The notes under the pieces: generated by a model
Databases searched by the model: none
What the model was told of the DNA's origin: nothing
The model's input: the letters and a program-made list of their open reading frames with translations, nothing else
Translations under genes and position numbers: made by a program
Part shown: positions 1 to 37,458 of the stretch, in pieces
Position numbering within the stretch: position 1 is the first letter of the stretch
How the letters are laid out: each line of letters starts with the position of its first letter
Assembly: GCA_029260055.1 (NCBI GenBank)
Contig: JAJDDX010000138.1
Coordinates: 1-37,458 of the forward strand
Length of the DNA stretch: 37,458 nucleotides
Direction of reading: 5' to 3'
Source of the DNA: Phycisphaerae bacterium
Lineage (GTDB): Bacteria > Planctomycetota > Phycisphaerae > UBA1845

Positions 1-2464
1 CGCCGTCGTCGCTCCCGAGTTCGAGCACGGCGGGCTGGCTCGCGGGCGAGAAGACGCGTGTCCGGAGATATGCCACCACGTCGGCACCCTCCATGACGGC
101 ACCGAGATCAATCCGCCAGACGGGCCCGCTACTGTCGTCCATGGGGTACGGCCGCCACTCGACCTCGCCGGCCTTCGGGTCTTCCGGTGGGAACGCCACG
201 CCGAACATCTGGCTTCCGGTCTTCTTGCCGTCCGTGTAGGGGCCGGACACGAGCCAATCGGTGATGTGCCCGTCGTAAGTGGCAATCTTATCCAGCACCG
301 CCAAAGCACGGTCGCGGATGTCGTCCGGCACCTCGGTGGCCAGGACCCTCGCCATGGCCGCCTCGCATCGCGGCCAATCCTTCCCGACGACCGCCTCCGC
401 CACGCCCACCATCGCCACCGCTGCCTCACCGCGCAGTGCCTCGTCATCGAGACGTGGGTCGAGCACCGCCAGTGCCGCGCCGTCCTTGACGCCGCCCACG
501 CCCGCGAGCAGGAGTTTGGTTTCTTCAGGTCGTCGGGCGACATCGATACCGGCCACGTGCATCTTCACCGTGGTCGCGGCATCGCGATCCGACGCGAGGC
601 CCAACACGCGGGCATAGCCACGGAGGGCAAGCACGTTGTGCGTCAACTCCGCCGAATCACGGGCCACCGCCAGCAAGTCATCGGCAGCTGAGGCATCGGG
701 CCACTCCGCGAGCGTACGCACGGCGGCTTCAACGGCCTCGGCTCGATCGTCGGCAAGTGCCGTGCGAACCTCGGCGAGAGCCTCATCGCCTCCGACTCGA
801 CCGAGGACCCGCAGCAAACAGCAGAACGTCGGCGTGGGCTGCCCGTCGGCCGCCGCGATGACCGTCGCCACAAGAGCCGGCACGTCCGCCGCGCGCTTGA
901 CCGTGGCGGCGATAGCGCTGACGAGTGCTTCTCTTTCATCTTCCGCATCCGCTTCCGTCAGCAGCGCGATCAGAGCAGGCGTCGAGTTGGGAGCCGCGAG
1001 CATCTCGAGCGCCCCGGCTGCGGCAATGCGAACGGCTTCGTCCGCGTCCCGGCTTGCCGCAAAGACGATGCCCGTCTCGCCGAGCGCAGCACGGCCCGCG
1101 AGAACCATCAGCAGGTCGATCTTCATGTGCGTGGGAGCCTTGCGGATCGCGGCTGCGACTGTCTTGGTAACCTGGCCGCCCGAAATCCCGCACAGCGCGT
1201 CGCGGGCGGCTTGACGCTGCTCTTCCACATCCGTGTCCAATGCAGTAAGGAGCGCGTCGACTGCTCTTGTCTGGCCTAGCTTCGACGCAGCGTCGATCGC
1301 AGCCAGTCGAACATCCGGGTCCTCATCCTTCAGTGCCGCGAGCGCAGCCGGCAGTGCCGATTGGTCACCGCGCACGCTCAACACACCGAGCATACCGGCA
1401 CGGCCGGCGGGCGTGGCAGTATCGAGCCGCGCGATGAGCGAGCGCGTGACGGCTCGGCCCGGAATGGTCGCTGCAAGCTTGGCGGCCGCCGCTCGCAGCT
1501 CCAGGCTGTCACTGTCCAACGCCGCTATCACGTCGTCGATCGCCCGATCGCCCAGGACAGTGGCCAGTGTCTCCAGCGCCGCACAGTGAACGTGGACCGC
1601 ATGGCCGTCCTCGTGTTCGGCGATCAGTTTGCGAATGATCGAGACGGCATCCGCCTGTTTCCTGTGCTCGTCCAGGCTGAGCGCAAACGTCAGCAATCGG
1701 TCGATGGCTTGCGATCGCTCGACGAGCGACGTAGCGCGCGTGGCTTCCACGAGTACCTGACGTGCGGCGGGATCACCGCAGCGAGCGAGCGCGTCCAGCG
1801 CCGCGCGGCGGAGCATCGGATCATCAGATTTCGCTGCCTGTAAGAAGGCGGGGACGGACTTCCTGTCGCCGAGCACACCGAGCGCGCTGACGATCGTGAC
1901 TCGATCCAAGCCCGTCGTCTTCGGCAGCGCCTCGCGAAACACGGTTGACACCCTCTGGACCCTCGCGCTGTGTGCCGCGGCGATGGTCAGCAGCGTACGT
2001 GCCGCGGGCGCACACAGGCCGTCAGCGGTAAGACAGCGTCCAAGCGACGCGGCCGCACGGTCCGTTCCCGGGAATTCGAGTTGCTCGATGAGAAAGACCT
2101 TGGCGGAAACCGTCAGCTCCGAGTCCAGCGCCTCGCCGACCACGTCAATGAACCGCCGCCGCACGGCGCGACCCTCCCGAGTCGCCGCGTGTATCGCGAG
2201 TGCGTGCAGTGCCATGCGAGGCTTGGTGTCATCACCCGTGCCGGGGTCGACCAGCATGTAGCACAGCGAGCGTATCGCGTCGGCGTCCAGACGAGCCAGA
2301 TCGCGCTTCAGTGCGGACGTGTCCAAGGCGGTCTGTGCCGGAATCCGTTCCAGTAGCGCAGGCACATCGGGACTCGGTCCACCCGCCAGCCCGAACGGTG
2401 TCCCGGTCGAGGCGCATCCGACGGCCAGAACAGCTATGCATGTCACGGCAAGTCCGGCAAGCAT
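1..2464 (-). CDS. HEAT-repeat lipoprotein 1 (C-terminus beyond window)
   Basis: An open reading frame of about 821 codons begins with ATG at 2464 and runs off the left edge. The N-terminus is a lipoprotein signal with lipobox LAVGC, so the mature protein is probably lipidated at Cys17 and anchored in a membrane. The body is alpha-helical HEAT-type repeats, for example DPDVRLAAIDAASKLG and DEAVRIAAAGALEMLA, which usually act as protein-binding scaffolds. Near the window edge the sequence passes into the segment WLVSGPYTDGKK, AFPPEDPKAGEVEW and LELGSDDG. This matches the C-terminal jelly-roll domain of the paralogue at 11384-13978 (FSGPYEQEDKSG, IGSDDGVKVWLNG). Like that paralogue it lies directly downstream of a Tat-exported Gfo/Idh gene, here with a gap of about 200 nt. 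Function is unknown; a scaffold or surface-binding role is inference. Confidence 0.85.
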   Translation of the reverse strand, partial: MLAGLAVTCIAVLAVGCASTGTPFGLAGGPSPDVPALLERIPAQTALDTSALKRDLARLDADAIRSLCYMLVDPGTGDDTKPRMALHALAIHAATREGRAVRRRFIDVVGEALDSELTVSAKVFLIEQLEFPGTDRAAASLGRCLTADGLCAPAARTLLTIAAAHSARVQRVSTVFREALPKTTGLDRVTIVSALGVLGDRKSVPAFLQAAKSDDPMLRRAALDALARCGDPAARQVLVEATRATSLVERSQAIDRLLTFALSLDEHRKQADAVSIIRKLIAEHEDGHAVHVHCAALETLATVLGDRAIDDVIAALDSDSLELRAAAAKLAATIPGRAVTRSLIARLDTATPAGRAGMLGVLSVRGDQSALPAALAALKDEDPDVRLAAIDAASKLGQTRAVDALLTALDTDVEEQRQAARDALCGISGGQVTKTVAAAIRKAPTHMKIDLLMVLAGRAALGETGIVFAASRDADEAVRIAAAGALEMLAAPNSTPALIALLTEADAEDEREALVSAIAATVKRAADVPALVATVIAAADGQPTPTFCCLLRVLGRVGGDEALAEVRTALADDRAEAVEAAVRTLAEWPDASAADDLLAVARDSAELTHNVLALRGYARVLGLASDRDAATTVKMHVAGIDVARRPEETKLLLAGVGGVKDGAALAVLDPRLDDEALRGEAAVAMVGVAEAVVGKDWPRCEAAMARVLATEVPDDIRDRALAVLDKIATYDGHITDWLVSGPYTDGKKTGSQMFGVAFPPEDPKAGEVEWRPYPMDDSSGPVWRIDLGAVMEGADVVAYLRTRVFSPASQPAVLELGSDDG

Positions 2465-2514
2465 CGCTCGATGAATCTCGGCGTGAAGACGCCGCCCACC
2501 GCGCCGTCTCGCGA

Positions 2515-2556
2515 CCCCCCTCTTTCCCCCCTTGCCAAGGGGGGACGAAAGGGGGG
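2515..2556. repeat. C-run/G-run palindromic intergenic repeat
   Basis: Between Gfo/Idh A and HEAT lipoprotein 1 there is a nested palindrome made of C-runs followed by matching G-runs. The core at 2526-2544 is CCCCCCTTG, one base, then CAAGGGGGG (9-bp arms). Outer, imperfect arms are CCCCCCTCTTTC and GACGAAAGGGGGG. I recall very similar C-run/G-run palindromes dispersed between genes in many GC-rich bacteria, so this is probably a REP or MITE-like element. It could also fold as a hairpin in the transcript between the two genes. Confidence 0.6.
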
Positions 2557-2668
2557 TTCCGTCGCCGGATACCGGAAGCTCTGCGGGAACCCGCGGCTCA
2601 GACTGAGTACGTTCTATCGCTATCATTCGATGTATCCCTGTCTGGGAAAGGCGTTCAGACTGACGCTG

Positions 2669-3958
2669 CTACAGGTGCCACGGGGCACGCATCGGAAGAT
2701 CCACGAGACGGTTCGCCTCTTCGTCGCTGATGACCTCCTGCTTGTCGGGGTCCCAGCGGACAGCCCGCCCGGTTCGGATCGCTATGTTGGCCAGGTTGAC
2801 CAGCGAACATGACCGGTGCGTCACCTCGATGTTGCCGCCCGGCTGCTGCCGCGTGCGCACTGCCGTCTCGAAGTCGATCAACGGCTCGGGATCGGGCATC
2901 GAACGCAACTGGTCGAACAGACCCGGCGGATCGGTTCGGTAGTTGTCGTAGACCTTTCCCTTAGGCCCTTCCATGAACGGCAAGCCCTTCTCCTCGGGCG
3001 GGCCCCATTCGCCGCTTTTCAGGATGATCCGCGTATCGTCCGCGTACTTCAGCACGACCGTTCCCCACAACCCCACGGCATCCGGGTGCGGCGGCCAAGG
3101 GGCGTCGGCTGAGATTTCGACTGGGCCCGTATGATCCTTGCCGAGGAAGTACTGCACCGGGTCGAGGTAGTGCTGACCCATGTCGCTCAGTCCGCCACCG
3201 TCGTAGTCCCAATAGCCACGGAAGCTCTGGTGGACACGGTGCGGATGGTACGGCTTGACCGGTGCCGGGCCTTGCCACATATCGTAATCCAGCTCAGCCG
3301 GCACCGCCTCCGGAGTGAGGTTGTGCTTCCCGCTCCACATCGCGATCTTCCAGTTGAAACCCTGCTCGGGCGTGACGCGCACCGTCAGCGGCGTGCCGAG
3401 CAAGCCGCTCGACACGAGCTTGCGAAGCATCTTCGATGCACCGAAGCGGTAGTAGTTCCCGAATCGCCCGTGCGTGTTGACCTGATACACCCGGCCATGA
3501 CGCTTCACGGCGTCAACCAGCGCCTGACCTTCGCGGATGAACTTCGTGACCGGCTTCTCGCCAAAGATGTCCTTGCCGGTTTGAGCGGCTGCGATGGCGA
3601 TCAGCGCGTGCCAGTGCGGCGGCGTGGCGATGTGGACCGTGTCGATGTCATCCCGTTCCAGCACCTCGCGGAAGTCGGAATAGCCGGTACACCCTCGCCC
3701 CGCCTTGTCGATTGCGCTCTCGAGGTGTTTCCGGTCGACATCGCAGACCGCCAGCGTCACCGGCGGCTTACCCTCCTCGTTGGGAAGGACGTGCCAGTGC
3801 CCCATGCCACCGGTACCAATCACCGCCCGCGTGATGACCTCACTCGGCGGTGTGTAGCCGGGGCCGCCAAGCACGTGCCTGGGCACAATCGTGAAGGCGG
3901 CGGCGGCGGCAGCCGAACTGCGCACAAACTCGCGCCGCGTAATCCTTCGTTTCGCCAT
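2669..3958 (-). CDS. Tat-exported Gfo/Idh/MocA oxidoreductase A
   Basis: The protein has 429 residues. Start ATG 3958 is chosen because AGGAG lies 8 nt upstream; ATG 3964 would be only 2 nt from that site. A Tat signal TRREFVRS (residues 7-14) and a hydrophobic Ala-rich stretch indicate export folded with its cofactor. The Rossmann motif GTGGMG (about 48-53), DVDR, ATPPHWH and the family Lys motif GEKPV (about 133-137) are present. The C-terminus RAPWHL resembles Gfo/Idh C (RAPWRL). Family members are NAD(P)-dependent sugar or cyclitol oxidoreductases, and Tat-exported forms such as Zymomonas GFOR hold the cofactor tightly. The substrate is unknown. It precedes HEAT lipoprotein 1 and follows apbE with a 91-nt gap. 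Confidence 0.92.
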   Translation of the reverse strand: MAKRRITRREFVRSSAAAAAAFTIVPRHVLGGPGYTPPSEVITRAVIGTGGMGHWHVLPNEEGKPPVTLAVCDVDRKHLESAIDKAGRGCTGYSDFREVLERDDIDTVHIATPPHWHALIAIAAAQTGKDIFGEKPVTKFIREGQALVDAVKRHGRVYQVNTHGRFGNYYRFGASKMLRKLVSSGLLGTPLTVRVTPEQGFNWKIAMWSGKHNLTPEAVPAELDYDMWQGPAPVKPYHPHRVHQSFRGYWDYDGGGLSDMGQHYLDPVQYFLGKDHTGPVEISADAPWPPHPDAVGLWGTVVLKYADDTRIILKSGEWGPPEEKGLPFMEGPKGKVYDNYRTDPPGLFDQLRSMPDPEPLIDFETAVRTRQQPGGNIEVTHRSCSLVNLANIAIRTGRAVRWDPDKQEVISDEEANRLVDLPMRAPWHL

Positions 3959-4049
3959 ACTCATAACTCCTATGCCACGGGACAGGGACGACGTCCTCGG
4001 CTTTGCGAGCCGCATCAATCCCGTTCGTTCTACGTTGTCGCGCCCGCGC

Positions 4050-4973
4050 TCAAGACGAAGACGCCTCGGTCATCTCGAATCCCGCACCGACCCTTACTAT
4101 CTCGAAGTCGCCATCGGTCGGCAACGCCAGCGCCGCGGAAACTTCGCTCTGCGCTCCGCAATACGCCTCAACTTCCGAAAAGGACATCACCATGAAAGCC
4201 GTCGACAGCGCGTCCGCCAGAGCCGCCGACGGCGCCTTCGCCCACGCGCCGAGCGCCGACTCCGCCGGTTGCCCGGTTCGTGGATCGATAATGTGTGCTC
4301 CATGGTGGAAGCGGCCGGAGCCGCTCAGGGCCTCGTCGCAGAGCCCGACGGTTCCCACCGACCGCTCGACGCAACCGGGTTGCCGGAGCTGCACCAACCA
4401 TACGCCGCCGGCCGCGCCAGTGCCCAGCGACAGCGCGGTACTCTGTCCGGATTGCACAAGCGCGGATTCCACGCTCCACTCACGCAGCAACTCGGCAATC
4501 CGATCAACCGCGTACCCTTTTCCGATACCGCCGAGGTCGATAGACAAACCGTCAGCCTTACGGATCACGGTGTGGTCGTTCGTGTCGAGTTCGAGAAGCT
4601 GCATTCCGATCGGCCGATCGGGTCTGGCGTCACCGGCGGCTGTCACATCGAACGCGCCTCGAGTGCCGCCATGCACCGCAGCCGCCAACTCGAGACACTC
4701 GAACGTCTCCGGACCGACCTTGACCGCCTGACCGCACGCCGACTGATTGATCCTCGCCACATCACTGTGATCGACGAATCGGCTCAGCTCTTGTTCCATC
4801 CGATCGACTTCGTCGAAGGCGGCGCGGGCCGCATGCTCGGCGTAATCCGCTTCGTCACCGACGATAAGCAACTCGAAGGTACAAGCCATCGCCTCATGCG
4901 CGAAGCGATGACACGGCCGGCCGCCATCCTCACGTCGGCGGCGGTGTGGCGGGTTGCCGGGCTCGCCGATCAA
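4050..4973 (-). CDS. apbE: FAD:protein FMN transferase (ApbE family)
   Basis: The protein has 307 residues. ApbE enzymes move FMN from FAD onto a Ser/Thr in exported redox proteins, using Mg2+. Visible family motifs are HEAMACTFELL (26-36), FDVTAAGD (108-115), DLGGIGKGYAVDR (146-158), HIIDPRTGQP (227-236) and ADALSTAFMV (253-262), which includes the metal/FAD-binding Asp and Thr. The usual GG-S/D turn after the sixth strand reads SGQST. The N-terminus is Arg-rich and hydrophilic, with no signal peptide or lipobox, although most ApbE proteins are periplasmic or lipidated. ATG overlaps the stop of the upstream glycosyltransferase gene (ATGA), so translation is probably coupled. No neighbour carries a clear [ST]GA[ST] acceptor motif, so the substrate must be encoded elsewhere or be non-canonical. 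Confidence 0.92.
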   Translation of the reverse strand: MIGEPGNPPHRRRREDGGRPCHRFAHEAMACTFELLIVGDEADYAEHAARAAFDEVDRMEQELSRFVDHSDVARINQSACGQAVKVGPETFECLELAAAVHGGTRGAFDVTAAGDARPDRPIGMQLLELDTNDHTVIRKADGLSIDLGGIGKGYAVDRIAELLREWSVESALVQSGQSTALSLGTGAAGGVWLVQLRQPGCVERSVGTVGLCDEALSGSGRFHHGAHIIDPRTGQPAESALGAWAKAPSAALADALSTAFMVMSFSEVEAYCGAQSEVSAALALPTDGDFEIVRVGAGFEMTEASSS

Positions 4974-6550
4974 GGTCGCTCCTTTCCCGAGGTTGGCGAT
5001 GACCGAATGGTCGCCCGGCCGCGAAGGAACTCATCCCACAGCGTTCGTTCGACATAGAGCGTAAGAGCGACGTCGGGTCGCAGGCCGTAGAAGCTACTGA
5101 CATAGGGTTCCCGCAGCCTCTCGTCAAGTTCGGCCGACACATCGGTGGTGGCCACAAGCACGGGCGCGTCCAGCTCCTCCGGGAACTGCTCCCAGTAGCC
5201 GACGTGCTGCAAGCGCCGCAGGTACCACGGCAGAGGCCAGTAGTCTCCGCCGAGCACGTAGACCACCATGCGGTCGCGATCCTGATGCAATGCCGCGAGC
5301 TGCTCAATCCGCTCGGCGAGGCGCACCGCGTCGTTGACCGGATGGGCATATACATAAGGATTGCGCGGATCGGCACAGAACCTCGTGTTGCCGCGATGAG
5401 CCTGCCAGCCTAGCTGCACGCACGCCGCGATCAGCACGGCCGCGCCCACCACCTGAACCGATCGGAAACGCAAGATGCGAACGAGCGCCACGGCGCCGAC
5501 CCCCGCAAGCAGGATCATCCCATGAAGAAAGCCCAGCATGCACCACGGCGTCTTGTACGGAATCGTCGAGTAGATCAGGGCAAGGATGACCGTGTAGATC
5601 GTCACGAAGCGAAGGAGCGCTGTGTTCGTGTCGTTCGATCCGCCACCGCGCACCGCCACGACCGCCCCAATCAGAGCAAGCCCGAGGATCAGCGCTTCGG
5701 ACCACGAAGGGCCCGGCGCGTAGTGCGTGTAGAGCAGCAGGCGGAAGTAGTAGTACCAGGGATGATCGTGCAACCCGCTACCGCCGGCCCGCTCGAAATA
5801 CGTCGGGTAGGCACGCCACGCGTCGATCACACCTTCGGGATGAGTAAAGAAGGAAGAGAACAGCAGGCTCGATGCGAGTGCCGCTGCCACGACAGCCCCG
5901 ATCAAGACCGGCACGCGCAAGTAGGAACGGTAGGAGGTCGCCCCGCCTCCCTTGCGAATCCACCAAGCCGTCAACACGAGCGCGGCAAGAAGCGAACCGA
6001 AAGCGATAATGCTCGTCTCTTTCGTGGCGTGCATCAGGCCTGCGCCGACGCCGGCTGCGATCGCCCATACCGCCCGCTTCGTCACCACATAGCGCCACCC
6101 CGCCACGATCACCAGGAACGTGAAGAAGACCAGAAGCGTCTCTTGGATGTAGTACCGGCTGTAAAAGACCATCGCCGGAGATACCGCGATCAACGCAGCC
6201 GCGCAGCCCGTCTGCGCCTTGCCCCATCCGTCCACGAATAGCAGCAGCAGAAGGATGAGCCCCGCACCGAACAGCACCGGTAGAAGACGGAAGACGCGCG
6301 CGTCGGTTTGCCCGAGGTCGTCCGCACCGCTGATCCAAACCAGCGGCAACGTCAGGTAGTAGAGCGTCGGACCGTGGTACTCCTCGGGGTCGTAATGGTA
6401 CGCCCCCGACTGCCAGAGCCCGCCGAACTTGATCGCGTGAACGGCTTCATCGCCGTGCATCGGCCGCCGATCGAGCCCCGGCAGACGCATCGTAAGCGCC
6501 CCCGCCGTGGCAAGCAGAATCCAAACGGCAATGAGCCGATGTCGCTTCAT
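4970..6550 (-). CDS. Agl23/TIGR03663-like membrane glycosyltransferase
   Basis: The protein has 526 residues with many hydrophobic helices, for example LLPVLFGAGLILLLLLF and VPVLIGAVVAAALASSLL. The N-terminal loop after helix 1 carries HGDEAVHAIK (32-41) with the Asp-Glu pair typical of GT-C (GT39/ArnT-like) enzymes. It is followed by YHYDPEEYHGPTLYY (51-65), which I recognise as the signature of TIGR03663, annotated as 'flippase activity-associated Agl23'. GT-C proteins transfer sugar from a lipid-phosphate carrier on the outer face of the membrane. The specific donor and acceptor are unknown. The start overlaps the preceding gene and the stop overlaps apbE, both as ATGA, so it is part of the same transcript as the cytochromes. 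Glycosylation of an exported partner is a possible role, by inference. Confidence 0.85.
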   Translation of the reverse strand: MKRHRLIAVWILLATAGALTMRLPGLDRRPMHGDEAVHAIKFGGLWQSGAYHYDPEEYHGPTLYYLTLPLVWISGADDLGQTDARVFRLLPVLFGAGLILLLLLFVDGWGKAQTGCAAALIAVSPAMVFYSRYYIQETLLVFFTFLVIVAGWRYVVTKRAVWAIAAGVGAGLMHATKETSIIAFGSLLAALVLTAWWIRKGGGATSYRSYLRVPVLIGAVVAAALASSLLFSSFFTHPEGVIDAWRAYPTYFERAGGSGLHDHPWYYYFRLLLYTHYAPGPSWSEALILGLALIGAVVAVRGGGSNDTNTALLRFVTIYTVILALIYSTIPYKTPWCMLGFLHGMILLAGVGAVALVRILRFRSVQVVGAAVLIAACVQLGWQAHRGNTRFCADPRNPYVYAHPVNDAVRLAERIEQLAALHQDRDRMVVYVLGGDYWPLPWYLRRLQHVGYWEQFPEELDAPVLVATTDVSAELDERLREPYVSSFYGLRPDVALTLYVERTLWDEFLRGRATIRSSPTSGKERP

Positions 6551-7281
6551 TTCGCCTCGAGCCCGAAGACCTCCACCTCGGTGTAGTGGTTCTGGTCGTC
6601 GGAGGTGCTGCCGTTGGACAGCAGCCGCACGTAGCGCGCCTCGACGCCCTTGCCGTCGACCAGCTTACCCTCGTAGGTCTCCCAGTACTCGAGATCACTA
6701 CCGATGCCGAGGCCGGCCGAGTTGTCGTGATCGTTGTTGAACAGCGTCTTGACGCCCGTGATGAAGTCCTTGTCGGCGCTGACCTGCACGACCACATCGT
6801 GGTAGACGCGTGCGCTGGCGTGATAATGCCACAGCACGACGGCGTGGACCTTATACTTGCCCTTCAGGTCGATCATCACGTGCTGCAGGCCGGGGCCGAG
6901 CTCGGTGTAGCTACCCTCGTTGGCTTCTTTGTCGCCATCGGTAATGAGCGCGATCGTACCGATGATCGGCTCCTCATCGCTGCTGGAGACGCGTTTGCCC
7001 TGTGCCACGTTCGCACTGCCCTTGGGCGCCAGGAACGGGCTGCGCGGCTTCTTGCGCGGCTTCTCGAGTCGCGTGCCCGGTGGTACGTGCTTGGGTGTGC
7101 CCTTGAAGGCCGGCCTCGGTAACTTCAGCTTGATCGGCGTGAGGTTCGGGTCTTTCTTCGCCGCAGCCTTGTCGTCGGCGCCGTCCCCGGCAAGGGCGAC
7201 GGTCGAAGCCGTGGCCGCCGCAACCGTCAAGGCCGCGGTAAGAAGAAGTAATCGGACGCGACACGTTGAATCATGCTTCAT
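6547..7281 (-). CDS. Exported discoidin-like (F5/8 type C-like) protein
   Basis: The protein has 244 residues from ATG 7281; an in-frame GTG at 7293 would add four residues. Both starts overlap the end of the cytochrome b gene. A signal peptide is clear (LLLLTAALTVAAATAS). A Lys/Pro-rich linker of about 60 residues follows, including KPRKKPRSPFLAPKG. The C-terminal domain, about 90-244, looks like a galactose-binding jelly roll: KRVSSSDEEP, ITDGDKEANEG, IDLKGKYKVHAVVLWHYH, RYVRLLSNGST and EVEVFGLEAK. Domains of this kind bind sugars or surfaces. Its position between cytochrome b and the glycosyltransferase, with overlapping ends, suggests a structural or substrate-binding part of the same exported system. 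No catalytic motif is seen. Confidence 0.78.
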   Translation of the reverse strand: MKHDSTCRVRLLLLTAALTVAAATASTVALAGDGADDKAAAKKDPNLTPIKLKLPRPAFKGTPKHVPPGTRLEKPRKKPRSPFLAPKGSANVAQGKRVSSSDEEPIIGTIALITDGDKEANEGSYTELGPGLQHVMIDLKGKYKVHAVVLWHYHASARVYHDVVVQVSADKDFITGVKTLFNNDHDNSAGLGIGSDLEYWETYEGKLVDGKGVEARYVRLLSNGSTSDDQNHYTEVEVFGLEAK

Positions 7282-7966
7282 GGTCTTGCTCACTCTCTGC
7301 TTTCAAACTCGATTGCCAGAGCCCGTGGTATCGCTTTGCCCATCCGGTGCTTACCTGCCCGGATATCATCGCCCGCCACGTGCCCGGCTTCGCTAACATT
7401 GTGACATAGGTATGCAGGATCACCGCGATCAGCAAGCCGAGCCCGCTGTAGCGATGAACCGCGTGTAAGATCGAAAGGCCGCGCTGTGAGAACAACGGTG
7501 TCGTCTCGAGCATCATCGAGGCCAGCGATGCAAATCCGAACACAAGCACCAGCCAGAAGAACAGCTTCTGACCGGTGTCGAAACGACCGGCGGCCGGTCG
7601 TCTTCCGCCACCGAAGTGCCCGCCGCCGCGACGGAGCCACTCGCCGTCGGGTCGCGCAAACCGGCAAGGATCAGCCAGGCTCACCGCCGTCACGCTCAAA
7701 CCGATCGCAAAGGGCAGCGAAGCCGCGACATGCGCCATCAACCACCATCCTTCGAGTCGGCCGAGGCACAGCGCACCCGCGAAACCCGTGATCGCCAAAA
7801 CCACGAAGCAGAGCGTCGTGATCGCATGGACGAAGCGCTGCCAGCCGCCCCACCGGCGCACGGTCTTCTCACCGGCGTCCGGGCCACGCGATCGGAAAAT
7901 CGCGAAGTGCCCTACGACCAGCACGACCGTCGCGACAAGACTGATTGTGGCTACCGTGGCGAACAT
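7271..7966 (-). CDS. Cytochrome b, FdnI-like (formate dehydrogenase gamma type)
   Basis: The protein has 231 residues from ATG 7966. An in-frame TTG at 8008 overlaps the cytochrome c gene and would add 14 residues, so the start is uncertain. About five hydrophobic helices are visible, including TVATISLVATVVLVVGHFAI and VHAITTLCFVVLAITGFAG. His47, His79, His171 and His185 lie in or near helices. The HAVHRYSG / ILHTY pair keeps the 14-residue His spacing known for FdnI heme ligands, and the tail WRAMISGQVSTGWAKRYHGLW resembles the FdnI quinone-site end. Such subunits carry electrons between a periplasmic c-type or iron-sulfur partner and membrane quinone. Here the partner is most likely the seven-heme cytochrome encoded just upstream. 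Confidence 0.85.
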   Translation of the reverse strand: MFATVATISLVATVVLVVGHFAIFRSRGPDAGEKTVRRWGGWQRFVHAITTLCFVVLAITGFAGALCLGRLEGWWLMAHVAASLPFAIGLSVTAVSLADPCRFARPDGEWLRRGGGHFGGGRRPAAGRFDTGQKLFFWLVLVFGFASLASMMLETTPLFSQRGLSILHAVHRYSGLGLLIAVILHTYVTMLAKPGTWRAMISGQVSTGWAKRYHGLWQSSLKAESEQDHEA

Positions 7967-7997
7967 CTCATCTCGCAAGCAGATCGGCCGCTCGGCC

Positions 7998-9884
7998 TCA
8001 TCTGCCAAACTTCAGCAACGCGGCTGTCCCGCGTAGCCCGTAGACCAGCAGCACCCAGCCGAGCACAGCGGCACAGGCGAAACCGATCACCTTGAACGCC
8101 ATGCGAAACACGAACGAGGTTGCCCACGCCTGCAACATCGCCGAACTTTGCCCGCGCAGTTCGTACATCAGCTCAACCGGTCGTTGCCCCTGGGCGGCTG
8201 TGACCGGCGTGATTCGGCCAAAAGAAAACGGCGCATCAGCGGCATGGCAATCCGTACACCCACCCGACCCGAGCGACTGGGCGGCTGGACGAACGTCGTG
8301 GGCCACCGGCCACGTATAGGCGCCTGCTACCGGGTGTTCGAAAGTCTCCAAGGTACCCGACGCATCACGACGATGCGCTCGGCCGTCACTTACGTACACG
8401 AACACCGCCTGTGGATCGCCGCTCTCTGCAAGCGCGGCGAGCACGCTGGCCACTTGCTCCGGGTCGAGCGCCTCGCCGCCATGCGTCTTTGCTGAGCGCT
8501 CCGGCAAGGCCGTTGCGACGGCCTCGTTTGCAGCTTCGATCGCAATCGGTTTGATCTCGTCGCCCGCCATGCGTCCCCAGAACGCAGGCCAGACCATGTA
8601 ATGCGGGGCGAGCTTGCCATCCGAACCCGGCACGAAGACAGGCCCGAGGATCTCCGGCGGCGTAACGTCTGTACGTTCCTTGCTCGCCACGCCAAGCCCG
8701 TGCGCTCGGGAAGTCTGGAACCGGCGCACCTGCCCGGTTGGCCACGGTCCGGAGTGACAGGCCGTGCAGACAAGCTTGTCTAGATGAACGGGCGGCAAGC
8801 CACTGTGCAGCGGCTTGGGTGCGCCGAACCGACCACCCAACGCCGCCGGCACCGCATCCGCACCCTCGTCGCCCAAGTGACATCCACGACAGGTCAAGCT
8901 CGGCCCGGTCGGCGCCGCGTGAGCCGTGTTCTCGCCCTCGTAGCCACGCACCATCGCGTGGTCGAGACCGTGGCGATGGCAATCGACGCACCCGAGCCCC
9001 GCGGACAGATGCACATCCTGATCTACCTGCCACCCCTCCGGGCTATCGGGACCGACCTCGCGGCTCGTATGGCAGAAGTAGCAGCGCGCATTGGACGGCT
9101 TCCCCGCCACGTCAAACAGCACCCTGTCATCAGCATCGAAACGCGTCTTGTCGTACCGCATCGAGGGACCGGCTCGCTCCGGATGGTCGGGATCGGGCGG
9201 CATGAACGGGTCCCAGTCGTCCGGCGCCTTGCGTGCCTCGCCTCGCACCGAAGCGAGACCCATCGCGACGGTGGGGATCCACTTGAGGTTCTGCCTCTCG
9301 ATCTGCCGGTTCGCCTCGCTCGGATCATGCCGAACGCCGCCGGAATGGCACAGCATGCAGTCGATCCCGAGCGTGCCGGAAATGCGCCAGCGAGCCGCCT
9401 CCGGCATCTTTGAAAAGACCGACGGCTCAGGCTCGCCGATCCCGCCGCCGGGCAGATGGCGCCCGAAGGCAAGCACGAACCGCCAGGCGGTCATGCCGAG
9501 GACCTCAGGTGCGTACGTGCCTGGCCGGCCCCGGGCCGAGATCGGCAGTTGTGTACCTGTCAGCGGATCGGACAGCATCCAAGGCTCACCGCGCCGGCCG
9601 GCATCGACGGACTTCTCACCCGCACTGAAGTGCCACCCGGAACCGACTATGCCATAACCATGACATTTTCCGCACGTGGCTCGCGGGGAGTAGGGAGCCG
9701 GAGGCATGTCCTCGGGGCTGATCGCGGTGCCGTCTTCGTCGTAGAGCGTGATCCGGTGAACGTAGGGTGAGCGGCTATCGGATCGAAGCGGCCGTGAAGC
9801 CTCGTCCGGTGGCGCGCCGAGCGCCGGCGGCACAAAAGCCACCGCCATCATCATCATCAACACGCCAACCGCTTTGCTCTTCAC
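7998..9884 (-). CDS. Seven-heme membrane-anchored cytochrome c
   Basis: The protein has 628 residues. The start is GTG 9884, supported by AAAGGG 6 nt upstream. A signal peptide (VGVLMMMMAVAFVPPALGA) leads to the periplasm. Seven CxxCH heme-attachment motifs begin at residues 71, 176, 268, 299, 332, 373 and 543. They include CMLCH, CYFCH, CVDCH, CRGCH, CTACH and CTDCH. One C-terminal transmembrane helix (about 592-616) anchors it. Long heme-free segments (75-176 and 377-543) suggest extra domains, possibly catalytic or partner-binding. The gene just downstream is the cytochrome b, so the two probably form a quinone-linked electron-transfer pair. The direction of electron flow and the terminal substrate are unknown. 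I do not recognise a named family such as NrfA, OTR or NapC. Confidence 0.9.
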   Translation of the reverse strand: MKSKAVGVLMMMMAVAFVPPALGAPPDEASRPLRSDSRSPYVHRITLYDEDGTAISPEDMPPAPYSPRATCGKCHGYGIVGSGWHFSAGEKSVDAGRRGEPWMLSDPLTGTQLPISARGRPGTYAPEVLGMTAWRFVLAFGRHLPGGGIGEPEPSVFSKMPEAARWRISGTLGIDCMLCHSGGVRHDPSEANRQIERQNLKWIPTVAMGLASVRGEARKAPDDWDPFMPPDPDHPERAGPSMRYDKTRFDADDRVLFDVAGKPSNARCYFCHTSREVGPDSPEGWQVDQDVHLSAGLGCVDCHRHGLDHAMVRGYEGENTAHAAPTGPSLTCRGCHLGDEGADAVPAALGGRFGAPKPLHSGLPPVHLDKLVCTACHSGPWPTGQVRRFQTSRAHGLGVASKERTDVTPPEILGPVFVPGSDGKLAPHYMVWPAFWGRMAGDEIKPIAIEAANEAVATALPERSAKTHGGEALDPEQVASVLAALAESGDPQAVFVYVSDGRAHRRDASGTLETFEHPVAGAYTWPVAHDVRPAAQSLGSGGCTDCHAADAPFSFGRITPVTAAQGQRPVELMYELRGQSSAMLQAWATSFVFRMAFKVIGFACAAVLGWVLLVYGLRGTAALLKFGR

Positions 9885-9902
9885 GCGTCGCCCTTTACAG
9901 CG

Positions 9903-11243
9903 TCAAACCGTGAAATCCTCCGGCTTGAAGTCGGCCGGCAGGCGCTGTGCCACCGCCTCGTTGGCCGCGAACACCGAAACCGCCGTCTCATACGCCACCT
10001 CCGGCGGACATGACAGCGGCGTCCCGTTGCGGATGGCGTTGAAGAAGTTCTCGAGGTGCAATTGGTGAACGGGCTTCTGGCTCTCGGCCAGCATCTTCTC
10101 GGCCTCGGGCGTTCGGCTACCGTCCGGGGCGAGCGTCTCGCCGATCTTCAGTTCGATCGCGTCGCGTCCCATCGTCTCGATGGTTTTGGCTTCGTCCTCC
10201 CAGTCGCGCCGTTTCGCGTCGAGTTCGCGGAAAACGAACCCCTTGCGCGGATCCTCCGAGATCACCATCGATCCTTGATCACCCATGAACGTTTCGTAGT
10301 ATCCGCCGTGGCTTGTCGTGTTGAGCACCTGGTAGAAGCCGCGCACGGTCGAGCCGTCCACCGGATACTCGTAGATCGCCATGACATTGTCGTACCATTC
10401 GCGATCCTTGTAGTAGTCCCGGCCGCCGCTGGCCAGCACGGACTTCGGCTTCGCATCGAGGATCCAGTTGAACACGTCGATCTGGTGCGAGCCAAGGTCA
10501 GCCATCGGGCCGCCGGAAAACTTGTGGTACCAGCGCCAGTTGCGGAACTGGTCCATCGAGCTGTAACCGAGCTTCTCCAGCGTCCCCGTCTCGATCACCT
10601 CATCCTTGGGCCAACCGAGATCGTATCGCTTTGCCCGGTTCCACTGGGCGTAGGCATGCGTGATCTGCCCGAGCACCTTGTCCTTGCGGATCATCTTCAG
10701 CGCGTGCCAGTAGCGTGGATTGCTGCGCCGCTGATGGCCGATCTGGAGTAGCTTGCCCGTCTCACGTGCGGTCACGACCATCTGCTTGCACGCGTCGAGG
10801 TTGTGCGCCATCTCCTTCTCACAGTAGACATGTTTGCCGGCCTTGAGACAGGCCACCGTGTGCTCCGCGTGAACCCAATCGGGCGTAGCCACGATCACTG
10901 CGTCGAGGTCCTTCTCCTGCGCCAACATCTCTCGGTGGTCGCTGTAGACCGTCACCGGCTGATCGTACTTCTTGAGTATGTTCGCGGCGTAGCGCTGGTG
11001 ATAAGGCCAGACATCGCAAATCGCGACGAAGCGAACGCCGGGGATCTTCAAACACTTGGTGAGCAGGTTGCGCCCCTGGCTTCCCGGACCGATCATCGCG
11101 ATGTGCAAATCGTCGGCGGGCGGCTTCGTATCCTGCGCCCACACCGGCGCGGTAAGGAGCGCTCCGGCACCGGCAGCCGCCGCCTGCATGAATCCGCGGC
11201 GACTGCAATCCGCCCCCGCTATTTGGTCGTTCGTGTGGCTCAT
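9903..11243 (-). CDS. Tat-exported Gfo/Idh/MocA oxidoreductase B
   Basis: The protein has 446 residues. The N-terminus has a Tat motif CSRRGFMQ followed by an Ala/Gly hydrophobic stretch and a likely cleavage after APVWAQ. The nucleotide-binding loop is GPGSQG. The family Lys motif reads CEKEM rather than the usual EKP, so Lys is kept but Pro is Glu. The following IGHQRRSNPRYWHAL and AYAQWNRA belong, from memory, to a subgroup common in planctomycetes. It ends 18 nt before the seven-heme cytochrome gene and is probably in the same operon. That makes it the best candidate for the dehydrogenase delivering electrons to, or acting in series with, the cytochromes. The substrate is not predictable from sequence. 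Confidence 0.92.
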   Translation of the reverse strand: MSHTNDQIAGADCSRRGFMQAAAAGAGALLTAPVWAQDTKPPADDLHIAMIGPGSQGRNLLTKCLKIPGVRFVAICDVWPYHQRYAANILKKYDQPVTVYSDHREMLAQEKDLDAVIVATPDWVHAEHTVACLKAGKHVYCEKEMAHNLDACKQMVVTARETGKLLQIGHQRRSNPRYWHALKMIRKDKVLGQITHAYAQWNRAKRYDLGWPKDEVIETGTLEKLGYSSMDQFRNWRWYHKFSGGPMADLGSHQIDVFNWILDAKPKSVLASGGRDYYKDREWYDNVMAIYEYPVDGSTVRGFYQVLNTTSHGGYYETFMGDQGSMVISEDPRKGFVFRELDAKRRDWEDEAKTIETMGRDAIELKIGETLAPDGSRTPEAEKMLAESQKPVHQLHLENFFNAIRNGTPLSCPPEVAYETAVSVFAANEAVAQRLPADFKPEDFTV

Positions 11244-11383
11244 CAGTTGTTGATCACTCCGTATGCGACGCTACTTACCCCGTCACCACAATGTATCCTG
11301 TCGGGCGAGACAGGGCAAACCGCTGCCCTGCACCGGGTGCGTGTCGCGCCGCCTCCGCAACCATGTATGATGGAAGATAAGCT

Positions 11384-13978
11384 CTAGTTGGCTTCGAACT
11401 TGAGCCCGTCGATGCTCTCGCCGTCCGGTGCCCTGACGCCGCAGCAAACACCGCAAGCCCCACCGCCCTGCGTGATCTTCAATAGCAGGTCGTTCCATCC
11501 CTGAGCGAGCGTCACGCTCACGGTGTCGTCACCGCACTTCAGTCCCCGCGCGCCGGCCTTGCTGTGCACGAACTCGCCGTTGAGCCACACTTTGACACCG
11601 TCGTCGCTACCGATAAGAAGCTGCGCCTCTTGCTCCGCCTCTGCCCACACCTTGGTCTTGACGTATGCGCAGCAATTCGACGTAGCCGCCGACTTGGTCA
11701 GATCGAACGCCCAGGGGTTCTTGGTGTTGGTCACCCGTAGCGGCGCCCAGACGACGTCCTGCGCCTCGGGCTCCTCCGGCGGGAACGCCACATCGAACAA
11801 GTCCGCTCCGGACTTGTCTTCTTGTTCGTACGGCCCACTGAAGAGCCACTGCACACAATAGCCACGATGCTCCTTGATGAACTCGGCGGCCGCGTCCGCC
11901 AACTCGCCGAGCGGGCCCTCCGGATCGGTGGCCCGCACCTGCTCCACCGCTGATAGAGCCTCGGCGACGTGCTCGGCGCTCGTACTCTTCGCTACTTCGA
12001 GCGCGGCGGCTCCCGCCTCCGCCTTCAACTCGTCATCGCCGAGATGGGATAGCGCATTACTCAGCGCGTCCGGATGCATCACATCACCCAGCGCCGCCAG
12101 TACCTGCTTCTTCGTCTCGACCTGCTGAGCTAGCGTCATCGCGGATGTAAGCAGATCCAACGTATCGCCCGGCTCGCGGTCGCTCGCCAACCGCACAAGC
12201 CGCACGTAACCGCGCAGCGCGAGCACGCGGTGAATCTCGCTGTCGCTGCCCTTGACGATGCGGAGCAGGTCCTCCAGGACCTCCGCATCACTCCAATCCG
12301 ACAGCACGCGAACGCACGCATCGCGGATGGCTTCATCCCGGTGGTCCACCGTCGCACGCATGATCGCCAGCGCCCGCTCACCTCCGAGCCGCCCGAGCAC
12401 GCGGATGAGCGACACCTCCGCCACGACGGGCGCACCGACGAATCCCTCGACGACGGGTTTCACCCGCCGCTCGTCATCGTCGATACGCTGGCACAACGCC
12501 ACGATCGCATCCTCAGCCGCCTCGCGCGATTCCTCACCATCCATGGTCACGAGCAAGTGAACCATGGCCGGCAGATCGTCCTCGCCACCACAGCCACCGA
12601 GGGCTTCCATCGCGGCTACACGAACCGCCTCGTCCTTGCCTCGTGCAGCCAACCGCAAGACCGGTATGGCGCCGGCCGAGCCGCGTGCCTGCAGCGCCTT
12701 GATCAGCTCCACCTGAACCGGCGCGGCGGCTGAGCCGACCGATGACAGCACCCGCTCGTCCACGTCCGCGCCGCGCAGGCCGGCGAGACTCTCGCGAGCC
12801 GCCGCTGCCTCATCGCCCCTGCTGATCGAAGCCGCTTCGGCGAGTAACATGACCAGCGACGCATCGCCCAAACGTCCCAATGCGCGCAGCGCCGCGATCC
12901 GAACTTCAATCGCCGAGTCGGTCGTCGCCGTCACCACCGGCTCCGCCGCAGCCGCATCGCCGCGAGCACCCAGTGAATCAAGCAGCAGCACGCGAGCCTC
13001 GGGCGCAGCGCTTTCGAGTTCCGCCGCGAGCTTGAGCGTCACGCGCGAGCCGGGAATGCCCTCCGTCAGCCGAGCCGCGATCCGGCGCATCTCCGGATCA
13101 CCATCCGAACCGATGACCTCCAACAGCAGCGGCAAGGCGCTCGCTCGCTCCGCTTCGGCGATGCCGCGCAGCGCAGCCACACGCCCGATGCCGGCCGTGC
13201 TCGATTCGTAAATACCATGAAAGATCCCAGCCGCGCGCCGGCGCTGCCCGTTTGCCACCAGTCGATCAGCAATGCGTAGGAGCGCATCCGTCGCGGGCTC
13301 GTTAAGAGGCGAACCCTCGACCTGTCGACACGCGGAAAGCCGGTCCGTCGCCACCGATCCGCCGAGATCGCCCAGAGCCGCAACCGCAGCCCGCGCCAAG
13401 GCCGTGTCCTTCGAATCACTAAACCCGACGATCAGATCGACACTCGCGGCATCATCCCGTGCAGCCAGCGCGTTGATCAGCGCAATCTGCCAGGCCGAGT
13501 CCGTGGCCTCCCCAAGTTCATCACGCAACGCACGAGCGGCGGCGCGAGTCGGGTTGTTCAGTAGAGCCCGCCGGGCAAGCTCGCGAATCTGGGGGTCTTC
13601 GTCATCAAACAGCGCGGTCAGTCCCGTAACCACTTCCTCGCGGCCGAGCGGTTCGATCTTGCGCAGCAACCAGACGCGCGCCGGCTTGGCCGTCTCCGGG
13701 CCCACCTTGGCGATGATCGCCCGACACAGCGCCCGCCGACGCGTCTCGTTGCCGCGACCACCCACACGATGGCAGATCGTCTCGAACGCGCGTTGTGTAT
13801 CTTCCCGCTCGATGAGCGTCTCGTGCCCCATGCCGGGAAGCAACGCGTCGATCACATCGGCGTAGGTCACCACAAGCGGCGGCAAGCGGCTGGGTACGCC
13901 GACTCGCCCGGGTCCGGTACATGCCGTACCCGCACACATGGCCATGGTCAAAACCGCAAGCATATTGAAGCGCTTCAT
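11384..13978 (-). CDS. HEAT-repeat lipoprotein 2 with C-terminal jelly-roll domain
   Basis: The protein has 864 residues. Start ATG 13978 is supported by GAAGGAG 9 nt upstream. The signal peptide MLAVLTMAMCAGTAC ends in a lipobox (AGTAC), so it is probably lipid-anchored. Most of the chain is HEAT-type helical repeats, for example DEAVRVAAMEALGGCG and DPQIRELARRALLNNP. The last 150 residues or so form a domain with VQWLFSGPYEQED, AFPPEEPEAQDVVWAPL, IGSDDGVKVWLNGEFVH and LAQGWNDLLLKITQGGG. I recognise this as the PA14/jelly-roll-like tail found in many planctomycete exported proteins. That domain is Cys-rich (SNCCAY, GLKCGDD, GACGVCCG), which suggests disulfides or metal binding. It starts 20 nt after the stop of Gfo/Idh C. 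It is a paralogue of the protein at 1-2464. Confidence 0.9.
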   Translation of the reverse strand: MKRFNMLAVLTMAMCAGTACTGPGRVGVPSRLPPLVVTYADVIDALLPGMGHETLIEREDTQRAFETICHRVGGRGNETRRRALCRAIIAKVGPETAKPARVWLLRKIEPLGREEVVTGLTALFDDEDPQIRELARRALLNNPTRAAARALRDELGEATDSAWQIALINALAARDDAASVDLIVGFSDSKDTALARAAVAALGDLGGSVATDRLSACRQVEGSPLNEPATDALLRIADRLVANGQRRRAAGIFHGIYESSTAGIGRVAALRGIAEAERASALPLLLEVIGSDGDPEMRRIAARLTEGIPGSRVTLKLAAELESAAPEARVLLLDSLGARGDAAAAEPVVTATTDSAIEVRIAALRALGRLGDASLVMLLAEAASISRGDEAAAARESLAGLRGADVDERVLSSVGSAAAPVQVELIKALQARGSAGAIPVLRLAARGKDEAVRVAAMEALGGCGGEDDLPAMVHLLVTMDGEESREAAEDAIVALCQRIDDDERRVKPVVEGFVGAPVVAEVSLIRVLGRLGGERALAIMRATVDHRDEAIRDACVRVLSDWSDAEVLEDLLRIVKGSDSEIHRVLALRGYVRLVRLASDREPGDTLDLLTSAMTLAQQVETKKQVLAALGDVMHPDALSNALSHLGDDELKAEAGAAALEVAKSTSAEHVAEALSAVEQVRATDPEGPLGELADAAAEFIKEHRGYCVQWLFSGPYEQEDKSGADLFDVAFPPEEPEAQDVVWAPLRVTNTKNPWAFDLTKSAATSNCCAYVKTKVWAEAEQEAQLLIGSDDGVKVWLNGEFVHSKAGARGLKCGDDTVSVTLAQGWNDLLLKITQGGGACGVCCGVRAPDGESIDGLKFEAN

Positions 13979-13998
13979 CGCGAACTGCTCCTTCGGAA

Positions 13999-15279
13999 TT
14001 ACAGGCGCCACGGCGCGCGTTTGGGTCGGTCCAACCATCGGCTCGCTTCCGCATCACCGATGATCTCCCCTGCCACGGCGTCCCACTTGAACGGGCGCCC
14101 CAGCCAATAGGCGATATTGCCGAGATGGCACACGGTGACGGAACTGCAGCCAACCGCGACATCGCAAATAGGACGCTGACGAGTTCGAATGCAGTTGATC
14201 CAGTCCGCCCGGTGCCCGGGGCTCTCGTACAGACGCAAATCATTCGGGCCCAGCGGCTCGAGCCCGATCTCGTCGGGCCACGTCTTCAAGTAGCCGCGGT
14301 TGACCTCGATCTTGCCCTCCGTACCAGTGAACAACACGCCGTTCGCGCCGCCGTGATACATAGTCACGCCATTGGCATACTTGTAGGTCAGTGTGTCGTA
14401 GTCCCTGCCGTCGGGCGGAATGACCTCAGCCGGCCCGCTGCCGTCCATCCCCATGCCCCACTGGGCAATATCGAAATGATGGGCGCCCCAGTCGGTCATC
14501 ATGCCGCCGGAGTAGTCCCGAATGCGCCGCCAACCGCCGCTGTAGCTGCCGCTCGCACGCTCCGAGTTGTAAGGCTGCCACGGCGCGGGGCCTAACCAAC
14601 GTTCCCAGTCGAACCCTTCGGGGATCGGCTCTTCGGCAAGATACTTCTCCCGCGACGGTTCACCCACGCCGACGTGGACGGTCTGCAGCTTGCCGATTCG
14701 ACCGTTGCGCACCAATTCGCACGCCTTGCGGAAGTTGCCGGCAGACCGCTGCTGGCTTCCCGTCTGGAAGACCCGGCCATACCGCCGAGCTGCGCGAACC
14801 ATCGCCCGCGCCTCACAGACGGTTAACGAGAGCGGTTTCTCGCAGTAGATGTCCTTGCCGGCTCGGGCGGCTGCGATCGCGACCGTGGCGTGCCAATGAT
14901 CCGGCACTGCGATGAGCACCGCGTCGATGTCGTCACGAGCCAGCAGCCGCTCATATTCGTTGTATTGGTCGCAACCCTTGTAGGTGCCCGCCTCGCGCTG
15001 ATCGGCGTATTGCTCTTCGACGCGGTTAAGCGCCTTGACGCGCTTCTCGGTGTTGACATCGCAGACGGCGACGACTTGCAGGTCCGCATCGCCCAGGAAC
15101 CCTGAAAGGTGCCCGCCGCCCATGTTGCCGATACCGATCAAGCCCACGGCGAGCCGTTCACTCGGCGCCGTGAAACCGGATCGCCCGAGGGCGGAGGCCG
15201 GCACGATGTACGGAGCGGCGACCGCAGCCGCAGCCCCTCGTAAGAACTTCCTTCGCGTGAGCTTCGTTCGTGTGGGCAT
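13999..15279 (-). CDS. Tat-exported Gfo/Idh/MocA oxidoreductase C
   Basis: The protein has 426 residues. Start ATG 15279 is preceded by GAGGGGA at about 5 nt spacing. The Tat motif is TRRKFLRGAA (8-17). GIGNMG (about 49-54) binds the nucleotide, CDVNTEKR follows, VPDHWHA is present, and YCEKPLS carries the conserved Lys-Pro. TGSQQRSAGNFRKAC and TDWGAHHFDIAQWGMG are typical of planctomycete exported members of the family. The C-terminal RAPWRL is shared with oxidoreductase A, and both genes are followed by a HEAT lipoprotein gene, which points to duplication of a two-gene unit. It is the first gene of the 15-kb minus-strand series and is divergent from xylB. Confidence 0.92.
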   Translation of the reverse strand: MPTRTKLTRRKFLRGAAAAVAAPYIVPASALGRSGFTAPSERLAVGLIGIGNMGGGHLSGFLGDADLQVVAVCDVNTEKRVKALNRVEEQYADQREAGTYKGCDQYNEYERLLARDDIDAVLIAVPDHWHATVAIAAARAGKDIYCEKPLSLTVCEARAMVRAARRYGRVFQTGSQQRSAGNFRKACELVRNGRIGKLQTVHVGVGEPSREKYLAEEPIPEGFDWERWLGPAPWQPYNSERASGSYSGGWRRIRDYSGGMMTDWGAHHFDIAQWGMGMDGSGPAEVIPPDGRDYDTLTYKYANGVTMYHGGANGVLFTGTEGKIEVNRGYLKTWPDEIGLEPLGPNDLRLYESPGHRADWINCIRTRQRPICDVAVGCSSVTVCHLGNIAYWLGRPFKWDAVAGEIIGDAEASRWLDRPKRAPWRL

Positions 15280-15435
15280 GTCGATCCCCTCGCGGTGAAT
15301 CACGATCCGTCCAATCTCCACATCATGCCATAGCTTCGTGATCATCGCCAGCGATCCGGGCCGATTGCGACCAGGCGGCCGGGCCGTTAATCTGCGCACG
15401 ACGCGGTAAGCATGGTACTTGGACTACTACCCGCC

Positions 15436-15447
15436 TCGGTCGACCGA
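15436..15447. promoter_or_regulatory. 12-bp palindrome just before xylB start
   Basis: TCGGTCGACCGA is a perfect 12-bp palindrome ending 2 nt before the xylB ATG, where a Shine-Dalgarno sequence would be expected and none is seen. The 170-nt gap separates divergent genes (Gfo/Idh C and xylB). A regulator or translation-level site is possible, but in GC-rich DNA this could be chance. Confidence 0.2.
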
Positions 15448-15449
15448 AC

Positions 15450-17015
15450 ATGAGCGTAAAGCCACGAAACCTTCTCGTCGGCATCGACAGCGGTACTCAA
15501 TCTACGAAAGCTCTGCTGGTCGACGGCGATACGGGCGAGGTCCTCGCTTCCGCCTCGTCGCCCCATCAGCTCCTCAGCGATCTGCCGCCGGGCCACCTCG
15601 AACAGCACCCGCAAGAGTGGTTCACCGCGATGGAGCTGGCACTGCAAGAAGTGCTTGGCGCCGACGGGGTCAACCCGAAGCACGTCCGCGCGATCGGCGT
15701 CTCCGGTCAGCAGCACGGATTCGTACCGCTCGACGTTGACGGCGAGGTCATACGCCCCGCGAAACTCTGGTGCGACACCTCGACCGCCAAGCAGTGCGAC
15801 GAGATCATCGCCAGAGTCGGTGGCCTGGCCCGATTCATCGAACTCACCGGCAACCCGCTGCCGCCGGGCTTCACCGCCTCGAAGATCGCATGGCTCGAGG
15901 AGATCGAACCGGCCAACTACGCGCGGCTTCACACCGTCCTGCTTCCGCATGACTACCTGAACTTCCGACTGACCGGCGAGCGACGCATGGAATGCGGCGA
16001 CGCATCAGGCACCGCCCTGCTCGATGTGCGCCGCCGAGCGTGGTGCGAAGAGGTGGTCGCCGCAATCGACGACGACCTCGCAGCAAAGCTCCCACCGCTC
16101 ATACCCAACGACGAGCCGTGCGGCACGCTCGCCCAAGACCTCGCCTCCAAGTGGGGCATGGACAAGAGCGTGCTCGTCAGCTCCGGCGGCGGTGACAACA
16201 TGATGTCGGCCATCGGCACCGGCAACGTCGCCGAAGGCGTCGTCACGGTAAGCCTCGGTACGTCCGGCACGATCTTCGCTTACTCGACCAGACCCGTCGT
16301 CGACACGGACGGCGACGTGGCGGCCTTCTGCGACAGCACCGGAGCATGGCTGCCGCTGGTCTGCACGATGAACGTCACGGTCGCTACGGAGCTGACCAAA
16401 TCGCTCTTCGATGCTGATGACGACTGGCTCGAGGGCGCCGTCAACAGCATATCAGCCGGCAGCGACGGATTGCTGCTCATCCCCTACTTCGAAGGCGAGC
16501 GAACGCCCAACGTACCCAACGGCACCGGCGTCTGGTTCGGAGCCAACCGAACGACCCACACGCCCGCCCACTTCGCCCGCGCAGCCATGGAAGGTGCGAC
16601 CCTCGGGCTCAGCGTCGGCCTGGCGAAGCTGCAAGAACTCGGCGCGCGCAGAACCGAGATTCGCCTCACGGGCGGCGGCTCCAACAGCCCCGCATGGCGA
16701 CAGATCGCGGCCGACGTGTTCGGCCTGCCCGTCGTATGCCTCGAGCAGCGTGAGTCGGCTGCGTTCGGAGCAGCCATACAGGCAAAATGGTGCTGGCAAC
16801 GCCAACAGTCGCCGGACGCGTCGATCGCCGACATCGCCGGCGAGTGGGTACGACCCGTCGAGTCCACGCGAGCAAACCCCGATGCAGCGCGCAGCGAAAC
16901 CTACCGCACGCTCGGCCGCCTGCACGACCGGGTCTCCCTCTCGCTCGACGGCGCATTCAACGCACACCGTGAGTTCATTACAGGCGGTTCTGAATCAAAG
17001 GGGCATCAGCGATGA
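15450..17015 (+). CDS. xylB: Xylulokinase
   Basis: The protein has 521 residues, a normal FGGY-kinase length. It phosphorylates D-xylulose with ATP to xylulose 5-phosphate in the cytoplasm. Visible features are the N-terminal phosphate loop GIDSGTQSTKALLVD (11-25) and the xylulokinase-typical SGQQHGFVPLD (85-95). The catalytic Asp249 lies in SSGGGDNM, the second-domain motif is SLGTSGTIFA, and the C-terminal motif is LTGGGSNSPAWRQIAADVFG. Its stop overlaps the start of the isomerase-like gene (ATGA), which fits a xylose-to-xylulose 5-phosphate pathway. No Shine-Dalgarno sequence is obvious before ATG 15450. Other FGGY substrates cannot be excluded. Confidence 0.93.
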   Translation: MSVKPRNLLVGIDSGTQSTKALLVDGDTGEVLASASSPHQLLSDLPPGHLEQHPQEWFTAMELALQEVLGADGVNPKHVRAIGVSGQQHGFVPLDVDGEVIRPAKLWCDTSTAKQCDEIIARVGGLARFIELTGNPLPPGFTASKIAWLEEIEPANYARLHTVLLPHDYLNFRLTGERRMECGDASGTALLDVRRRAWCEEVVAAIDDDLAAKLPPLIPNDEPCGTLAQDLASKWGMDKSVLVSSGGGDNMMSAIGTGNVAEGVVTVSLGTSGTIFAYSTRPVVDTDGDVAAFCDSTGAWLPLVCTMNVTVATELTKSLFDADDDWLEGAVNSISAGSDGLLLIPYFEGERTPNVPNGTGVWFGANRTTHTPAHFARAAMEGATLGLSVGLAKLQELGARRTEIRLTGGGSNSPAWRQIAADVFGLPVVCLEQRESAAFGAAIQAKWCWQRQQSPDASIADIAGEWVRPVESTRANPDAARSETYRTLGRLHDRVSLSLDGAFNAHREFITGGSESKGHQR

Positions 17016-18139
17016 CCTACAAGCTTCGTGATATTCGCTATCAGCAAACGCGGCGTGACCGTGCCGAGCTTACCGAACACCTTGCGAGCTTTCGCCTCAA
17101 GCCGCGCGTGTCCGTCGGCATCTGGTACTTCACCCCGGGCGGTGGGCGCTTTCATGACCGCTACGTGCCCGAAGCGACCATTCAGCAGCGTCTCGACATG
17201 GCGGCTGAGATGGCGAAGTTCGGCGTCACCGGCATCGAGGCCCACTACCCCGTCGAGGTCAACGAGGAGAACCTCCACCTCTACAAGAAGCTGGAGGAGC
17301 AGGCCGGCGTGCGACTCGTTGCCGTGCCGTTCTGCCATTTCTTCGATCCGGAGTTCGAGTTCGGAAGCCTCTCCAGCCCCTATTCCGAAGTTCGGCAGAA
17401 GGCGGTCGACGTGGCCGTCGGCGCGCTGAAGCTCATCCGCGACGCCGGAGCCGAAATGGCCATCTCCTGGCCCGGCATCGACGGCTACACCTATTCGCTC
17501 GGCACGATCTATCCCTGGATGTGGGATCGGTTCGAAGGCGCGATGGCTGAGGCAATGGACGAAGTGCCCGGCATCCGCGTCGCCATCGAACCCAAACCCT
17601 ACGAGCCCGCGCCGAATAACATCTATCGCACGACCGCCGAGGGCATCCTCGCCGCCGGACGCATCGAAGCGCGAATGAAAAGCGCCGCAAACCGAAAGCT
17701 ACTGGATGAAGGCCACCGACTCGTCTGCCTCAACCCGGAGGTGGGCCATGTCCGAATGGGCTTCGAAGACTGCGCAGCCGCCTTCTCGCTCATCGGTATG
17801 GAGGGTCGCCTGGCGCACACGCACTGGAACTCCCAGCCGCTGGGCAACTACGACCAGGACCTCAACGTCGGCGTGGTCGACTGGCAGCAATCCGAGGCGC
17901 TGCTCTTCGCCCTGTGGGTCATGGGCTACGACGAGTGGTACGGCATCGACATCAACCCGGAGCGCATGCCGGTGCAAAAGGCGATCCAGATCAACACCGA
18001 AGTCCTGAAGATCCTCCAGGACCGTATCGAGTCATTGCCGATCGACCGCATCTTAGATTGCGCCGAAGACCCCCGCGCCAACCGCGGCGAACTCGAGATG
18101 ATCCTGGCGAACTCGATGCGCATAAGTGGGAACGACTGA
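17012..18139 (+). CDS. Xylose-isomerase-like TIM-barrel protein with altered metal ligand
   Basis: The protein has 375 residues and resembles short class I xylose isomerases. Aligned by eye to the Streptomyces enzyme, several metal ligands keep their spacing: Glu193 in IEPKP, Glu243 and His246 in NPEVGH, Asp281 and Asp283 in YDQDL, and Asp313 in GIDIN. The ligand equivalent to Asp245 (HIDLN) is His271 (HTHWN). The catalytic His54 region (FHDDD) is replaced by IEAHYP. Trp153 in SWPG may match the substrate-shielding Trp. Translational coupling to xylB suggests an aldose-ketose isomerase feeding that kinase, probably xylose or a related sugar. Because two active-site features differ, I would not assign xylA outright; a divergent sugar isomerase family is the alternative. 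Confidence 0.8.
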   Translation: MTYKLRDIRYQQTRRDRAELTEHLASFRLKPRVSVGIWYFTPGGGRFHDRYVPEATIQQRLDMAAEMAKFGVTGIEAHYPVEVNEENLHLYKKLEEQAGVRLVAVPFCHFFDPEFEFGSLSSPYSEVRQKAVDVAVGALKLIRDAGAEMAISWPGIDGYTYSLGTIYPWMWDRFEGAMAEAMDEVPGIRVAIEPKPYEPAPNNIYRTTAEGILAAGRIEARMKSAANRKLLDEGHRLVCLNPEVGHVRMGFEDCAAAFSLIGMEGRLAHTHWNSQPLGNYDQDLNVGVVDWQQSEALLFALWVMGYDEWYGIDINPERMPVQKAIQINTEVLKILQDRIESLPIDRILDCAEDPRANRGELEMILANSMRISGND

Positions 18140-18161
18140 AGGCTACCGAGTACGTTAACGG

Positions 18162-18854
18162 TCAGAAGGACGCCTCGTCAAACGAGGCCGGAATGTAGTC
18201 GGCAGACCGAATAGTCCGTGCGTCGCGGGATAGTGAGTGCAACACGTAACCCGGTAGTGCGATCCGCCAAGGCCCGTCCCCCTCCAGCCCCACGTGGGTA
18301 CGAAGCCGCTGATGTCTGAGACGGTCGTCGTAGTTGCCTACCAGCACGCCAAGATCAGCAGCTGGCAGCCTGCCTGATTGCCATTCCAACAGCTTGATCC
18401 CCGCGCCCTCACGGTAGCATTCGAGGACAAAGCCGACGCAACTGAACTTACGATAGCGCGGGGCACCACTCTCTTCATCCGCGACCCAGCGAACTGGCGG
18501 ATGGGCGCAATACTGGTCCAGAGCCGTCGACGGGCGACCCTCACAGTCTACTTCCGCCAGCCAGGTCTTCAGTCCCTCGCGCTCGCTGCTGTCCAGACTC
18601 ACGAATCCTATCGCATGAGCTGCGCAAGTCCGGCGATCTTCATCGCGTGCTTTGCCAAGCGAGATCTCTCCGGCGATCACGGGTGGCTCCATGTGCCAGA
18701 CTTGCACTCGGTCGCCAAACTTAAGTGTGCTCGACTCACGCAGGATGGCGACATGACGAACAAAGTGATTGCCCAACGGCTCAGCGTAGAAGGCAACCAC
18801 CGCATACGCTTCGAACCTGCTCGGTTCATCAGGATGGAGAGGTTCTGCGGGCAC
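18162..18854 (-). CDS. Unrecognised protein, possible permuted papain-like fold
   Basis: The protein has 230 residues. Start GTG 18854 is chosen because AAGGAG lies 7 nt upstream. I do not recognise the family. Two short segments stand out: NHFVRHVAIL near the N-terminus (about 29-38) and RKFSCVGFVLECYREGAG in the second half. A His-hydrophobic strand followed later by a Ser-Cys helix start is the order seen in permuted NlpC/P60-like cysteine hydrolases, so that is a weak structural guess. There is no signal peptide or membrane segment. It is the last of three co-directional unrecognised genes and ends 22 nt from the convergent xylose-isomerase-like gene. Confidence 0.75.
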   Translation of the reverse strand: MPAEPLHPDEPSRFEAYAVVAFYAEPLGNHFVRHVAILRESSTLKFGDRVQVWHMEPPVIAGEISLGKARDEDRRTCAAHAIGFVSLDSSEREGLKTWLAEVDCEGRPSTALDQYCAHPPVRWVADEESGAPRYRKFSCVGFVLECYREGAGIKLLEWQSGRLPAADLGVLVGNYDDRLRHQRLRTHVGLEGDGPWRIALPGYVLHSLSRDARTIRSADYIPASFDEASF

Positions 18855-18915
18855 TCAAGGTCTCCTTGATGCCAGAAGAGCGTTCCGTAGTTCGAATATG
18901 ATACTGGATATCGAG

Positions 18916-19956
18916 CTATCGAAGCAAGTCGAGGGATTCGCTCAATAACTCACGGGTCGGGTGGCTTGGCCCTGTGGTGTCATCGGAGTTCCATGATTCC
19001 GCAGTCCGCTGCAGTTTGCCACGGAGTTGGCGCGTTAGCCAGCTCTTCTCGAACCCCTGAAGTCGGGAGATTTGCTCACGCGAGCGAGGATCACCAAGCA
19101 CAACAAGAGCGTGGACCGCGTTCTGAGCAAGTGCAGCATTCTCCCCCGGCACAAGCATGTCTGGGTCAAGAAACTTGGCGCCCAATTCCGCAATCCGATC
19201 CACGAGAGACTCGCACTGAAGATCGGATGGCGGCGGCGAACGGAAGAAACGGCGCGGCACGCATTGAAGGGCGACCAGACGTGTGTCTACCGTACCGGCC
19301 ACGTCCAAGAACACGCGAAGACGCCCTATGTCGGACGCGTCGAGAAGTGACGCGCCGCAGCGCAACGCAGACCAGACTACATGGCCGGTATCACGTTGCG
19401 TTTCATGGCGAAGCGTCTCGGCAAGTCCAAGCAGGCGCTCTCTGACCGCTTCCCGGATATCCGCTCCATGGAACTGGAGGTCTTCCGCTGCAAAGACCAA
19501 TTCTGCCAGCCATTCCGGATCATCCTGCGCGGCGGCAAGTTCCGCTACGACGAACTCGGCAGCCTTGAGCGGCTCGTGTTCGATCAACTCAACCAACGCC
19601 TGAACGCGGGCCTCGAAGCTGTCCGAATCCTCGCCGGGCGTGACGTCATCATCACAGTCACCGGGCGCTACGATTTCGTCCGTTTCCGATGCAGGCCCAG
19701 CGTTCGCTGGAACCGACTTTGACTCAAACACCTGACTGGATTGTGCGTCGCCCTCACAATGTCGGTCAGGAACGTCCGGTGCGGCGCCCTCCGCGTCCGC
19801 TTCGAAGGCATAAATGCCATCGCTACGAAGAAAGGGCCGAACACGCAGCATTACTTTGGGGTGTTGTTCGAGTTTCCCGATCAGCCACCATTGCAGGCTC
19901 TCCGGAGATGGGCTGTCTGAGCCTGCCCCAGCTGCACGTCTCGCCGAGCTACTCAT
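18916..19956 (-). CDS. Unrecognised protein with helical repeats and acidic linker
   Basis: The protein has 346 residues and starts at ATG 19956, only 2 nt after the upstream stop, so the two are almost certainly co-translated. The N-terminal 40 residues include QWWLIGKLEQHPKVMLRV. Residues about 55-115 are acidic and low in complexity (GDCDDDVTPGEDSDSFEA), probably a flexible linker. The rest is helical with Leu/Ala heptad-like spacing (ALVELIEHEPLKAAEFVVAE, NAALAQNAVHALVVLGDP) and could form Armadillo/HEAT-like repeats. There is no signal peptide, catalytic motif or recognisable domain. I do not know its function. Confidence 0.75.
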   Translation of the reverse strand: MSSSARRAAGAGSDSPSPESLQWWLIGKLEQHPKVMLRVRPFLRSDGIYAFEADAEGAAPDVPDRHCEGDAQSSQVFESKSVPANAGPASETDEIVAPGDCDDDVTPGEDSDSFEARVQALVELIEHEPLKAAEFVVAELAAAQDDPEWLAELVFAAEDLQFHGADIREAVRERLLGLAETLRHETQRDTGHVVWSALRCGASLLDASDIGRLRVFLDVAGTVDTRLVALQCVPRRFFRSPPPSDLQCESLVDRIAELGAKFLDPDMLVPGENAALAQNAVHALVVLGDPRSREQISRLQGFEKSWLTRQLRGKLQRTAESWNSDDTTGPSHPTRELLSESLDLLR

Positions 19957-19958
19957 TG

Positions 19959-20690
19959 CTAAGCCTCGCCCTCGCTCGTGCCGGCATCCACATGCCGTAC
20001 ATTCTTGTCGTCCAGTAGACCCTTCAACACCGCCAGCTTCGCTTTCGCCGTCTTCGCCTTCTCTGCAAGATCATCGACCTGTTTCTGGGAAAGGACAGCC
20101 TCCAGCGCTACCGGCATGCCACTCGCAGCGGTGCATACAACCTTTAAGGTCGTCAAGGGAATCATGCCCTCGATCTGTGTCCACTTTTCGTCGTATACTG
20201 GGCGTGCATCACAGATCAACTGGATGTCTTCAAGCGGCATCCCGGTTGCTTTTCGGACTCTCGCCGCATTAGCTCGACGGCGCAGACCTGGATACCTCTT
20301 AACGAACCGCAAGAAGCGCGGGCGTAATTCAGTCACTTGTTCGGGCGATAGCGGCTCGCTTTCTTTGTCGTCAGCCTCGACCCACGCCTCTATCTTGGAG
20401 AACAACTTCTCCGGACTCTCCTTCTGATCTTCACGCCGAGCGTCCGCGAAGAGAAGCACCCGTGCCAGTCGTTCGCCGTGCTCGCTTCCGTCGGTCGCGT
20501 TAGCGAGGAGTTGTTCGAGGGCCTCGCGGCTTAGGAACTCAGGACTCGATTCGAGTCTGACTGCAATAGCGTCTATCTCGGCGTCGTCGAAATCGAGCAG
20601 GCTCTTGGCATCCGCTACGAACGAAGGGGGGATACCGAAGTCGGGCCCGGCTCCAAACGGCCCCCTAAGGTAAATCACTGGGTCGCCCAT
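19959..20690 (-). CDS. Unrecognised cytosolic protein, first of three-gene operon
   Basis: The protein has 243 residues. Start ATG 20690 is supported by GGAG 9 nt upstream. The N-terminus reads MGDPVIYLRGPFGAGPDFG. The middle is helical and charged (LDFDDAEIDAIAVRLESSPE). A segment RARFLR-like, RFVKRYPGLRRRANAARVR, is basic. Residues about 165-205 (DAR.VYDEKWTQIEGMIPLT, TLKVVCTAASGMPVALEAVL) look like a small alpha/beta region. The C-terminus is a Lys/Ala-rich predicted coiled coil (KQVDDLAEKAKTAKAKLAVL). No known domain is recognised. Its stop lies 2 nt before the next start, giving a tight operon with the two genes downstream. Confidence 0.75.
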   Translation of the reverse strand: MGDPVIYLRGPFGAGPDFGIPPSFVADAKSLLDFDDAEIDAIAVRLESSPEFLSREALEQLLANATDGSEHGERLARVLLFADARREDQKESPEKLFSKIEAWVEADDKESEPLSPEQVTELRPRFLRFVKRYPGLRRRANAARVRKATGMPLEDIQLICDARPVYDEKWTQIEGMIPLTTLKVVCTAASGMPVALEAVLSQKQVDDLAEKAKTAKAKLAVLKGLLDDKNVRHVDAGTSEGEA

Positions 20691-20942
20691 AGTTACACTC
20701 TCCGGTCGCCGAAAACTGTCCCGAGTCCGACGCACCATGCTGCAATGTTGTTGCGGGGAAATGGGCGTCGTTTAGACGCCTTCAGACGATCCTGGGTGCC
20801 ATCCCTAGCTTGCATCGCGTGTACCACCGCCTACGTGCATGCTGCCCTGGAACGTAGCGCCCCATACTTTAGCGGGTGCCTCCACGTAATGCCAGCCCAA
20901 CCCGGAAAAGACTTCTCGGACCAAAGAAACCGCCCAAGCCCC

Positions 20943-21665
20943 CTAATCCCGCCGGCCGAAAACGATCGACGCGTAATACAGCATCGTCAGGATCGCCGTC
21001 AGCGTCGCGGCGACGTAGGTCATGGCGGCCGCGTTGAGCACCTTACCCACGATCTTGTCTTCGGCGGCCGTCACGATGCCTTGCTGCTGCAGGATCTCCC
21101 GAGCCCGGCTCGACGCGTTGAACTCGACCGGCAGGTTGATGAGCTGGAACACGACCGTCGCACCGAAGAGCCCGAGCCCCACCACGGCGATGTAGCGCGC
21201 GCCGGGCATGTCCATCCAGCTAGACAGAATGATCCCCGCGAAGATCAGGGCAAACGAGAACTGCGTTCCGATCGACGCCATCGGCACCAACCCGTTGCGA
21301 ATCGCCAGCGGCGCGTACACCTTGAAGTCCTGGATGGCGTGGCCCACTTCGTGCGCCGCGATCCCCACCGACGACAGCGTTCGCCCCTGATAAACTTCCG
21401 GGCTGAGCCGCAGGACCTTGTGTTTCGGATCGTAGTGATCGCCGAGGAACGTCTTGGCCGCCTCGATCGACACGTTACCGATGCCGTACGCATCGAGAAT
21501 CCGCTGAGCGGTTTGCGCACCGGTCAGCCCGCTGCTTGCGTTGTACTTGTTGCCGTGGGCGTAGGCGCTCTTGACCTTCCACTGGGCAAGAGCAGCTATC
21601 AGCAGCGCCGGCCCCACGTAGACAAAGTACATCGGATCGAAGTAAATGAACGCAAGTATTTCCAT
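20943..21665 (-). CDS. YugP-type membrane zinc metallopeptidase
   Basis: The protein has 240 residues, the usual length for the YugP (DUF, peptidase) family. The zinc motif HEVGH sits at residues 105-109, preceded by the family sequence LSPEVYQGRTLSSVGIAA. An N-terminal helix (YFVYVGPALLIAALAQW) and hydrophobic segments at FSFALIFAGIILSSW, YIAVVGLGLFGATVVFQLI and AATLTAILTMLYY anchor it in the membrane. The family Glu/Asn segment LPVEFNASSRA is present. AAGG lies about 7 nt before ATG 21665. The natural substrate of the family is unknown. It is monocistronic here, divergent from ogt across a 302-nt gap. Confidence 0.92.
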   Translation of the reverse strand: MEILAFIYFDPMYFVYVGPALLIAALAQWKVKSAYAHGNKYNASSGLTGAQTAQRILDAYGIGNVSIEAAKTFLGDHYDPKHKVLRLSPEVYQGRTLSSVGIAAHEVGHAIQDFKVYAPLAIRNGLVPMASIGTQFSFALIFAGIILSSWMDMPGARYIAVVGLGLFGATVVFQLINLPVEFNASSRAREILQQQGIVTAAEDKIVGKVLNAAAMTYVAATLTAILTMLYYASIVFGRRD

Positions 21666-21891
21666 GGCTACACCTTACGTAATGCCTCCTGCACCATACC
21701 CCGCCGGACCGCTAGCCCGGCGCGGCATCCCGTGCCTCTTCTACGCCGCCGACCGGGTAGGAGGTTGCGGCCTCCTTTCTAATCGGTATTCGGGGGCCGC
21801 GGGCGTCAGAATGTATGTTTTCATGTCCCGCGGCAAGTTTCTTCCCCGGCGATCGAGCACTTCACGACCGCCCAGCGCCACCGATCCGAGC

Positions 21892-21937
21892 ACCCCACGC
21901 GCCGCACCCTTGAAATGGGGCCCGCGTGGGGTACATT
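21892..21937 (+). promoter_or_regulatory. Inverted repeat overlapping candidate ogt promoter
   Basis: In the 302-nt gap between yugP and ogt, ACCCCACGCG (21892-21901) is followed 21 nt later by its exact complement CGCGTGGGGT (21923-21932). A sigma-70-like promoter can be drawn across it: TTGAAA (21910-21915), 16 nt, TACATT (21932-21937), about 31 nt before the ogt ATG. The right arm then lies between the two boxes, a usual place for a repressor or activator. Alternatively the repeat is a transcript hairpin. The rest of the gap shows only a 6-bp AGGAGG/CCTCCT hairpin (21759-21776) and no gene. Confidence 0.35.
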
Positions 21938-21967
21938 CCTCGCAGGTCCGATTTGAAAGGCCATGCG

Positions 21968-22510
21968 ATGCAGTTTTCCCTGATCGACACGCAATGGGGA
22001 CCGTTCGGGTTCGTGGTACGTGACGGCCGACTCGTCACGACACACCTTCCCGACAATGCCCAGCGCACCCGGCGGCGGATCGCCCGCGAATGGCCGGGCG
22101 CGGTGGAGGACACCAAGGCCCTGCCCGGTTTCCGCAAGCAAGTGATCGACTACTTCAAGGGCAAGCCGGTCGACTTCAACATCGACATCGACGTATCCGA
22201 CCTGCCGCCGTTTAGGCGCGCGGTGATCGAGGTCTGCCGGGGTATCCCCTACGGCGAGACCGTCAGCTACGCGGACCTCGCCCGAGCCGTGGGCAAGCCC
22301 GGCGCCGCCAGAGCCGTCGGCGGCGCGATGGCGAACAACCCGATCCCGCTCGTCGTACCGTGCCACCGTGTGCTCCGAACAGACGGCACACTCGGCGGCT
22401 TCTCGTCGCCCGGCGGGCTGACGCTCAAAGAGAGAATGCTCGAACTCGAAGGCGCATCGACAAACGGCGACGCGTCCACGCGGCAGCGTCAACCGGCGGC
22501 GGCATGCTAG
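21968..22510 (+). CDS. ogt: Methylated-DNA--protein-cysteine methyltransferase
   Basis: The protein has 180 residues from ATG 21968, with GAAAGG about 9 nt upstream; an upstream in-frame start at 21926 has no such site. It repairs O6-alkylguanine by suicidal transfer of the alkyl group to Cys132 in the conserved PCHRV motif. Preceding PYGETVSYADLARAVGKP (DNA-binding winged helix) and ARAVGGAMANNP (Asn/Arg segment) fit the family, and GGFSSPGGLTLKERML completes the C-terminal domain. The C-terminal 20 residues are a low-complexity extension. It is cytosolic. The promoter region contains an inverted repeat. Confidence 0.94.
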   Translation: MQFSLIDTQWGPFGFVVRDGRLVTTHLPDNAQRTRRRIAREWPGAVEDTKALPGFRKQVIDYFKGKPVDFNIDIDVSDLPPFRRAVIEVCRGIPYGETVSYADLARAVGKPGAARAVGGAMANNPIPLVVPCHRVLRTDGTLGGFSSPGGLTLKERMLELEGASTNGDASTRQRQPAAAC

Positions 22511-22531
22511 CGCGTCTGCCACAATCCGAGC

Positions 22532-22549
22532 CGCAGGCTTCAGCCTGCG
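22532..22549. repeat. Short REP-like hairpin between ogt and asparaginase gene
   Basis: CGCAGGCT, two bases, AGCCTGCG form an 8-bp perfect hairpin in the 118-nt gap after ogt. Similar GCAGGCTtcAGCCTGC palindromes are, from memory, dispersed in many GC-rich genomes. There is no T-run, so it is not an obvious terminator. Confidence 0.5.
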
Positions 22550-22628
22550 CGGGCCCTCGCCACGAAAAGAGCACCCACAGCACTATGGAAAAACAAATAC
22601 CCGACATCTACCACCCAGGGGATTCCGC

Positions 22629-23705
22629 ATGAACGACCTGACCCGGCGTGACTTCATCCAATCCACCGCCATCGCAGCCGCCACAGGCGCCATCGCATCC
22701 AGAGCAAGCGCATCAACGCAAGCAGCGCCGAAGCTGACCCATCCGGTCGTCGTCGCGAGCGGCAACGGGATGGCCGCGACGCAGAAGGCGGCCGACATGA
22801 TCGCCGCCGGTGCCGATACCCTCGACGCCGTCATCGCGGGCGTAAACATCGTCGAAAAAGACCCGGATGACATGTCCGTCGGCTATGGCGGACTGCCCAA
22901 CGAAGACGGCATCGTCGAACTCGACTCCTGCGTCATGCACGGACCGACGTGCCGCGCCGGCTCGGTGGCGGCCCTCCGCAACATCAAGACCCCGTCCCGC
23001 GTCGCGCAGCTCGTCATGGAGCGCACCGATCACGTCATGATCGTCGGTGAGGGAGCCCTCCGCTTCGCCAGGGCTCACGGCTTCGAAGAGGTCAATCTGC
23101 TCACCGACAAGGCCCGCCGCCACTGGCTCAAATGGAAAGAGGACCACTCGAAAAAGGACGACTGGCTCGGCGCACCGGACGCGCCCGACGCGGATAACAA
23201 AGGAGCACGCGCCGACTCCGAACCCATGTTCACCTACGGCACGATTAACTGCTGCGGCCTCAGCCCAACCGGCGAAGTCTCCGGCGTCACCACGACGAGC
23301 GGACTCAGCTACAAGATCCCCGGACGCGTGGGTGATTCACCCATCATCGGCGCGGGGCTCTTCGTCGACCGCACCGTCGGGGCGGCCGGCAGCACAGGGC
23401 GAGGCGAAGCCGTCATCAAGAGTTGTGGAGCCCACACCGTCGTCGAGGCCATGCGGCACGGCATGTCGCCGACAGAAGCCTGCCTGCACGGGCTCAAACG
23501 CATCGTCGACACCACCACCGAGCTGCGGCTGCTCGACGAGAAAGGCCGACCCAAGTTCGACGTGAAGTTCTACGCCGTCTCAATCGACGGTCGGCACGGG
23601 GGAGCCGCACTCTGGTCAGACGCCCATTACGCCGTCAACACCGACGGCAAAAACCGCCGCGAGCCCTGCGCGCACCTGTTCCAGCGTCCGCCCAAGAAGG
23701 GGTGA
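22629..23705 (+). CDS. Tat-exported asparaginase/glycosylasparaginase-family Ntn hydrolase
   Basis: The protein has 358 residues. ATG 22629 has AGGGGA 7 nt upstream. The N-terminal TRRDFIQST (5-13) followed by an Ala-rich stretch is a Tat leader, so the enzyme acts outside the cytoplasm. The family precursor self-cleaves before a Thr nucleophile, here Thr205 in YGTIN (HDTIG in human aspartylglucosaminidase). The downstream TTSGLSYKIPGRVGDSPIIG and GAGLFVD segments match the substrate site, and GRGEAVIKSCGA follows. The reaction is hydrolysis of asparagine-linked GlcNAc or of asparagine/isoaspartyl peptides; the sequence does not distinguish these. An exported glycosylasparaginase would fit a polysaccharide- and glycoprotein-degrading lifestyle. 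It stands alone. Confidence 0.92.
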   Translation: MNDLTRRDFIQSTAIAAATGAIASRASASTQAAPKLTHPVVVASGNGMAATQKAADMIAAGADTLDAVIAGVNIVEKDPDDMSVGYGGLPNEDGIVELDSCVMHGPTCRAGSVAALRNIKTPSRVAQLVMERTDHVMIVGEGALRFARAHGFEEVNLLTDKARRHWLKWKEDHSKKDDWLGAPDAPDADNKGARADSEPMFTYGTINCCGLSPTGEVSGVTTTSGLSYKIPGRVGDSPIIGAGLFVDRTVGAAGSTGRGEAVIKSCGAHTVVEAMRHGMSPTEACLHGLKRIVDTTTELRLLDEKGRPKFDVKFYAVSIDGRHGGAALWSDAHYAVNTDGKNRREPCAHLFQRPPKKG

Positions 23706-23788
23706 CGAGCGCGGACCGAGCCCCGCTACGTGGAAGTGGGAGACTATCGCTGTTGGCCAGGCACCGCCTAGCAGCCGCCGGAGGGCTT

Positions 23789-23860
23789 TCACCCGCCCCC
23801 GCCTCTGACGACCATGAAGATAACCGCGGCAGCCGCTAGCCCTAAGATGATGGTTTCCAT
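23789..23860 (-). CDS. Candidate 23-residue membrane microprotein
   Basis: In the 427-nt gap between the asparaginase-family gene and panD, a minus-strand ATG at 23860 is preceded by GGAGGAG with 9-nt spacing, one of the strongest ribosome-binding sites in the window. It encodes METIILGLAAAAVIFMVVR followed by four Gly and a stop. The 18 central residues are almost all hydrophobic and end in Arg-Gly, as in single-span microproteins with a cytosolic positive end. No known family is recognised. The rest of the gap (23861-24132) shows no other gene. Translation is inferred from the ribosome-binding site and composition only. Confidence 0.5.
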   Translation of the reverse strand: METIILGLAAAAVIFMVVRGGGG

Positions 23861-24132
23861 CGTCTCTATCTCCTCCGACCACCAGCTCACCACCGGCGGC
23901 CCGCCCAAAGCAAATAACATCCCTCAGCCTATCATACGAACCGCCCTGCGGCCCGGTTCCTTCCCCAATACTCATCGGCTTGACCCGAGGGGCTCCCGAA
24001 GGCCAGAACCGCCACCCACGGACCTGAAAATGCGGTTTTGTGGCGATCCGAGGTGGTCAGGCCTTTGACTTTCCGACCCTGCTCACTACAATACCGCGGT
24101 TTTCGATTGCCATGCTCCGGAGGCGAGCTGCC

Positions 24133-24540
24133 ATGAAACTCGAGATGCTCAAATCTAAGCTGCACCAGGCCTGCGTCACGCACGCCGACGTCGCCTACGA
24201 GGGTAGCCTCGGCATCGACACCGAGCTCATGGACGCCGTCGGGTTCTACCCCTACGAGAAGGTCCTCGTCGCCAACCTCAACAACGGCAGCCGGCTCGAA
24301 ACGTACGTCATTCCCGCGCCCGCGGGCAGTCGGAAGATCATCCTGAACGGGGCGGCCGCCCGCCTCGGCGCCGTGCGCGATCGAATCATCATCATGTCCT
24401 TCGCCTGGGTCGATCGAAAGAAGGTCGAAACGGGCACCTACAAGCCGAACGTCATCCGCCTCGACGAAGACAACGAACCGGTCCAGCGACTCTTCACCGC
24501 CGAAGAGAGCAGCAAGATAGCGCCGGTACTGAGCAACTGA
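24133..24540 (+). CDS. panD: Aspartate 1-decarboxylase proenzyme
   Basis: The protein has 135 residues, a typical PanD length, from ATG 24133 with GGAGG about 9 nt upstream. It makes beta-alanine for pantothenate and coenzyme A. The self-cleavage site Gly24-Ser25 lies in YEGSLGID; Ser25 becomes the pyruvoyl cofactor. Family residues are visible: Lys9 and His11 (KSKLHQA), Arg54 and Tyr58 (RLETYVI), and Asn72 in LNGAAARLG. The usual YEGSITID reads YEGSLGID here. No other pantothenate gene is nearby. It converges on the DUF1800 gene with a 50-nt gap. Confidence 0.95.
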   Translation: MKLEMLKSKLHQACVTHADVAYEGSLGIDTELMDAVGFYPYEKVLVANLNNGSRLETYVIPAPAGSRKIILNGAAARLGAVRDRIIIMSFAWVDRKKVETGTYKPNVIRLDEDNEPVQRLFTAEESSKIAPVLSN

Positions 24541-24590
24541 CCCGATACCTTCTTTGACATGCGCCTACGCCGACTGCTTGGGTTGCGCGC

Positions 24591-26186
24591 TTACGAAAGC
24601 TGAAACGCCGGAAGGGTCATGATTGCGCGGATGAGAGTGCGGAGCTGTTGCACCGTGCGCGGCTTGTGGAAGTTGACGACGTCGTTCGCCGATCCGAGCA
24701 TCCCGATCAACTCATCACGCTGGTGAGCTTCCAGCGGGTGATGCAACAAGGTCAGTGCGAAGTGGTCCACAGCCTCACCGACCGTCCACCGCTTCTTGCC
24801 TCCGAGTAGCTTGGCCACATCGAGTGGCGGCTGGCGACTCAGCTCTACCTGCGGCGGCGCGAGCGCAAGCGGCACGCGCGGCGGAACCGCCTCGCGAAGC
24901 GACTTGCGAATGCTCACTACCTCGTCCCACCGTTTCGTACGTCGCTCGAACGGGTTCTTCGGCCCGCCGGCGGCAACCGCCCCGGCGAAGCCCTGCCGAG
25001 CGAACAGCGTCGACGACGATATCCACGACCGCCCGCCGCCCCAACCCTTCACGTTCGGCGGCTGAAAGAGGTCTTGTCCCATCCGACGCGTCGCGTCAGC
25101 CATCCCATAGTAATCGCAATCACGCAGCCCCAGCGCTCGCGCGGTCGAAACAGCGAGTTCCACCGGGCTCTTGATGTGCTCGAACCTGACATCGGAAGCA
25201 TAGAAAACCTCACTCGAGAAGATCGCCCGCATGCAGTCGCGGATGTCGTAGTCCGTCTCACGCAGCCTCTCTGCGAGAGCCGCCACGAACTCCTCTCCTG
25301 GATCGTCGCTCACGAAAAACCGCAGGATTCGCCCGGCAATGTGGCCCGCCGTCTCCGGGCGGCTCAGGATGATGTCGATCACGTCGTCGCCGTCGAAGCG
25401 CCCCTCGCGCCCGAGGAACGCCTTGGGACCGAAGTCGTGCCACCCCTTGCGAAAGCGGAAACCATTCCGATCGAACGTCCAGCCCGTCAGCGCGCGTGCC
25501 GCTTCGCGGACATCCTCCTCCGTGTAGTTCCCCGCGCCCATCGTGAACAACTCCAGCAGTTCACGCGCGAAGTTCTCGTTGGGATGCTGCTTGCGGTTGC
25601 TCGCGTTGTCGAGGTAGCGCAGCATGGCCGGATCACGACAAATCGCCGACAGCATCACTCGAAAAGGATCAACGGCATGACGGCGCAATAGTTCGTTCTG
25701 ACCGGCAAGGAGCCGGCTCACCCTTACCTCCTGCGCGCCCGTCGTGAAGTGGCCGTGCCAGAACAACGTCATCTTCTCTTCAAACGGGCGCGGCGATACG
25801 ACCATTCGCCTCAACCACCACGCACGCAGCGCCGCGATCTCCGCCCGGTTGACGACTCGGATGTGCTGCCGGGTCGTTTTGCGCTGCTCCTGCGAAAGAT
25901 CAGGAATCGCCCTGAACACCTGCTTCGGCGCGGGCAACGTACTGACGGCAAAACCGGGGTCGGTCTGCGCGGTCGACTCGAAATCGACGAGCCGACTGAC
26001 TGCGGCGTTCAGCCCCAACGTCACAAGCCGCTCGATCTCATCCGGCGTGCCGCCGAAACCCGCGCGGCGCAGCAGATGAGCGGCGCGATCGCGGTCCCAC
26101 GACTCGGCCCGATCCAGACCGCCCGCAAAGAGCACACCAGTCGTCATCACGACGACCATAGCCGCTACGACCGAAACGCCGCGCAT
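24591..26186 (-). CDS. Exported DUF1800 family protein
   Basis: The protein has 531 residues. ATG 26186 is chosen because GAGGTG precedes it at about 5 nt; ATG 26207 has no such site. A signal peptide is visible (GVSVVAAMVVVMTTGVLFAGG). Family features are HLLRRAGFGGTPDEIERL, FWHGHFTTG, HPNENFARELLELFTMG, ARALTGWTF, FFVSDDP and the C-terminal FQPPNVKGWGGGRSWI. DUF1800 proteins are common in planctomycetes and are usually paired with a DUF1501 protein. No DUF1501 gene adjoins it: the flanking genes are panD (convergent) and an epimerase (divergent). The function of the family is unknown, so no reaction is assigned. Confidence 0.92.
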   Translation of the reverse strand: MRGVSVVAAMVVVMTTGVLFAGGLDRAESWDRDRAAHLLRRAGFGGTPDEIERLVTLGLNAAVSRLVDFESTAQTDPGFAVSTLPAPKQVFRAIPDLSQEQRKTTRQHIRVVNRAEIAALRAWWLRRMVVSPRPFEEKMTLFWHGHFTTGAQEVRVSRLLAGQNELLRRHAVDPFRVMLSAICRDPAMLRYLDNASNRKQHPNENFARELLELFTMGAGNYTEEDVREAARALTGWTFDRNGFRFRKGWHDFGPKAFLGREGRFDGDDVIDIILSRPETAGHIAGRILRFFVSDDPGEEFVAALAERLRETDYDIRDCMRAIFSSEVFYASDVRFEHIKSPVELAVSTARALGLRDCDYYGMADATRRMGQDLFQPPNVKGWGGGRSWISSSTLFARQGFAGAVAAGGPKNPFERRTKRWDEVVSIRKSLREAVPPRVPLALAPPQVELSRQPPLDVAKLLGGKKRWTVGEAVDHFALTLLHHPLEAHQRDELIGMLGSANDVVNFHKPRTVQQLRTLIRAIMTLPAFQLS

Positions 26187-26342
26187 GAACCCACCTCGAT
26201 ACTGCATGAGGAGTAGAACGTCGAAACCGGCCGTCTATTGTCACCCGGCCATGTTTTTGAAAACCGCCACCCTTTACCGGCCTCATAGCGCTGTATACGA
26301 TTGCCCTCGCTCGTGAAAAACGCTAGCGACAAAGGCCGTGCC

Positions 26343-27323
26343 ATGCCCGAACAAGCCAAGATTCAGAATGTCCTGGTCACCGGAGCTACCGGCTTCGTCG
26401 GGCGGAGCGTCGTCCGCGAGCTCCTGCGCCGCGGCCTGACCCCGGTATGCCTCGTGCGGTCAGCCCGGAAGCTCACCGATCAGCACCCGGACGTGTTGCC
26501 CGATCGCTTGGCGCCCGTCATCGGCACACTGGGTGACGAGGGCGCCCTCCGGCGGGCGGCGGAGGTCAGCCAGGCCGCGATCCACCTGGTCGGCATCATC
26601 ATCCAGCGCCGCGTGCAAGCCAAGACGTTCGCCGGCATTCACGTACGCGGCACGCAGCGCGTCATCGCCGCGATGGAGCATGCGGGAATCCAGCGGCTCG
26701 TCCACATGTCGGCCCTCGGCACAAGCCCGAACGCCACCTCACCCTACCACAAGACGAAGTGGAAGGCCGAGCAACTCGTCACCGCCGGCGATCTCGATTG
26801 GACGATCTTCCGACCGAGCCTGATCCACGGACCCGAAGGCGAGTTCATGCAGCTCCTCCACCGCTTCATCTGCGGCTACTTGCCGCCGGTGATTCCCTAC
26901 TTCGGGAGCGGCCGGGCGAAACTCCAGCCCGTCTCGGTCAAAGACGTGGCCTACTGCATGGTCGAATCCCTCTTCCGTAGCGAAACGATCGGCCAAACCT
27001 ACGCCCTCGGCGGCCCGAAAGTCTATTCCTGGCGAGAGCTCTACGATACGGCCCGCTACCTGATGCCCAAAGCGAAGCGATTCAAACCGATGGCTCCTCT
27101 TCCGGTAGGGCTGGCCAAAGCGATCGCCATCCTCTCCGCCCCGCCCATGGCAGCCGCGGAATCGATCGTGCCTTCACTCGGAATGTTTCGATTTGACGCC
27201 GGTCAAGTGTCGATGTCACAAGAGGACGCCGTCTGTAACCACAAGGCCGCTGAGCAGGCGTTCTCGATCACCATGCGGTCCTTCGAGGATGAGCTGCGTG
27301 CCTACGCCGACCAGATACCGTAA
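26343..27323 (+). CDS. NDUFA9-like NAD(P)-binding epimerase/dehydratase family protein
   Basis: The protein has 326 residues from ATG 26343, with AAAGG about 7 nt upstream. It is an extended/atypical short-chain dehydrogenase: the Rossmann motif is TGATGFVG near residue 13, and the atypical active-site segment is HMSALG with YHKTKWKAEQ. Further segments are FRPSLIHGPEGEF and VSVKDVAYCMV, followed by a C-terminal hydrophobic stretch. This set is typical of the complex I NDUFA9 subunit family and its bacterial homologues, which bind NAD(P)H. A specific substrate cannot be assigned. It is 36 nt upstream of gpmI on the same strand and is probably co-transcribed. TATACG at about 26293 could be its -10 box. 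Confidence 0.88.
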   Translation: MPEQAKIQNVLVTGATGFVGRSVVRELLRRGLTPVCLVRSARKLTDQHPDVLPDRLAPVIGTLGDEGALRRAAEVSQAAIHLVGIIIQRRVQAKTFAGIHVRGTQRVIAAMEHAGIQRLVHMSALGTSPNATSPYHKTKWKAEQLVTAGDLDWTIFRPSLIHGPEGEFMQLLHRFICGYLPPVIPYFGSGRAKLQPVSVKDVAYCMVESLFRSETIGQTYALGGPKVYSWRELYDTARYLMPKAKRFKPMAPLPVGLAKAIAILSAPPMAAAESIVPSLGMFRFDAGQVSMSQEDAVCNHKAAEQAFSITMRSFEDELRAYADQIP

Positions 27324-27359
27324 ACCGAATTGCGCAAGTACCCGGCTGGGAGATTCCAT

Positions 27360-28970
27360 ATGACGTCCGTATCCGCTAAGCCGATCGTGATCATCGTGCG
27401 TGATGGATGGGGCTGTAACCCACACCCCGAGTGGAATCACGCCAACGCGATCCACCTCGCCAAGACGCCCGTGGACGATCGCCTGATGGCTGACTATCCC
27501 CACGCACTGATCCACACGAGCGGCACCGACGTGGGCCTTCCGCCCGGCGTCATGGGAAACAGCGAAGTCGGACACCAAAACATCGGCGCCGGTCGCATCG
27601 TCGAACAGGAGATCATGCGCATCACCGGGCGCATCGACGATGGCACATTCTTCGAAAACCCCGTACTGACCCAGGCGTTCGACCGCGCCGGCAAGAGCGG
27701 CGGCCGTGTACACATCATGGGCCTGTGCAGCGACGGACGCGTACACAGCGACCTGGAGCACCTGTTCGGCCTGCTCGATATGTCCAAACGCGTCGGCTTC
27801 CCCGGCGATCGCGTCTTCATCCACGCTTTCATGGACGGCCGCGACACGCCGCCGAAAGCGGGAATCGGCTATATCGAGCAGATCGACGCCAAGTGTCGTG
27901 AGGTCGGCACCAACCCCGTGGCCAGCGTGATCGGGCGCTACTACGCCATGGACCGTGACAACCGCTGGGACCGAGTCGAGAAGGCGTATCGCCTCCTCAC
28001 TGAGCGAACCGGAGCCCATTACGCATCAGCTACCGAAGCGTTGCAGCACTACTACGACAATCCGACCGAGCCGAGCCGATCCGGCGATGAGTTCGTCAAA
28101 CCGAGCGTCATCCTGCGTCACAACGAACCCGACGGCGCCATCGAAGGCGGCGACAGCGTCATCTTCTTCAACTACCGCGGAGACCGCCCGAGGGAATTGA
28201 CGAAGGCGTTCACCTACGATCAGTTCCCGTTCGACGGCGACGGCAAGAAGCTCGGTTTTGATCGCAGCACGAAGCTCGACCTGTTTTACGCCACGATGAC
28301 GGCATACGAAAAGGGGCTTCCCGTTCACGTCGCCTTCGAAAAACCTCCGCAAATGGCGCACATCCTCGGTGCTTACGCAGCCGAGCTGGGCCTTAAGCAG
28401 TTCCGCTGCGCCGAAACCGAAAAGTACCCGCACGTAACCTTCTTCTTCAACGACTACCGAGACGAGCCCTCGCGCGGAGAGGATTGGCACCTCATCCCAT
28501 CGCCGCGCGACGTCACGACATACGACCAGAAACCGGAGATGTCCGCACGCGAAGTGACCGCAGCCGTCCTCGAGCGAATCAACACCAACGACGACGACCT
28601 GATGGTCATCAACTACGCCAACGGCGACATGGTGGGCCACACCGGGGACCTCAGCGCCGCCATTTGTGCCGTCGAAACCGTCGACGAATGCGTCGGAAAA
28701 GTCACCGAGGCCGTGCTGGCCAAGGGCGGCGGGCTGATCGTCACCGCCGATCACGGAAACGCCGAACAAATGACCAACCCGGAGACCAACGGCCCCCACA
28801 CCGCGCACACCACCTATGACGTGGAACTGATGCTCGTCGATCCGCGCTATCGCGGGCGCTCCCTGCGCGAGGGCGGCCGACTCGCGGACCTCGCGCCGAC
28901 CGCACTCGACATGCTCGGCATCGACATGCCCGACCAGATGTCCGGCACGTCACTGATCAGACCCCGATAG
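27360..28970 (+). CDS. gpmI: 2,3-bisphosphoglycerate-independent phosphoglycerate mutase
   Basis: The protein has 536 residues, slightly longer than the usual 510 or so. ATG 27360 has GGGAG 8 nt upstream. It interconverts 3- and 2-phosphoglycerate in glycolysis and gluconeogenesis using two Mn2+ ions. Metal and nucleophile motifs are clear: VRDGWG (Asp15), GVMGNSEVGHQNIGAGR with nucleophile Ser68, HAFMDGRDTPP, GRYYAMDRDNRWDR, NYANGDMVGHTG and TADHGNAEQM. Alkaline-phosphatase superfamily fold; cytosolic. No defects are seen. Confidence 0.97.
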   Translation: MTSVSAKPIVIIVRDGWGCNPHPEWNHANAIHLAKTPVDDRLMADYPHALIHTSGTDVGLPPGVMGNSEVGHQNIGAGRIVEQEIMRITGRIDDGTFFENPVLTQAFDRAGKSGGRVHIMGLCSDGRVHSDLEHLFGLLDMSKRVGFPGDRVFIHAFMDGRDTPPKAGIGYIEQIDAKCREVGTNPVASVIGRYYAMDRDNRWDRVEKAYRLLTERTGAHYASATEALQHYYDNPTEPSRSGDEFVKPSVILRHNEPDGAIEGGDSVIFFNYRGDRPRELTKAFTYDQFPFDGDGKKLGFDRSTKLDLFYATMTAYEKGLPVHVAFEKPPQMAHILGAYAAELGLKQFRCAETEKYPHVTFFFNDYRDEPSRGEDWHLIPSPRDVTTYDQKPEMSAREVTAAVLERINTNDDDLMVINYANGDMVGHTGDLSAAICAVETVDECVGKVTEAVLAKGGGLIVTADHGNAEQMTNPETNGPHTAHTTYDVELMLVDPRYRGRSLREGGRLADLAPTALDMLGIDMPDQMSGTSLIRPR

Positions 28971-29182
28971 AGCAACGACGACCGATAAGCCGGCGTCCGA
29001 GAATAGCACCCGCTCTTCCCGCCGGAAGCGCTGCGCCGCGGCACTTGCCGCGCCCTGCCACCCGCTTCAATAGCGCCGCCCATCTGCCGATGATGAGAAC
29101 GGATCACGCGCGGTGTTGCCTTCGAGCCACATGCCATGTGGCGTACCGCGCCGGACGTTTCCTCAAAGAGTCGTCTAAGCTC

Positions 29183-30328
29183 ATGGCTGTACACACGCAG
29201 ACCGAAACCGAAGCGTCTTCACGCCCCACGCCGCCGGACTCAGCCGCTGCTGCGTTCCTGGATCGGCTGCGCTCCGCTGCGATACTCGTCGCGCTCGACG
29301 GATCGATCCTCCACCGGAACGAAGCGGCGTCACACTGGCTCGGTGAAGGTACGAATCTCCAAGAAGGGCTCGCCGGCGTGCGGTTTCTCGGACCGTTCGA
29401 CGACTGGCCGAGCGAACTGCGCCGCGTCGTCGATGGCGAACATGCGCCGACGTTCGAGTGCGTACTTACGCCGACGGACGCGCAGTCACCGACCCTCGTG
29501 ACCATCAGGTGTATCTCCGCCATGGGCGGTGAACCGTCCGGTCGCGCCGACGCCGTCGTCCTGGTCATCGAAGAAGGTGCCAAGCAGGCGGACATGGAAG
29601 AGCGCATCGAGGTATCCCGCCGCCTCGCGTCGCTCGGCAAACTCGCCGCCAGAGTCGCCCACGAGTTGAACAACCCGCTCGACGGCATCCTCCGGTACGT
29701 CAATCTCGCCATGCGCCTCGCCGGCGAAGCGCCGGACGACAGGCTCAAGAACTACCTGACGGAATCCCGCACGGGCCTGATGCGCATGGTCCAGATCATC
29801 AGCGATCTGCTCGAGTTCTCACGCAGCACTGACGGTGAGTTCGAGCAGACGGACATCAACGAAGTCGTCGAGCAGGCGATTAGAAGCCTGGCATCGAACG
29901 CCGACGCCAACGGCGTCATCGTCGCAGCCGACTTCCACCGCACCGACATGCCCTGCGTCCGCGGGAGCCGACTCTATCAGGTCGTCTGCAATCTGATCAA
30001 GAACGCCGTCGACGCCATGCCCGACGGCGGCAGACTGGCACTGACCACCGGCATAGTCAGCGGTGAGGTCATGATCGAAGTCGCCGACACCGGCGCCGGC
30101 CTGCCGGACGATGCGCAGAAAGTCTTCGAGCCCTTCTTCACGACCAAAGGCGCCGGTAAGGGCACCGGCATCGGCCTGGCGATCTGCAAGGACTTCGTCG
30201 AGGACATGAACGGCACCATCCACGCCGCCAATGGCGCGGAAGGCGGAGCGGTCTTCACCGTGCGTCTGCCGCTCGACAGTTGCTTACCACCGACCGGGCT
30301 CACGGAGCCCGCACCGGATAAACCATAG
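29183..30328 (+). CDS. PAS-type sensor histidine kinase (NtrB-like, cytosolic)
   Basis: The protein has 381 residues from ATG 29183; upstream in-frame starts lack ribosome-binding sites and encode unlikely sequence. There is no membrane segment. Residues about 25-130 form a degenerate PAS domain (AAILVALDGSILHRNEAASH). The HisKA box LGKLAARVAHELNNPLDGIL has the phosphorylated His160. HATPase motifs follow: NLIKNAVDAMPDG (N box, from 270), DTGAGLP (G1, 302-308), FEPFFTTK (F box) and GKGTGIGLAI (G2). It phosphorylates the sigma-54 regulator encoded 16 nt downstream. The signal is unknown. A 212-nt gap without a gene separates it from gpmI. Confidence 0.93.
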   Translation: MAVHTQTETEASSRPTPPDSAAAAFLDRLRSAAILVALDGSILHRNEAASHWLGEGTNLQEGLAGVRFLGPFDDWPSELRRVVDGEHAPTFECVLTPTDAQSPTLVTIRCISAMGGEPSGRADAVVLVIEEGAKQADMEERIEVSRRLASLGKLAARVAHELNNPLDGILRYVNLAMRLAGEAPDDRLKNYLTESRTGLMRMVQIISDLLEFSRSTDGEFEQTDINEVVEQAIRSLASNADANGVIVAADFHRTDMPCVRGSRLYQVVCNLIKNAVDAMPDGGRLALTTGIVSGEVMIEVADTGAGLPDDAQKVFEPFFTTKGAGKGTGIGLAICKDFVEDMNGTIHAANGAEGGAVFTVRLPLDSCLPPTGLTEPAPDKP

Positions 30329-30344
30329 GAACCGATCGATTGCC

Positions 30345-31748
30345 ATGACAGTTAACGAATCAGATTTGATCGCACACGTGCTGGTCGTGGATGACGACCG
30401 GATCATCCTCGACTCCCTCGGCGAGTTCCTGCGGTTCGAGGGCTACGAAGTCCGCACCGCGGGGTCGCTCGAAGAGGCCATGGCGGCCATCAAGGCGAGC
30501 CCGGTCGACCTGATCCTCTGCGATGTCAACATGCCCGGCGGAAACGGCTTCGAATTGCTACATCTCGCGCGTAAACGGGCACCCGAGACAGCCGTCGTCA
30601 TGATGACCGGCTATGGCACGATCGAAAGCGCCGTCGAGGCGATCAAACTGGGCGCGTACGACTACCTGACTAAGCCGATCGACGACGATGAACTCAAGCT
30701 CTGCGTCGAGCGAGCCCTCGCGCAACAGGCCATCCTCCGCGAGAACCGGGAACTCAAGACCCGCCTGCAAGAGCGGTTCGGGCTCGACAGCGTCGTCGGG
30801 CAGGACTACCGAATGCTCAAGGTGTTCGACCTGGTCGAGACGGTCGCAGCCTCGAAAGTCACCGTGCTGATCGAAGGCACCTCGGGCACCGGTAAATCGC
30901 TCATCGCCCGCGCGATCCACCAGCACAGCGAGCGACGCAACAAACCGTTCGTGGAGGTCGCGTGCGGTGCCATACCGGAGACATTGCTCGAGAGCGAACT
31001 CTTCGGCCATGCCCGCGGCGCGTTCACCGGCGCCATCGCCAACAAACCGGGAAAGTTCAAGGCGGCCGACGGCGGCACGATCTTCCTCGATGAGGTCGCC
31101 ACCGCGTCGCCGGCTCTCCAAGTGAAGCTCCTGCGCGTGCTTCAGTCGCAACAGTTCGAGCCACTTGGCAGCAACAAGACGGAGACCGTGGATGTGCGCG
31201 TCGTGCTGGCGACCAACGTCGACCTCGAGGCCGAGGTCCGGGCCGGCCGATTCCGCGAGGACCTGTTCTACCGCGTCAACGTCGTCACGATCGAAATGCC
31301 GAGCCTCGCCGAACGCATCGGCGACGTGCCGCTGCTCGCGCGCCACTTCCTTCGCCGATTCATCGTCGAGGCCAAGCGCGAAATCATCGACTTCGACGAC
31401 GAAGCCCTGTCGCTCATGCAGCGATACAACTGGCCCGGCAACGTACGCGAACTGGAAAACGCCGTCGAGCGCGCCGTCGTGCTCTGCAAGGGACGACTCA
31501 TTACAGCCGAAGATCTGCCGCCCAAGCTCATCGACGCAGCCATCATTCCGGCACCGTCACTGCCCTACGAGGCCAGACCGCTCAAGGACGCATTGGCCGA
31601 GCCCGAACGACGCATCATCGAGGCCGCCCTCCGCGCCAACGGCTTCAACCGCCAACTCACCGCCGAACAACTCGGCATCAACCGCACCACACTCTACAAG
31701 AAGATGAAACGCTACGGCCTAGACGCCGAACCCGCCGGCGTGCGGTAG
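30345..31748 (+). CDS. NtrC-type sigma-54-dependent response regulator
   Basis: The protein has 467 residues. Three domains are visible. The receiver (10-125) has acidic pocket VVDDD, phosphoacceptor Asp60 in LCDVNMP, Thr88 and Lys110. The AAA+ domain (about 148-385) has Walker A GTSGTGKS (178-185), the sigma-54 contact loop GAFTGA (225-230), Walker B GTIFLDE (244-250) and the Arg-finger segment FREDLFYRVNV. The C-terminal Fis-type helix-turn-helix is QLTAEQLGINRTTLYKKMKR. It activates sigma-54 promoters by ATP hydrolysis. The cognate kinase is just upstream. No -24/-12 promoter is obvious next to it, so its targets are elsewhere. Confidence 0.95.
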   Translation: MTVNESDLIAHVLVVDDDRIILDSLGEFLRFEGYEVRTAGSLEEAMAAIKASPVDLILCDVNMPGGNGFELLHLARKRAPETAVVMMTGYGTIESAVEAIKLGAYDYLTKPIDDDELKLCVERALAQQAILRENRELKTRLQERFGLDSVVGQDYRMLKVFDLVETVAASKVTVLIEGTSGTGKSLIARAIHQHSERRNKPFVEVACGAIPETLLESELFGHARGAFTGAIANKPGKFKAADGGTIFLDEVATASPALQVKLLRVLQSQQFEPLGSNKTETVDVRVVLATNVDLEAEVRAGRFREDLFYRVNVVTIEMPSLAERIGDVPLLARHFLRRFIVEAKREIIDFDDEALSLMQRYNWPGNVRELENAVERAVVLCKGRLITAEDLPPKLIDAAIIPAPSLPYEARPLKDALAEPERRIIEAALRANGFNRQLTAEQLGINRTTLYKKMKRYGLDAEPAGVR

Positions 31749-31773
31749 TAGCTCCACTCGTCACGCACTGACC

Positions 31774-31811
31774 GCTGAAAGCTGATAGCTGATAGCTGAC
31801 AGCTGACAGCT
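31774..31811. repeat. Heptamer tandem repeat GCTGAYA x5
   Basis: Five consecutive heptamers follow the response-regulator gene: GCTGAAA, GCTGATA, GCTGATA, GCTGACA, GCTGACA, then GCT. The 155-nt gap also shows no gene. Heptameric short tandem repeats of this GCTGATA type occur, from memory, between genes in many bacteria. Copy number may vary between strains. Confidence 0.75.
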
Positions 31812-31903
31812 ACCTTGCCTCAAAACTTGCGAATTCCACCAAAATCGCGTATGAGCAACGTGTCAGCCGGCCTGTTCCCGACCTTTCACCATGGGCAAGT
31901 CCC

Positions 31904-32341
31904 ATGAAGTGTATCACGGTACGACAACCGCACGCTCACCTACTCGCCACCGGTGCGAAGTTCGTCGACAACCGCACCTGGGAGACGAACTACCGCGGCT
32001 GGCTCGCGATTCACGCGGGAAAAAGCGAAAACGCGCTGTCAGACGGCGACATGGAGCGATACCCCGACATGGCGTTCTCGGCCATCGTAGCCGTGACACA
32101 CATGGCCGGCTGCGTCCACATCAACCACATCGCCCGCTTGATCGAAACCCAGCCGGAGTTCGGCTGGATCCGCGACCAGAACCACATCATCGGCCCGTTC
32201 TGCTGGCTCCTTCCGGTGATCTACCCACTCGCCGAGCCGGTACAGCGCGTAGGCAAACGCGGGCTGTTTTCGCTGCCGCTTTCGACCGTGCGCCGACTCC
32301 GCGCAGCCGCCAAGACCTTCCCGTTCCGCGCAGCCGGTTAA
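31904..32341 (+). CDS. ASCH domain protein
   Basis: The protein has 145 residues. The N-terminus ITVRQPHAHLLATGAKFVDN, then RTWETNYRGWLAIHAGKS, matches the ASCH/PUA-like beta-barrel (usual form 'ITIRQPWA..I..G.K..ENR'). AFSAIVAVTHMAGCVH and GPFCWLLPVIYPL continue the barrel. ASCH domains bind RNA or nucleosides, and some family members hydrolyse modified cytidines. The Lys and Arg of the N-terminal motif are present (GAKFVDNR), but activity is not certain. No strong Shine-Dalgarno sequence precedes ATG 31904. It adjoins the accessory island and may belong to it. Confidence 0.85.
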   Translation: MKCITVRQPHAHLLATGAKFVDNRTWETNYRGWLAIHAGKSENALSDGDMERYPDMAFSAIVAVTHMAGCVHINHIARLIETQPEFGWIRDQNHIIGPFCWLLPVIYPLAEPVQRVGKRGLFSLPLSTVRRLRAAAKTFPFRAAG

Positions 32342-32409
32342 CGCCGATTCCCTGAATCGCCGACTTTGTTGACCGTGTTTGTTGTGCTCGCTGAGGTGCT
32401 GCCCGCCGA

Positions 32410-32769
32410 TCATCGGCAGAGCTTGTCCAGGTCATGGATCTCGCGATCGACCGCCATGAGACAGAGGGTCTCGTCGCCGACTTCGCGCAGAACTTCCTGC
32501 ATATCCTCGAAGAAGACATCGACGCCGCGCTGCTTGCACACCTGCGCCTTCCACGAGAAGAAGTTGGCTGCGCCGCCCTCGTACATGATCAGTTCCGTGT
32601 ACCCGACGCCATAGTCCGCCAACTCGGCGATCGCCTCCTCGCGTCTTGCCGCGTCGCGACAGGTGAGAATAAGCACCGTGTGCCCCGCATCGAGCAGCGC
32701 GGAGGCGATGACCGAGAAGAACTCGGGATGCCGGGTGATCGTATCGTCAATATCGAAAGCGATGACCAT
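32410..32769 (-). CDS. Short HAD-superfamily phosphatase-like protein
   Basis: The protein has 119 residues. GGGGAG lies 7 nt before ATG 32769. HAD motif I is FDIDDTIT (nucleophile Asp6, general acid Asp8), motif II is LILTCRDAARREEA, a Lys at SWKAQVC may be motif III, and FFEDMQE may serve as motif IV. It is shorter than most HAD enzymes and has no cap insertion. Phosphatase activity on a small metabolite, perhaps a nucleotide, is plausible but not specified. It is the last gene of the minus-strand island and lies 69 nt beyond the Imm1-like gene. Confidence 0.85.
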   Translation of the reverse strand: MVIAFDIDDTITRHPEFFSVIASALLDAGHTVLILTCRDAARREEAIAELADYGVGYTELIMYEGGAANFFSWKAQVCKQRGVDVFFEDMQEVLREVGDETLCLMAVDREIHDLDKLCR

Positions 32770-32838
32770 GGTGTTCTCCCCGTGTGAGGCGCACCTTACT
32801 TCGTCAATAGATGGGGATGAAAGCTCGGCTTCGCCATG

Positions 32839-33237
32839 CTAGACCTGTGCCCAATCCACCGTAGGCGGGCGCCCCGGCTGTTCAACGAAACACCGGATTG
32901 TCGGAATGATCAGCTCGTTCGCGACGAGTTCGGTCGCGGCGAAGGAGGTCGGCTCATCGCCAACCCAGAACGACTCTTCGCCCTCCGCGTTCGGATCGCC
33001 GGCACTGACGTAGTGTGGCGGATCGCGCGAGTCCTGATACGTGAAACGCGTGCGCTCTCGCCCCAGGCCGACGGAGAGTTCTCGCGCGGTGCCGTCCTCC
33101 CACATGAACAGAAGCATGGGCGCATCATGTTGCTTCGCCAACTGGGAGACAATCCTCTCGATCTCTTGGATCTCGGTAACCAGCCAATCCTCGTTGCGCT
33201 TCCCATCGGCCCATTGAATTCTGAACGCTTTGCTCAT
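32839..33237 (-). CDS. Imm1-like immunity protein
   Basis: The protein has 132 residues. AGAGG lies about 8 nt before ATG 33237. The layout fits the Imm1 family of polymorphic-toxin immunity proteins: an N-terminal segment with WLVTEIQEIERIVSQLAKQ, LLFMWEDGTARELSVGLG, FTYQDSRDPPHYVSAGDP and FWVGDEPTSFAATELVANE. It ends IPTIRCFVEQPGRPPTVDW, which matches the 'A...F...G.RP..V.W' close of the family. Imm1 proteins neutralise secreted toxin domains. No toxin gene is in the window. Its first 29 nt also occur as a fragment at 34063-34091, within a 129-bp direct repeat. Confidence 0.75.
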   Translation of the reverse strand: MSKAFRIQWADGKRNEDWLVTEIQEIERIVSQLAKQHDAPMLLFMWEDGTARELSVGLGRERTRFTYQDSRDPPHYVSAGDPNAEGEESFWVGDEPTSFAATELVANELIIPTIRCFVEQPGRPPTVDWAQV

Positions 33238-33337
33238 TCGTTGTCCTCTGTCCTAGCACTGAACGAGGCGCCCGCGGCCGCCCCGGTCAACTCGCGCGGC
33301 GTCGAAGCTCGGCTTCGATCTCGCCCAAGTCGCGAAG
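33209..33337. repeat. 129-bp direct repeat, copy 1
   Basis: This copy matches 34063-34191 at a constant offset of 854 bp, with 4 mismatches and no gaps by eye. Read on the minus strand it contains a 51-nt fragment of the 3' end of the gene at 34141-34647, including its stop (33287-33289). It then contains the short intergenic stretch and the first 29 nt of the intact Imm1-like gene. The gene-end fragment has no upstream gene here, so it is a remnant left by rearrangement. Confidence 0.93.
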
Positions 33338-33340
33338 ATT

Positions 33341-33409
33341 GTAGGGTGCGTCCCGGACGCACCAATCCGAGTCCCACGTGTAAGTGGTGCGTCAAGGGAC
33401 GCACCCTAC
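33341..33409. repeat. REP-like hairpin doublet
   Basis: Two near-identical hairpins lie close together: GGTGCGTC-CCG-GACGCACC (33345-33363) and GGTGCGTC-AAGG-GACGCACC (33386-33405). The pair is bounded by GTAG at 33341 and CTAC at 33406-33409, so the whole is a nested palindrome. Related GGTGCG hairpins lie at 34036-34057 and 35262-35280. The form is that of REP/BIME elements; no RAYT transposase gene is in the window. Confidence 0.8.
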
Positions 33410-33412
33410 CTC

Positions 33413-33545
33413 CTCTCGTCCACGAAGCCCCGGAGGCTGGTGACAGCGCGTCCAACGCGGGCGTCCAGGTTTCGAGTAACGCGGCTTCGCCATCAAACAT
33501 CGTGATACACTCCGAATCGGATCCGTCGAAGTCAAACGCCGACCA
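33413..33545 (-). pseudogene. Possible gene remnant, 3' part cut by REP doublet
   Basis: On the minus strand a protein-like stretch begins right after a TAG codon at about 33546. It reads SAFDFDGSDSECIT, then MFDGEAALLETWTPALDAL, then SPASGASWTRGG, and runs into the REP doublet. Past that point the frame is only antisense sequence of the repeats. An ATG at 33500 has GGAG about 10 nt upstream. It looks like a fragment of a small protein similar in style to its neighbours. It may be a piece of a lost immunity-type gene; no family is recognised. Confidence 0.35.
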
Positions 33546-33604
33546 CTACTCGTGCGGGGCAGTCACCCCGCCCTACACGTGGGGCCTGGCGTGCGTCGCT
33601 GCAG

Positions 33605-34003
33605 CTATGCGCCGCCGTAATAGCTTTCGGTGGTGATCCACTCTGCTTTCAAACCCGGAGGCAGCAGTGCCGGGATGTGATCCAACGTGACCGCCTCCGT
33701 GTGCACAGCCTCAACGAACGACAGTCCCACAAGATCGTGCATGTCCTGTGACTCCGTAAGCGCGTCCTCAAAGATGGCGAGAACTCGCGTGACCCAGGCG
33801 GGCACGGCGTCGCTGCCAGCCGAATCGGCTCGTGATGAGCGTAAGAGCCGCACGAAAGCCCGGGAGATGTCGGCAAGCAGGACGTACGGGATAATCTCGT
33901 CGTTATCCTCGATATGCTCGCGGACGACTTCCTGGAATCCAGGCGCGGCCGCGACGAGCTGGTCGAAGAGCCGTTCAGCTTGATCCTGGTAGTTGCCTGT
34001 CAT
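33605..34003 (-). CDS. Small unrecognised protein in immunity-type island
   Basis: The protein has 132 residues from ATG 34003; no strong ribosome-binding site is seen, and the in-frame extension upstream covers the REP hairpin, so it was rejected. It is acidic and helical: QDQAERLFDQLVAAAPGFQE, NDEIIPYVLLADISRAFVRL, WVTRVLAIFEDALTESQD and LVGLSFVEAVHTEAV. There is no signal peptide or catalytic motif. Size, acidity and position between an Imm1-like and a DUF6985-like gene suggest an immunity-type protein, by context only. It lies within the 0.7-kb segment bounded by the two copies of the 129-bp repeat and by REP hairpins. Confidence 0.7.
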   Translation of the reverse strand: MTGNYQDQAERLFDQLVAAAPGFQEVVREHIEDNDEIIPYVLLADISRAFVRLLRSSRADSAGSDAVPAWVTRVLAIFEDALTESQDMHDLVGLSFVEAVHTEAVTLDHIPALLPPGLKAEWITTESYYGGA

Positions 34004-34035
34004 CGTGCCAACCGATCGCCCTGCGGCAGTTCTGT

Positions 34036-34057
34036 GGTGCGGCAAGCCGCACCCTAC
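34036..34057. repeat. REP-like hairpin upstream of the 33605-34003 gene
   Basis: GGTGCGGC-AA-GCCGCACC (34036-34053) is followed by CTAC. Its right end CGCACCCTAC (34048-34057) is the exact inverse of GTAGGGTGCG at 33341-33350, so the segment between them has 10-bp inverted ends. Confidence 0.75.
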
Positions 34058-34062
34058 CCTCT

Positions 34063-34191
34063 GCCCATTGCATTCTGAACGCTTTGCTCATTCGTTGTCC
34101 TCTGTCCTAGCACTGAACGAGGCGCCCGCGACCGTCCCGGTCAACTCGCGCGGCGTCGAAGCTCGGCTTCGATCTCGCCCAAGTCGCGGAG
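34063..34191. repeat. 129-bp direct repeat, copy 2
   Basis: This is the partner of 33209-33337. Here the gene at 34141-34647 is intact and ends normally, but the following Imm1-like gene is only a fragment. ATG 34091 and about nine codons (MSKAFRMQWA) are kept before the sequence changes at 34063. The two copies are therefore complementary halves of one ancestral junction. Confidence 0.93.
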
Positions 34192-34647
34192 TTCGCGGGC
34201 ACATCTGTGTGAAAACGCCTTCCCGATGTGCTCGCAGTAGACGTAACCGGCCGTCACGATGTTATGAGTGAGTTCCCTGAATTCAGCGCACGCGCGGGTG
34301 AAAGTCGTGATCTTTCCGGTCAGGCTGGAGGGTCTCGGGTAGTATGGAGTAATGAGCACATGCGTTCCCGCCCGAATCGGTTCGAATACCACATGCGGAT
34401 ACTGCTCGTAGTACGTGAATTCCGCCTTTCGACCTCGGACAAGTTCCAGGGTCGCGGTGATCAGGCTGGGCCACAGCCAGTTGATGTAGTCGATGTAGTC
34501 CCTCGGCATAACCGGCTGGTAATCCACGATCAACTCGACCGCGCCGAACACATCCACTGCGTCCTCGATGGCCATGGACCCACTGAACGTCTCGATCGGA
34601 AAGAGACCGTCCGCTTTGTCGCAAAGGTAAGTCTTGACGCTAACCAT
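34141..34647 (-). CDS. Unrecognised small protein (immunity-type island)
   Basis: The protein has 168 residues from ATG 34647, with AAGGG about 9 nt upstream. Segments include MVSVKTYLCDKADGLFPIET, YIDYINWLWPSLITATLELV, AEFTYYEQYPHVVFEPIRAG and LITPYYPRPSSLTGKITTF. A helical C-terminus ends GEIEAELRRRAS. It is aromatic-rich and mixed alpha/beta, with no signal peptide or motif I know. Its C-terminal 17 codons are duplicated as a fragment at 33287-33337, next to the intact Imm1-like gene, so the two genes were once adjacent. A role as an immunity protein is suggested only by this context. Confidence 0.72.
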   Translation of the reverse strand: MVSVKTYLCDKADGLFPIETFSGSMAIEDAVDVFGAVELIVDYQPVMPRDYIDYINWLWPSLITATLELVRGRKAEFTYYEQYPHVVFEPIRAGTHVLITPYYPRPSSLTGKITTFTRACAEFRELTHNIVTAGYVYCEHIGKAFSHRCARELRDLGEIEAELRRRAS

Positions 34648-34698
34648 GGCGGCCGCCCTTGCCGGAATACGGCAGATCAACAGGACTCGTTGCAGCGC

Positions 34699-35226
34699 TC
34701 ACCGGCGAAGATACACCACGTTTTCGAGCCTATCGTCCGAATAGGCGTCCGAATTCGTGACGTGACCATCATACGGCCCGACCTTGTTCACCGTAAGACC
34801 ATCCTTGAAGACGATCTGCAGCCCGTGCTCAACTTCCCAATCACAACCACATTCAAGTACAACGTAGATGCCTTTGTCGCCACGCCCGCGTCGTGCGATC
34901 ATCGGCTCTGAGCCAAACCGCACGTGACGCCATACTTCGCCGGGCGACTCGATGACCACGAACTCGTCATCATCAGGCTCCCACTCGCTGTTGCAGTCCT
35001 CGTAGTATCGGAACACATGCTGCTCCGCATCCTTCAGCGCCGCTGCGTCGATCGACAGGAAGTTCGCGATGGCGGCATGGAACTCGTCTTTGCGGCGGTC
35101 CTCATCGTAGCCGTCGATCACGAGCCGGCACGCTTTCCCGCCGAGTACCGTGATCGGAATCGGGTCGCTGTAGTGCCAATCGAGTTCGTCGTCCTTGCTG
35201 ACTTTGCCAAGGCCCGGAATGTTCAT
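34699..35226 (-). CDS. DUF6985-like protein
   Basis: The protein has 175 residues. ATG 35226 is preceded by GGGGAGAGGCG, which decides the start; the open frame extends upstream through a REP hairpin. It opens MNIPGLGKVSKDDELDWHYS and contains GKACRLVIDGYDED. It then has RGDKGIYVVLECGCDWEVEH, LQIVFKDGLTVNKVGPYDGH and NSDAYSDDRLENVVYLRR. I recognise this C-terminal pattern as the DUF6985 family, small cytosolic proteins often found in immunity-type clusters. Function is not established. It is the first gene of the minus-strand island, 52 nt before the next start. Confidence 0.8.
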   Translation of the reverse strand: MNIPGLGKVSKDDELDWHYSDPIPITVLGGKACRLVIDGYDEDRRKDEFHAAIANFLSIDAAALKDAEQHVFRYYEDCNSEWEPDDDEFVVIESPGEVWRHVRFGSEPMIARRGRGDKGIYVVLECGCDWEVEHGLQIVFKDGLTVNKVGPYDGHVTNSDAYSDDRLENVVYLRR

Positions 35227-35261
35227 CGCCTCTCCCCTGCCTACGTGCTCCGGCCGCGCAG

Positions 35262-35280
35262 GGTGCGGGCCGGCCGCACC
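35262..35280. repeat. REP-like hairpin upstream of DUF6985-like gene
   Basis: GGTGCGG, five bases, CCGCACC form a 7-bp hairpin of the same type as those at 33341 and 34036. It lies about 36 nt upstream of ATG 35226. Confidence 0.6.
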
Positions 35281-35316
35281 AATCCCGATCTCGCCGCCTC
35301 TGCGGGACGCACTCCG

Positions 35317-35349
35317 CCTCCGTGTCCTCTGTGATCTCTGTGGTTCAAA
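35317..35349. repeat. 'ACCACAGAGATCACAGAGGACAC'-type dispersed repeat
   Basis: Read on the minus strand, TTTGAACCACAGAGATCACA continues as GAGGACACGGAGG. This begins at the stop codon of Gfo/Idh D and runs into the gap. From memory, near-identical CACAGAG/GGACAC strings occur between genes across many unrelated bacteria. Their nature is unclear. Confidence 0.55.
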
Positions 35350-36391
35350 GACGAACGGCCACCACCCCACCGGTGGCCAGACTCTCCCGCTCCGTCTCAA
35401 GCAGCCGCGCGACGGCCAGCGCATCATCGAGCGTGGCGACAAGCTCGCACTTGCCCGCAATCACATCCAGCACGTGGGCAATCTCCACCTCATACCCGGT
35501 CGTCGCTTCAAGCTCGACCGGTTCGGACTTGCCCTCGCGAGTCAGCATCAACGGCGCCTCACGCGACAGGTCGAAGTCGGCCGTCGCATCCGCGAAGTTC
35601 ACCACGTACCGCATCCGAAACGGAAAACCCGGAGCCTGATCCCAACCGCCCTCAGCCACGACTCGAGACGGACCGCCATCGAACCGGTACATCGTCGTGA
35701 GTTGGTAGATGCTGCCCGCACTCGCCACCGAAATAGGATCACCGAAGCACCAACGCACGAAGTCGGCGTCGTGGATGTGCAAGTCAATCAGCGCCGCACC
35801 GCTTCGCTCGGCATCACCGTAGAACTCAGCCGCCCAATCGGGCTTCGAGCCCAGCCGCTCGAACGTCGCACTGACCACCGGCCCGAACGTCCCCCGCTCG
35901 ATCCGCTCCTTGAGCCACGCCCAACCCGGCCAAAACCGCATGCACATCGCAGGCATGCACACTTGCTCAGGAACCCGCGCAGCCGCCTCGACCACACGCT
36001 GCACATCCCGCGAGGCCACCGCCACCGGCTTCTCGATCAGGACGTGCTTGCCCGCTGCCAGCGCTCTGATCGCCAAATCGGCGTGCGTGTCGGTATGGGT
36101 GCATATGCTGAGAAGATCGACCCGCTCGTCCGCCAGCAGTGCCTCCGGCTCGGCGTACGCGTTCACGTCAGCCGGGTCGAACAGCGCCGGTCCTTCGTCG
36201 TCGTCAGCCACCGCGCCGAAGTTCCCCGCGGAACCGATCACACCGGCACGGCGAGACGGCACTTGATCGCAAACCGCGACGATGCGGCAAGCCCGCCCGC
36301 CCCGCTGCGCCTGGCGGAAGCCTGCCAGGTGAGTCCGCCCCATGAACCCCAAGCCGATTACCCCGACGCCAATCTCGGCCTTAGTGCTCAT
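35345..36391 (-). CDS. Cytosolic Gfo/Idh/MocA oxidoreductase D
   Basis: The protein has 348 residues, without a Tat leader, unlike the other three. The Rossmann loop is GLGFMG, the segment ICTHTDTHADLAI follows, and the Lys-Pro motif is LIEKPVAV. The dimer sheet includes GSALIDLHIHDADFVRW-like residues (GAALIDLHIHDADFV). It probably oxidises a free sugar, sugar acid or cyclitol with NAD(P). Its ATG shares one base with the stop of the TIM-barrel gene upstream (TGATG), so the three downstream genes form a coupled catabolic operon. The substrate is not defined. Confidence 0.93.
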   Translation of the reverse strand: MSTKAEIGVGVIGLGFMGRTHLAGFRQAQRGGRACRIVAVCDQVPSRRAGVIGSAGNFGAVADDDEGPALFDPADVNAYAEPEALLADERVDLLSICTHTDTHADLAIRALAAGKHVLIEKPVAVASRDVQRVVEAAARVPEQVCMPAMCMRFWPGWAWLKERIERGTFGPVVSATFERLGSKPDWAAEFYGDAERSGAALIDLHIHDADFVRWCFGDPISVASAGSIYQLTTMYRFDGGPSRVVAEGGWDQAPGFPFRMRYVVNFADATADFDLSREAPLMLTREGKSEPVELEATTGYEVEIAHVLDVIAGKCELVATLDDALAVARLLETERESLATGGVVAVRL

Positions 36392-37230
36392 CAGGCTCTA
36401 CTCTCTGACTCACCAGGCAGACTTTCCACCAGGCTGCAAGCTCGTGCCATGTCTTTGACCCGCGCATCACCCGCTTCACGTTCGATCATCAAATCGCAAT
36501 CGAGCCCCGCGCTGTCGATCACACCGAAAAACGCGGGCCAATCAACCGCCCCGTCACCAACCGGAACCTCCGAGCCCCACGTGCCCGGCTCGGACGAAGG
36601 CAAGGCGTCCTTGATGTGTATCTGCACAACACGCGGCGCAAGCAGCCGCAGCGCCTCCACCGGATCACCCATGCCATAGAGAATCATGTTCGCCGGATCG
36701 AAGTTGACACCCACTTCCGATCGATCGAACTCGTCGAGCGCCGAAATCAGCGTCGAAGCCGTCTCCTGACCGGTCTCGAACCCGACCCGCACTCCTTCAC
36801 CGGTGAAACACTCGACCACCGCCCGCAACCGCTCGATCATCACCCTACGCAACGGATCGCCCGGCTCGTGCGGAATGAAACCCGCGTGGAACGTGACGAG
36901 GCTGATACCCAATTCGCCCGCAATGACGGCGTTCTGCCCCGCGGCCGACAGGTTCGCCTCCCAGTGCTCGTCGAGCCGCACGCCACCGGTCCGCTTGATG
37001 GTCTCCAGCGTCGAGTAATCCTCGCCGCGCATCGCCATCATGCCGGAACGAATCTCGACGCCGGCTGTGCTCAGCGACGCTACCGTCTCGTCAATCGGCC
37101 AATCGCCGGTTCGCAGCGGGTCAAGCGCCAACTGCACAGCCGAGACGCCAACCGCTTGGATCTTGCTCGCCAGATCAGCCGGCGACTCCGGCTGCAACGA
37201 CCAGGAACATGCCCCCACACGCCTCGTCAT
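36391..37230 (-). CDS. Sugar phosphate isomerase/epimerase (TIM barrel)
   Basis: The protein has 279 residues, typical of AP-endonuclease-2-like sugar isomerases. Visible metal-binding strand ends are VGACSWSLQP, LVTFHAGFIP, VGFETGQE, VNFDPANMILYG, QIHIKDA, VPVGDGAVDW and LMIEREAG (Glu, Asp, His and Glu ligands). It interconverts or epimerises a sugar or cyclitol, usually upstream of a Gfo/Idh dehydrogenase as in inositol pathways. Start ATGA overlaps the permease stop and its stop overlaps the Gfo/Idh D start. It is cytosolic. Confidence 0.93.
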   Translation of the reverse strand: MTRRVGACSWSLQPESPADLASKIQAVGVSAVQLALDPLRTGDWPIDETVASLSTAGVEIRSGMMAMRGEDYSTLETIKRTGGVRLDEHWEANLSAAGQNAVIAGELGISLVTFHAGFIPHEPGDPLRRVMIERLRAVVECFTGEGVRVGFETGQETASTLISALDEFDRSEVGVNFDPANMILYGMGDPVEALRLLAPRVVQIHIKDALPSSEPGTWGSEVPVGDGAVDWPAFFGVIDSAGLDCDLMIEREAGDARVKDMARACSLVESLPGESESRA

Positions 37231-37458
37231 GCCGCCGCCTCTTTCTTCGTCTCGTCTCTAAAGAGCGCCACGAACACGATCGCCGTCACCAGCCCGATCA
37301 AGGCAACCGCATGCCAGAACGACGAGTAGTCGAGCTGCCCGCCCGCGAACCAGCCGGAAAGCTGCCCGCCGACTACTGCCGGCCAGAAAGCGGAGGGATC
37401 AACTACTGCGTACCGAGCCCCGAGCCAACCGGAAAGCTGCCCGCCGATCACCGGCCCG
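37227..37458 (-). CDS. MFS permease, NupG-like (N-terminus beyond window)
   Basis: Only the last 77 residues or so are present; the frame stays open to the right edge. The end has GPVIGGQLSGWL, then a final helix YSSFWHAVALIGLVTAIVFV and a short charged tail RDETKKEAAA, like nucleoside/sugar symporters of the NupG type. A GGQLSGW motif occurs twice, 25 codons apart, the DNA match being CCGGAAAGCTGCCCGCCGA at 37354 and 37429. That gives an internal duplication or an unusual loop. Linked by ATGA overlap to the isomerase gene, it probably imports the substrate of that pathway. Confidence 0.8.
   Translation of the reverse strand, partial: GPVIGGQLSGWLGARYAVVDPSAFWPAVVGGQLSGWFAGGQLDYSSFWHAVALIGLVTAIVFVALFRDETKKEAAA

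Follow-up and report, generated by a model that had tools for sequence, protein, structure and literature searches.

Exported Gfo/Idh dehydrogenases are numerous in planctomycetes, and how they dispose of their electrons is, to our knowledge, an open question. LacABC-type enzymes join an FAD/GMC catalytic subunit to a cytochrome. BT2158 of Bacteroides is described as a periplasmic glycoside 3-dehydrogenase, an exported enzyme of disaccharide use represented by the NF058561 model, and the passages that present it mention no cytochrome partner (PMC11300592). In Caulobacter and other bacteria, the LacABC periplasmic lactose/glycoside 3-dehydrogenase is found beside a PF06439 (DUF1080) protein (PMC9007349). 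For a Gfo enzyme of the 3-keto-glycoside operon of Agrobacterium, preliminary evidence has led to the proposal that it converts 3-keto-glucose reductively to glucose (PMC10628242). The planctomycete-specific cytochromes c (PSCyt proteins) of Verrucomicrobia and planctomycetes have a proposed role in carbohydrate use, and some of them carry F5/8-type or carbohydrate-binding domains (PMC5615132).

The window, by which we mean the whole 37,458-nucleotide stretch of DNA analyzed here (Phycisphaerae bacterium GCA_029260055.1, contig JAJDDX010000138.1), carries a block of six genes, all on the minus strand, which we regard as a variant of an already known kind, the respiration-linked periplasmic sugar dehydrogenases; literature searches found no published description of the six-gene system. 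ORF coordinates bear out the gene order of the original prediction: GfoB, a Tat-exported Gfo/Idh oxidoreductase of 446 aa (9903..11243; PF01408, RRGF Tat motif); a heptaheme cytochrome c of 628 aa with a signal peptide and a C-terminal membrane anchor (7998..9884); a membrane cytochrome b (7271..7966); a discoidin-like (F5/8 type C) exported protein (6547..7293), the marker of the system's main form; an Agl23-like GT-C membrane glycosyltransferase (4970..6550); and an ApbE-type FAD:protein FMN transferase (4050..4973), the sole ApbE found in the genome. GfoB and cytochrome c are separated by 18 nt, cytochrome b and the discoidin-like gene overlap by 11 or 23 nt depending on the start, the discoidin–Agl23 junction is ATGA, and the Agl23–ApbE junction is TTGA, with AAAGGAG preceding the TTG start of ApbE. 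The cytochrome b frame is open from 8008; because several homologues begin "MF...", ATG 7966 is the likely start rather than TTG 8008, which makes the cytochrome c–b junction a 31-nt gap. With this start, three of the four overlapping or ATGA junctions that had been claimed remain. Just downstream of ApbE lies GfoA (2669..4018, minus strand), a further Gfo/Idh with a Tat-like start that possibly belongs to the same unit. Upstream of GfoB, on the same strand, are a HEAT-repeat protein (11384..14038) and GfoC (13999..15399), a third Gfo/Idh with a Tat signal (TIGR01409, 17.4 bits against a cut-off of 16.7).

LacABC is like the block in being a membrane-bound extracytoplasmic glycoside 3-oxidation gene set adjoining PF06439 proteins, but a Gfo/Idh, a heptaheme cytochrome, an ApbE and a GT-C enzyme are not described in the passages on that gene set (PMC9007349). 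The window was itself considered as LacABC-type and this was rejected, since a Pfam scan of nine of its proteins gave no FAD/GMC match. The Agrobacterium GlycDH/OGE/HYD/Gfo route, as outlined, shares with the locus 3-keto-glycoside chemistry, isomerase-like enzymes, and a Gfo enzyme, but a flavoenzyme performs the oxidation there and Gfo is proposed at the reductive end, opposite to the electron outlet that we propose below (PMC10628242). PSCyt proteins are cytochromes c proposed for carbohydrate use (PMC5615132), as in the block, whose proteins differ in having no Pfam PSCyt domain, in carrying all seven haem motifs on a single anchored polypeptide, and in keeping Gfo/Idh separate.

We propose that the block encodes an electron outlet, bound to the membrane, for the oxidation of glycosides outside the cytoplasm, a reading in which our confidence and our doubt are evenly balanced. 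GfoB, using nicotinamide bound before export, would oxidize a glycoside there, probably at C3, and the resulting 3-keto sugar would be taken over by 3-keto-glycoside hydrolases and isomerases whose genes lie nearby or elsewhere. Electrons would travel from GfoB through the anchored heptaheme cytochrome c and cytochrome b to quinone, the flow to quinone being plausible; with an outlet through cytochromes, exported GfoB would not need a second sugar as oxidant in order to turn over. Attachment of the assembly to a glycan or protein surface may fall to the discoidin-like protein, and glycosylation of the cytochrome or of its partner to the Agl23-like enzyme. ApbE may attach FMN to some component of the system, a flavin proposed to convert the two-electron hydride step to single-electron haem transfer. 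We infer the substrate, the C3 position, the electron direction, the flavin acceptor, and which partners the discoidin-like protein, the GT-C enzyme, and ApbE have. If this reading is true, a step that has lacked an explanation in an alternative route of sugar breakdown becomes testable: the block names a specific membrane pathway for Gfo/Idh electrons, conserved across phyla, that can be tested with four to six genes.

Computed across genomes, the block is a conserved unit. A scan of one genome per species kept 80 heptaheme cytochrome loci, 70 of them with enough upstream DNA and 49 with full flanks. An orthologous Tat Gfo/Idh stood directly upstream of the cytochrome in 60/70 loci; this genome has 14 Gfo/Idh matches over the cut-off in 7.63 Mb, and for any one 2-kb stretch of a single strand chance predicts only about 0.002 matches, so the linkage to GfoB exceeds chance. 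All six families were present in 32 of the 49 full-flank loci, with the window's order in 31. Complete sets also occurred in Calditrichota, KSB1, and Bacteroidota bins, and the cytochromes of these non-planctomycete loci (L077, L085, L097, L102, and L131) branch among planctomycete ones. Lack of a conserved neighbourhood had been set beforehand as what would refute the prediction; the block was clearly found conserved across phyla, which gives good support to a functional unit. Across 294 non-independent genomes, with cut-offs chosen after the matches were seen, the discoidin-like protein was present in 16 of the 17 whose cytochrome match reached E 1e-70 or better versus 3/277 others, and Agl23 (E 1e-70) in 15/17 versus 2/277. 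Counting against the electron outlet, 17/49 full-flank loci lack between one and five of the families, and neither discoidin nor Agl23 was matched in any of the 12 f21 genomes whose cytochrome match lies between E 1e-50 and 1e-70. A distant variant keeps the heptaheme cytochrome and ApbE, plus a Tat-type Gfo/Idh of another type.

These distributions bear on two other accounts. GfoB might recycle its bound nicotinamide in a closed redox loop, in the manner of glucose-fructose oxidoreductase, the block being a loose carbohydrate regulon whose cytochrome, glycosylation, and flavinylation genes are unrelated. Gfo/Idh enzymes of the exported kind are able to cycle with no external acceptor, and the parts can separate, as in G120, where the discoidin and agl23 genes lie on contig C90 and gfoB–cytc on C61; however, the gene order shared by those 31 full-flank loci, together with gene fusions (cytochrome c–b in 9/108 loci, GT-C–ApbE in 5/108), makes this account very improbable. 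We also find it quite unlikely that cytochromes c and b, like Cbc-type complexes, form a branch that oxidizes quinol and delivers the electrons to acceptors in the periplasm or outside the cell, with Gfo/Idh linked only via shared carbon sources. Multihaem c plus b modules commonly oxidize quinol, and GfoB is not directly upstream of the cytochrome in 10/70 loci (eight have none by the threshold used, one of these, L063, carrying a fragment, and two have one 1.7–1.9 kb away), which counts against the electron outlet as well. The close association of the cytochrome with a single Gfo/Idh type in several phyla nevertheless argues against such a branch, and the variant cytochrome likewise has a Tat-type Gfo/Idh in its vicinity.

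GfoB belongs to the Gfo/Idh/MocA family (PF01408, 75.9 bits; cut-off 24) and carries a TAT signal (TIGR01409, 22.8 bits against 16.7), with RRx[FL] in 62/65 aligned rows. Gly52/54/57, Asp77, Lys143 (CEKE), Asp249, and His253 are each kept in at least 93% of the 65 rows, and we take Lys143, Asp249, and His253 to be the catalytic residues of Gfo/Idh/MocA oxidoreductases. We propose that GfoB is an extracytoplasmic glycoside dehydrogenase. It was rejected as a BT_2158-type glycoside 3-dehydrogenase, since its 99.7 bits against NF058561 fall far under the equivalog cut-off of 750, which counts against the electron outlet; GfoA (149.3 bits) and GfoC (156.2 bits) are likewise weak matches below that cut-off. 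The same gene data would fit electrons running in the opposite direction, from quinol through cytochrome b and the heptaheme cytochrome to GfoB, which would reduce a 3-keto sugar or other carbonyl outside the cytoplasm, and the preliminary proposal for the Agrobacterium Gfo (PMC10628242) favors it. We judge this unlikely, because respiratory electrons spent on sugar reduction cost energy and several other nearby Gfo/Idh genes could perform the reductive step.

The predicted seven-heme cytochrome c was confirmed by seven CXXCH motifs in the translation, which matches PF14522 at 39.0 bits (cut-off 24.8). Seven motifs were counted in 76/80 related cytochrome ORFs and six in L078, L079, L083, and L084, and seven further histidines besides the CXXCH ones are invariant across 18 homologues. 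The C-terminal hydrophobic segment is centred at residue 609. Between haem motifs 6 and 7 lies a domain of about 135 residues (398–532; 8289..8693, minus strand) whose predicted structure has a mean pLDDT of 82.6 and gave no clear fold match (best VIA Z 4.5). Compared with solved multihaem cytochromes (NrfA and others), cytochrome c gave local haem-motif matches only (best E 7.1e-5, 46 profile positions) and no significant fold match. Cytochrome b matches prokaryotic cytochrome b561 (PF01292, 57.5 bits; gathering score 30.1), so its description as FdnI-like holds at the Pfam level but not for NCBIfam TIGR01583 (75.4 bits; equivalog cut-off 115.85). In the formate dehydrogenase gamma subunit, four conserved histidines ligate two b haems. 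Numbered from 8008, His93 is present in 73/74 rows and His185 in 73/73, versus 37/58 for His34 and 43/73 for His199; FdnI's four-His ligand set was therefore rejected, with only His93 and His185 kept throughout, which counts against the electron outlet.

The discoidin-like protein scores under the Pfam cut-offs (PF22633, 26.5 against 27.8 bits; PF00754, 22.2 against 28.2), and the Agl23-like enzyme over the subfamily cut-off of NCBIfam TIGR03663 (205.1 bits against 126.25), with about 11 membrane segments on our reading of a crude profile and its tail placed outside. In the GT-C–ApbE fusions, ApbE sits at the GT-C C-terminus, which suggests that the two enzymes mature a single target together; ApbE, predicted to be the only non-exported product, is thus not so in general, being joined there to a tail placed outside. 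By eye, the distant-variant ApbE looks like a lipoprotein.

The block's ApbE is a clear family member (PF02424, 153.1 bits; cut-off 25.6), and Lys152, His227, Asp254, and Thr258, presumably the catalytic or metal residues, are each kept by 93% or more of the 47 rows aligned. Of the claim that the system has its own flavinylation enzyme, the enzyme stands, but no [S/T]GA[S/T] flavinylation site was found in the nine window proteins tested, which counts against the electron outlet, and the motif is sporadic in relatives (cytochrome c 2/81, discoidin 1/56, Agl23 2/47, GfoB 0/65, and cytochrome b 0/74 rows). ApbE-linked extracytosolic electron transfer systems, as described, resemble the block in having ApbE beside membrane haem proteins (PMC11334425), but this genome has no match to any of the three substrate families searched for, FMN_bind, NqrB/RnfD, and DUF2271. 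The main text of PMC8238504, on ApbE-linked systems, does not contain "Gfo", "multiheme", or "glycosyltransferase". Three near-complete genomes, this one included, have only the block ApbE and none of these three families, so the block reveals an ApbE kept in genomes lacking them; G132 has no ApbE other than the one fused to the GT-C enzyme. FMN_bind was found in 18/26 and NqrB/RnfD in 12/26 of the genomes examined, and ApbE may serve those proteins where they occur, which counts against the electron outlet. Tentatively, and with more doubt than belief, we suggest that the GT-C enzyme and ApbE, at times as one fused protein, form a dedicated maturation module whose product, a heptaheme cytochrome or dehydrogenase complex, would be glycosylated and would bear FMN at a new kind of flavin site, and that this lets nicotinamide-bound, Tat-exported Gfo/Idh enzymes of several phyla respire directly on glycosides.

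Genes of 3-keto-glycoside metabolism are enriched near the main form. PF06439-like genes (3-keto-glycoside hydrolases) were found in 47/80 loci versus 0/20 control regions, the TIM-barrel isomerase type in 33/80 versus 0/20, and Gfo/Idh ORFs gave 187 matches in the 80 loci (GfoB counted) versus 1 in the 20 control regions. These neighbours favor the extracytoplasmic sugar or glycan redox system originally predicted, but the nine distant-variant loci (L048–L056) had no PF06439-like or TIM-barrel match and the window holds no PF06439-like gene, both of which count against the electron outlet. Elsewhere in this genome, contig C180 encodes a protein with two PF06439 domains immediately ahead of a further Gfo/Idh.

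Some flanking genes recur as well. A gene similar to GfoA (48% identity) comes after ApbE in L033, and a HEAT protein similar to the window's is found in the same region of L034, L036, L037, L039, L040, and L041. In L097, the HEAT protein bears PF06439 domains.

The six-gene set of the original prediction was borne out by ORF reading and family searches, the genes lying adjacent to one another on the minus strand from 11243 to 4050. The first encodes GfoB, a Tat-type Gfo/Idh oxidoreductase identified from its ORF and by family search, and is followed by genes for a cytochrome c of 628 residues with seven CXXCH motifs and a C-terminal membrane segment (translation and hydropathy profile), a cytochrome b (family match, PF01292), a discoidin-like exported protein (scoring under the Pfam cut-offs), a GT-C enzyme of the Agl23-like type (TIGR03663, cut-off exceeded), and ApbE (family match). 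The junctions, for which gaps of at most 18 nt had been proposed, are mostly tight or overlapping, except that several homologues point to ATG 7966 as the start of cytochrome b, which puts 31 nt between it and the end of the cytochrome c gene. Between the genes for cytochrome b and the discoidin-like protein there is an overlap of 11 or 23 nt, and the two later junctions are ATGA and then TTGA, the latter preceded by AAAGGAG. A promoter and terminator scan returned no promoter-like sites and six terminator-like sites, versus 7.3 expected.

A protein search of 294 genomes of the phylum gave cytochrome hits at E ≤1e-3 in 45 of them and at E ≤1e-70 in 17. The discoidin-like protein (E ≤1.5e-30) was present in 16 of these 17 genomes versus 3 of the 277 others (Fisher 1.7e-22), and Agl23 (E ≤1e-70) in 15 of the 17 versus 2 of the 277 (Fisher 3.2e-21), values that are descriptive only, since the genomes are related and the 1e-70 cut was picked after the hits had been seen. 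The association stops at weaker cytochrome scores, and both partners are absent from 12 genomes of f21, a bacterial family with a distant variant of the cytochrome, in which the cytochrome hits range from 1e-50 to 1e-70. Scanning a single genome for each species yielded 282 relatives, and the best 80 were retained, a choice that favours close relatives. Among these best 80 of 282, cytochrome b was counted in 73, GfoB in 68 (at least 200 bits), discoidin in 55, Agl23 in 48, and ApbE in 46, by profiles partly built from sequences within the loci they counted and with many loci truncated by contig ends. The neighbourhood expected in relatives is indeed conserved: GfoB lies within 600 nt upstream of the cytochrome in 60 of the 70 loci having at least 1.5 kb of upstream DNA, and 32 of the 49 fully flanked loci contain all six families. 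Gene order matches the window in 31 of these, and in the other the last three are inverted. Between one and five families are missing from each of the remaining 17, and the ORF starts read in seven of the ten loci that are exceptions for GfoB revealed no common replacement. GfoB itself forms a separate score class, with 65 ORFs at 550 bits or above and the other 117 below 400 (113 of them below 200); a Tat motif is present in 62 of the 65, and the NAD-fold glycines, Lys143, and Asp249/His253 are kept.

In 18 cytochromes with identities as low as 31%, the seven CXXCH motifs are invariant, and so are exactly seven histidines outside them, as would be expected for seven bis-His haems; an eighth histidine (His395) is also kept in a larger alignment. 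Seven CXXCH motifs were found in 76 of the 80 related ORFs and six in the other four (L078, L079, L083, and L084), the last three being the three Omnitrophota loci, which come from bins. Cytochromes c and b are a single protein in 9 of 108 loci (L032-L059 and L060-L139, which share some contigs and are not 108 genomes), and this fusion argues that the two would form a complex. An AlphaFold model of the whole cytochrome c, made from 18 sequences and with haem left out, had a mean pLDDT of 76.1. A model of residues 398-532 alone had 82.6; this conserved domain, which separates haem motif 6 from haem motif 7 (8289-8693, minus strand), is predicted fairly confidently and has no clear fold match. 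Foldseek gave nothing at E ≤0.001 for the whole protein or for the domain, and the best VIA Z scores, 2.6 and 4.5, respectively, were mostly to proteasome-like folds and below the level of kinship; these searches excluded no family.

In a quick tree of 85 cytochromes, ten non-planctomycete rows (Calditrichota, Bacteroidota, Ignavibacteriota, Deferribacterota, KSB1, and an unnamed bacterium) form one supported group among planctomycete rows, and three Omnitrophota rows form another, likewise among planctomycete rows. Because non-planctomycete cytochromes branch in this way and five loci outside the planctomycetes (L077, L085, L097, L102, and L131) hold all six genes, the sequences, although from metagenome bins and placed by a quick tree, suggest that the block may have spread between phyla as a unit.

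Neighbours of the block in relatives include, as Pfam examples, PF06439 proteins (the 3-keto-glycoside/3-keto-disaccharide hydrolase family), xylose-isomerase-like TIM barrels, MFS or NCS1-like permeases, GT2, and further Gfo/Idh; in L037, a PF06439 hydrolase and such a TIM barrel are a single protein. We discarded an ORF clustering of the neighbours, which yielded mostly antisense shadows of conserved genes, and used families checked by Pfam or profile. With our own profiles, PF06439-like proteins were found in 47 of the 80 loci, the TIM barrel in 33, and GT2 in 29, versus none in 20 control regions, and Gfo/Idh hits, GfoB included, numbered 187 versus 1, the controls being drawn from nine cluster-bearing planctomycete genomes and 13 of the 20 from two of them. 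The same profiles matched PF06439-like proteins in 8, the TIM barrel in 5, and GT2 in 3 of the 16 loci L032-L047, and none of the three in the nine loci L048-L056. The GT2 gene, seen near the block in L078 and 28 more of the 80 loci and also in L038, is mostly on the opposite strand. No PF06439-like, TIM-barrel, or GT2 match reached the profile threshold in the window. Pfam identifies two TIM-barrel genes there: one, xylose-isomerase-like (17012-18139), is overlapped by an FGGY sugar kinase gene in a plus-strand pair (15450-18139) divergent from a Gfo/Idh group, and the other, an isomerase gene (36391-37230), shares one base with a gene for a Gfo/Idh without visible export signal (together 35345-37230, minus strand). 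The source genome has PF06439 genes outside the window, one of them immediately preceding a Gfo/Idh gene.

According to excerpts of the papers concerned, LacABC (PMC9007349) and BT2158 (PMC11300592) carry out periplasmic glycoside 3-oxidation, and the processing of 3-keto sugars involves PF06439 proteins as well as enzymes resembling isomerases (PMC9007349, PMC10628242). The block fits the electron outlet of a system of this type, built on a Gfo/Idh enzyme, with the electron direction and the substrate as we infer them. The main rival is a reductive reading, in which electrons would run the opposite way, into Gfo/Idh. An alternative pathway of glycan breakdown was reportedly described in a 2024 paper. 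No description of the cluster was found in the titles and abstract starts searched, subscription papers falling mostly outside the search; a term search of a paper on Planctomycetota and KSB1 bins (PMC10732223) showed that 'heptaheme', 'ApbE', and 'Gfo' are all absent from it.

The block's ApbE is probably an active flavin transferase. It is the sole ApbE in G000, G102, and G053, genomes each at least 98% complete, in which FMN_bind, NqrB/RnfD, and DUF2271 had no match; these were the three flavin-target families sought in genomes. Given an ApbE alone in genomes without the three families, its target in some genomes must lie outside the families sought, or there must be none. The three are also missing from G118 (89% complete, one ApbE) and from G071, but the latter has two ApbEs. 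Counting against a special role for the block's ApbE, FMN_bind is present in 18 and NqrB/RnfD in 12 of the 26 genomes examined, and G132 has both together with a fused ApbE only. The flavinylation motif published in PMC11334425, as given in an excerpt, occurs in none of the window's proteins and only sporadically in those of relatives. Motif patterns detected no [S/T]GA[S/T] or D..[ST].A[TS] site in nine window proteins; a looser flavinylation pattern had a single match among the nine, in a HEAT protein. In the 80 loci, six ORFs on the plus strand matched a loose pattern, none of them shared. The window encodes two related HEAT-repeat proteins with 34% identity (2-1903 and 11384-14038, minus strand), one cut by the contig end, and a HEAT-repeat protein in L097 carries 3-keto-disaccharide hydrolase domains.

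In 5 of the 108 loci, Agl23 is joined to ApbE in a single protein, and four of the five belong to a single cytochrome clade. This natural GT-C-ApbE fusion is found in L036 (3535-6072, minus strand; PMT/PMT_2 and ApbE by Pfam) and in L094, L129, L130, and L134 (the same domains Pfam-confirmed in L130). A crude hydropathy and charge profile of Agl23 has 14 partly overlapping peaks; our reading of these is roughly 11 membrane segments and a C-terminal tail on the outside, so the ApbE of the fusion would be outside as well. By eye, unfused ApbEs have no clear signal peptide and those of the distant variant look lipoprotein-like, all membrane-segment and signal-peptide calls coming from a simple hydropathy script or from reading rather than from a trained predictor. 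The neighbouring GT2 may supply lipid-linked sugar to the Agl23-like enzyme.

The distant variant, found in f21 and G118, has a heptaheme cytochrome 29-37% identical, beside an FGE-sulfatase-like gene (Pfam check limited to L053). Close by are two divergently oriented genes, one for an ApbE and one for a Tat-type Gfo/Idh that is of a different type (Pfam check in L049). Small ORFs that have no Pfam match and are membrane-like by eye come after the f21 cytochromes that were read. This second arrangement occurs in L045, L048-L053, L055, and L056, with examples at L049:5247-11015 and L053:8963-15005, and 3-keto-glycoside neighbours were not seen at the distant-variant loci. The trio of cytochrome, ApbE, and Gfo/Idh thus persists, although the types of ApbE and Gfo/Idh differ.
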